DNA of 38,986 bases from Thermomicrobiaceae bacterium (GTDB taxonomy: Bacteria; Chloroflexota; Chloroflexia; Thermomicrobiales; Thermomicrobiaceae), in assembly GCA_014874455.1 (NCBI GenBank), contig JADBJL010000046.1:1-38986 (forward strand), in the 5' to 3' direction. Numbering within the stretch: position 1 is the stretch's first letter; each line of letters starts with the position of its first letter. Positions 1 through 38,986 of this stretch are shown in pieces. A model generated the notes under the pieces. It was not told the origin of the DNA. It was given only the letters and a program-made list of their open reading frames with translations, and did no database searches. The translations under genes were made by a program, and so were the position numbers.

Positions 1-153
1 CGGGAGCGTCATCGCGTGCAGGTCGACGATGCTGAAGATGTTGTCGTATTGATCCTGCTGCAGTACCCAGTTGCGGATCGCGCCGAGGTAGTTGCCGATA
101 TGGATACCGCCGGTCGGCTGGATACCCGAGAACGCTCGTGGTTTGCCGGTCAT
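1..153 (-). CDS. trpS: Tryptophanyl-tRNA synthetase, N-terminal part (runs off window)
   Basis: This class I aminoacyl-tRNA synthetase charges tRNA-Trp in the cytoplasm. Only the first 51 codons are present; the gene continues past base 1. The translation begins [15 protein letters not shown] and continues with a HIGN signature (the class I HIGH motif) and a NYLGAI stretch, the usual TrpS N-terminus. The start is the ATG at 151-153, with the ribosome binding site AGGAGGA at 161-167, seven bases upstream. I see no T-box or Trp leader between it and the next gene. The family assignment is firm despite the short length. Confidence 0.93.
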
Positions 154-301
154 CGCGCACTCCTCCTACCTGCCATCTCGGTGGGAGAGGATACCACGAG
201 CGCTCCCGCAGGTTCTCCTCTACCGGCGGCGATCGCCCTCCGCGCTTCAGCAGACAGTCGTCCTCAGCCTGATCGCTTCGTACCCCTCCGCGACACTGTA
301 G

Positions 302-321
302 GGGCGACCGCCCGGTCGCCC
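302..321. repeat. REP-like 8-bp palindromic hairpin
   Basis: GGGCGACC (302-309), loop GCCC, GGTCGCCC (314-321) form a perfect 8-bp stem. It lies in the 249-base gap between trpS and the LysM gene, downstream of the latter's stop. There is no T-run, so it is a poor intrinsic terminator. Similar GGGGCGACC palindromes are familiar as dispersed intergenic repeats in GC-rich genomes. Nothing else is recognised in 154-402. Confidence 0.5.
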
Positions 322-402
322 ATACCACATAACAGGTCGACACCGGGAGATGCTCGCGCTTCAGCCATACGGCGGCGCGCGGTGACCCGCCACGAGCGTG
401 GC

Positions 403-1245
403 TTACGACGGCGGCGGAGTGCCGTTCCTGAGGATGTAGTCGCGGATCGCCAGCACGTTGGCGACGAACTGCCGGGTCTCCGGCAGCACCCCATCGCGCG
501 CGACGCTACCCGGGCCCTGGTTGTAGCCGGCGAGCGCCATCTCGAGGCTGCCGCTCCACTTGATCAGCCAGTCGAGAAACGCGACACCGGCCAGGATGTT
601 ATCGGAGACGCTGCCGCTGATATCGAGCGGCCGCCCGACCAGGTAGTCGGCAACCCAGGAACCGGTCGCGGGTGTCACCTGCATCACGCCCACGGCCCCG
701 ATCGGGCTCACCACCTGCTGCTGCCATCCACTCTCCTGCCAGGCCAGTGCTTGTACGAGTGCGGGTTCGAGCCCGTAGGCGATCGCGTGCTGCTCGAGCA
801 ACTCAGCGACGCTGGTCGAGCCCGTCTCCCGTGCCGGGAGACGGATCTGCTGGCCCACAACGAGATGGTTCGGGTCGACGATCGAATTCGCCGCGACGAG
901 CGCATGCAGGCTCACACCGAAGCGCTGCGCGATGCCCCACAGCGTGTCTCCAGGCTGCACCGTGTAGACAGCAGGCCCCGACCCCGCGTTCGCGGGCACC
1001 CCCTCTCCTGATGGCGGGATGACGAGTTCCTCGCCGACGTAGATCAGGTCGGGATCGGCGATACCGTTGTACTGGGCGAGGAGTTCGACCGGGATCCCGT
1101 AGCGCTCGGCGATCCCGCTCAGCGTGTCGCCCGGCTGTACCTGATGCACATCCTCGGCAGCGGCCGGCGCCGCGCAGAGGAGGACAGCGGCCAGTGCCGC
1201 GCAGCAGCCGATCGCCACTCGACGCCACCGCTCGCAGCGAGCCAT
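403..1245 (-). CDS. Secreted LysM-domain lytic transglycosylase (SLT fold)
   Basis: A 280-residue exported peptidoglycan hydrolase. It has an N-terminal signal peptide (basic MARCERWRR, hydrophobic core, AAPAAAED cleavage region). Two LysM repeats follow, each starting VQPGDTL (about 32-77 and 92-136), which bind glycan chains. A C-terminal lysozyme-like SLT domain (about 145-280) shows the catalytic glutamate in AWQESGW, then GAVGVMQV and ALAGYNQGPG. It is expected to cleave the MurNAc-GlcNAc bond in the cell wall. The frame is open further upstream, but ATG 1243-1245 is preferred: it has an AGGAAGGG ribosome binding site and starts the signal peptide. It has its own promoter (see 1295-1337) and is not tightly linked to its neighbours. 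Confidence 0.88.
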   Translation of the reverse strand: MARCERWRRVAIGCCAALAAVLLCAAPAAAEDVHQVQPGDTLSGIAERYGIPVELLAQYNGIADPDLIYVGEELVIPPSGEGVPANAGSGPAVYTVQPGDTLWGIAQRFGVSLHALVAANSIVDPNHLVVGQQIRLPARETGSTSVAELLEQHAIAYGLEPALVQALAWQESGWQQQVVSPIGAVGVMQVTPATGSWVADYLVGRPLDISGSVSDNILAGVAFLDWLIKWSGSLEMALAGYNQGPGSVARDGVLPETRQFVANVLAIRDYILRNGTPPPS

Positions 1246-1294
1246 CGGCTTCCCTTCCTCTCTACACGACCGACTCCGCTCCGTATTTCTGCAC

Positions 1295-1337
1295 GTACAC
1301 AGTGTACAGACGGCTCGCACGACAATCAAACATTGTC
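1295..1337 (-). promoter_or_regulatory. Promoter of the LysM gene, both boxes inside palindromes
   Basis: Reading leftwards, TTGATT (1324-1329) and TACACT (1301-1306) are 17 bases apart and would start RNA near 1294, about 49 bases before the ATG. The -35 lies inside GACAAT-N5-ATTGTC (1321-1337). The -10 lies inside GTACAC-A-GTGTAC (1295-1307). Two different perfect palindromes over the two boxes suggest repressor operators. This is sequence-based inference. Confidence 0.5.
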
Positions 1338-1606
1338 TAGTTGTCACGACACGCGGTGCCCGCCCGCCTCGGAGGCTGGACACCGCGGGCGCGGGCGGGC
1401 CGCGAGTCCACTGCGCTGGAGGCCAGGATCGAGGCGACGCCAGCAACTCACCTACCACTGTCCGGATGACCCCGCGTCACAGGGCCAGGCGAACCCCAGC
1501 GTGCATAGCCACAGAGGAGGAGCGCGGCCAGCTACGACCACAGCCGCTGGCGTCTCCTTAGCTCCGGCCAGGGATCGGAGCGCACCGAGATACGGGCGCG
1601 ATCACC
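1338..1606. other. Non-coding gap with a GC-rich hairpin
   Basis: This lies between the first MFS gene and the LysM promoter. GCCCGCCCGC (1358-1367) can pair with GCGGGCGGGC (1391-1400), and GCGGTG (1353-1358) can pair instead with CACCGC (1381-1386). The hairpin follows the MFS stop at 1607 by about 200 bases and lacks a U-tract, so a terminator role is only possible. No coding frame is convincing in 1401-1606. Confidence 0.3.
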
Positions 1607-2878
1607 TCACTGGAGCTCGTGCAGGCCTACTGCGTCGCTGCCGCTGCTCGGGTCGACTGGATCGGCCGCCACAGCTCCGGCCGGCGCCGCCTGGCGCAGC
1701 GTGGGGCCACCAGCCCGCTCGACGCCTCGGATCATGCCGATCGCCACACTGGTCAGGACGAGAAGGGCAGTGCCGGCAGCGACAAACGGCACGGGTCTCC
1801 CCGCCTCGTAGAGCACCGAGCTGAACAGCGCGCCGGTGGCGGCACCGGCCATGCCTGCTGTCGTATATGCGCCCTGCACGCGCCCCTGCACGCGTGGGTC
1901 GGAGACCGCAGCGAGATAGGCATCGACCGAGGGAGAGAGCAGCGCGATAACCATCCCCTCAAGCGCGCCGAGTACCAGGATGGCCGGTACCGAGGGGATC
2001 GCATAGCAGACCACGACCGCCCCGAGCGCCAGGCTGAGGACGAGCAGTCGTCGCCAGCGCGGCGTTCGGTCGGCCAGCCGACCGCCGAGCGGCAGGAAGA
2101 GCAGGTTAGCGAGCGAGAAGGCCGTGAAGGAGATCCCCAGCTCGAACTCGCTCGCGCCCAGGTCGGCCAGATAGACACTCCAGATGCCGGTGAAGATGCC
2201 GACCGGTACCTCGAAGCCGATGGCGAGGACGAAGGCGGCCACCAGTGGCGCGGCCAACAGCGCCCGGTACGGCACTCGCTCGCCCGCTGGGTGCGGGCGC
2301 GGCCGGCCGGCGCTGAGCTGGCCGATGGTCGCTACCACGACCGCTCCCAGCGCGACCTCGCCGAGCCCGCCGATCACGAAGAGCGGCGCTTTCCCGATCA
2401 ACCCAGCCAGCAAGCCACCAAGGGCCGGCCCCAGCAACCACCCGCCGTTGAGGGCAGCCCACCAGGCAGCAAACGCCTGCCCCCGCCGCTCCGGAGGAGT
2501 GAGGTCGACGATCAGCGCTCTGGCCGAAGGATAGATCAGCGCCAGCCCGATACCCTGCGCCAGCCGGAACAGCACGAAGAGCTCAGGCGTAGTCGTGAAC
2601 GCGAAAGCGGCCGTCGCCAGGCCCTCGACCACCAGGCCAGCCGCGATCGGAACGGCGCGCCCGATGCGGTCGGAGAGGGCGCCGGCCGGGAACTGGAGCA
2701 CGGCCTGGGAGATGAGGAAACCAGAGGCCATCAAGCCGATCAGCGCGTAGGACGCGCCGCGGTCACGCGCGATCAACGAGATGAAGGGCACCACCAGGCC
2801 GGAGATCAGCCCGGCGAGGGCCGAGAGGGAGAGGACGACGCGGAGTGACGGGTCACGCAGCACCCAGGGGAGACGCAC
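1607..2878 (-). CDS. MFS transporter (drug/sugar exporter type)
   Basis: A 423-residue integral membrane protein with about 12 hydrophobic segments. Motif A of the major facilitator superfamily is seen as GALSDRIGRAVP after TM2, and a second-half counterpart as GGRLADRTPRW. It probably exports a small molecule by proton antiport; the substrate cannot be read from the sequence. The frame can start at TTG 2885-2887, but that codon directly abuts the AAAGGAG ribosome binding site (2888-2894). GTG 2876-2878 sits nine bases from it and is chosen. It ends without overlap and follows a second MFS gene on the same strand by 32 bases, so the two are probably co-transcribed. Confidence 0.85.
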   Translation of the reverse strand: MRLPWVLRDPSLRVVLSLSALAGLISGLVVPFISLIARDRGASYALIGLMASGFLISQAVLQFPAGALSDRIGRAVPIAAGLVVEGLATAAFAFTTTPELFVLFRLAQGIGLALIYPSARALIVDLTPPERRGQAFAAWWAALNGGWLLGPALGGLLAGLIGKAPLFVIGGLGEVALGAVVVATIGQLSAGRPRPHPAGERVPYRALLAAPLVAAFVLAIGFEVPVGIFTGIWSVYLADLGASEFELGISFTAFSLANLLFLPLGGRLADRTPRWRRLLVLSLALGAVVVCYAIPSVPAILVLGALEGMVIALLSPSVDAYLAAVSDPRVQGRVQGAYTTAGMAGAATGALFSSVLYEAGRPVPFVAAGTALLVLTSVAIGMIRGVERAGGPTLRQAAPAGAVAADPVDPSSGSDAVGLHELQ

Positions 2879-2910
2879 GGCCGGCAACTCCTTTTAGCGA
2901 TCGAGGCTGG

Positions 2911-4209
2911 CTAGTCATCGAGCCGAGCGCCCGGCCGCTCTCGAGCAAGCACGCCCATTGGGCGCCGCGGAGAGGGAGACCGCGCACGCAGGATCGGGAA
3001 CCGGAGCGCGGTCAGACCCACGGCGGCCAGGGCGAGCAGGGTCAGGATCGTCACTGCGACCGGGGCGCCCCAGGCATCGGCGATCGCCCCGGCTGGCAAC
3101 GTACCGAGCGGCAGCAGGCCCCACGTCAGCAGGTAGACGCTCAACACCCGGCCGCGCACCTCATCGTCGACGTGGAGCTGGAGCAACGTGTTGTTGGCCG
3201 ACATGTACACCGAGCTAACGAACCCGGCCAGGAAGAGGAAGAGCGCGGCCAGCCAGGCGACCGGAGCGTGTGCGAAGGCCAGCACGGCCAGCCCGAACCC
3301 GAGCAGGCTGACGAGCAGCATCCGCGGCGACTCGGCTAGCGACTTCCAGCTTGCCACAGCCAGCGCGCCGCACAGTCCACCGAGCCCGCCGAGCGCCATC
3401 AGCATGCCCAGTCCGCCAGAGCCCATCCGCAGCTCATAGCGCGCGAAGACAGGGAGAAGGTTGACGTACGGCATGATCAGCATGGTCGGCAGCGCGGCCA
3501 GGACCAGCAACGCCAGCAGGTAGTCGCTCCGCCAGATCACCGTAAGCCCCTCGGTGAACGAGCCCAGCAACGACCGTGCGTGCCGTGGCGCTGGCCGCGA
3601 CGGCAGGCGCCAGGAGATGGCCACCGAGGCGAGCTGCAACAGTGCACAGAGCGCCAGGGTCGCGGTCACGCCGATGCCGCCGACCAGCGGGCCCGCCAGC
3701 GCTGGGCCGATGACGCGCGGCGCGTTCTGTCCTGCCGAGTTCAACGCGACTGCGTTCGCCAGGTCGCTCCGCTCCACCAGGTCGGCCACCATCGCGTTGC
3801 GAGTCGGGAAGACGAACGACATCGCCGTGCCGGTCAGGAAGACCGCGATCAGCAGGTGCCAGTCGGCGAGCCAGCCTCGCCAGAGCATGAGCGTCACCAG
3901 CGCGGCCACCAGAGCGACGCAGACCTGCGCCAGGATCAAGACGAGCCGGCGGTCGACCCGGTCGATGACCACCCCCGCCGGCAAGCTGGCCAGCAGCATC
4001 GGGATACCGCCGAGGAAGCCGATCAGACCGACGAAGAAGGCCGAGTCGGTCAGCAGCAGCGCGAGCCAGCCGGTGACGAGCTGCCACATCCAGAAGGAAG
4101 CGTTCGTCGCCACGGTCGTGGAGAAGAGGACGCGGAACCCTGGATAGACGCGCAGCGAGTGGAGCATGCCTCGGGATTTCTCACTCGCCATAGGGCGCTG
4201 GATGGTCAT
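2911..4209 (-). CDS. MFS transporter (EntS-like, MFS_3 type)
   Basis: A 432-residue membrane protein with about 12 TM segments. The N-terminal pattern FRVLFSTTVATNASFWMWQ, then GIPMLLASLPAGVVIDRVDRR, then FPTRNAMVADLV with N-x3-LNSAGQNAPRVIGP, is typical of the EntS/MFS_3 group of exporters that includes siderophore and macrolide efflux proteins. The C-terminus is a basic, non-membrane tail. The start ATG 4207-4209 has only a weak upstream GGAT; ATG 4189-4191 (MASEKSRG) is an alternative. It is transcribed divergently from the aminotransferase and lies 32 bases upstream of the other MFS gene. A paired function (for example a heterodimer) is possible but not shown. Confidence 0.85.
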   Translation of the reverse strand: MTIQRPMASEKSRGMLHSLRVYPGFRVLFSTTVATNASFWMWQLVTGWLALLLTDSAFFVGLIGFLGGIPMLLASLPAGVVIDRVDRRLVLILAQVCVALVAALVTLMLWRGWLADWHLLIAVFLTGTAMSFVFPTRNAMVADLVERSDLANAVALNSAGQNAPRVIGPALAGPLVGGIGVTATLALCALLQLASVAISWRLPSRPAPRHARSLLGSFTEGLTVIWRSDYLLALLVLAALPTMLIMPYVNLLPVFARYELRMGSGGLGMLMALGGLGGLCGALAVASWKSLAESPRMLLVSLLGFGLAVLAFAHAPVAWLAALFLFLAGFVSSVYMSANNTLLQLHVDDEVRGRVLSVYLLTWGLLPLGTLPAGAIADAWGAPVAVTILTLLALAAVGLTALRFPILRARSPSPRRPMGVLARERPGARLDD

Positions 4210-4305
4210 GCCGGACGCCGATCCTGAACGGGCCTGCTACTCTCTCTGGCCCGGCATCGTAACACAGGCTGCCAGGCCGGCAGCCTCCGTACCCGAGGAT
4301 CAGGG

Positions 4306-4333
4306 TTGGAGATGCCCGCTCCTGTCGTACAAT
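4306..4333 (+). promoter_or_regulatory. Candidate promoter for the aminotransferase gene
   Basis: TTGGAG (4306-4311) and TACAAT (4328-4333) are separated by 16 bases, placing the start near 4340, some 70 bases upstream of the ATG at 4411. It lies in the divergent region between the MFS and aminotransferase genes. Confidence 0.45.
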
Positions 4334-4410
4334 GCCCCCGGCGAGCACTCTCGATCGTCCACGAACGGTGCGCGTGGTTCGGCGAGTCGCATGGAGGGAA
4401 CGAGCGGGCA

Positions 4411-5706
4411 ATGGACACGATTCGCAAGTACCAGGAGTACGTCTGTACCAGCTTCGTCGCCGCGATCGAGCCGGTCGTCGTCGAGCGCGCCCGCGGCGCG
4501 ACGGTCGTCGATGCCAGCGGCCGCGAGTACATCGACTGCTTCGCCGGTATCGCGGTGACCAACGCCGGCCATTGTCACCCGAAGGTGGCAGCAGCGGCCA
4601 AAGCCCAGATCGACAAGCTGATCCACGCTGCCAGCTATGTCTACCACGTGCCGCCAGTGGCCGACCTGGCTGAGCGGCTGGCCCAGGTGACACCCGGCGC
4701 GCTGAAGAAGACCTTCTTCGGCAACAGCGGCGCCGAGGGGATCGAGACTGCCCTGCGCATGGCCAAGGCCTATACCGGGCGCTCGGAGTTCATCGCCCTC
4801 ACCCATTCGTTCCACGGCCGCACCGTGGGTACGCTCTCCGTCACCGGCAACATGCTGCGCAAGAAGCGCGGCGGGCCGTACCTGCCAGGGGTCGCCTTCG
4901 CCCCGGCGCCCTACGTCTACCGCAACCCGTTCGGGAGCGATGACCCGGAAGTGGTCGCCGAGCGGTGCGCCGAGATGGTCGAGTGGGCCATCAAGTACCA
5001 GACCTCGGGCAACGTGGCCGCCTTCATCGCCGAACCGGTGCTGGGCGAGGGGGGCATCATCGTGCCGCCGGCCAGCTACTTCCGCCGGGTCAAGGAAGTG
5101 CTCGACCACTACGGCATCCTCTTCATCGTCGACGAGGTGCAGAGCGGCTTCGGACGAACCGGCAAGCTGTTCGCCATCGAGCACTATGGCGTGGAGCCGG
5201 ACATCATGGTGATGGCCAAAGGAATCGCCGACGGCTTCCCGCTCTCGGCCTGCACTGCCCGTGCCGAGATCGCCGATGCCTTTCAGCCGGGCGAGCACCT
5301 CTCCACCTTCGGCGGCAACCCGGTCTCCTGTGCCGCCGCGCTGGCCAACCTGGAGGTGATGCTGGAGGAAGACTTGCCCGGCCAGGCCGCCGCCAAGGGG
5401 GCCCAGGTGCTGGCTCAACTGCGCGAGATGGCGCAGGAGCACGAGCTGATCGGCGACGTCCGCGGGCTGGGGCTGATGATCGGCGTCGAACTGGTCACCG
5501 ACCGCGCGACGAAGCAGCCAGCGGCGAAGCAGGCGGCAGCGATCCGCGCCTACGCCCGCGAGCATGGCCTGCTGATCGGCGTCGGCGGGCAGGAAGGGAA
5601 CGTGCTCCGGCTACAGCCGCCGCTCACGATTACCGAGGGCGAGCTCGAGCGTGCGCTCGACGTGATCGGCAAGGGGCTGGAGGTGACCCGCTCGGTCGGT
5701 TCGTGA
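4411..5706 (+). CDS. Class III PLP-dependent aminotransferase
   Basis: A 431-residue cytosolic aminotransferase of the acetylornithine/4-aminobutyrate/alanine-glyoxylate group (fold type I). Visible landmarks: substrate-loop region DCFAGIAVTNAGHCHP, cofactor phosphate loop NSGAEGIETALRMA, the SFHGRT motif, the DEVQSGFGRTG motif, and the PLP-binding lysine at about residue 270 in MVMAKGIADGFPLSA. STFGGNPVSCAAALA and a C-terminal arginine motif (NVLRLQPPLTI) complete the fold. Length is normal. The frame extends upstream to 4306, but ATG 4411 follows GGAGGGAA and gives the family N-terminus. The amino donor cannot be fixed from sequence; 4-aminobutyrate, beta-alanine or an aromatic/branched substrate are all possible. 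It stands alone, divergent from the MFS pair. Confidence 0.9.
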   Translation: MDTIRKYQEYVCTSFVAAIEPVVVERARGATVVDASGREYIDCFAGIAVTNAGHCHPKVAAAAKAQIDKLIHAASYVYHVPPVADLAERLAQVTPGALKKTFFGNSGAEGIETALRMAKAYTGRSEFIALTHSFHGRTVGTLSVTGNMLRKKRGGPYLPGVAFAPAPYVYRNPFGSDDPEVVAERCAEMVEWAIKYQTSGNVAAFIAEPVLGEGGIIVPPASYFRRVKEVLDHYGILFIVDEVQSGFGRTGKLFAIEHYGVEPDIMVMAKGIADGFPLSACTARAEIADAFQPGEHLSTFGGNPVSCAAALANLEVMLEEDLPGQAAAKGAQVLAQLREMAQEHELIGDVRGLGLMIGVELVTDRATKQPAAKQAAAIRAYAREHGLLIGVGGQEGNVLRLQPPLTITEGELERALDVIGKGLEVTRSVGS

Positions 5707-5869
5707 CCGCCGGGGGGTACTAGTCGTCCGGCAGGCATGGCACAGGGGTCGGAGCGGGTGTCCACGGTCGAGGCGTGGATCGCCGCTCACGCGGCTACCG
5801 GCCCCGAGACCACCGGCGCCCCGAAGACCTCAGCCAGCAGGTTCTGACCGGAACGGAACACTCCAGGTA

Positions 5870-5898
5870 TTGACATCGAGGCATGGGCTTGGTAGTAT
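5870..5898 (+). promoter_or_regulatory. Near-consensus sigma-70-type promoter
   Basis: TTGACA (5870-5875), a 17-base spacer and TAGTAT (5893-5898) make the best promoter match in the window. The predicted start is at about 5905. No open reading frame with a ribosome binding site follows; instead the predicted transcript opens with the 5' arm of a 15-bp stem. The preceding stretch 5707-5869 holds nothing I can name. Confidence 0.6.
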
Positions 5899-5904
5899 GA
5901 CAGT

Positions 5905-5990
5905 GGATCCCGACGGTTCGCGGGAGGGAAATCGAAAGCCGAAAGGCGAGTAGAAAGTACCAACCAAGGATCGTCGGGATCCGTTTTCTT
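5905..5990 (+). ncRNA. Candidate free-standing structured small RNA
   Basis: Bases 5905-5919 pair with 5968-5982 in a 15-bp stem (two G-U pairs) that joins the predicted 5' end to the 3' end. It is followed by GTTTTCTT, a terminator-like tail. The 48-base interior can form GCC-GAAA-GGC (5938-5947), a GNRA tetraloop hairpin. Beside it GTA...TAC (within 5949-5960) can form a second small hairpin around another GAAA. The region is purine-rich with several GAAA motifs and is lower in GC than its surroundings. I compared it by memory with SRP RNA, 6S, tmRNA and common riboswitch consensuses and found no match. No gene on the same strand follows, arguing against a cis riboswitch. Confidence 0.42.
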
Positions 5991-6174
5991 CCGGCCTGCC
6001 TCTCCGGCACATCGTGGGGAGACAACGACACCCGCGTGCACGCTGCTGACGAGACCCCTAGCGCCATCCGGCGAGCGGGCCAAGTCGGCCCGCCAGGGAG
6101 ATCCCCGTCGATCCGAAGCTCATCGCCGAACCCGGCGAGCAGCAGCGCCGGGAGCGGCTGCCCCGACGAGCTGG
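5991..6174. other. Non-coding gap with a strong hairpin
   Basis: GCGGGCC (6075-6081), loop AAGTC, GGCCCGC (6087-6093) form a perfect 7-bp stem about 80 bases beyond the MmgE/PrpD stop on the minus strand. Without a U-tract it is at best a weak terminator. No credible gene is seen here. Confidence 0.3.
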
Positions 6175-7554
6175 TCACGAGCGGCGGCATGCGTCCAGGA
6201 GTGCCGCCACACTCGGTGCCCCGGGCAGCCGCTCGGCCTCCGCGAGCACCCGCTCGGCCGCACCAGGGCCGAGCCGCGGTTCGACCAGCGCCCGTAGCTT
6301 GGCCAGCAGCTCCTCCCGGCTGAGCGCGTTGTCCGGATGACCAGGCGGCTGGCGGATGGTCGCTTCGAGCCGACGCCCGTCGAGCAACTCGACCACGACC
6401 CGGCAACCGAGCACCCCTTCCTGGTGGAACGCGCGCTCGAACTCGGGGTCGATCACCAGGTCGATCCGGCGCATCAGGTCGAGCAGCGCTGGGTCGCGCC
6501 AGGACTCGCCCTGGTAGCTGGCAGGTGTAAGGTCACCGTCGCGCAGCGCCACCGCCACTACGAAGGGCGTGCTGTGGTCGGCCGCTGCCCGTGTCTGGGG
6601 CATGTAGGCGCCAGGCGAGCCCTGTACCCCAGCCGTCACCCCGCGGTGGCCGTAGACCGTTACGACGGCGACGTCGTCGACCGATCCGATCTGGCGGCGA
6701 AGGGAAGCGGCGGCCGCGACCGCCGCCTGGGTATAGATCTGTGCCGGGTAGCGCTTGATGATCGTCCGGAGTACTGCCCACTGCGCACCGCCGTCCAGCC
6801 GGTCGAAGGCGGCGGGGTCGAAGTCCGACGGCAGCCGTTCGAAGAGTGTCTCCAGCGCATCAGGCGGCGCGGTGAGCCCGCTGGCTGCGAGCTGGACTGC
6901 CTGCAATGCCTGCTGGCAGGCGAAACCGGGCGCTGCGCCCTTGAGGAGCGGGAGTTCCGGCCCTGGCTTGAGCCAGGATTGGAGCACCAGTCCACCGGTC
7001 GTCCCCGCCAGGCCGATCGCCGAGACGATCTGCTCCCGGCTCAGCCCCAGCAGCCGGCCGGCGGCGGCCGGAACCGCCCAGGCGACCTGGCTCACCGAGT
7101 GCAGCCCGCGCCGCGTCCAGTGGTACGCCTCGTCGAGCGCCGCCTGTAGTTCGTAGACCGCGACCACCGCCGTCAGAAATTCTCGCCCGCTCGTCCCCGC
7201 CAGCTCTGCGGCGGCCAGCAGTGCCGGGATCGCGTCGGAGAAGTGCGCGGTATCTTTTCCAGGCGGCGCCGCATAGATGTCGTTGGCGTCGAGGTCGCGC
7301 ACCAGCGCCGCGTTGACCAGCGCGGCCAGCGGCAGGTCGACGCGCTCGTCGCCCCCGAGCAGCGTGGCCTCCGGTCGGCCGGCGTGCTCCAGCGCATACT
7401 GGCGCAGGAGCGCCGGGCCCGGCTCTTCGAGTGCTGCGACGCCGCAGGCCAGTGTGTCGGCGATGATCCGGGCCGTCGCATCCACCACCGACTTCGGCAA
7501 CTCGCTGAAGTCGAGCCCGAGAACGAACTCGGCCATCCGCTCCGCAAGGTACAC
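6175..7554 (-). CDS. MmgE/PrpD family protein
   Basis: A protein of about 459 residues of the MmgE/PrpD fold, which includes 2-methylcitrate dehydratase and cis-aconitate decarboxylase; many members have unknown substrates. Family landmarks are the helical N-terminal domain with DTLACGVAA, NAALVRDLDANDIY, HFSDAIPALLAAAE, the GLAGTTGGLVLQSW region, a KGAAPGFACQQALQA segment and a conserved KRYPAQIYTQAAVAAA. Two in-frame GTG codons compete for the start: 7558-7560 abuts GAGAGGA (7561-7567), whereas 7552-7554 is six bases from it and is preferred. A TACAAT -10-like box lies at 7612-7617 on the minus strand without a clear -35. No prpB/prpC neighbours are present, so the methylcitrate cycle is not implied. 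Confidence 0.85.
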   Translation of the reverse strand: MYLAERMAEFVLGLDFSELPKSVVDATARIIADTLACGVAALEEPGPALLRQYALEHAGRPEATLLGGDERVDLPLAALVNAALVRDLDANDIYAAPPGKDTAHFSDAIPALLAAAELAGTSGREFLTAVVAVYELQAALDEAYHWTRRGLHSVSQVAWAVPAAAGRLLGLSREQIVSAIGLAGTTGGLVLQSWLKPGPELPLLKGAAPGFACQQALQAVQLAASGLTAPPDALETLFERLPSDFDPAAFDRLDGGAQWAVLRTIIKRYPAQIYTQAAVAAAASLRRQIGSVDDVAVVTVYGHRGVTAGVQGSPGAYMPQTRAAADHSTPFVVAVALRDGDLTPASYQGESWRDPALLDLMRRIDLVIDPEFERAFHQEGVLGCRVVVELLDGRRLEATIRQPPGHPDNALSREELLAKLRALVEPRLGPGAAERVLAEAERLPGAPSVAALLDACRRS

Positions 7555-7681
7555 GGCCACTCCTCTCGCGTCGAGGATCAGGCTGCAACCGCAGCACCCC
7601 AGCGATACCTCATTGTACGGGTCGCTCGGCGCCGGGATGGCTCCACCTGAGGATGCCAGGGCGACGGCGTGCGACCAGGCA

Positions 7682-7750
7682 CAGTTCCGGGTATCCTTCC
7701 GCTGGTGAACAGTTCTGGGATACTCTTCGAGGGCCTAGCTGTTCCGGGAC
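7682..7750 (+). promoter_or_regulatory. Three phased direct repeats upstream of the ABC operon
   Basis: CAGTTCCGGGTATC (from 7682), CAGTTCTGGGATAC (from 7710) and CTGTTCCGGGAC (from 7739) are imperfect copies with start-to-start spacings of 28 and 29 bases. They end some 40 bases before the ATG at 7793 and so may be activator or repressor sites. The binding protein is unknown. Confidence 0.4.
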
Positions 7751-7792
7751 GTGAAGCGCTCGGTAGCCGTACGGAGCACCGGCGGAGGGGAG

Positions 7793-8536
7793 ATGGACGC
7801 CACCGTCGTTGCCGACGAGGTCAGCCGCACCTTCGGGCCGGTTCGCGCGATCGATCGGCTAACCCTGGAGATCCCGCGGGGTGTGATCTACGGCTTGCTC
7901 GGCCCGAGCGGCTCCGGCAAGACCACCTTCCTGCGTATGGTCGTCGGTGCGCTCCGCCCGACCGAGGGCCAGCTCCTGGTGCTGGGCCGGACGATGCCCG
8001 ACCGCGAGGTGGCCGCGCGGATCGGCTATATGCCCCAGACGGCCGCGCTCTACCCTGACTTGACACTGCGTGAGAACCTCGCGTTCTTCGGCCGGATCTA
8101 CGGCCTGCGCGGCCGGAAAAGACTCGAGGAGCGAGTCGAACAGCTCGCGAGCGACCTCGGGCTGCTCGGATGGGTCGACCAGCAGCTCTACCGTTTCAGC
8201 GTGGGCATGCTCCAGCGCGCCTCGCTCGCGTGCGCCTTGCTGCACCAGCCCGAACTCCTCGTCCTCGATGAGCCGACCGTCGGCCTCGACCCGGTACTGC
8301 GCCGGTCGCTCTGGGCGCACTTTCGCCAGCTCGCCGAGCAGGGCAAGACGCTGCTGATCTCGACCCACACCATGGACGAGGCTGATCGCTGTGACTTGCT
8401 CGGCTTCCTGCGCGGTGGCCGTCTGCTGGCGAGCGACACCCCGGCGGCACTGCGCCGACAGACCGGCCAGGCGGACCTGGAAGACGCCTTCCTCGCGCTG
8501 GCCGGGCAACCTGGCATACCGGTCGGAGAGCCGTGA
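7793..8536 (+). CDS. ABC transporter ATP-binding protein (ABC-2 type exporter)
   Basis: A 247-residue cytoplasmic ATPase subunit that drives the permease encoded next. Walker A is GPSGSGKTT (37-45), the Q-loop lies in IGYMPQTAALYPDLT, Walker B with catalytic Glu is LLVLDEP (155-161), the D-loop is GLDP and the switch His is in STHTMDEA (about 192). The signature is RFSVGMLQR (134-142), so the usual LSGG is replaced by FSVG, a degenerate form. The ATG at 7793 follows GGAGGGGAG closely and is preferred over an upstream GTG at 7751. Its stop overlaps the permease start by one base, so the two are translationally coupled. Relatives export drugs, lipids or polysaccharides; the cargo here is unknown. 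Confidence 0.92.
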   Translation: MDATVVADEVSRTFGPVRAIDRLTLEIPRGVIYGLLGPSGSGKTTFLRMVVGALRPTEGQLLVLGRTMPDREVAARIGYMPQTAALYPDLTLRENLAFFGRIYGLRGRKRLEERVEQLASDLGLLGWVDQQLYRFSVGMLQRASLACALLHQPELLVLDEPTVGLDPVLRRSLWAHFRQLAEQGKTLLISTHTMDEADRCDLLGFLRGGRLLASDTPAALRRQTGQADLEDAFLALAGQPGIPVGEP

Positions 8537-9627
8537 TGAGCTGGCAACGGGTGCTGGCGCTCATGCTCCGCATCGTCCGGCAGTTCCGGCGCGACCGGCG
8601 CACGCTGGCGCTGATCCTGGTCGTGCCGGTGCTCGTCCTCTCGCTCATCGGCTACATCTACCGCGGTTCCGGCGAGCCGACGCGCCTCGCCGTCGTGCTC
8701 GAGAGCGATAGCCCGCTCGCCCGGCAGGTCATCGCGCTCCTGGAGGAAACCTCGTCGCTCCACGTCACCGTGATGGAGCGGGAACAGGCACTCCAGGCGG
8801 TCGATCGCCGGGAAGTCGATGGCGTGCTGGTGCTGCCCAGCCTGCCGGTTCAGCCAGGAACACAGCCCAAAGTCGAGCTGATCCTCGAGGGCTCGCAGCC
8901 GAGCGCTGCCGGAGCCGTCGTCAGCGCAGTCAGTCGTGCGTTGCCCCTGGCGATCATCCAGACCATGAGCCCGTCCGGGCAGGCGATCCAGATCGAGCCG
9001 CGGTTCCTGCACGGGGGGCCGCAGTTCGACCAGCTCGACTACTTCGCGCCGACCTTCATCGGCTTCTTCGCGTTCTTCTTCGTCTTCCTGCTCACCTCGG
9101 TCTCGTTCCTGCGCGAGCGGCTGCAGGGAAGCATCGAGCGGTTGATCGTCTCGCCGCTCGACCGAAAAGAGATCGTGCTCGGCTACATGCTGGGCTTCAC
9201 CCTCTTCGCCACCGTCCAGTCCATCGTGATGGTGATCTTCACCGTCGCGGTACTGCGCATCCACTATGCCGGCGAGCTCTGGCTCGTGGTCTTCCTGACC
9301 TTCCTGATGACGGTCGGGGCAGTGAACCTCGGGATCTTCCTCTCCGCCTTCGCCCGCACCGAGCTGCAGGTCGTCCAGTTCATCCCGATCGTCATCACCC
9401 CGCAGGGTTTACTCTCCGGCATCATCTGGCCGGTCGACTCGCTGCCCCGCCCGCTCCAGTGGCTGGCCCAGATCCTGCCGCTCACCTGGGCCAACGAGGC
9501 GCTGCGCGCTGTGATGATTCGCGGCGAGGGACTGGACGCGCTCGGCCTGCACCTCGCCGTCCTCGTCGGCTTCGCGGTTGCGATGGCCGCCCTCGCAATG
9601 GTGACGCTGCGGCGGGAGGTCGCCTGA
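8536..9627 (+). CDS. ABC-2 type transporter permease
   Basis: A 363-residue membrane subunit. It has one TM segment near the N-terminus (ALILVVPVLVLSLIGYIY), a long extracytoplasmic domain (about 45-165) and then five clustered TM segments (from FFAFFFVFLLTSVSFLRERL to the C-terminus). FLRERLQGSIERLIVSPLDRKEIVLGYMLGF, split around the first cytoplasmic loop, is the usual ABC-2 signature region. ATG 8536 overlaps the ATPase TGA in a TGATG junction; GTG 8533 is the alternative. It acts with the preceding ATPase. The DUF84 gene begins four bases after its stop and may be in the same operon. Confidence 0.9.
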   Translation: MSWQRVLALMLRIVRQFRRDRRTLALILVVPVLVLSLIGYIYRGSGEPTRLAVVLESDSPLARQVIALLEETSSLHVTVMEREQALQAVDRREVDGVLVLPSLPVQPGTQPKVELILEGSQPSAAGAVVSAVSRALPLAIIQTMSPSGQAIQIEPRFLHGGPQFDQLDYFAPTFIGFFAFFFVFLLTSVSFLRERLQGSIERLIVSPLDRKEIVLGYMLGFTLFATVQSIVMVIFTVAVLRIHYAGELWLVVFLTFLMTVGAVNLGIFLSAFARTELQVVQFIPIVITPQGLLSGIIWPVDSLPRPLQWLAQILPLTWANEALRAVMIRGEGLDALGLHLAVLVGFAVAMAALAMVTLRREVA

Positions 9628-9630
9628 CCC

Positions 9631-10158
9631 ATGGGCACGCCAGTTCGGCTCGCGCTCGGCTCGACGAGCCCGGCCAAGCGAGCTGTGGTCGAGCGGGTCG
9701 CAGCCTGGCTCTTCACAGCGTGGCGGCTGGAGATGCTCGCGGTGCCCACTGGGGTAGCGCCACAACCCTGGGGCGACGAAGAGACGGCCCGCGGCGCTTG
9801 GGAGCGGGCCAGGCGCGCCCGGGAACGCACTGGGGCCGACTACGGGATCGGGATCGAGTCGGGGGTAGCCGAAGGGCCCTTCGGCCGCGTCTACGCGGTG
9901 AGCTGGGCGGTGGTCGTCGACCGCGAGGGGCGACGAGGCATCGGTGGCGCGGAGCGTTTTCCTCTTCCGGAAGCGATCGTCGAGCGGCTGCGAGGCGGCG
10001 AAGAACTGGGAAGCCTCACCGAGTCGCTGGCCGGTGACGAGGACGCCTGGCCCGAGCGCGGGGCAGTTGGAGTCGTCACCGGCGGGCGCCGAAGCCGGGT
10101 CGACCTCCTGGCGGTCGCCGTGCTCCACGCCTTCTGCGACCTCCTCGGGCCAGGATAA
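9631..10158 (+). CDS. DUF84/YjjX-like non-canonical purine NTP phosphatase
   Basis: A 175-residue cytosolic protein of the DUF84 (inosine/xanthosine triphosphatase) family. It starts with LALGSTSPAKRAVVE, the phosphate-binding opening of ITPase-fold enzymes. It continues with ETARGAWERARRA and the hallmark YGIGIESGV (71-79) with the conserved acidic residue. Family members hydrolyse ITP/XTP or related damaged nucleotides, protecting nucleic acids; activity is untested for many branches. It begins four bases after the ABC permease stop, so it is probably co-transcribed, though a functional tie to export is not evident. The ATG at 9631 lies close to an upstream GGGAGG. It ends nine bases before the convergent PHP gene. 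Confidence 0.8.
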   Translation: MGTPVRLALGSTSPAKRAVVERVAAWLFTAWRLEMLAVPTGVAPQPWGDEETARGAWERARRARERTGADYGIGIESGVAEGPFGRVYAVSWAVVVDREGRRGIGGAERFPLPEAIVERLRGGEELGSLTESLAGDEDAWPERGAVGVVTGGRRSRVDLLAVAVLHAFCDLLGPG

Positions 10159-10167
10159 GAGCGCTGG

Positions 10168-11046
10168 TTACGGCAGCGGGCACCAGACCCAGCCGTTGTC
10201 TCCCAGGGTGACGATCTCCCGGTAGCCGAGCTCGCGCAGTAGCGCTGCTGCCTCGTCGAAGCCAGCGATCAGGTCTTCCGGCCGGTGCGCGTCGGACGAG
10301 ATCGTGAGTGGAATGCCCAATGCCTTGCAGCGGTGCAGTGCGCGCAGCCCGGGGTACGGCTCACCGACGCCCCGGCGCAGCCCGGCGGTGTTCACCTCGA
10401 CCACCAGCCCCGCCGCTCTGATTGCGCGGAGTGCTTCCTCGAGCGCCGCCAGGTACCAGGGGGCGTCCTCCGCGAAGTAGCGCCCGCCCACGTTCCACAT
10501 CTTGATCTTGTCGATGTGCCCGGCGATGACCGGCACGCCCCAGGCTGGCGCAGTGCTCGCCATCTCGACGACCAGCCGGTAGTACTCCTCCACCAGCCGG
10601 CGCGCATCGCCGTGATAGACCTCGTCGAGCTGGCGGGCGAACGACTCAGCCGACTCGTCCATCGTCCAGGGTAGGCCGCTGGGATCCCGTCCGACGAAAT
10701 GCACGCTCATGACCAGGTACTCAGGCCGGCAGGAGCGGATCTGCTGGCGCTGGAACGCGGCTCCCTCCGGGATCAGCGCCGGGGAGAGGTAGTCCAGCTC
10801 CAGTCCCAGCCACAGGCGCAGGCGATCCCGGTAGGCTGCCTGTGCCGCCCGCACGTCGGCACAGTAGGACGGGAGGCGCTGTGGTGGCATCGTCCAGGAG
10901 CAGGGGAACGGCACCGGAGCGTGCGACGAGAGGCCGAGGCTCCGCAGGCCGGCCGCCAGTGCCGCTTCCGCGTACGCTTCGATCGAGCCGGAGCCGTCGC
11001 AATAGCCGGGATGGTTGTGGAAGCTGCCGACCGCCGTCGCGTTCAC
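10168..11046 (-). CDS. PHP-family histidinol-phosphatase (HisJ/HisK type)
   Basis: A 292-residue cytosolic phosphoesterase of the PHP superfamily. The N-terminal metal motif is HNHPGYCDGSG (10-20), followed by GLSSHAP, the acidic GLELDY, SVHFVG, AGHIDKIK, EVNTAG and SSDAHRPED near the C-terminus, together the usual trinuclear metal-site ligands. It most likely removes phosphate from L-histidinol phosphate in histidine biosynthesis. The start is GTG 11044-11046 with a GAGGGGAG site just upstream. No other his gene is nearby, so a related phosphoesterase role cannot be excluded. It is convergent with the DUF84 gene. Confidence 0.85.
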   Translation of the reverse strand: MNATAVGSFHNHPGYCDGSGSIEAYAEAALAAGLRSLGLSSHAPVPFPCSWTMPPQRLPSYCADVRAAQAAYRDRLRLWLGLELDYLSPALIPEGAAFQRQQIRSCRPEYLVMSVHFVGRDPSGLPWTMDESAESFARQLDEVYHGDARRLVEEYYRLVVEMASTAPAWGVPVIAGHIDKIKMWNVGGRYFAEDAPWYLAALEEALRAIRAAGLVVEVNTAGLRRGVGEPYPGLRALHRCKALGIPLTISSDAHRPEDLIAGFDEAAALLRELGYREIVTLGDNGWVWCPLP

Positions 11047-11162
11047 GTCCGCTCCCCTCAGCCTGTACCCTGCCGCTCCGCCTGCACGGACGCACCGTCA
11101 GATCTTACCGCTGGTGCGGGTTTCGAGCGCGCTCCCTTTCGGTCGGCGCCCACCCAGTAGCG

Positions 11163-11183
11163 CCCTTGCCCGCTGGGCAAGGG
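11163..11183. repeat. Perfect 9-bp hairpin
   Basis: CCCTTGCCC (11163-11171), loop GCT, GGGCAAGGG (11175-11183). It lies in the divergent region between the PHP gene and the glycan operon, about 120 bases upstream of the PHP start. There is no T-run on either side. It could be a leader hairpin or a dispersed repeat. Confidence 0.35.
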
Positions 11184-11731
11184 AGGCACGCGTGCCGAGC
11201 GCGGCGGGGCGAGGAAGGCCGAAAGTGATTTTCACCGGAGAGGATCATACAGCTAGCGCCGCCGGGGAGCACGGAGCCGCGTGGTACTGAGCAGTGTTTG
11301 GACACCTGGTGGACAAGAGCTGGCCACGGATTGGCCAACTCTGTGACTGGTCGTCGCCCCGCCTGTCTCCTACATTATGTTGCGGAGTTGTGAACGGCAC
11401 CGAGCGAACCAGGAAGCAGGCGACCTACCCAGGCGAGAGGCTTACGGTCTGGCCCTGAGTGGCGCATCGTGGGGGGACATTTCGATCTTCTCCCATCAGC
11501 CATCGGCGCTGAACGGCAGTCCCCGCGTCACGCCACTGGCGGGCTTCGCGCCCTCGTCGGGAGGTGGCACAGCACCAGGGTTTTGAACCGGTAGATGCGA
11601 GGTGATGTCGAGCGAGCGCATGGCGAGAGGCTCCAGTACGGGCAACTGAAGATCGTATACCTGATGTTTCGGCAGCGAAGAGACGCGGGTCGTAAGATGG
11701 GCGCCTGGCCCGCGCGGAGCGAGTGGCGCAA
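11184..11731. other. Long non-coding region upstream of the glycan operon
   Basis: No credible gene is seen here. Two TGGCCA palindromes (11321-11326 and 11332-11337) start 11 bases apart, one helical turn, and look like a small operator. A TACATTAT sequence (11371-11378) resembles a -10 box but lacks a convincing -35. GTGTTTGGACAC (from 11294) is a short inverted repeat. The frame of the next gene is open from 11595, but nothing upstream of 11826 looks like protein. Confidence 0.3.
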
Positions 11732-11763
11732 CCGGCCGATCCAGAGACCCTACGATCGGCCGG
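11732..11763 (+). terminator. Attenuator-like hairpin in the operon leader
   Basis: CCGGCCGATC (11732-11741), a 12-base loop, and GATCGGCCGG (11754-11763) form a perfect 10-bp stem. It is followed by CTCTGTTCTT, a loosely U-rich tail, about 60 bases before the ATG at 11826. It could be a leader attenuator or an operator; the U-tract is imperfect. Confidence 0.35.
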
Positions 11764-11825
11764 CTCTGTTCTTGAGAAAGTCGTCTCGCCAGTCCACCAG
11801 TACAGGGTATGGAGGGGAGAGCCTC

Positions 11826-14162
11826 ATGGAACATCGTCCTGTATTCGAGCACCGGGGCACTCGCAGCCCGATCTATCCGCCAGAGGGTTCGGTCTCCGGA
11901 AATGGTCACAACGCGGAGCCGGCAGGCCCCGCTCCCCTTTCGGTGATCGCGCCGACACGCAACGAAGCGGACAACATCGCGCCGCTCGTCGCCCGGCTGG
12001 AGCATGTGCTTCCCGACGGTTCCGAGATCATCTTCGTCGATGACAGCGACGACGAGACGCCAGCGATGGTCGAGTCGGTAGCCTTGCGCTCGCGCTACCC
12101 GATCCGCTTGATCCATCGTCCTCCTGGCCAGCGGGCCGGTGGCCTGGGTGGGGCGGTCGTCGCCGGGCTGCGCGCCGCCCGTTCGGCCTGGGCCTGCGTC
12201 ATGGACGCGGACTTGCAGCACCCGCCGGAGTTGATCCCGCGCCTGCTGGCTCAGGCCAGGTTGACGCAGGCCGACCTGGTGATCGCCAGCCGGTACTGCG
12301 ACGAGGGGAAGGCCGAGGGGCTCGACGGGTTCCGCACGGCGATCTCCCGCACCTCCACCACGGCTGCGCGCCTGGCCTTCCCGCGCCGGCTGCGGCGAGT
12401 GAGCGACCCGATGAGCGGGTTCTTCCTCCTCCGGAAAGACCTGATCGACCTCGACGCCCTGCGGCCGCGCGGCTTCAAGATCTTGCTCGAGATCCTGGTG
12501 CGGAACCCACGCCTCAAGGTGAGCGAGGTCGGTTTCGCGTTCGGCAAGCGGCATGCCGGCGAGAGCAAGGCCTCGCTGCGCGAGGGGTTCCGCTACCTGG
12601 CCCACCTCGGCACCTTGCGGCTCGGGGAGGACGCGCTGCGCTTCTCCGCCTTCGCCGCGATCGGCCTCTCGGGCCTGGTGGTGAACACGCTCGTCCTGCT
12701 CGCCGGTACTGAGCTCGTCGGTTTCCATTACCTGCTCTCCGTCGTCTTCGCCACCTGGGCGTCGACGCTCTGGAACTTCAGCCTGACTGATACCTGGGTG
12801 TTCGGCGACCGCCGGCAGGCCAACCGCTGGGGTGAGCGGCTCGTGATGTTCGCGTTCGTCAATACGCTGGCCCTGCTGGTGCGCGGCCCGATGATCTATG
12901 TCCTGACCTCCCTGGTGGGCGTCTACTACGTCCTCTCGAACATCATCTCGCTCGTGGCCCTGTCGCTCCTGCGCTACGGGATGTCGGACGCCTGGATCTG
13001 GAAGGTCACGCGCCAGCCGCGGGCGCGTGGCCCGTACGGCTATGACATCCACGGGATCGTTACCGTGTGGTCGGAGGCCTGGCTACCTGAGCTCGAGCGC
13101 TTCCTCACGGCCGAGCCGATCGAGCGGCCGACGATCCGGGTGCGGATCGGCGGGCTGCGCTCACCCGGCCGACTCGGCCGAGCGGGCATGGTGAGCGCAA
13201 CCCCCGACGGCCGGCGGTTCTTCTACGACGACGGCCTCGGCCCACTGGGGTTCTGGATCGACGTCACCATGGGTGAAACCGTCGAGGTGATCGCCTCGCC
13301 CTTCCTGCGCCGGTCGCCGCACGTGCTCTACACCAACGTCGTGGAGCCGATCCTGCGCTGGACGTTCGTCAGTAAGGGTTACGCCCTCGTCCATGGCGCC
13401 TGCATCGCCTTCGGAGACGAAGCCTACCTGGTGACGGCGCGCACCGACACTGGCAAGACGACGACGATCCTGCGCGTGCTCGACCGCCAGCGCCGGGCTA
13501 CCGACACCGGCGCCTTCCTCTCCGACGACCTGACGCTGCTCGGCCCTGACGGCCGGGTGCTGTGTTATCCGAAGCCGATGACGATCAGCCGGCACACGGT
13601 GGCCGCCGTCAACACGCCGGTTCTCTCGCGCCGGCAGCGGCTCGGACTCTGGGTACAGAGCCGGCTCCACTCGCGCGAAGGGCGAAGGTTCGCTCTTCTG
13701 CTCGCCCGCACACGCTTGCCGGTTGCCACGATCAATGCTGTGGTGCAGTGGATCGTGCCGCCCCCGAAGTACCACATCCAGCAGCTCGTGCCCCGTGCGA
13801 AGTGTGCGCGTGAGGCGAGATTGGCCGGCATGTTCGTCATCGAGCGTGGCAGTCAAGACGAGGTCCTGCTGGACGATCGCCAGGCTCTGGATACCCTGTT
13901 GAGCAACAGTGACGACGCCTACGGGTTCCCGCCCTACCCCGCCATCCGCCACTACTTGTACCGGCTTGACGGGCACGATCTGCGCCCGATCGAGGAGCAG
14001 ATCGTCGCCCAGGCGCTGAGCGGCGTACCGGCTCGCTTACTGCGCAGTAGCACGATGGACTGGTGGCAGCGCATCCCGACGCTGGTCAACCTGCGCGACG
14101 CACGGCCCCCGGTCGAGCAGCCGGCACCACCGGTCGTCGCGACCGGCGCGAGCGCAACGTAA
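11826..14162 (+). CDS. Fused GT2 glycosyltransferase, GtrA flippase-like and HprK-like P-loop protein
   Basis: A 778-residue fusion. About 38-260 is a family 2 glycosyltransferase of the DPM1/ArnC kind (SVIAPTRNEADNI, IIFVDDSDDETP, VMDADLQHPPE with the DxD, then FKILLEILVR), which should load a sugar onto a polyprenyl phosphate. About 270-395 is a GtrA domain of four TM segments (FAAIGLSGLVVNTLVLLAG; LWNFSLTDTWVF), a type linked to lipid-sugar translocation. The C-terminal half has a P-loop TARTDTGKTTT (537-547) and FLSDDLTLLGPDG (about 563-575), resembling HPr kinase-like proteins. ATG 11826 follows GGAGGGGAG; the frame is open upstream, but that stretch does not look like protein. It heads a seven-gene operon. 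The role of the kinase-like part is unknown. Confidence 0.85.
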   Translation: MEHRPVFEHRGTRSPIYPPEGSVSGNGHNAEPAGPAPLSVIAPTRNEADNIAPLVARLEHVLPDGSEIIFVDDSDDETPAMVESVALRSRYPIRLIHRPPGQRAGGLGGAVVAGLRAARSAWACVMDADLQHPPELIPRLLAQARLTQADLVIASRYCDEGKAEGLDGFRTAISRTSTTAARLAFPRRLRRVSDPMSGFFLLRKDLIDLDALRPRGFKILLEILVRNPRLKVSEVGFAFGKRHAGESKASLREGFRYLAHLGTLRLGEDALRFSAFAAIGLSGLVVNTLVLLAGTELVGFHYLLSVVFATWASTLWNFSLTDTWVFGDRRQANRWGERLVMFAFVNTLALLVRGPMIYVLTSLVGVYYVLSNIISLVALSLLRYGMSDAWIWKVTRQPRARGPYGYDIHGIVTVWSEAWLPELERFLTAEPIERPTIRVRIGGLRSPGRLGRAGMVSATPDGRRFFYDDGLGPLGFWIDVTMGETVEVIASPFLRRSPHVLYTNVVEPILRWTFVSKGYALVHGACIAFGDEAYLVTARTDTGKTTTILRVLDRQRRATDTGAFLSDDLTLLGPDGRVLCYPKPMTISRHTVAAVNTPVLSRRQRLGLWVQSRLHSREGRRFALLLARTRLPVATINAVVQWIVPPPKYHIQQLVPRAKCAREARLAGMFVIERGSQDEVLLDDRQALDTLLSNSDDAYGFPPYPAIRHYLYRLDGHDLRPIEEQIVAQALSGVPARLLRSSTMDWWQRIPTLVNLRDARPPVEQPAPPVVATGASAT

Positions 14163-14244
14163 TGCAAAAGAGTAACCGGCCTCGACGCCGGACACCGGTT
14201 TGTCTCTATGGTGCACTGTGTTTCGCGCAGGGATGTGAGCGGCA

Positions 14245-15870
14245 ATGAGGCTCGATACCGAAACGCGACGCCGCGTTGGGAGCGGCAGATCACTCAGCAC
14301 CGCGCTCCCCTGGATCGCAGCTCACCCCTGGCCTCGCCGCGCGCTGGTGGCCGTCGGAGCGGCAGCCACGGTCGACCGGCTGGTGCTGGCGCTTGCGCTG
14401 GTGGCGGGCGCGGCGCTTCGGCTCTGGCAGATCAACCGCTTCGGCCTGAACAGCGACGAGGCGGTCTATCTGGGGCAAGCAGCGGCCATCGCTGGAGACC
14501 CGATCCTCAGCCAGTTCTTCCCGATCTTCCGCGCCCATCCGCTCCTCTTCCAGTTCATCCTGGCGCTCGCCTTCCCCATCGGTGGCACGGACGGATCCGA
14601 CCTGGTCGGTCGCCTCATCTCCGTCACCGTCGGATTGGCAACGGTGTACCTGGCCTATCGTGCTGGCACGCGGCTCTACGGGCGGCGCGTCGGGGCTATC
14701 GCCGCGCTGTTCCTGGCGCTCATGCCATACCACGTCGTCGTGACGCGCCAGATCCTGCTCGATGGCCCGATGACGCTCGGCGCCACACTCAGCCTCTACC
14801 TGGTGGCCCGCTTCGCAGCGACCGAGCGCCCGGTGTGGCTCTACGCCGCCGGGGCCGGCATGGGGCTGACCTTCCTGGCCAAGGAGACCGGCATCATCCT
14901 CCTGGGCAGCATCTACGCCTTCCTCGCCCTGGCGCCGGAGATCCGGTTTCGCCTGCGCGACCTCGCGCTCTCCACCGCGATCATGGCCCTGGTCATCGCC
15001 CCCTTCCCCCTCTCGATCATGCTCGCCAGCGGCGGTGGCTCGCAGCGCGCTCACCAGTACCTCGTCTGGCAACTGTTCCGGCGGCCTAACCACGAGTGGA
15101 CGTTCTATCCCTCGACCGTACCGCTCGCCATCGGCCCACTCCTCATCCTGACAGCGCTCCTCGGGCTCTGGCTGGCTCGTCGCCGGTGGAGCTGGCAAGA
15201 GAAGCTGCTCATCGCCTGGATCGCGGTGCCGATGCTCTTCTTCCAGTCCTGGCCGACGAAAGGGTTCCAGTACCTCCTCCCGATCGCGCCACCGCTCGCG
15301 ATCCTCGCCGCGCAGGCAGTCACCCAGCTCGGACAGCGGGCGACCGCCAGCAAGATCTGGCGCGCGGGGTGGCTCGCTCCGCTGCTGGCCGGCGCGATCG
15401 CGCTGACGCTGCTGATCCCGAGCTGGACACAGATCCAGACCTCGGCTTCAGAGCGGTTCCTCGCCGGCTCGGGCGGCGTTCCGGGCGGGCGCGAAGCGGG
15501 AGAGTGGATCCGCGAGAACACCCCGGAGGGAGCGCGGTTCATGACCGTCGGGCCGTCGATGGCCAACATCATCCAGTTCTATGGGCATCGCCAAGGGAAG
15601 GGACTCTCCGTCAGCCCGAACCCGCTGCACCGTAACCCGACGTACGAACCGATCCTCAACCCCGATCTCCAGCTCCGCAGCGGCGAGCTCCAATATGTCG
15701 TCTGGGACTCGTTCTCGGCAGGCCGTTCGCCGTTCTTCTCCGAGAAACTGCTCAGCTACGCCCGGCGCTATCACGGTCGGGTCGTGCACACCGAGTCGAT
15801 CCCGGTGGTCGCCCCTGACGGCTCGGTCGTGCAGAAGCCGGTCATCGTTATCTACGAGGTACGCCCATGA
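14245..15870 (+). CDS. GT39/ArnT-like membrane glycosyltransferase
   Basis: A 541-residue polytopic protein with about 11-12 TM segments of the PMT/ArnT (GT-C) superfamily, which transfers sugars from polyprenyl-phosphate donors to acceptors outside the membrane. The first extracytoplasmic loop carries NSDEAVYLGQA, whose acidic pair D71-E72 matches the catalytic DE of the fold. The motif HPLLFQFILAL and the ARF..VTRQILLDGPMTL region are also typical. A soluble domain of about 130 residues ends the protein. It very probably uses the lipid-linked sugar made by the preceding GT2-GtrA protein. The gap to that gene is 82 bases and contains only a short imperfect hairpin (AACCGG/CCGGTT). Its stop overlaps the next gene by four bases (ATGA). 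Confidence 0.86.
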   Translation: MRLDTETRRRVGSGRSLSTALPWIAAHPWPRRALVAVGAAATVDRLVLALALVAGAALRLWQINRFGLNSDEAVYLGQAAAIAGDPILSQFFPIFRAHPLLFQFILALAFPIGGTDGSDLVGRLISVTVGLATVYLAYRAGTRLYGRRVGAIAALFLALMPYHVVVTRQILLDGPMTLGATLSLYLVARFAATERPVWLYAAGAGMGLTFLAKETGIILLGSIYAFLALAPEIRFRLRDLALSTAIMALVIAPFPLSIMLASGGGSQRAHQYLVWQLFRRPNHEWTFYPSTVPLAIGPLLILTALLGLWLARRRWSWQEKLLIAWIAVPMLFFQSWPTKGFQYLLPIAPPLAILAAQAVTQLGQRATASKIWRAGWLAPLLAGAIALTLLIPSWTQIQTSASERFLAGSGGVPGGREAGEWIRENTPEGARFMTVGPSMANIIQFYGHRQGKGLSVSPNPLHRNPTYEPILNPDLQLRSGELQYVVWDSFSAGRSPFFSEKLLSYARRYHGRVVHTESIPVVAPDGSVVQKPVIVIYEVRP

Positions 15871-17294
15871 TCCGCTGGCGAGCTTTGTTCACCGGTTTGA
15901 CGCTCCTGGCCTGCCTGGCCCTTCTCACCGGGCTGCTGCCACAGCGCGCGGCGCGGGCTGCCGAGCCGCAGCCGAAAACACCGATCAAGCACGTCATCGT
16001 GCTCATGCAGGAGAACCACTCCTTCGACAACTACTTCGGCACCTACCCCGGCGCCGACGGGATCCCGGAGGGGGTCTGCATGCCGGTCGACCCCGCCGAC
16101 CCAGGGGGCGAATGCATCGAGCCGTTCCATATCGGCAACCGGCCGATCGAAGACCTCGACCACAGCACCGCGACCGCCCTGAACCAGTACAACGGCGGGA
16201 AGATGGACGGCTTCGTCTGGGCCCTGCGACTGCGCAACCAGGAGGGCACGATCGCCATGGGTTACTACGACGGTCGCGACCTGCCCTACTACTGGAACCT
16301 GGTCGACCGGTACGTCCTGTTCGATCGCTTCTTCAGCTCGGCCATGGGCGGCAGCGTCTGGAATCACATGTACTGGGTCGCCGCCCAGCCGGGCAGCGAG
16401 GAGAACCGGATCCCTCCCGAGGGATACGGCGACGACGTGATCACCATCTTCGACCGGCTGGAGGAGCGCGGCATCTCCTGGAAGTTCTACATCCAGAACT
16501 ACGACCCCACCCTCACCTTCCGCACGATGGGCCAGGGTGGCCCCCGCGCTGCCCAAGTGGTGTGGTGCCCGCTGCTCAACTTCCCACGCTTCATCGACAA
16601 TCCCGATCTGTTCAGCCACATCGTGCCGCTGGACGAGTACTTCACCGACCTCGAGAACGGCACCTTGCCCTCGGTAGCCTACATCGTGCCTTCGGGCGCC
16701 AGCGAGCACCCGCCGGGGAGCATCCGAGCAGGGCAGCGGTTCGTGAAGTCGCTGATCCAAGCCCTGATGCGCAGCGACGCCTGGTACCGCTCGGCCTTCA
16801 TGGTCACCTACGACGATTGGGGAGGCTGGTACGACCACGTTCCGCCGCCGAAGGTCGATGACTACGGCTACGGCTTTCGCGTCCCAGCCTTCCTGGTCAG
16901 CCCGTATGCCAAGCGCGGCTATATCGATCACACCGAGCTCGATTTCACCTCGATCCTCAAGTTCATCGAGGAGAACTGGGGGCTGAAGCCACTCGCTGAG
17001 CGCGACGCCCGGGCGAACAGTATCAGCAACGCCTTCGACTTCTCCCAGCCACCCCGGCCGCCGAGCTTCATCCCGGAGGAGCGAGCCAGCGACGAGGAGC
17101 GCCCCGGCCCGCGGCGGGGCGTGATCTACACCGCCTACGGGATGGGGCTCTTTCTGGCCGGGTCGGTCATCGGCTGGGCTGCGGTCGACTCCCGTCGCCG
17201 CCGCGGGACTGACCCTGTTTATCCCCTGCGCAGGCTCACCCGCCGCCGGAAACGCATGATGCCGAGGAGATCGAGGGGGGCTTCAGACCGATGA
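15867..17294 (+). CDS. Membrane-anchored phosphoesterase, phospholipase C/acid phosphatase family
   Basis: A 475-residue exported enzyme. A signal peptide (1-32, ending ARAAE) is followed by the phosphoesterase-family hallmark HVIVLMQENHSFDNYFG (42-58). VLFDRFFSSAMGGSVWNHMY, STATALNQY and VTYDDWGGWYDHVPPP provide further conserved active-site segments. Family members hydrolyse phospholipids or phosphomonoesters. Near the C-terminus a single TM segment (about 418-442) and a strongly basic tail (RRRR, RRRKR) place the catalytic domain outside and the tail inside. The start ATG overlaps the GT39 stop and its own stop overlaps the next start (ATGA each time), so translation is coupled. It may act on a phosphorylated surface glycan or lipid; the substrate is not readable. 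Confidence 0.88.
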   Translation: MIRWRALFTGLTLLACLALLTGLLPQRAARAAEPQPKTPIKHVIVLMQENHSFDNYFGTYPGADGIPEGVCMPVDPADPGGECIEPFHIGNRPIEDLDHSTATALNQYNGGKMDGFVWALRLRNQEGTIAMGYYDGRDLPYYWNLVDRYVLFDRFFSSAMGGSVWNHMYWVAAQPGSEENRIPPEGYGDDVITIFDRLEERGISWKFYIQNYDPTLTFRTMGQGGPRAAQVVWCPLLNFPRFIDNPDLFSHIVPLDEYFTDLENGTLPSVAYIVPSGASEHPPGSIRAGQRFVKSLIQALMRSDAWYRSAFMVTYDDWGGWYDHVPPPKVDDYGYGFRVPAFLVSPYAKRGYIDHTELDFTSILKFIEENWGLKPLAERDARANSISNAFDFSQPPRPPSFIPEERASDEERPGPRRGVIYTAYGMGLFLAGSVIGWAAVDSRRRRGTDPVYPLRRLTRRRKRMMPRRSRGASDR

Positions 17295-19369
17295 GACCGC
17301 TGAGAGGTTATCTCGCGAGCGTTGCAGTCGTCCTGGTGCTCATCGCCCTCGGCACGCTGCCCACGACGCCGGCCCGAGCCGCCGAGGAGTCGCCGCTTCC
17401 GACCGCCTTGACGATCCAGCCGCTCGATCCGGTGACGGTTGGGGAAAGCTTTACCATCGTCGCCCAGCTCACGAGCGCCACCGGCGACATCCCCGGCGCC
17501 GTCAACAACGAGGCACTCGAGCTGCTCATCGATGGCGTGCACGAGCGGCGCACCCGGACGAACTTCGCTGGCGTCGCATCGTTCCCGGTCCGGCGCTTCC
17601 TCCCAGTCGGGCAATACACCGTGACGGTGATCTATGCCGGCAGCCGCTCCCTCCAACCGGCAAGCGCCATGGCAACGCTGACCATCGCGCCAGCGGTGCT
17701 CGAGATCAAGACGGTCCCGGCCCTCGTCGGGGTCACTTTCTCGTTCAATGGGCAGATGCTCCGCTCCGGCGAGGACGGGGTGGCGCGCATCGAGATCCCT
17801 ACCCCTGGTATCTACCCGCTCGAGGTGCTTCCCGTCGAGCGGAACGATCTCCGCGCCGAGTTCAGCCGCTGGGGCGATGAGATCTTCACCACCACGCGTG
17901 AGGTCGTGATCCCGGAGATGAAAACGCTCGAAGTCGGATTCGACGTTAGCTACCAGGCGAGCTTCTCGTTCGTCGACCTCGCCGGCCTGCCGGTCGATCC
18001 GAAGCGGATCACCTCGATCACGCTCAAGAGCAGCCTGGGCGAGACGCGCACGCTCACGAGCCCAGGACCGGAGTGGTTCAAGGCCGGCCGGGTCGTGCGG
18101 CGCCAGAATGGGCTGGAGGAGGTTCCTGTCCAGTGGTCGGTCGAGAGCGTCATCATCGGCGGCACCAACGTGGTGAACCAGTTCCAGCAACGGTTTTTCC
18201 TCCAGCCCAACGATCTGCGCCAGATCGAGCTGCTGCTCTACACGGCCCGCTTCACGGCGCGGGATGCGCTGTTCGGCTTCTCCATCGGCGAGGGCATCAA
18301 GCTCCAATACCCGGACGGATCGGTCGAGGTGATCCCCTTCGGGCCTGACCGCCAGGCATTCGTCACCTCGCTGCCGCGTGGGGAGTACCTCGTCAGCGTC
18401 GCTGGCGCTCCCGGCCTCTCGCCTGCCTCGCCCATCGCGCTCTCGAAGAACCAGGAAGCGGAGCTACTGGTCATCAGCTACCTCGACATGGCCGTGGCCG
18501 GCGTGCTGGTCGCGCTGCTGGCGACTGGGCTCTTGCTCGTGGGCCGACCTCATCTCCTGACCTGGCTCAAGCTCCCTGTCCCGTCCCACGGCTACCGCAC
18601 GGCAGCACTGGCGGTCACCGGCGCGACGCTGGTGCTCGGATTGACCGTCTTCACGCTCGGATCCGTCCGGGAGCCGTCGAAGTCGACCGCGACACCGCTG
18701 CCCGGTCAGAGCCGGGCAGGTCCACCGCCGAAAAGCACGGCCGCGACCGGAGCTCTCAACGAGGTCGAGGCCGTGGTACCACGATCGGCCGCTGCCACCC
18801 CTGTCGTCCTGCCGGACGAGGCGATCGCCGATATGTTCCGAGCGTTCTGGGAGCAGAACGGCGGGCTAGCCACCTTCGGCCACCCGATCAGCGAGGCCGT
18901 CGAGTGGCGAGACCCGCAGACCGGCCAGGTAGTGACCGTGCAGGAGTTCGAGCGGGCACGGCTCGAGCACCACCCGGAGCTCAGCGGCACGCCGTACGAG
19001 ATCCAGCTCGGGCTCCTCGGATACGAGGACGCAGCCTGGCGCGGCTTCCTCGACACCGAGCCATTCCGGCCGCGCGAGCCGGTACCAGAAGAGCGCGAGG
19101 ATTGCACCTACTTCTGGCAGACCGGGCACTGGGTCTGCTCGTACTTCCGGGCCTACTGGCGCAGCCGCGGGCTGGAGTTCGGCGATCCCGACGTATCGCT
19201 GCGCGAGTCGCTGGCGCTCTTCGGCTATCCGATCAGCGAGGAGTTCGTCGATCCACAGACGGGCATCCGGGTGCAGTACTTCGAGCGAGCGCGGCTCGAG
19301 TATCACCCGGAGCACGCCGGGACACCGCACGAGGTGCTCCCCAGCCGGCTGGAGAGGGGGGAGCCGTGA
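17291..19369 (+). CDS. Surface protein with Ig-like domains and two FGxPIS/HPE repeats
   Basis: A 692-residue envelope protein of unrecognised function. A signal peptide (1-31) is followed by an Ig-like bacterial repeat domain (about 35-135; VGESFTIVAQLTS, PVGQYTVTVIYAGS) and further beta-rich sequence to about 390. Two TM segments lie at about 397-418 and 434-457. After a Pro/Ser-rich linker come two copies of a module of about 60 residues (515-577 and 618-690). These share F-x-A-[FY]-W, FG[HY]PIS, DPQTG, [EY]FERARLE[HY]HPE and GTP[YH]E. The module is common in Chloroflexota extracellular proteins and may bind wall or glycan; its function is unestablished. The start overlaps the phosphoesterase stop (ATGA) and the end overlaps the GH99-like gene (GTGA). 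Confidence 0.78.
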   Translation: MRPLRGYLASVAVVLVLIALGTLPTTPARAAEESPLPTALTIQPLDPVTVGESFTIVAQLTSATGDIPGAVNNEALELLIDGVHERRTRTNFAGVASFPVRRFLPVGQYTVTVIYAGSRSLQPASAMATLTIAPAVLEIKTVPALVGVTFSFNGQMLRSGEDGVARIEIPTPGIYPLEVLPVERNDLRAEFSRWGDEIFTTTREVVIPEMKTLEVGFDVSYQASFSFVDLAGLPVDPKRITSITLKSSLGETRTLTSPGPEWFKAGRVVRRQNGLEEVPVQWSVESVIIGGTNVVNQFQQRFFLQPNDLRQIELLLYTARFTARDALFGFSIGEGIKLQYPDGSVEVIPFGPDRQAFVTSLPRGEYLVSVAGAPGLSPASPIALSKNQEAELLVISYLDMAVAGVLVALLATGLLLVGRPHLLTWLKLPVPSHGYRTAALAVTGATLVLGLTVFTLGSVREPSKSTATPLPGQSRAGPPPKSTAATGALNEVEAVVPRSAAATPVVLPDEAIADMFRAFWEQNGGLATFGHPISEAVEWRDPQTGQVVTVQEFERARLEHHPELSGTPYEIQLGLLGYEDAAWRGFLDTEPFRPREPVPEEREDCTYFWQTGHWVCSYFRAYWRSRGLEFGDPDVSLRESLALFGYPISEEFVDPQTGIRVQYFERARLEYHPEHAGTPHEVLPSRLERGEP

Positions 19370-20550
19370 GATCGAGGCTGTATCGCACAGCAACCGCCAT
19401 CGCCAGCGCTAGGATCGGGATCTGGCCACACTTCATCGCCCTTCTCCTGGTCACGGTCACCGCGCTCGTGGCCTCCGCCCCGGCCCTGGCTGCAACCGAG
19501 CCGATCAAGACCGACCCGATCCCGGTGCTCGCGTACTACTACATCTGGTTCGACCCGACCTCCTGGAACCGGGCCAAGAGCGACTACCCGCTGCTCGGCC
19601 GCTACTCGAGCGACGACCGGGCCGTCATGCAGCAGCACATTCGCTGGGCCAAGCAGGCAGGGATCGACGGGTTCATCGTGAGCTGGAAGAGCACGCCGAC
19701 GCTCAACCGCCGGCTCGGGCAGCTCGTCGAGCTGGCCGAGAGCGAGCACTTCAAGCTCCTGATCATCTACCAGGGGCTCGACTTCGAGCGAAAGCCGATC
19801 CCAGTCGAGAAGGTCGCCAGCGACCTCGATTACTTCGTCTACCGCTGGGGGAACCATCCGGCTTTCGACCTCTTCGGCCGCCCGGTCGTGATCTGGTCGG
19901 GCACCTGGGAGTTCTCGACCGAGGAGATCGCGAGCGTCACCGAGCGCTTCCGCGATCGCATCTACATCCTCGCGTCCGAGCGCAATCTCGAGGGCTACCG
20001 GCGAGTGAGGCACCTGGTCGACGGCAATGCCTACTACTGGTCGTCGGTCGATCCCGAGACCTACCCTGGCTACGAGGAGAAGCTGCAGGAGATGGGTGAG
20101 GCCGTCCACGCGGACGGCGGCCTCTGGATCGCCCCGGCAGCGCCGGGCTTCGATGCCCGGCTCATCGGCGGTACCCGGGTAGTCGAGCGCAAGGACGGCG
20201 AGACGCTGAAGCGGGAGCTGGAAGCGGCGCTCAGTTCGTCGCCTGACGCGATCGGCCTGATCAGTTGGAACGAGTTCAGCGAGAACAGCCACATCGAGCC
20301 GAGCGAGAAGTACGGCGCGCGCTACCTGGAGGTGCTGGCGCAGATCCGGGGGCTACCCACGCCGGACATCGGCGACTTCGACTCAGACGCCCCCGCGGCT
20401 ACCGGCGCCGGCTACGGGCTCCCGATGCTCGGGGCGATGATCCTGCTGGTGATCGCGAGCCTCGCCGCCATCGTCTGGAGAGAAGCCCACCGGCACAAGC
20501 AACCGGCTGACCCGGGGAACAGCGACGCGACGGCCGCCGACATGCTCTAG
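19366..20550 (+). CDS. Membrane-anchored GH99-like glycoside hydrolase
   Basis: A 394-residue exported protein resembling the GH99/endo-alpha-mannosidase-like TIM barrel group. The N-terminus is a long signal peptide ending ALAAT (about 43). The barrel opens with PVLAYYYIWFDPTSWNRA and continues with HIRWAKQAGIDGFIVSWKS and PAFDLFGRPVVIWSGTWEF. It ends with ISWNEFSENSHIEPSEKYG (about 300), the WNE-x-E-x-x-x-IEP segment expected to carry catalytic acids. A TM segment (about 350-368) and a short basic tail anchor it with the barrel outside. The GTG start 19366 overlaps the previous stop; the frame is open to 18904, but that part shadows the previous gene. A similar domain is fused to a metallophosphoesterase in the convergent gene. 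Confidence 0.82.
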   Translation: MRSRLYRTATAIASARIGIWPHFIALLLVTVTALVASAPALAATEPIKTDPIPVLAYYYIWFDPTSWNRAKSDYPLLGRYSSDDRAVMQQHIRWAKQAGIDGFIVSWKSTPTLNRRLGQLVELAESEHFKLLIIYQGLDFERKPIPVEKVASDLDYFVYRWGNHPAFDLFGRPVVIWSGTWEFSTEEIASVTERFRDRIYILASERNLEGYRRVRHLVDGNAYYWSSVDPETYPGYEEKLQEMGEAVHADGGLWIAPAAPGFDARLIGGTRVVERKDGETLKRELEAALSSSPDAIGLISWNEFSENSHIEPSEKYGARYLEVLAQIRGLPTPDIGDFDSDAPAATGAGYGLPMLGAMILLVIASLAAIVWREAHRHKQPADPGNSDATAADML

Positions 20551-20570
20551 AGCGAAGAGGGGCATCGTAC

Positions 20571-23500
20571 ATGGCACCATACAACCACAGCAGCAATCGA
20601 CCATCTCCTGTGATTCGGTCGCCCCTGCAGCCGATTCACACGAGGCACGCTGGTCGGTCCCCCCTCGCGCGATTCACCGTCGCGCTCGTGCTCTGCATTG
20701 GTCTCCTGCAGCTCGCCGGCTTCGGGACTCCAGTCGCCGCGGCGAGCTGTGGAACGAGCGGGCCGAGTAATGGCACCTACACGATCACGCTCTGCTTCAC
20801 CCAACCAGCCGACGGCGCCTCGCTCAGCGATGACACGACGGTCACCGTCAGCGTGACCACGACCGGGAGCGCGCCGAGCGTGCGGCGCGTGCAGTTCTCC
20901 CTCAATGGCGCGTACCTCCTAACCGACTTTAACGCGCCGTACACATTCACGCTCCCCACGCAGCAGTGGGCCGACGGCGGGTACCAGCTCAGTGCTGTGG
21001 CCATGCTCCGAGACGGGTTCACGACCGCGGCTACCACTATCGCTGTCTCCTTCGCGAACGGCATCACCAGCCCTCCACCCATGCCAACAGGGTTTACGCC
21101 CACGACGGGGACCACCCCGCCTTCCGGCCAGCCGTTCATCGTCGCCGCCGTCGGCGATGGGCCAGACGGCGGTCCGAACGCAGGAGCGGTGGCCAGTCTC
21201 ATCGACTCGCTCAATCCTAATCTCTTCCTCTATCTCGGAGATGTCTACGAGAAAGGAACCTATACCGAGTTTTACAACTGGTATGGTCACAGTGGGCAAC
21301 TGTTCAACAAGTACGGCAACATTACCAATCCGATTGTGGGTAACCACGAATATGAGAAGGGTCAGGCACCTGGATATTTTCGCTACTGGCAGAACCCGCC
21401 GAACTACTATAGTGTCGATGCGGGTGGGTGGCACTTCATCGCGCTCAACTCCACCAGCCAGTTCAACCAGTTCTCCCCTTCCAGCGGCCAGTACCAATGG
21501 CTCGCCCAGGACCTCCAGGCACACCGCGACGCCTGCACCATCGTCTTCTTCCACCATCCTCGCTACAGCATCGGCCCGCAGGGCGACACGCCGAGTCTCG
21601 ATCCAATTTGGGACCTGCTGTTCCAGTACGGCGTCGAGCTTGTCCTTGTCGGCCATGACCACGATTACCAGCGCTGGACTGCCCTCGATGACGCCGGCCA
21701 GCCTCACCCCACCGGCGTCACCCAGATCGTCGTCGGCACCGGAGGGCATGGTATCCAGAACTTCGTACGGAGCGACTCTCGCGTCGTGAAAGCGTTCGGA
21801 ACTGCGCCCCAGGCGTACGGTGTACTCCGCCTGGCGTTGTTGAACAACCAGGCCAATCTCGCCTTCGTGAACATCCAGAACCAGACGCTTGACTCCACGT
21901 CGGTTCCCTGCCATGGCCCGAACGATGGGAGTGGGGGCGGCGGGGGCGACACCCAGGCGCCCACCGTACCGGCCAACCTCTCGGCCACGGTGGCGAGCAG
22001 CACCCAGGTCGACCTAAGCTGGGCTCCCTCCACCGACGACGTCGGCGTCGCTGGCTACACCGTCTACCGTGACGGGGCCGCCATCGCCACCGTCGACGGG
22101 GCGACCACCAGCTACGCCGATACCACCCTCGCCGCCGGTATGACTTACAGCTACACGGTGGACGCCTTCGACGCTGCCGGCAACCACTCCGCCCAGAGCG
22201 CTCCGGCGACGGTCACTACTCCGACACAGGGGTTCCTGTTCACCGACGGCTTCGAGACCGGCGACCTCTCGCAGTGGACCAGTTCGACCGGCCTCATCGT
22301 TCAGCAGCAGGAGGTCTTCAGCGGCAGCTACGCCGCCCGCGGCACCTCCACCGGCAGCGCCACCTATGCCACCAAGCAGCTCTCCAGCAGCCAGACCGAC
22401 CTCTACTGCCGCCTGCGCTTCAAGCGAATCAGCCAGGGCAGCAATACGGTCTACCTGCTCCGCTTCCGCACCGGTACCGGCAGCTCGCTGCTCGGGCTCT
22501 ACGTGACCAGCACCGGCAAGCTCGGCTTCCGCAACGACGTGGCCGGCCAGAGTACCACCAGCTCGCTCACCGTGACCACTGGCGAGTGGCACGAGGTTCA
22601 GGTCCACCTCGTCATCAACGGCTCATCCAGCCTGGTCGAGGTGTGGTACGACGGCACCAAGGTCGACGCCCTGAGCAAGACGCAGTCGCTCGGCACCAAC
22701 CCGATCGGCCGCATCCAGCTCGGCGAGAACTCAACCGGCCGCACCTACGACTTCGCCTTCGACGAGGTGGCGGTCGATACCGCCTTCATCGGCGGTGGCG
22801 GCGGTGGTGACACCACCCCGCCGGAGACGACTATCACCAGCGCACCGCCTGCGACGACCGACCAGACGAGCGCGACCTTCGAGTTCACGGCGAGCGAGCC
22901 GAACAGCACCTTCCAGTGCCAGCTCGACGGCGGCACGAGCCAGGCCTGCACCAGCCCCTGGGCCTACAGCGGCCTGGCGACGGGTACCCACACCTTCACC
23001 GTAGCCGCCACCGACCAGGCCGGCAACACCGACCCGACGCCGGCAACCTATACCTGGGAGATCACCGCGGCCCAACAAGCTCCGGACACGACGCTGACCT
23101 CGACTCCACCGTCCCTTACCAATCAGGCTACGGCGACCTTCAGCTTCACATCCGACGATCCCCAGGCGACCTTCGAGTGCCAGCTCGACGCGAGCTCCTT
23201 CACCGCCTGCCAGAGCCCATTCACCACGACCACGCTCGCTGAAGGCACCCATTCTTTCGCCGCCCGGGCAGTCAATGCTGTGGGGTCGGATCCCAGCCCG
23301 GCAACCTGGCAGTGGACAGTCGACCTCACGCCGCCGACGGCGCCGGCTGACCTCGCTGCCACCGTCGACGGTAGCACGGGACACGTCACGCTCACGTGGA
23401 CAGCCGCGACGGATATGAATGGGATCGCCGGGTACGACGTACTGCGGGATGGGACGCTCCTTGCGGCGCTCGGATCGGTGACCAGCTACACTGACTCGAC

Positions 23501-24161
23501 GACCCAGCCTCAGACAACATACTCCTACACCGTCCGAGCCCGCGACCAGGCAGGCAATACCTCGCCTGAGTCCGCTCCGGCGACGGCCACCACCCCACCC
23601 CAGGGCCCTCTCTTCAGCGATGACTTCGAGAGCGGTACTCTGTCGAAGTGGTCGACCGTCAGCGGGCTGACCATCACCACCGAGGCACCCTACAGCGGCA
23701 GCTACGCCGCCCGCGGCACCTCCACCGGCAGCGCCACCTACGCCCTCGCCACCCTGAGCCAGACCGCCAGCGAGCTCTACTACCGCATCTGGTTCAACGT
23801 GGTCTCGCAGGGCTCGAATACCGTCTACCTGCTCAAGTTCCGTACCGCCACCAACGCCTCGCTCGGCGGCGTCTACATCTCCAGCACCGGCCGGCTCAGC
23901 TACCGCAGCGACGTCGCCTCTCGCAGCGTGACGACCTCGACGAGCGTCACCCAAGGCACCTGGCACCAGCTCCAGGTCCGCCTCGTCACCGGCAGCAGCG
24001 GGCTCATCGAGATCTGGTACGACGGAACCAAGGTGGTCAGCGCCGCCGAGAACTTCGGCACCAACCTGATCGGCCGCATCCAGCTCGGCGAGAACTCCTC
24101 CGGCCGCACCTACGACATCGTCTTTGACGACGTGGCGGCCGGCACGAGCTTCATCCCGTGA
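20571..24161 (+). CDS. Large secreted metallophosphoesterase with Fn3 and LamG-like modules
   Basis: An exported 1196-residue protein. After a signal peptide (to about 58) comes an Ig-like domain (60-165). The calcineurin-like metallophosphoesterase follows (about 185-440), with GDG, LYLGDVYEKG, VGNHEYEKG, VFFHHPRYS and LVGHDHDYQRW as metal ligands. Then come Fn3 (about 463-550), a jelly-roll/LamG-like domain (555-741), two Ig-like TSAPP/TSTPP repeats (747-835, 837-917), a second Fn3 (918-1012) and a second LamG-like domain (1014-1196). Closest known activities are secreted purple-acid-phosphatase-like phosphatases; the other modules probably bind carbohydrate. ATG 20571 follows GAAGAGGGG. 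It lies 20 bases after the GH99-like gene. The catalytic part around 21200-21450 is visibly less GC-rich than its flanks, suggesting separate ancestry. Confidence 0.86.
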   Translation: MAPYNHSSNRPSPVIRSPLQPIHTRHAGRSPLARFTVALVLCIGLLQLAGFGTPVAAASCGTSGPSNGTYTITLCFTQPADGASLSDDTTVTVSVTTTGSAPSVRRVQFSLNGAYLLTDFNAPYTFTLPTQQWADGGYQLSAVAMLRDGFTTAATTIAVSFANGITSPPPMPTGFTPTTGTTPPSGQPFIVAAVGDGPDGGPNAGAVASLIDSLNPNLFLYLGDVYEKGTYTEFYNWYGHSGQLFNKYGNITNPIVGNHEYEKGQAPGYFRYWQNPPNYYSVDAGGWHFIALNSTSQFNQFSPSSGQYQWLAQDLQAHRDACTIVFFHHPRYSIGPQGDTPSLDPIWDLLFQYGVELVLVGHDHDYQRWTALDDAGQPHPTGVTQIVVGTGGHGIQNFVRSDSRVVKAFGTAPQAYGVLRLALLNNQANLAFVNIQNQTLDSTSVPCHGPNDGSGGGGGDTQAPTVPANLSATVASSTQVDLSWAPSTDDVGVAGYTVYRDGAAIATVDGATTSYADTTLAAGMTYSYTVDAFDAAGNHSAQSAPATVTTPTQGFLFTDGFETGDLSQWTSSTGLIVQQQEVFSGSYAARGTSTGSATYATKQLSSSQTDLYCRLRFKRISQGSNTVYLLRFRTGTGSSLLGLYVTSTGKLGFRNDVAGQSTTSSLTVTTGEWHEVQVHLVINGSSSLVEVWYDGTKVDALSKTQSLGTNPIGRIQLGENSTGRTYDFAFDEVAVDTAFIGGGGGGDTTPPETTITSAPPATTDQTSATFEFTASEPNSTFQCQLDGGTSQACTSPWAYSGLATGTHTFTVAATDQAGNTDPTPATYTWEITAAQQAPDTTLTSTPPSLTNQATATFSFTSDDPQATFECQLDASSFTACQSPFTTTTLAEGTHSFAARAVNAVGSDPSPATWQWTVDLTPPTAPADLAATVDGSTGHVTLTWTAATDMNGIAGYDVLRDGTLLAALGSVTSYTDSTTQPQTTYSYTVRARDQAGNTSPESAPATATTPPQGPLFSDDFESGTLSKWSTVSGLTITTEAPYSGSYAARGTSTGSATYALATLSQTASELYYRIWFNVVSQGSNTVYLLKFRTATNASLGGVYISSTGRLSYRSDVASRSVTTSTSVTQGTWHQLQVRLVTGSSGLIEIWYDGTKVVSAAENFGTNLIGRIQLGENSSGRTYDIVFDDVAAGTSFIP
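22231..22792 (+). repeat. LamG-like module, copy 1
   Basis: This encodes residues 555-741 of the metallophosphoesterase. It is a DNA-level direct repeat of 23611-24155. Blocks such as the stretch from about 22319 (GSYAARGTSTGSATYA) and the stretch from about 22703 (IGRIQLGENS) are almost identical between the copies at nucleotide level. Confidence 0.75.
23611..24155 (+). repeat. LamG-like module, copy 2
   Basis: This encodes residues 1014-1195 and is a duplicate of 22231-22792. Preceding each copy is an Fn3 domain, so the duplicated unit is Fn3 plus LamG-like. The conserved blocks are separated by diverged stretches, as expected from an older duplication or from gene conversion. Confidence 0.75.
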
Positions 24162-24182
24162 GCGTGACCGGAGGAGGTGAGA

Positions 24183-24203
24183 ATGCCTATCGGCGGGCGA
24201 TAG
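24183..24203 (+). other. Six-codon open frame behind a perfect Shine-Dalgarno
   Basis: AGGAGGTGA (24172-24180) is a full match to the anti-SD and is five bases before ATG 24183. That frame reads MPIGGR and stops at TAG 24201-24203, 38 bases before the preferred lipoprotein start. It may be a translated leader, a re-initiation device, or a relic of a former start. Confidence 0.3.
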
Positions 24204-24241
24204 TCACCGGCGACCGGCTGGCGAGAGGAGAAGGGCGACGC

Positions 24242-25225
24242 GTGGAGCGCCGAGCAGGTCGTGGACTGTGGTTCGCAGCCCTCGGGGTGTGCCTGGCGCT
24301 GTCGCTCATGGCCTGCAGCAGCGCGGTGCAGCGGCCGTTCTTCGTGGCCGAGGCGGGGACGATGACGAAGAGCCTCTGCTTCGGCGTCGAGAGCCTGCCC
24401 GGCGGGTTCGAGGTGATCGGCAAGGAGATTTACGACAACGCGGCCGCCGCCAGAGGCACGCCTGATCCAGCACAGCGGCAGCGCGACTACGTGGCCTGGG
24501 GCCGGGTGACCGGGTCGTTCCTGCAGTGGGCCTTCGAGCCGCCGAGCGCCCCCGCGGAGAACGCGGACGGCACGATGTCGGAAGCGGAGATCGAGGCCGC
24601 CCTGGAGCGAGCTCGCCAGGAGATGCTCGAGACCCCCTTCACCGGGGCGACCTGCCGCGTCGACCTCTACGAGACGATCGAGGGGGCACGCCAGGCATTC
24701 GCGGCCGAGGCTGGAGACCTCCTGTCGCAGCCGTCGACGGCGGAGATCGAGCGAGACCTGTTGGGAGACGAGAGCCTCTTCCTGGTCCGCCGGTACGATG
24801 CCCCGCCGATCAGCCGTTTCATCCTCATCGTCCGCCTGCAGAACGTCATCGGGCAGATCACGGTGAGCGCTCCCTGTGACACGCCTACAGGACAGCCCTG
24901 CGCCGTCGCCGAGGATCGGACGCGCTCGCTCGGCACGCTGCTCCTCCGCCGCCTGGCCGAGAGTGCTCCTCTATCCACTCCGGTGTCACAGGGCGAGCCC
25001 GCAGCGACCGACACGACGGTGCGCCAGGAAGCCGAGCGGCTCTGCCCCGAGCGCGACTATACCGGCTGCGTCGCCGCCTACCTCGAGCACGCCCAGCAGC
25101 CCGAGCCGGTCGCGCTGTGCCGGACTGAGTACGGCCAGTGGTTCTTCGAGCCGCCGGCCGGCCGTGTGGGTGAGCACTGCGCTGACGGCGAGGCGAGCAT
25201 CATCGCGATTGTGGGCGGCCAGTGA
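24242..25225 (+). CDS. Putative lipoprotein of unknown function
   Basis: A 327-residue protein I do not recognise. The N-terminus (VERRAGRGLW, hydrophobic core, LSLMAC) is a lipoprotein signal with the lipidated Cys at about 25, so the mature protein should sit on the outer face of the membrane. The rest is soluble and acidic with scattered cysteines. The frame is open from GTG 24158, which overlaps the preceding stop, but GTG 24242 has a GAGAGGAGAAGGG site and starts the signal sequence directly. It is the last gene of the operon. Position suggests a role with the secreted phosphoesterase and GH99-like proteins; there is no direct evidence for any activity. Confidence 0.72.
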   Translation: MERRAGRGLWFAALGVCLALSLMACSSAVQRPFFVAEAGTMTKSLCFGVESLPGGFEVIGKEIYDNAAAARGTPDPAQRQRDYVAWGRVTGSFLQWAFEPPSAPAENADGTMSEAEIEAALERARQEMLETPFTGATCRVDLYETIEGARQAFAAEAGDLLSQPSTAEIERDLLGDESLFLVRRYDAPPISRFILIVRLQNVIGQITVSAPCDTPTGQPCAVAEDRTRSLGTLLLRRLAESAPLSTPVSQGEPAATDTTVRQEAERLCPERDYTGCVAAYLEHAQQPEPVALCRTEYGQWFFEPPAGRVGEHCADGEASIIAIVGGQ

Positions 25226-25230
25226 GGGTA

Positions 25231-25263
25231 GTGCAGGCGCAGGGCAAGCCCCTGCGCCTGCAC
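25231..25263. terminator. 14-bp hairpin after the operon
   Basis: GTGCAGGCGCAGGG (25231-25244), loop CAAGC, CCCTGCGCCTGCAC (25250-25263) form a perfect 14-bp stem five bases after the lipoprotein stop. It has no U-tract. It lies between convergent genes and probably acts as a transcript end or RNA-stabilising structure. Confidence 0.6.
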
Positions 25264-25284
25264 ACCCCCTTCCCGCGCTCCGAG

Positions 25285-25325
25285 CGTGGGCAGCCAGGAT
25301 TGCTCGCTGACCCTGGCTGCCCACG
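25285..25325. terminator. Second 14-bp hairpin between convergent genes
   Basis: CGTGGGCAGCCAGG (25285-25298) pairs perfectly with CCTGGCTGCCCACG (25312-25325) across a 13-base loop. It lies just beyond the stop of the minus-strand fusion gene, so it may serve both transcripts. Confidence 0.6.
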
Positions 25326-25340
25326 TACACCTTAGTGTAC
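25325..25340. terminator. Small hairpin containing a stop codon
   Basis: GTACAC (25325-25330), loop CTTA, GTGTAC (25335-25340). The loop holds the TAA (25332-25334 on the minus strand) of the fusion gene. It is the third hairpin in a row in this convergent gap. Confidence 0.4.
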
Positions 25341-27794
25341 TTGGTACGACCCGCTGTCGAGCACCGCCCCGCTGTCGCTCACGAAGGCCCACTCGTAGTG
25401 GTCGGGATACAGCTTGAGCACCAGTACGCCGAAGGCGTCGTTGCGCCGCACCTCACTGTTGGGCTTGACGGTGCCGAAACTGTACAGGTTCTTCCCCCCG
25501 GTTCCCACCACGAACTCGCGCACCCCACGTGCATCGTCCCGCCCGTCACTCGCGTTCATCGGCGCAAAGCGCTCGTAGTCGTGGTCGTGCCCCACTAAGA
25601 CCACCTCTGCTCCCGACTGGTACAACAGATCCCAGATCGGATCCATCTGGCTGAAGTTCCCGTGCTGCCCAGACGAGTAGCGCGGGTGGTGCCAGAAAGC
25701 CACCACCTGCTTACCCGCATTGGCCGCCAGGTCCGCCTTGAGCCACTCGTACTGCGGCGAGCCAGGCCCGCAGCCGCCCACCTGCGAGCAGTTGGAGTTG
25801 AGGGCATACGCCCGCCAGTTGTTCCCTAGGTCCACCGCGTAATATCCCTTACAACCGCTCTGGCAGCCCGGCTCCGTCGGGGTGGCTCGGTCGCCGAAGT
25901 AGTCGTAGTAGCCGGCCGCGCCGCTGGTCAGGTACTCGTGGTTGCCGGGCACCGGCCGGGTAATGCTCTTGAGTTGGCCCCAGGTGGGATCGTAGCTCTG
26001 CTGGTACTTGGAGAGCGTCCCGTCCTCGTACTGGGTGTCGCCGAGGACGAAGACGTAGTCGGGGCCCTGAGCTGCGGCCACCTGGGCGGTGTACTTGTGG
26101 CGGCAGGCCGAGCTGGTGCCGTTGTTGTTGTTCCAGCTACTCGAGGACGGGTCGCAGGCGATGTCGCCGGCCGCGACGACGACCACCGGGCCACCGCTGG
26201 AGGGCGTGGGGGTCGGCGTCGGGGTCGGTGTAGTGCTGGGCGTCGGGGTCGGCGTCGGGGTGGGCGTGGGCGTCGGGCTGGTACCACCGGACGCCTGGCC
26301 GTCGGTATGCAGGGCGTCCAGGTAAGCGCCGTACCCGGAGCTGGTGGCCCACTCCTGGGCGGATTCGACTGCGGTTCCCTCGCCCCACTCGTTGAAGGTG
26401 GTGATGAGCTGCCACGGCGCGCCGGAGGCCACCATGTCGCGGATGTTCTGCTGCCAGCGGGCGAGGTCGCGACTCAAGCGCGGCTGGCTTTCGAGGGCAT
26501 GCCAGAAGCCCGGTGAGATGGCGTAGGAGTAGCCCTTCTGGTAGTCAGCGGCGACGGCCGGGCTGTACTGGTGCCAGGAGTCGGGCTGATTGGCACAGTT
26601 CCGGTAGCCGGAGAAGACCTTGAGCACCAGGTAGGCACCGAGCTCTCGCGCCACCGGTACCCAGCGGTCCGCCACCTCGCAGGAGCTATCGTCGGCGTTG
26701 TAGACGAAGACGACGAACTTGCCGTTGACCCGGAGATAGTCGGGGTCACTGGCGTACTTGTCGCGGATGTAGGTGAGGTCGGAGCGGATCTCGCTGGTCG
26801 AGAGGTCGCGCTGCCCCTCCTGCTCGTGGTAGATCGCCCACTTGAAGCCGGTGCCGTCGGTCGCCTTCATGATGACGGAGAAGTCGTTGTCGGTGTGGTG
26901 CCCCTGCCCCCACCAGGAGGCGATGCCGGCCTGGATCTTCCCGTACTGCATGGCGGCGATGTGCTGGCGAATGACTGCCGGGTCGGCGGTGTCGTAGTAG
27001 CCGAGAGACGGGTGGTAGTGAGTGAACGGGTAGAGGCCGGACTGCTTCCAGGCTTCAGGGAACCATGGGTAGTAGAAGACAGCCCGGATCGGGAAGTTCA
27101 GGCTGTCACCGGTCGCTGGCGGAGGTGTGGGAGTCGGCGTTGGGCTGGGGGTGGGCGTCGGTGTCGACCCGGAGCCCGGTGTCGGTGTCGCGGTGGGGGT
27201 AGCAGTCGGCGTGGAGTTGTCGGTCGAGTTGGCCGTCTCGACCACGAGCTGGGGTGGGTTCGTCCCCTTCTCGCGGCTCGTCAGCTTCATCTGCGTGGAG
27301 CTGCTCGTAGTCAGCGCCAGGCTAACCACCCCGTTGCCTTTGACCAGCGGCGTGACATCGACGACCGTCCACTGCCCAGCCGCAAAACCGCCGGAACGGC
27401 CGATGACGGTCGACCCGACCGGCGGAGCCGTGTTGTAGGTGATCTTCAGCTCGTCCCAGGTGGTATCCGCCACCGGGCGCACCTCGTATCCGGCACTATG
27501 GGAACTCTCGGCGTAGACCCAGAGGGACGCCTTGACGACCGACCCGCTCAGCCCCTGCACGTTGAAGCGCAGGTAGCTCCGCATCACCGGCGAGCCGTCG
27601 GCTCGCAGTGCGGGGTCGCTACCGTAGTTCCGGCTCGGGTAGACCTGGTAGACGAAGGCGTCAGCCTGGGCAACGAAGCCCAAGCGCTGCGTCGCACCGG
27701 AGGTCTGGCCGCTCCAGGCGACCGAGAGCGCAGCCACGAGGATGCCCAGCACGCTGGCAAAGGCCAGCCAGCGCATGAGTGTGTGCCGTGTCAT
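25332..27794 (-). CDS. Secreted DNRLRE / GH99-like / metallophosphoesterase fusion
   Basis: An 820-residue exported fusion. Positions: signal peptide 1-33; DNRLRE (CBM96-like) beta domain about 38-190 (SYLRFNVQGL, ADTTWDELKITYNTAPPVG); PT-rich linker; GH99-like barrel about 238-500 (AVFYYPWFPEAW, ITTFNEWGEGTAVESA); second PT linker; metallophosphoesterase about 540-820 (AAGDIACDP, LGDTQYEDG, PGNHEY, FWHHPRYS, VGHDHDYERF). Both catalytic motif sets look intact. TTG 27798-27800 is four bases from AAGGAGG and ATG 27792-27794 ten bases; ATG is preferred but uncertain. This one gene combines the activities encoded separately at 19366 and 20571 on the opposite strand. It faces that operon tail to tail. 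Likely role: binding a polysaccharide, cutting it and removing phosphate. Confidence 0.86.
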   Translation of the reverse strand: MTRHTLMRWLAFASVLGILVAALSVAWSGQTSGATQRLGFVAQADAFVYQVYPSRNYGSDPALRADGSPVMRSYLRFNVQGLSGSVVKASLWVYAESSHSAGYEVRPVADTTWDELKITYNTAPPVGSTVIGRSGGFAAGQWTVVDVTPLVKGNGVVSLALTTSSSTQMKLTSREKGTNPPQLVVETANSTDNSTPTATPTATPTPGSGSTPTPTPSPTPTPTPPPATGDSLNFPIRAVFYYPWFPEAWKQSGLYPFTHYHPSLGYYDTADPAVIRQHIAAMQYGKIQAGIASWWGQGHHTDNDFSVIMKATDGTGFKWAIYHEQEGQRDLSTSEIRSDLTYIRDKYASDPDYLRVNGKFVVFVYNADDSSCEVADRWVPVARELGAYLVLKVFSGYRNCANQPDSWHQYSPAVAADYQKGYSYAISPGFWHALESQPRLSRDLARWQQNIRDMVASGAPWQLITTFNEWGEGTAVESAQEWATSSGYGAYLDALHTDGQASGGTSPTPTPTPTPTPTPSTTPTPTPTPTPSSGGPVVVVAAGDIACDPSSSSWNNNNGTSSACRHKYTAQVAAAQGPDYVFVLGDTQYEDGTLSKYQQSYDPTWGQLKSITRPVPGNHEYLTSGAAGYYDYFGDRATPTEPGCQSGCKGYYAVDLGNNWRAYALNSNCSQVGGCGPGSPQYEWLKADLAANAGKQVVAFWHHPRYSSGQHGNFSQMDPIWDLLYQSGAEVVLVGHDHDYERFAPMNASDGRDDARGVREFVVGTGGKNLYSFGTVKPNSEVRRNDAFGVLVLKLYPDHYEWAFVSDSGAVLDSGSYQVH
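26203..26280 (-). repeat. Tandem PT-linker repeat (GH99 to phosphoesterase)
   Basis: GTCGG/GTGGG-rich hexamer-like tandem repeats encode a run of alternating Thr and Pro between the GH99-like and metallophosphoesterase domains. It is slippage-prone and may vary in length between strains. Confidence 0.8.
27121..27214 (-). repeat. Tandem PT-linker repeat (DNRLRE to GH99)
   Basis: The same kind of Thr-Pro coding repeat, here with Ala, Gly and Ser interruptions, separates the DNRLRE domain from the GH99-like barrel. Confidence 0.75.
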
Positions 27795-27882
27795 GTCCAA
27801 CCGTCCTCCTTCACGCTCGCACCCCTTCCCGGCAAGCCGCCCGCCCAGGCCCTTTGGTCACGAGGCTTGACTGTGGACGGAG

Positions 27883-27922
27883 CTGGCGCAACACCCCATT
27901 GCGCCAGGGCCTGCCTGGCCCT
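27883..27922 (-). promoter_or_regulatory. Two mutually exclusive hairpins in the fusion-gene leader
   Basis: CTGGCGCAA (27883-27891) pairs with TTGCGCCAG (27899-27907). AGGGCC (27906-27911) pairs with GGCCCT (27917-27922). The stems share 27906-27907, so they compete. They lie about 90-130 bases upstream of the start codon, in the likely 5' leader. Alternative folding as a regulatory switch is inference. Confidence 0.3.
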
Positions 27923-28483
27923 TCCTGGCGGAGAGAAACAGGTACGAATTTCTTAGGGAATGGAATATTCGGCAGGGTACGCCCCAGGCTGCTGGCTGCC
28001 AGGGCATGAAATGAGGAACACGACAGAGCTTGCTGTGACCACTCGGCGAAACCACCTGTCACCGTGACACCGGCCGGCTACGTCCCTTCCCCGTACGCAG
28101 CGCGGGCGCGTGTCCGTGCATCAGGGATCTGCTCAGTTGGTCGGTGAGTCGTCGGACTGGCGGACCGCGGGCCCCGCGGGCGACAGCGACGTCTGCCCGC
28201 CGCAGGAGAATACGGCCGGCCGCGCCTGGTCTCGCGGGGCCTGGCAGGCGGCTGGTGGCGAGGGCGATCAGCCCGCTCAGCCAGCGCCGCACCCGTTATC
28301 TCCGAGCCGCTCCCGCCCCCTCAGCACGGGGCCACGGAGCAGCAGTGCTTTCGAGAGGAGACCACAGCGAAGACCGGGGCCGATCCCTCCCACGCTTCCC
28401 TTCCCAGATCGTCACTTCCCTGACCGCCTCAGCCGCTCTGACCGTACATCCGCGGCCGAACCCAGTCTGGACGGGGAGAGGAA
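27923..28483. other. Non-coding regulatory gap, left part
   Basis: No gene is supported here. An AT-richer patch (about 27945-27975) may hold the fusion-gene promoter, but I cannot assign boxes. TGTCAC-C-GTGACA (28057-28069) is a perfect 6-1-6 palindrome, operator-like. CCGCGG-GCC-CCGCGG (28165-28179) is a GC-only hairpin. Confidence 0.35.
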
Positions 28484-28554
28484 TGTCAAGTTGTGAACCC
28501 CCTCACAGACTGTCGTGCCTAGACTAGCAGCCGCGGGTGAATGTGTCAAGCTGT
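28484..28554. promoter_or_regulatory. CRP-type palindrome and TGTCAAGYTGT direct repeats
   Basis: TGTGA (28492-28496), six bases, TCACA (28503-28507) exactly matches the classical CRP-family site. It overlaps TGTCAAGTTGT (28484-28494), which recurs as TGTCAAGCTGT (28544-28554) 60 bases on. The site is centred near 28500, about 160 bases upstream of the predicted ATPase transcript start and about 700 from the fusion gene. It could serve either direction. Confidence 0.5.
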
Positions 28555-28571
28555 CACAGTGGTTGGTTACC

Positions 28572-28591
28572 AAATGCAGATCTTTGCATTT
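28572..28591. promoter_or_regulatory. 7-bp inverted repeat
   Basis: AAATGCA (28572-28578), GATCTT, TGCATTT (28585-28591). It is a perfect palindrome in an AT-rich stretch about 30 bases upstream of the ATPase -35 box, a plausible regulator site. Confidence 0.4.
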
Positions 28592-28622
28592 TCGTCTCGC
28601 TAAACGGACTATTATCAGGGAG

Positions 28623-28664
28623 TTGCAATAGTCCTAGTACTCGGGTACTATAAACGTAACGTTT
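28623..28664 (+). promoter_or_regulatory. Promoter with overlapping palindromes for the ATPase gene
   Basis: TTGCAA (28623-28628), 17 bases, TACTAT (28646-28651) give a start near 28658. TAGTAC-TCGG-GTACTA (28635-28650) covers the spacer and most of the -10. AAACGT-A-ACGTTT (28652-28664) covers the start site. Both are perfect inverted repeats, so repression by one or two regulators, possibly autoregulation by the HTH protein itself, is plausible. Confidence 0.5.
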
Positions 28665-28700
28665 CACCCAGGATTCACGATTGGGAGAGGGAGGGGGAAT

Positions 28701-30791
28701 GTGACCCGGCGTCTCGTTGACCAACTCGACGACCTGCACCATCAGCTCTTCGTCGGCCGAACTGCAGAAATCGACCTTTTGCGTACCGCACTCGTCACCG
28801 GTTACCGGCCGTTCAGCATCCTCTACGTCTACGGCCCGAGCGGCATCGGCAAGACAGCGCTGCTCCACGAGTTCGCTCGCCTCTGTCGCCAGCTCGATGT
28901 CTCGACTCGCTGGCTCGACGCCCGAGCGATCGAGCCAACGCCAGCGGCCTTCACCAGAGCACTGCGCCAGGCAGCCGGGCTGCCGCCGGAAGGGCCCCTC
29001 GACGACGCGCTGGCTACCTCGGACGATCGCGTGGTGCTCTTGCTCGACACCTACGAGCTGTTGCAGCCATTGGAGCCCTGGCTACGCAGCCAGCTCCTCG
29101 GCCAAGCCCCTGAACATCTGCTCCTCGTCGTCGCAAGCCGCCAGCCACCGGCGCCTCACTGGCGAGTCGACCCTGACTGGCATGCCTCGATGCGCGTGCT
29201 CCCGCTGCGCAACCTGGCACTTGAGGAGGCGCGGGAATACCTCATCCGCCGCGGTGTCCCCGGCGATGAACACCCAGCGGTGCTCGCCTTCACGCACGGC
29301 CATCCGCTGGCACTCTCGCTGGTGGCCGACCTCTTCGACCAGCGCCCAGGGTTCCACTTCGAGCCCGACAGCGCATTCGATGTGATCCGCGTGCTGCTGC
29401 AGCAGTTCCTCCAGCAGGTGCCAGGGCCAGCCCACCGAGCCGCCCTGGAAGCGTGCGCACTCGTCCGATCCCTCAACGAGGCGCTGCTCGGCGCGATGCT
29501 GAACCTGCCCGATGTCGACGAGCTCTTCACCTGGCTCCGAGACCTCTCGTTCATCGAGCCGGCACCTGGCGGCCTCTGCCCCCATGACCTGGCTCGCGAG
29601 ATGCTGGTAGCTGACCTGCGCTGGCGCAATCCGGACTGGTACGCCGAGCTGCACCGCCGGGCTCGCGAGTACTACATCGCCCGCCTGCGGCAGAGCAGCG
29701 GGCCGACACAGCAGCAGCTCCTGTTGGATTACGTCTACTTGCACCGCTACAGCTCGGCCGTGCGCCCCTTCTTCGAGTGGCGAACCGGCAGCCTTCGAGG
29801 CGATAGCATGCACCCGAGCGATAGGCCGGCGCTCATCGCCATGGTCGAAGCGCACGAAGGGCCCGAGTCGGCCAGCCTGGCCGAGTACTGGCTGGCCCGC
29901 CAGCCACACGGTGTCGTCGTGCTGCGCAACTCCTCAGGCGAGCCGGTTGGCTTCCTGTCGAAGGTCGCCCTGCACGAGCTGGCTTCGGACGAGGTCGAGC
30001 ACGACCCGGCCGTCGCGGCAGCCTGGCGCTACCTCGAGGCGCATGCCCCGCTGCGCCCTGGTGAAGCGGCGACGCTCTTCCGCTTCTGGCTCGCGCGTGA
30101 CACCTATCAGTCCGTCTCGGCGGCCCAGAGCCTGCTCTTCGTCAACATGGTGCGCCACTACCTGTTGACCCCGCACCTGGCTTTCACCTTCCTCCCCTGC
30201 GCCGTGCCTGACTTCTGGGCGCCGGTTCTGTCCTACGTCGACTTCCATCGCCTGCCCCAGGCCGACTTCACGGTCGGCGGGCGTCGCTATGGCGTCTACG
30301 GGCACGACTGGCGGGTGATGCCACCACTGGCCTGGCTGGCGGTGCTGGACGAGCGCGAGATTAGCGGCGACCCGCACGCGCTACCCCCACAGCCGCCCAC
30401 GCCGGTGCTGGTGCTGAGCCAGCAGGACTTCTGCGAGGCCGTCCACCACGCGCTGCGCGACTACACGAACTCGATCAGGCTGCGCAGCAACCCGCTGGTG
30501 CAGTCACGCCTGGTGCTCCAGCGCGCTGGACTACAATCCGAGGCCCACGAGCGCGTCGCCGCGCTACGCTGCTTGATCGAGGAGGCGGTCGCTAAGCTCG
30601 GCCAGATACCCCGGCTGCAGCGGTGGCAGCAGGTGCTGGAGACGGCGTACTTGCACCCGACCGAGCCGCAGGAGCAGGCAGCGGAGCGGTTGGGCCTTCC
30701 CTTCAGCACCTACCGGCGTTATCTGAAAGCAGGTGTGGCCTGGGTCGAAGAGAACCTGTGGTTGCAGGAACTCGGCGAGACGGCGAGCTGA
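28701..30791 (+). CDS. STAND-like ATPase with C-terminal helix-turn-helix
   Basis: A 696-residue cytoplasmic protein. The N-terminal NTPase domain has FVGRTAEIDLLRTAL, Walker A GPSGIGKT (45-52), Walker B RVVLLLDTYE (110-119) and a sensor-like VVASRQPP, the layout of AAA/STAND signalling ATPases. A helical region (about 190-350) follows, then a mixed domain (about 370-560; VVVLRNSSGEPVGFLSKVAL) with some resemblance to an acetyltransferase fold, without a certain match. The last 45 residues (QEQAAERLGLPFSTYRRYLKAG) look like an HTH. The start is GTG 28701 behind GGGAGGGGG. It probably senses a ligand and controls transcription; the target is unknown, but the palindrome-rich promoter just upstream is a candidate. 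Confidence 0.75.
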   Translation: MTRRLVDQLDDLHHQLFVGRTAEIDLLRTALVTGYRPFSILYVYGPSGIGKTALLHEFARLCRQLDVSTRWLDARAIEPTPAAFTRALRQAAGLPPEGPLDDALATSDDRVVLLLDTYELLQPLEPWLRSQLLGQAPEHLLLVVASRQPPAPHWRVDPDWHASMRVLPLRNLALEEAREYLIRRGVPGDEHPAVLAFTHGHPLALSLVADLFDQRPGFHFEPDSAFDVIRVLLQQFLQQVPGPAHRAALEACALVRSLNEALLGAMLNLPDVDELFTWLRDLSFIEPAPGGLCPHDLAREMLVADLRWRNPDWYAELHRRAREYYIARLRQSSGPTQQQLLLDYVYLHRYSSAVRPFFEWRTGSLRGDSMHPSDRPALIAMVEAHEGPESASLAEYWLARQPHGVVVLRNSSGEPVGFLSKVALHELASDEVEHDPAVAAAWRYLEAHAPLRPGEAATLFRFWLARDTYQSVSAAQSLLFVNMVRHYLLTPHLAFTFLPCAVPDFWAPVLSYVDFHRLPQADFTVGGRRYGVYGHDWRVMPPLAWLAVLDEREISGDPHALPPQPPTPVLVLSQQDFCEAVHHALRDYTNSIRLRSNPLVQSRLVLQRAGLQSEAHERVAALRCLIEEAVAKLGQIPRLQRWQQVLETAYLHPTEPQEQAAERLGLPFSTYRRYLKAGVAWVEENLWLQELGETAS

Positions 30792-30915
30792 GCAGGGAAT
30801 GACCTGCATTTGAATACCGGACGAACTAGCAATGGAGTAGCTGCCTCGCTAAAGTGGACACAATGCGTCGCAGGTGCATGCCGCCAGCGGTCGCGCTGGG
30901 CAACGCGGGGTAGCC

Positions 30916-31341
30916 ATGAGCAAGGGGATACCTGAGGTGGTCAGCGGTCTCGTCGAAGCCTGGAACGCCCACGACCCGGACAGAGTGGCCGAGTTCCACG
31001 CGCCGGAGTACGAGGGGCGAGACATCGCGCAGGTACGTTCGGAGATCGGCCCGGAGGGCGCGCGCCAGGCCTTCTGTCGCTTCTTGAAAGCCTTCCCCGA
31101 CCTTGAGCTGATCCCGGACGAGCTGCTCACCGAGGGAGACCGCGCAGCGTTGCGGTGGCGCATCCGTGGCACCCACCAGGGCCCGCTGCTCAGGATCCCA
31201 CCGAGTGGCCGACGGCTCGAGTTCACCGGCGTCTCGATGTTCGAGATACGCGGCGATCGCGTGGTACGACGCTCCATGCTCTGGGATCTCGCCGGGGTGC
31301 TGCGCGAGATCGGACTGCTCCCCGCGCTTCCGCAGGAGTAG
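30916..31341 (+). CDS. SnoaL-like (NTF2-fold) protein
   Basis: A 141-residue single-domain protein of the SnoaL-like/ester cyclase group. It begins with the typical helix VVSGLVEAWNAHDPDRVAEFHAPEY. It continues with FLKAFPDLELIPDELLTEGDRAALRWRIRGTHQGPLL and the closing strands FTGVSMFEIRGDRVVRRSMLWD. Members isomerise or cyclise small molecules, or only bind them; the function here is unknown. ATG 30916 is used because the family N-terminus begins there; the ribosome binding site (GGGG) is weak, and an in-frame ATG at 30874 is an alternative. It stands alone after the ATPase gene. Confidence 0.75.
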   Translation: MSKGIPEVVSGLVEAWNAHDPDRVAEFHAPEYEGRDIAQVRSEIGPEGARQAFCRFLKAFPDLELIPDELLTEGDRAALRWRIRGTHQGPLLRIPPSGRRLEFTGVSMFEIRGDRVVRRSMLWDLAGVLREIGLLPALPQE

Positions 31342-31400
31342 CCCACTCGCCAGCTCGCACCCCGGCCACGCCGGCTCGGGCGTTCGCCGCCAGAGCTGGA

Positions 31401-31922
31401 TTACGTCAAATTCTCCGGGATCAGCCGCTCGACGATGACCACGTCGAGCCAGCGCCCATCGAGCTTGGCGTGCTTCTCGTAGACCCCGACTTCTCGGAAG
31501 CCGAGCGCGGCGCAGAGGCGCCGGCTGGCGGTATTGAAGGGGAAGACGCGCGAGAGCAGCTTCCAGTAGCCCAGGCGTCGTGCCTCGTCGATCAGCGCGC
31601 CGAGCAGGACTTTGCCGATCCCCTGCCCTCTCGCGTCGCGGTGCAGGTAGATGGAGAACTCGCCCACCCCGGCGTAGCAGGCCCGCGGCCGGTAGGAGCT
31701 GATCGACGCCCAGCCCAGCACCCGGCCATCCCGCTCGGCCACCAGCACCGGGTGACGCTCGTCGCGCTCGGCTAGCCAGGCCAGCATCATCTCCGGCGTG
31801 CGCGGCTCCGACTCGAAGGTCGCGATCCGCTCGAGGATGCCCTGGGTATAGATCTCCGCGATGGCCGCCGCGTCCTCCGGGCGAGCCCGCCGGACAACGA
31901 GTTGATCTCGTGCGACCTGCAT
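31401..31922 (-). CDS. GNAT acetyltransferase, ArsN1/phosphinothricin type
   Basis: A 173-residue cytosolic N-acetyltransferase. VVRRARPEDAAAIAEIYTQGILERIATFESEPRT at the start (interrupted by the usual variable residues), GWASISSYRPRACYAGVGEFSIYL, then the acetyl-CoA loop ARGQGIGKVLLGALI and ASRRLCAALGFREVGVYEKH, match the arsinothricin/phosphinothricin N-acetyltransferase group. Such enzymes acetylate amino groups of the toxic amino acids arsinothricin or phosphinothricin; some members use other amines. ATG 31920-31922 follows a run of eight G. The open frame extends farther upstream but lacks family similarity. No arsenic genes are nearby, so the native substrate is uncertain. Confidence 0.82.
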   Translation of the reverse strand: MQVARDQLVVRRARPEDAAAIAEIYTQGILERIATFESEPRTPEMMLAWLAERDERHPVLVAERDGRVLGWASISSYRPRACYAGVGEFSIYLHRDARGQGIGKVLLGALIDEARRLGYWKLLSRVFPFNTASRRLCAALGFREVGVYEKHAKLDGRWLDVVIVERLIPENLT

Positions 31923-32119
31923 TCCCCCCCCCTCGCTCTCGAGCGCCCCGGCGGGCCACCGCCCGGCAACCTGGCGCCCCACTCGCACGAAGTCGACCTG
32001 GATGGAAGCGTACAGGAACCTCGCGCGCAGCGCATCCCTCGCTCGGCCCATTCTCCGGCGCTGCAGTATGCTTACTGTCCGGTCGATGGAGGACCTGTCT
32101 GTGAGATCGGACGGAGTCG

Positions 32120-32416
32120 ATGCGCCTGATCCCGAGCACCCGGCGTAGTCCGGCGACCCCAGTCTGGCTGCCGCCACTCGCGAGCGTTGTGGTGCTGTTC
32201 TTCCTCTTCGTGGTTGCCACGCTGGTACGCCGGAGCAGCCTGGCCGAGGCCGGGCGCCCGGTCATGATCGCGCTCTCGGCAGCGGCAGCCGTGATCATCA
32301 CGCTGCACGGCACCCGGATGATGGCCGCCGCGCGCGCTCGCGGCTGGCCCAGCGCGCTGGCCGGCGCGGTGATGGTCGTGCTCGGCCTCTACACGCTGCT
32401 GCACGTCCTGCGCTGA
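32120..32416 (+). CDS. Small hypothetical membrane protein
   Basis: A 98-residue protein I do not recognise. It has three likely TM segments (WLPPLASVVVLFFLFVVATLV; VMIALSAAAAVIITL; ALAGAVMVVLGLYTLLHVL) and short basic loops. ATG 32120 follows CGGAG at a suitable distance. It is divergent from the acetyltransferase gene and its 3' end overlaps the DsrE-like frame on the other strand by 28 bases. Codon use and hydrophobic pattern support a real gene, but no homologue comes to mind. Confidence 0.55.
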   Translation: MRLIPSTRRSPATPVWLPPLASVVVLFFLFVVATLVRRSSLAEAGRPVMIALSAAAAVIITLHGTRMMAAARARGWPSALAGAVMVVLGLYTLLHVLR

Positions 32417-32703
32417 GCGCCGAGCGTTCCCTTGCGCTGGAACACCGGCACGTTGGTCGCCTCGGCGCAGCGCTGGGCGAACTCCGGCGGCGTGGTGAAG
32501 CGGGCGTTCTTCCCCTGGAGATCGGCGTCGCTGACCCCACGGGCCTGCGCGCAGCCGCCTCAGACGTAGCTCGGCACGCCGCGCTCCACCGCGAGCTGCA
32601 TCAGCTCCTTCAGCGGCAGGAAGCCGATCGGTACCACCGCCTCGATCGTCTGGTCGAAGAACAGCAGCGGAGCGGTGTAGCACAGGCAGGCTCGAGGCGC
32701 CAC
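32389..32703 (-). CDS. DsrE-family protein with in-frame UGA at a Cys position
   Basis: A 105-codon frame (GTG 32701-32703 to TAG 32389-32391) interrupted by TGA at 32560-32562 (codon 48). Around it the reading is GVPSYV-[UGA]-GGCAQARGVSDADLQGK, then FTTPPEF and ATNVPVF. That matches the DsrE family segment Y-V-C-G-G-C-A-x-A-R-G, so the UGA replaces the first Cys of CxxC and would give U-G-G-C. DsrE-like proteins relay sulfur or act in redox chemistry. GAGGAG is nine bases before the GTG. The sequence after the UGA is GC-rich with hairpin potential (GGCG/CGCC, GCUG/CAGC, CCC-GUG-GGG). Alternatives: a decayed gene with a TGC-to-TGA change. The N-terminus is somewhat short for the family, which favours decay. 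Confidence 0.45.
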
Positions 32704-32756
32704 GGCCGCAGGCTCCTCGGTTCAGCGGCTTCGGCCGGAGCCTGCGCCCAGGCGGC

Positions 32757-33191
32757 TCAGCCGGAGAGCGCGCCCCAGCTCACCACCCGCTCCGGCGCCA
32801 GCGCGATCACCGGCAGGCGTTCCAGCTCCATCGCCTGGTACTGGGGATAGCGCTGGCGCAGCAATGCGAGCGCCTTCGAATGGTCGGGGTGCTCGGGCTC
32901 CAGGATCTCGGCCCGGCCACGCACCATGACCCAGGCCAGGCGCGACCAGTCCTCGTCGTAGCGGTCGATCACCAGCGCCGCCCGGCCGGTCTCCTGCACG
33001 TTGCGCACGCGCTTGAGCGGGCGATCTCCCCGCTTGGGCTTCTCGTCGATCGGGGTGTAGAAGCGCGCGCCGTCGTAGGCGTAGCAGACCGGCACGACGT
33101 GCGGCTCGCCGCGGGCGTCGACGGTCGCCAGGCGCCCCACGCGCTGCGCCTCGACGAAGGCACGCTCTGCCGGGCTGAGTGTCACAGCCAT
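32757..33191 (-). CDS. PPOX-class F420/flavin-dependent oxidoreductase
   Basis: A 144-residue split-barrel protein of the pyridoxamine 5'-phosphate oxidase-like class, Rv0121-type. Landmarks are LSPAERAFVEAQRVGRLATVDARG, PHVVPVCYAYDGARFYTPIDEKPKR, LKRVRNVQETGRAALVIDRYDEDW and WVMVRGRAEIL. Such proteins bind F420 or FMN and reduce small substrates; the cofactor is inferred from family resemblance. ATG 33189-33191 has GGAGG eight bases upstream; an upstream in-frame start at 33329 gives sequence without similarity. The DsrE-like frame follows on the same strand after 53 bases, so the two may share a transcript. Confidence 0.83.
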   Translation of the reverse strand: MAVTLSPAERAFVEAQRVGRLATVDARGEPHVVPVCYAYDGARFYTPIDEKPKRGDRPLKRVRNVQETGRAALVIDRYDEDWSRLAWVMVRGRAEILEPEHPDHSKALALLRQRYPQYQAMELERLPVIALAPERVVSWGALSG

Positions 33192-33448
33192 CGCCAGCGC
33201 CTCCTCGCCTGCTGCCCCGTCACCGGCCCCTACCCAGCCTAGCGTAGCCGGCGCAGGCAGCTTCGTCACTAGCTGCAGAGGACGACGAGCCGACTGGATC
33301 ATCGCTTGATCGAGGACTGGAGCGAGCACATGATTAGCTGAACAGCGGCGAAGCCATGAGGCGTGCTGAGGAGGCAGCCGAGCAGGCTCGATCGGCCTGG
33401 TGCGGCAGCCACGAAGGCAGGTAGGAGGCGGAGCGAGAGGAGCGAGCG

Positions 33449-33889
33449 ATGGACGAGCGGGTGGTGATCCATCCCAAGGAGGTGCTCGAGGGTGCGCCGA
33501 TGCAGCGGCCGGACCGGGCGGTGCGCGACTTGAAGCTGATCTACCCGGAGACTGGCTTCGAGGCGATGACCCTCTGCCTGGGCGTGGTCGAGATCGAGCC
33601 TGGCCATCATAGCCCGCTCCACCGGCACAACTGCGAGGAGGTCTACTACGTCGTCCAGGGCAGCGGCGAGCTGGAGTCGGGCGGCCGGCGCTACCCGATC
33701 CGGGCAGGCTGCGCCGTCCTCAACCGGCCAAAGGTGCCTCATCGAGTGCACAATACCGGCGACGAGACGCTGCGGCTCGTCGTAGTCGCCGGGATCATGC
33801 TGGTGCCGCTGCTGCCCCAGTGGCCGACCCCCTCACCCTACGAGATCCTGGAGGGGAGCAGCGCCGACACCGGCTCGGCGGCGAGCTGA
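33449..33889 (+). CDS. Cupin-domain protein
   Basis: A 146-residue single-cupin protein. Cupin motif 1 is visible as GHHSPLHRHNCEEVYYVVQG with the metal-binding HxH-x3-E pattern. Motif 2 is GCAVLNRPKVPHRVHNTG with the last His. The protein probably binds one divalent metal; cupins of this size include isomerases, dioxygenases and sensors, and no substrate is indicated. ATG 33449 is preceded by GAGAGGAGCG. It is a single gene; the 257 bases upstream (33192-33448) show no further feature. A terminator-like hairpin follows at 33995. Confidence 0.82.
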   Translation: MDERVVIHPKEVLEGAPMQRPDRAVRDLKLIYPETGFEAMTLCLGVVEIEPGHHSPLHRHNCEEVYYVVQGSGELESGGRRYPIRAGCAVLNRPKVPHRVHNTGDETLRLVVVAGIMLVPLLPQWPTPSPYEILEGSSADTGSAAS

Positions 33890-33994
33890 GGCAGCGAGAG
33901 CGCGCGGGGGAACCGTGCGCGCGTCGCCCTAACCCGGCGAGCCTGATCGGCCGCACAGCGCGAGACGCGGAGCGCCGGAGCGCGGCGAGACGAA

Positions 33995-34021
33995 GGGGGA
34001 CGGCCAGCCAGACCGTCCCCC
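33995..34021. terminator. 9-bp hairpin after the cupin gene
   Basis: GGGGGACGG (33995-34003), a 9-base loop, CCGTCCCCC (34013-34021). It lies between convergent transcripts and has no U-tract. Confidence 0.45.
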
Positions 34022-34045
34022 GATACCGATGTGAACGGTGGTCGG

Positions 34046-34156
34046 CTACATCAGCTTGCCCATCTGCTCCGAGATGCCGTTGCGGCCGTTCTACGTCGTC
34101 TCGAGCAGGCGGCCGAGGGCGCGCAGCACGTTCTCGTCGAGCAGTCCCCTGTATAG
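34046..34156 (-). pseudogene. Possible gene remnant with in-frame TAG
   Basis: Reading leftwards from 34156, the frame gives LLDENVLRALGRLLETT, TAG (34091-34093), then NGRNGISEQMGKLM and TAG (34046-34048). The helical, protein-like sequence suggests the tail of a lost gene. No start or ribosome binding site is present. The family is unknown. Confidence 0.25.
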
Positions 34157-34161
34157 CTATG

Positions 34162-35088
34162 TTAGGTCGCTGGATCCGGTGGGGGCGCGTCGAACCAGAG
34201 CGCGAGGTATCGCCAGCGGCCCCAGGGCTCGTAGACCGCCCTGACCTGCGCCTCGCTGACCGGCTGCCCCTGGAAGTACTTCTTCGAGACGAACGCCTTC
34301 GCCTCCGAGTCGACGCCGAGGAAGTCGTAGTGCCCCAGAAGCATCAGCAGCGTGGAGGCCGCGTAGTCTCCGATCCCCTTGTTCCGGCGCAGGGCACGGT
34401 ACAGCTCTTCGGTCGAGAACTCGGGGTCTTCCAGCGCGCCGAGGTCGAGCCGCCCCTCGACCACGTCCAGGGCGAGCTGCCAGAGGTAGGCGCTCCGGTA
34501 GCCGAGCCGGGCCTCTTCCCGCAGGCGATCCGGCCCGGCGGACGCGATCGCTTGCGGCGTGGGGAAGGCGTGCCAGTCGTCGCGGCCGGGAAACGGCTCA
34601 CCCAGCGTCGCGACCAGGCGCTCCACCATCCGCTTGGTGCCCGGCCAGTTCACGTTGGTCGTGCAGAGGGTGTAGACCATGTCCTCGAAAAGGCTCGGGC
34701 AGCGGAGCAGCCGGCCGGCGCCGGGCGTGAGGCGAAGGTTCCAGCCGTCGAGCCGGGCACAGTACTGGTAGAAGTCGCTCAGATCCTCGTCGAGCCGCAG
34801 CATCCGGCGCACCGCCTGCCGGATCTCCGGCTCCTCCTCGCCGGCCAGCGCTCCTCCCGCAGTCTCGACCACGACGCGCACGGACGCACTACCCCCGGAT
34901 CCTTCGCGCATCCGCAGGCGCGCGACCCGGCCGCTGGCCAGCCGGTGAACCCGCCGGAGCTCGCCGGCAGCCGCGTCCCACTCGAACGGCTTCAGGTAGG
35001 CCCAGCCGTGCTCGCTCGCCGTCGAGACGAAGTCGAACGGCTGTGGCGCCCGCTCCTCCAGGCACACCGAGACCACCTGCGCGCCCAT
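34162..35088 (-). CDS. HhH-GPD DNA glycosylase (AlkA/OGG-like)
   Basis: A 308-residue base-excision repair enzyme. The N-terminal part (about 1-95) is a beta-rich domain as in AlkA/OGG1. The helical core contains LFEDMVYTLCTTNVNWPGTKRMVERLV, the helix-hairpin-helix NKGIGDYAASTLLMLLG and, after it, FLGVDSEA, where the Asp is the expected catalytic residue (usually PVDTH). It should remove alkylated or oxidised bases from DNA. GTG 35098-35100 is possible, but ATG 35086-35088 has GGAGG five bases upstream and is chosen. It is monocistronic as far as visible. Confidence 0.83.
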   Translation of the reverse strand: MGAQVVSVCLEERAPQPFDFVSTASEHGWAYLKPFEWDAAAGELRRVHRLASGRVARLRMREGSGGSASVRVVVETAGGALAGEEEPEIRQAVRRMLRLDEDLSDFYQYCARLDGWNLRLTPGAGRLLRCPSLFEDMVYTLCTTNVNWPGTKRMVERLVATLGEPFPGRDDWHAFPTPQAIASAGPDRLREEARLGYRSAYLWQLALDVVEGRLDLGALEDPEFSTEELYRALRRNKGIGDYAASTLLMLLGHYDFLGVDSEAKAFVSKKYFQGQPVSEAQVRAVYEPWGRWRYLALWFDAPPPDPAT

Positions 35089-35522
35089 GCGCTCCTCCAC
35101 GCGAGAAGGCTACTGCCAGGGATGCTCTTCGGCTGCACTCTCGCACTGATGTTCTAACCTGTCAAGGTCATGAAGCACATTCGGCCAGGAGAGCCGTAGA
35201 GAGTACCTCGGGCGCCGAGACGGCGAATCGAAGGCATGCCGCTCGCCCACGTCCCTGCGCGTCGCGCACCACCGGGCCTCGGTCGCTCCTTCCGGCCACC
35301 ACGCAGGAGATCGATCAGTGCTCCGCGACCGGTCGAGCGACACGGCCGATCCGCGCGTGAGAGCCAAAGCCTCGCAGCGGCGGGAGGATCAGGATGACCC
35401 CGAGCAGGACTTCGAGGAGAGCGCCTGGAGCGACTGCCGAGCCCGATCAGTCCCCGAGGACACCGAAAGCTCCACCCGCGCCGAGCGAGACACCCGCACG
35501 GTGGCGGAGCGCCAGCCGCTCA
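35089..35522. other. Gene-free gap upstream of the DNA glycosylase
   Basis: No gene with a start, ribosome binding site and family resemblance is found on either strand. On the minus strand around 35345-35500 one frame reads like a short membrane segment (GALLEVLLGVILILPPL) but is broken by a TGA and has no start. It may be a relic. No clear hairpin or repeat was seen. Confidence 0.3.
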
Positions 35523-36383
35523 TCAGGTGCTATGCCCCCTACCCTTCACCTCGACCCACTCACGGATCGCGGCCAGCACACCCTCGGCGATCCGGGCCGG
35601 CCGCTCGCCGATGCCGTACACCTGCCCGGCTGCGCCGCGCGGGTCGATCTCGATCACCTTGGTGCCGGCGCTCACCGGCACGCCGCTCCGTGTCAGCCCC
35701 CGCACAGCGCCGCTGAGCGGGGCACGCAGCACGGCCTCGCCGATGCGGGCCAGCGGCTCGCCGGCCTCGACCAGCTCGCCGATCCGCCGCGCCGTCTCGA
35801 AGACACCAGCAAGAGGAGCGTAGACGTAGCGGTCGCGCGCGTGCCCGGCGATCTCCCGCGGCTCCCCCTCGAGCGGCCGGGTCGCGCCGCGCGCGATCAC
35901 CCGGCCGAGGTCCTCGCCCCAGGCCGTCTCGACGGCCAGGTCGACCTGTTCGCCAGCGACGAAGCCGGGCCCCAGGCCGATGGTGAGTGAGGCCAGCCCG
36001 CGCAGGGTCTCCGGCTGCGCCCGCTTGCGCATCCGGGCATCGACCAGGACATCCGGCCGCAGAGCTCCCGCGAGGTCGCGCGGGCTCCAGCCGACGAGCA
36101 CCGGGATGGCGGCCCGGCTGCTGAGCAGTGCCTTCACCTCAGCCACCGACTCCACCCGCCGCGCCCGCAGCCCGGCCAGTTCCGCCTCGCCGTCGAAGAC
36201 GGCGTCGGCGAAGGCCATGCCACGCCGCGTGACCGCTGGCGCCGGCCCCTCCGCCAGCGCCACGGCGTAGCCGGCACTGAAGAGACGGTGGACAACCGCC
36301 GAGGCGACGTCGTTGGTGCCGAGGACGATCACGACGAATGCGCGGCCGGCCAGATCCTCGCCTGTGGAGCGCCCCTTGCTCAT
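35523..36383 (-). CDS. yqeB: YqeB/EF2563-like molybdenum hydroxylase maturation protein
   Basis: A 286-residue protein resembling the EF2563/YqeB family, named for selenium-dependent molybdenum hydroxylase systems. It opens with a Rossmann-like VVIVLGTNDVASAVVHRLFSAGYAVAL (broken here by variable sites) and TRRGMAFADAVFDGEAE. It carries PDVLVDARMRKR, then GLGPGFVAGEQVD (136-148) and ETAWGEDLGRVIARG, with the usual TNRGH changed to TAWGE. A biotinyl-like C-terminal part (APLAGVFE, APLSGAVRGLTRSG, IDPRG) follows. In known genomes it sits beside xanthine dehydrogenase-type enzymes and Mo cofactor genes and is thought to help install the Mo-Se centre. Here it is followed upstream by modB and modA on the same strand, which fits. 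Confidence 0.78.
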   Translation of the reverse strand: MSKGRSTGEDLAGRAFVVIVLGTNDVASAVVHRLFSAGYAVALAEGPAPAVTRRGMAFADAVFDGEAELAGLRARRVESVAEVKALLSSRAAIPVLVGWSPRDLAGALRPDVLVDARMRKRAQPETLRGLASLTIGLGPGFVAGEQVDLAVETAWGEDLGRVIARGATRPLEGEPREIAGHARDRYVYAPLAGVFETARRIGELVEAGEPLARIGEAVLRAPLSGAVRGLTRSGVPVSAGTKVIEIDPRGAAGQVYGIGERPARIAEGVLAAIREWVEVKGRGHST

Positions 36384-36429
36384 CCGTACGCTCTGCTCCC
36401 TATCACCGTGTGACCGCTCGGATGGTCAC

Positions 36430-37284
36430 TCACTCGCCGACCGTACGCACCGCGCCACTACTCAGCCACTCGCTCACCAGGAGCACGAGCACGCTCAAGC
36501 CGAGAAGCAACGCCGCCATCGTCACCGCTTCGTACAGATCGATTTCCATCGCTGTCCAGATCGCGAGGGAGAGGGTCTGGGTACGCCCTTGGAAGTTGCC
36601 AGCGAACAGGAGCGTCGCGCCGAATTCGGAGACCGCCTTGGCCCAGCAGAGCATCGAGCCGGTGACGATACTCGGCAGCGCCAAGCGAAGCGTCACGTGT
36701 TGGAACGTCTGCCAGGGCGAGCAGCCGTCGACCCGCGCCGCCTCCTCGATCTCCCGCGCCACGTTGGAAAACCCCAGGAATACGCTCCGGATATAGAAGG
36801 GCGACGAGGTAAAGAGCTGCGCGAGCACGACAGCCAGCGTGGTGAAGGGGATCTGGATCCCGAAGGCGTCGAGGTAGTGACCGAGCAGCCCCGCTCGGCC
36901 GAAGAGCATGAGGAGCGCCACGCCGCCGATGATCGGCGGAAGCACGACCGGCAGGAGCACGACCAGCTCGACCAAGCGGCGCCCGGGGAAGCGCCGCCGG
37001 GCCAGGACGTAGGCGAGTGGCGTGCCCAGCAGGATTGCCGTCGTGACGGTAACGAAGCTGGTGACCATAGTCAACCGTAGCGCGTCGAGGAAGAACCGAT
37101 CGCCAGCGTACGACAAGGCGTTCGGGATCCCCAGCGCCCGCCAGACCAGCGCAACCGGCGGGAGCAGGAGGAAGAGGAAGCAGAGGACACTCGGCGCCAG
37201 CAGGAAAACCCGCGACCACCCGCGTCGCCTGACCGCGCGAGCCGACCGCACGACCGCTGAGCCTGCGACAGCGCTCCCGGTCAT
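36430..37284 (-). CDS. modB: Molybdate ABC transporter permease ModB
   Basis: A 284-residue inner-membrane permease with about six TM segments. It brings molybdate (or tungstate) in with the ModA binding protein. The cytoplasmic EAA loop is clear as EIEEAARVDGCSPWQTF followed by VTLRLALPSIVTG, and AVSEFGATLLFAGNFQGRTQTL is typical of ModB. ATG 37282-37284 overlaps the modA stop (ATGA), with GGAGG seven bases before it; the ATG six bases upstream is less well spaced. No ModC ATPase gene lies within the window on this strand; 46 bases separate it from the YqeB-like gene, so the ATPase must be elsewhere. Confidence 0.9.
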   Translation of the reverse strand: MTGSAVAGSAVVRSARAVRRRGWSRVFLLAPSVLCFLFLLLPPVALVWRALGIPNALSYAGDRFFLDALRLTMVTSFVTVTTAILLGTPLAYVLARRRFPGRRLVELVVLLPVVLPPIIGGVALLMLFGRAGLLGHYLDAFGIQIPFTTLAVVLAQLFTSSPFYIRSVFLGFSNVAREIEEAARVDGCSPWQTFQHVTLRLALPSIVTGSMLCWAKAVSEFGATLLFAGNFQGRTQTLSLAIWTAMEIDLYEAVTMAALLLGLSVLVLLVSEWLSSGAVRTVGE

Positions 37285-38201
37285 TCGCATGCCTCCAACG
37301 ACACTGCCTCCTGGCCAACCGGACGGAACCCGTATCGCTCCAACACCGCTTGCCCCTCGGCCGAGCGCACCTGGTCGATGAACGCACGCGCCAGCGCCTG
37401 ATCCGGAGCACCGACCACGACCGCGATCGGGTAACACGTGACCACGTTGACCTGTTCTGGCACTTCGATTTCCGTGACCTGCTGGCGCACCGCTGGCGTG
37501 ACGTCCGTGACGTAGACGAGCGCGGCGTCAGCCTCCCCGAGCTGGATCTTGGCCACCACCTGCTTGACGTTGACCTCCTCCGAGACCAGGTTGGCGAGCA
37601 CCCGCTGCGCGAAGTCCGCACCGTAGGCAGGATCCTGCGAGGCGCGCTCGAGAACCTGGCGCGCGTAGTGGCCGATCGGCACGTTGTCGTGAGCCAGCAC
37701 CACTTTGACGCCAGGGCGTGCCAGGTCGGCCAGCGTGTGGATACCGGCCGGATTGCTCGCCGGGACGATCAGCACCAGCCGGTTGCGAGCGAAGATGACC
37801 GGCTCCCCAGCGATGAGGCCTTGCTGCTGGGCCTGCCGCATAGTGCGCGTATCGGCGAAGGCAGCGAGCGACGCGTTCGCCCCCTGGCTGAGCTGGGCCA
37901 CGAGCTGAGCGGAACCAGCGAAGTTGAACCGCACCTTGGTTCCCGGGTGCTGCTGTTCGAACTGCGCCCCGATCTCCTGGAAGACCTCGAGGAGCGATGA
38001 CGCCGCGAAGACGACCAGCTCCGCTTGCCCGTGGGGGGCCGGAGAGCCAGGCTTAGTCGACCCGTCCCCTGTCGCGCGCGCCGGCCCCGAGTCGCCTCCG
38101 CACCCCACGACGAAGAACAACGCGAGCACGGAAGCGAGAGCAGGCAGCCCACCGCCTCGGGCCAGCCGGTAGGGCTTTGGGCTATGCACGCCTTCCGGCA
38201 T
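37281..38201 (-). CDS. modA: Molybdate-binding lipoprotein ModA
   Basis: A 306-residue lipoprotein that captures molybdate or tungstate outside the membrane and hands it to ModB. The signal peptide ends with the lipobox VVGC before GGDSG. The mature domain has LVVFAASSLLEVFQEIGAQFE, FNFAGSAQLVAQLSQGA, FADTRTMRQAQQQGLI, FARNRLVLIVPASNP and GEADAALVYVTDV, the standard ModA segments that hold the oxyanion. ATG 38199-38201 is seven bases from GGAGGGG and preferred over ATG 38214. It overlaps modB by four bases. Specificity between molybdate and tungstate is not decidable here. Confidence 0.9.
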   Translation of the reverse strand: MPEGVHSPKPYRLARGGGLPALASVLALFFVVGCGGDSGPARATGDGSTKPGSPAPHGQAELVVFAASSLLEVFQEIGAQFEQQHPGTKVRFNFAGSAQLVAQLSQGANASLAAFADTRTMRQAQQQGLIAGEPVIFARNRLVLIVPASNPAGIHTLADLARPGVKVVLAHDNVPIGHYARQVLERASQDPAYGADFAQRVLANLVSEEVNVKQVVAKIQLGEADAALVYVTDVTPAVRQQVTEIEVPEQVNVVTCYPIAVVVGAPDQALARAFIDQVRSAEGQAVLERYGFRPVGQEAVSLEACE

Positions 38202-38251
38202 TGCCTTCCCCTCCATGCACGCTCGCCCGCTCGCTCCCGGAGCGAGCCTCA

Positions 38252-38986
38252 CTAGGACTCGATCCGTGCCACGACCGTGCCGGCACTCGCCACGTCGTAG
38301 CCGCCCGCCTCCAGCTCCCGCCGGAACGGCAGCGAGGTCGCCAGCTCCAGCAGGTCGCGCACTGCCGGCAGGTCGAGCAGCTCGGCCGGGATGACCAGGT
38401 CGTAGCGCTCCTCCATCAGCGGCAGAAAGTCGAGCCCGTAGCTGCGGGCGACTGGCCAGACGCCCGGCCCGGCGTCGGCCAGGCCGCTGGCGATGACTTC
38501 TGCCAGCGCGCGGTGCCCGCGCACCTCGCGGTCGTAGCCGCGCAGCGCAGCCGGCTCGACCCCAGCGCGGCGAAGCAGCTCGTCGAAGACCAGCCGGCTG
38601 CCGGAGCCGGTCTCGCGGTTGACGATGTGGACGTCCGGCCGGGCCAGGTCGCCGAGCTCGCGGATCTTCTTCGGGTTGCCGGGGGCGAGCAGCAGCCCCT
38701 CGACCCAGCGGGAGAGCGTGACGACGGCGACGGGCCGCCCGGCCAGCTCGCGGCGCACGACCGGCAGGTTGTACTCCGAGGTGGCCGGATCCCAGAGATG
38801 CGTGCCGGCGATGTGGACTTCGCCGCGGGCCAGCGCCCGGAGCGCCTGGAGGCTGCTCTGCGGCAGCCAGACGGTTCGGACGGCCCGGCTGGCGCGGCGG
38901 AGATGCGAGCCGAGCACGGCGAGCGCCGGGTCGCAACCAGCGATCACCAGCGAGCGCTCGGGCTCGGCGGGGTCGCTCACCAGCTC
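38252..38986 (-). CDS. PBP-like molybdate-type regulator/MoeA-like domain (5' end outside window)
   Basis: A substrate-binding-like domain (PBP_like) of at least 243 residues. It starts with LVIAGCDPALAVLGSHL and continues with ALARGEVHIAGTHLWDP, VVTLSRWVEGLLLAPGNPKKI, FVNRETGSGSR-like NRETGSGSRLVFDELL and GLADAGPGVWPVARSYGLDFLPL. Such domains follow an HTH in molybdate-responsive regulators, or follow MoeA in Mo cofactor enzymes. The frame stays open to base 38986 without a convincing start or ribosome binding site, so the N-terminal part is very likely outside the window. Fifty bases separate its stop from modA on the same strand, consistent with one Mo operon that it may regulate. Confidence 0.8.
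   Translation of the reverse strand, partial: ELVSDPAEPERSLVIAGCDPALAVLGSHLRRASRAVRTVWLPQSSLQALRALARGEVHIAGTHLWDPATSEYNLPVVRRELAGRPVAVVTLSRWVEGLLLAPGNPKKIRELGDLARPDVHIVNRETGSGSRLVFDELLRRAGVEPAALRGYDREVRGHRALAEVIASGLADAGPGVWPVARSYGLDFLPLMEERYDLVIPAELLDLPAVRDLLELATSLPFRRELEAGGYDVASAGTVVARIES

Follow-up and report, generated by a model that had tools for sequence, protein, structure and literature searches.

The question raised by this locus is why GH99-like glycosidases and metallophosphoesterases (MPEs) stand together twice, once as adjacent genes and once within a single protein, and on what substrate they might act. The window, i.e. the whole stretch of 38,986 nucleotides analyzed here, belongs to a 3.37 Mb genome of the genus Thermalbibacter (family Thermomicrobiaceae); T. 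longus was the relative of the same genus used for comparison. A tightly packed plus-strand operon, from 11595 to 25225, encodes successively GT2-GtrA (probably the first gene), PMT_2, PF04185, Ig-like, GH99, MPE and lipoprotein products, and is convergent with the gene of the fused protein (Table 1). Pfam matches for the GH99, MPE and fused proteins are all above the curated cut-offs.

Table 1. Genes of the plus-strand operon and the convergent fused gene (positions in the window).
Product	Coordinates	Strand	Evidence
GT2 glycosyltransferase with GtrA/DPMS-type membrane domain, polyprenyl-phosphate-sugar synthase-like	11595..14162	+	Pfam PF00535 2.3e-24, PF04138 3.2e-17
PMT_2-type multi-pass glycosyltransferase	14245..15870	+	Pfam PF13231 6.6e-21; 7 TM-like segments
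PF04185 phosphoesterase, acid phosphatase / phospholipase C type	15867..17294	+	Pfam 2.3e-77; signal-like N-terminus
Ig-like (Big_3_5) membrane protein	17291..19369	+	Pfam 3.7e-9
Free GH99, clade B, with signal segment and C-terminal TM anchor	19366..20550	+	PF16317 1.1e-14
Secreted calcineurin-like MPE with Big_7, fn3 and two LamG/polysaccharide-lyase-like tails	20571..24161	+	PF00149 7.1e-13
Predicted lipoprotein (LMACS lipobox-like), last gene of the operon	24158..25225	+	ORF
Fused CBM96-GH99 (clade A)-MPE, secreted, PT-rich linkers	25332..27794	-	Pfam CBM96 7.6e-30, Glyco_hydro_99 2.2e-16, Metallophos 1.3e-11

The PF04185 protein also matches the NCBIfam models PC_PLC and acid_phos, and the MPE of the operon matches purple acid phytase (2.7e-10). 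Stop/start overlaps join the Ig-like gene to both of its neighbors; the C-terminal part of its product contains repeated “FGHPISE...EFERARLEHHPE” units. The free GH99 gene uses a GTG start overlapping the stop of the preceding gene, its product carries a TM-like segment at 345-363, and the MPE gene begins 20 bases downstream, as the first-pass annotation had described. The lipoprotein has no Pfam family in a Pfam search, and neighbor clustering found its relatives at six of the loci compared, in Thermomicrobiaceae only. The fused gene starts with an ATG at 27794, preceded by a GGAGG about 9 bases upstream, and its product, with visible PT-rich linkers, contains the DNRLRE domain already noted in it (NCBIfam DNRLRE_dom 9.2e-20) together with GH99 and MPE. 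An AAA/NACHT-like (STAND-type) protein (28701-30791) adjoins the fused gene and has relatives in the Thermomicrobiaceae loci examined. Secretion-type signals or membrane segments are seen in the proteins of the locus, which supports their predicted secreted or surface location, as initially proposed.

The domain assignments hold in both places. The two GH99s score 54.8 and 60.3 bits against PF16317 (cut-off 33), with partial matches (about 110 of 341 positions for the fused protein), and the two MPEs score 45.7 and 49.9 bits against PF00149 (cut-off 21.5). GH99-related proteins without catalytic machinery exist, according to Robb 2017 as cited in PMC13063451. The catalytic Glu pair is present in both GH99s of the window, as NEFSE in the free protein and NEWGE in the fused one, aligned with NEWHE of BxGH99 and BtGH99 (E333 region of BxGH99); the free GH99 matches BxGH99 by phmmer at 5.7e-11, with NEW.E aligned. 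More widely, the ExxE pair is found in 83 of the 92 GH99 domains from the 75 clade-A loci described below. The metal ligands of the MPEs (motifs GDxxY, GNHE and GHxHxYE) are almost invariant: the ligand columns are kept in 34-35 of 35 domains, the first Asp in all 23 domains covering that position, and the GDxxY tyrosine typical of purple acid phosphatases in 31 of 35. An AlphaFold2 model of the fused protein (mean pLDDT 81.8, pTM 0.46, flexible linkers) resembles, in Foldseek searches, GH99 endo-mannosidases (BtGH99, E 3.9e-12, TM by target 0.63) and, for its MPE domain, purple acid phosphatases and phytases (TM about 0.7 by target length).

The two GH99s are nevertheless of different kinds. 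In a tree of 111 Chloroflexota GH99 domains, the fused and the free domain lie far apart, the first in clade A (20 rows, support 100/100), the second in clade B (10 rows, 100/100). Thus the statement that the minus-strand gene joins the same two domain types is correct at the family level only; the GH99s come from two deeply separated subfamilies, which rules out that the locus gained its second GH99 by a recent duplication. Each sampled Thermomicrobiaceae genome bearing GH99 has exactly one member of each clade, 7-15 kb apart. Members of the two clades also occur together at one locus of a distant Chloroflexota MAG (L045/L153) and at L048/L167. The cluster of PMT_2, PF04185 and GH99-B recurs in Chloroflexota and Actinomycetota, the PMT_2 gene being kept beside GH99-B in L043, L045, L143, L145, L153-155, L159, L167, L193, L197 and L199. 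The last three, from Micromonospora, have this cluster adjoining GH99-A and a CBM96 protein (with a beta-helix in the one protein scanned), with no MPE within reach.

To survey the association, named species genomes were scanned with a clade-A profile, which gave 75 loci in Chloroflexota, Actinomycetota and a few other groups; MPE and PF04185 profiles were built for this survey, the latter seeded partly with fused proteins. GH99-A and MPE lie in one frame at 12 of the 75 loci, namely in Thermomicrobiaceae (L133-L137), other Chloroflexota (L140, L147, L152, L168) and Actinomycetota (L144, L170 from Phycicoccus, L172). The CBM96-GH99-MPE architecture of the window is found again in L133-L137, L140, L152, L170 and L172. 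GH99-A is in frame with PF04185, placed on either side of it, at nine further loci of the 75 (L145, L150, L158, L160, L176, L177, L178, L190, L196). Pfam recognizes Metallophos above its cut-offs in L144, L152 and L170, and PF04185 in L145, L150, L158 and L178; the remaining PF04185 fusions were called by our own profile, the weakest being L177 (1.5e-12).

Counting fused and nearby genes together, MPE or PF04185 accompanies 39/75 clade-A loci versus 0/79 other Chloroflexota GH99 loci assessed with the same profiles (Fisher 6e-16, with related rows, many short contigs and a control restricted to one phylum). A looser motif scan detected one MPE among the control loci (L071). PMT and PF04185 genes are likewise enriched at clade-A loci. 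The other 36/75 clade-A loci, many of them on short contigs, have no linked MPE or PF04185, and include well-flanked Streptomycetaceae loci with sigma-70 fusions. A GH99-MPE linkage general to Chloroflexota is ruled out: MPE is present in only 11/101 surveyed loci. Ten of these are clade A/B loci; in the remaining one, L071, the MPE was recognized by motif only and stands next to a different GH99.

A separate branch of clade A groups L180, L182, L185, L186, L188, L189 and L191, from Streptomycetaceae, Actinoplanes and Catenulispora. GH99-A there ends a sigma-70 protein in L182 and L188 (both scanned), as it does in the Streptomyces plasmid protein WP_332880637.1 (L209:6792-8804). Such proteins may serve to sense the glycan at the membrane.

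How often the fusions arose was read from the GH99-A tree. The MPE fusion labels need 8 changes, and so do the PF04185 labels; branches with good support force 2 of the former and 7 of the latter. By this reading of the sequences the joining of GH99-A to phosphoesterases is a repeated event. Within one MAG, sister GH99-A genes carry a C-terminal MPE (L147) and a C-terminal PF04185 (L145). A split form exists as well: in L153/L045 a CBM96-GH99 gene is followed, 257 bases on, by a separate MPE. In L130:9538-11382, GH99-A and MPE share a frame broken by a TAA just ahead of a degenerate NDWAG motif, which looks like a decayed fusion.

Exchange also affects the operon. Where the window has the 20571-24161 gene, T. 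longus and L133 encode a protein with a near-identical tail and a PHP-type head instead of the MPE, with motifs HxH, TDH, NHP and SDxH (SDTH in these two). A conserved adjacency of the plus-strand GH99-MPE pair is thereby ruled out, the PHP head standing there in the close relatives examined. This head scores 71.5-72.9 bits against NCBIfam NF038032 (CehA/McbA; below the cut-off of 80) and 19.7-24.7 bits against the PHP Pfam (below the cut-off of 26.4); a profile search of the PDB gave no match for it and its structure model has a pLDDT of 31.6. By sequence it is nearest to the CehA/McbA metallohydrolases, a group whose members are not necessarily phosphoesterases. Since MPE and PF04185 are both fused to GH99-A, and the MPE head is swapped for a PHP head, three unrelated predicted hydrolase folds are found beside these GH99s or in chain with them.

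The whole genome encodes only two GH99s, both in the window, versus 12 Metallophos matches; because of this scarcity of GH99 and of the recurrence in two phyla, the GH99-MPE linkage is more than chance. The single PF04185 gene of the genome is also inside the window. Taken with the repeated fusions, the split versions and the MPE/PF04185 exchange, these data strongly support the functional coupling postulated in the first-pass annotation, and we consider it very probable that clade-A GH99s and phosphoesterases work together.

That annotation also knew of no described system of this form. We found neither a PF04185-GH99 fusion nor any GH99-phosphoesterase system in the literature searched, most subscription journals lying outside it; a sulfate analogue, however, is described. 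In PbSulf1-GH195 of Polaribacter, a sulfatase and a GH99-related endo-mannanase form one protein, and the sulfatase has to work before the glycosidase; OpSulf1 and OpGH195 of Ochrovirga are the two-gene version (PMC13063451). The likeness, by sequence, lies in an ester-removing domain associated with a GH99-related endo-glycosidase in fused and split forms. The two differ in that PbSulf1-GH195 comes from a Bacteroidota polysaccharide-utilization locus, GH195 is only distantly related to GH99, and the presumed ester is phosphate here and sulfate there. With Metallophos or PF04185 in place of the S1 sulfatase, the window system is not a sulfatase-GH195 member, and by analogy it may work like one.

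Its parts can be compared with characterized enzymes, activities here being predicted. The GH99s resemble the endo-alpha-1,2-mannosidases/mannanases BtGH99, BxGH99 and human MANEA by family match, barrel fold in the model and NEWxE pair, but share about 20% identity with them, form separate clades and, in the fused protein, are attached to CBM96 and a phosphoesterase. The MPE domain has the fold and metal-ligand motifs of purple acid phosphatase and wheat purple acid phytase; it differs in being bacterial, joined to GH99 and about 20% identical. PC-PLC/AcpA-type enzymes are the counterparts of the operon gene at 15867 and of the PF04185 domains fused to GH99-A in L145, L150, L158 and L178.

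Chances are about even, in our estimate, that the fused protein and the operon form a secreted set processing a phosphate-bearing alpha-mannan-like glycan, most likely exported by the cell itself. The CBM96 of the fused protein would hold the glycan. By analogy with the sulfate system, the purple-acid-phosphatase-like domain would take off a phosphate ester and the GH99 domain would then cut the uncovered chain internally. The operon would add the membrane-anchored clade B GH99 and more ester hydrolases (PF04185, and an MPE or PHP head), while its polyprenyl-phosphate-sugar synthase and PMT-type transferase suggest that the cell would export the glycan and then trim it. A phosphorylated glycan as the common substrate is itself a balanced proposition. 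An own glycan is slightly favored over a foreign one because of the link with the synthase and PMT genes, the lack of GH92/GH76 and the membrane anchor of GH99-B.

The converse reading, a nutrient system for a foreign phosphorylated mannan such as fungal phosphomannan, would agree with the secreted, CBM-bearing architecture, with the alpha-mannans on which characterized GH99 enzymes act (PDB titles) and with the single GH38 alpha-mannosidase of the genome. But this GH38 is on another contig, the neighbors at the locus are glycosyltransferases rather than transporters or exo-mannosidases, and a profile search of the genome found no GH92 or GH76 mannosidase, so that full breakdown of mannan is improbable; we regard the foreign-mannan reading as unlikely. 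On the contig of the GH38 (C94; L214:4731-8018 and 11280-13373), a second CBM96-fn3-MPE, without GH99, lies about 3.3 kb from it with an oxidoreductase in between. Secreted MPEs that occur alone, elsewhere in this genome and on the T. roseum plasmid, together with the purple-acid-phosphatase/phytase-like fold, could also mean that MPE and PF04185 act outside the cell as unspecific phosphatases scavenging phosphate, with GH99/CBM96 tethering them to a surface glycan or loosening it and no common substrate. This is quite unlikely, as it hardly explains the preference for one GH99 clade, the repeated fusion and the conserved GH99 catalytic residues.

The main rival, which we hold to be rather unlikely, places the glycan on a lipid anchor, phosphoinositol-mannoside-like or polyprenyl-phosphate-linked: PF04185 and MPE would cut the phosphate link and GH99 the mannan, freeing or recycling the glycan. 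PF04185 is indeed a family of phospholipases C and acid phosphatases, GT2-GtrA and PMT_2 share the operon, and the linkage is distributed over Actinomycetota and Thermomicrobia. These two groups hold mannosylated phosphoinositol lipids, a point that the literature searched did not confirm. For Thermomicrobia, no report of phosphoinositol lipids was found there; the genome paper of T. roseum, in which neither inositol nor mannose is mentioned, describes diol lipids and an unusual wall rich in protein. The genome does encode an inositol-1-phosphate synthase (one PF01658 gene; PF07994 gave no match), but on another contig, among heptosyltransferase-type genes, and the fused protein, secreted and CBM-bearing, is not obviously directed to the membrane.

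Returning to the processing of an exported phosphoglycan, its broadest form would be a new and widespread system of Chloroflexota and Actinomycetota, in which a distinct GH99 clade cuts a phosphorylated surface glycan only once a phosphoesterase of one of several unrelated folds, fused or neighboring, has taken off phosphate. We advance this tentatively, as less than an even bet; if true, the enzyme specificity would be new, and so would be, in these phyla, a whole class of mannan-like bacterial polymers bearing phosphate. That one glycosidase clade is fused time and again to phosphoesterases of unrelated families argues strongly, on genomic grounds, for a phosphate-bearing glycan as their common substrate, and these fusions name the exact candidate proteins. 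If our reading is right, the “remove, then cut” principle known for sulfate would extend to phosphate, two uncharacterized GH99 clades would gain an activity, and a phosphorylated polymer, so far overlooked, would be indicated in the envelopes of thermophilic Thermomicrobia, of other Chloroflexota and of common soil actinomycetes.
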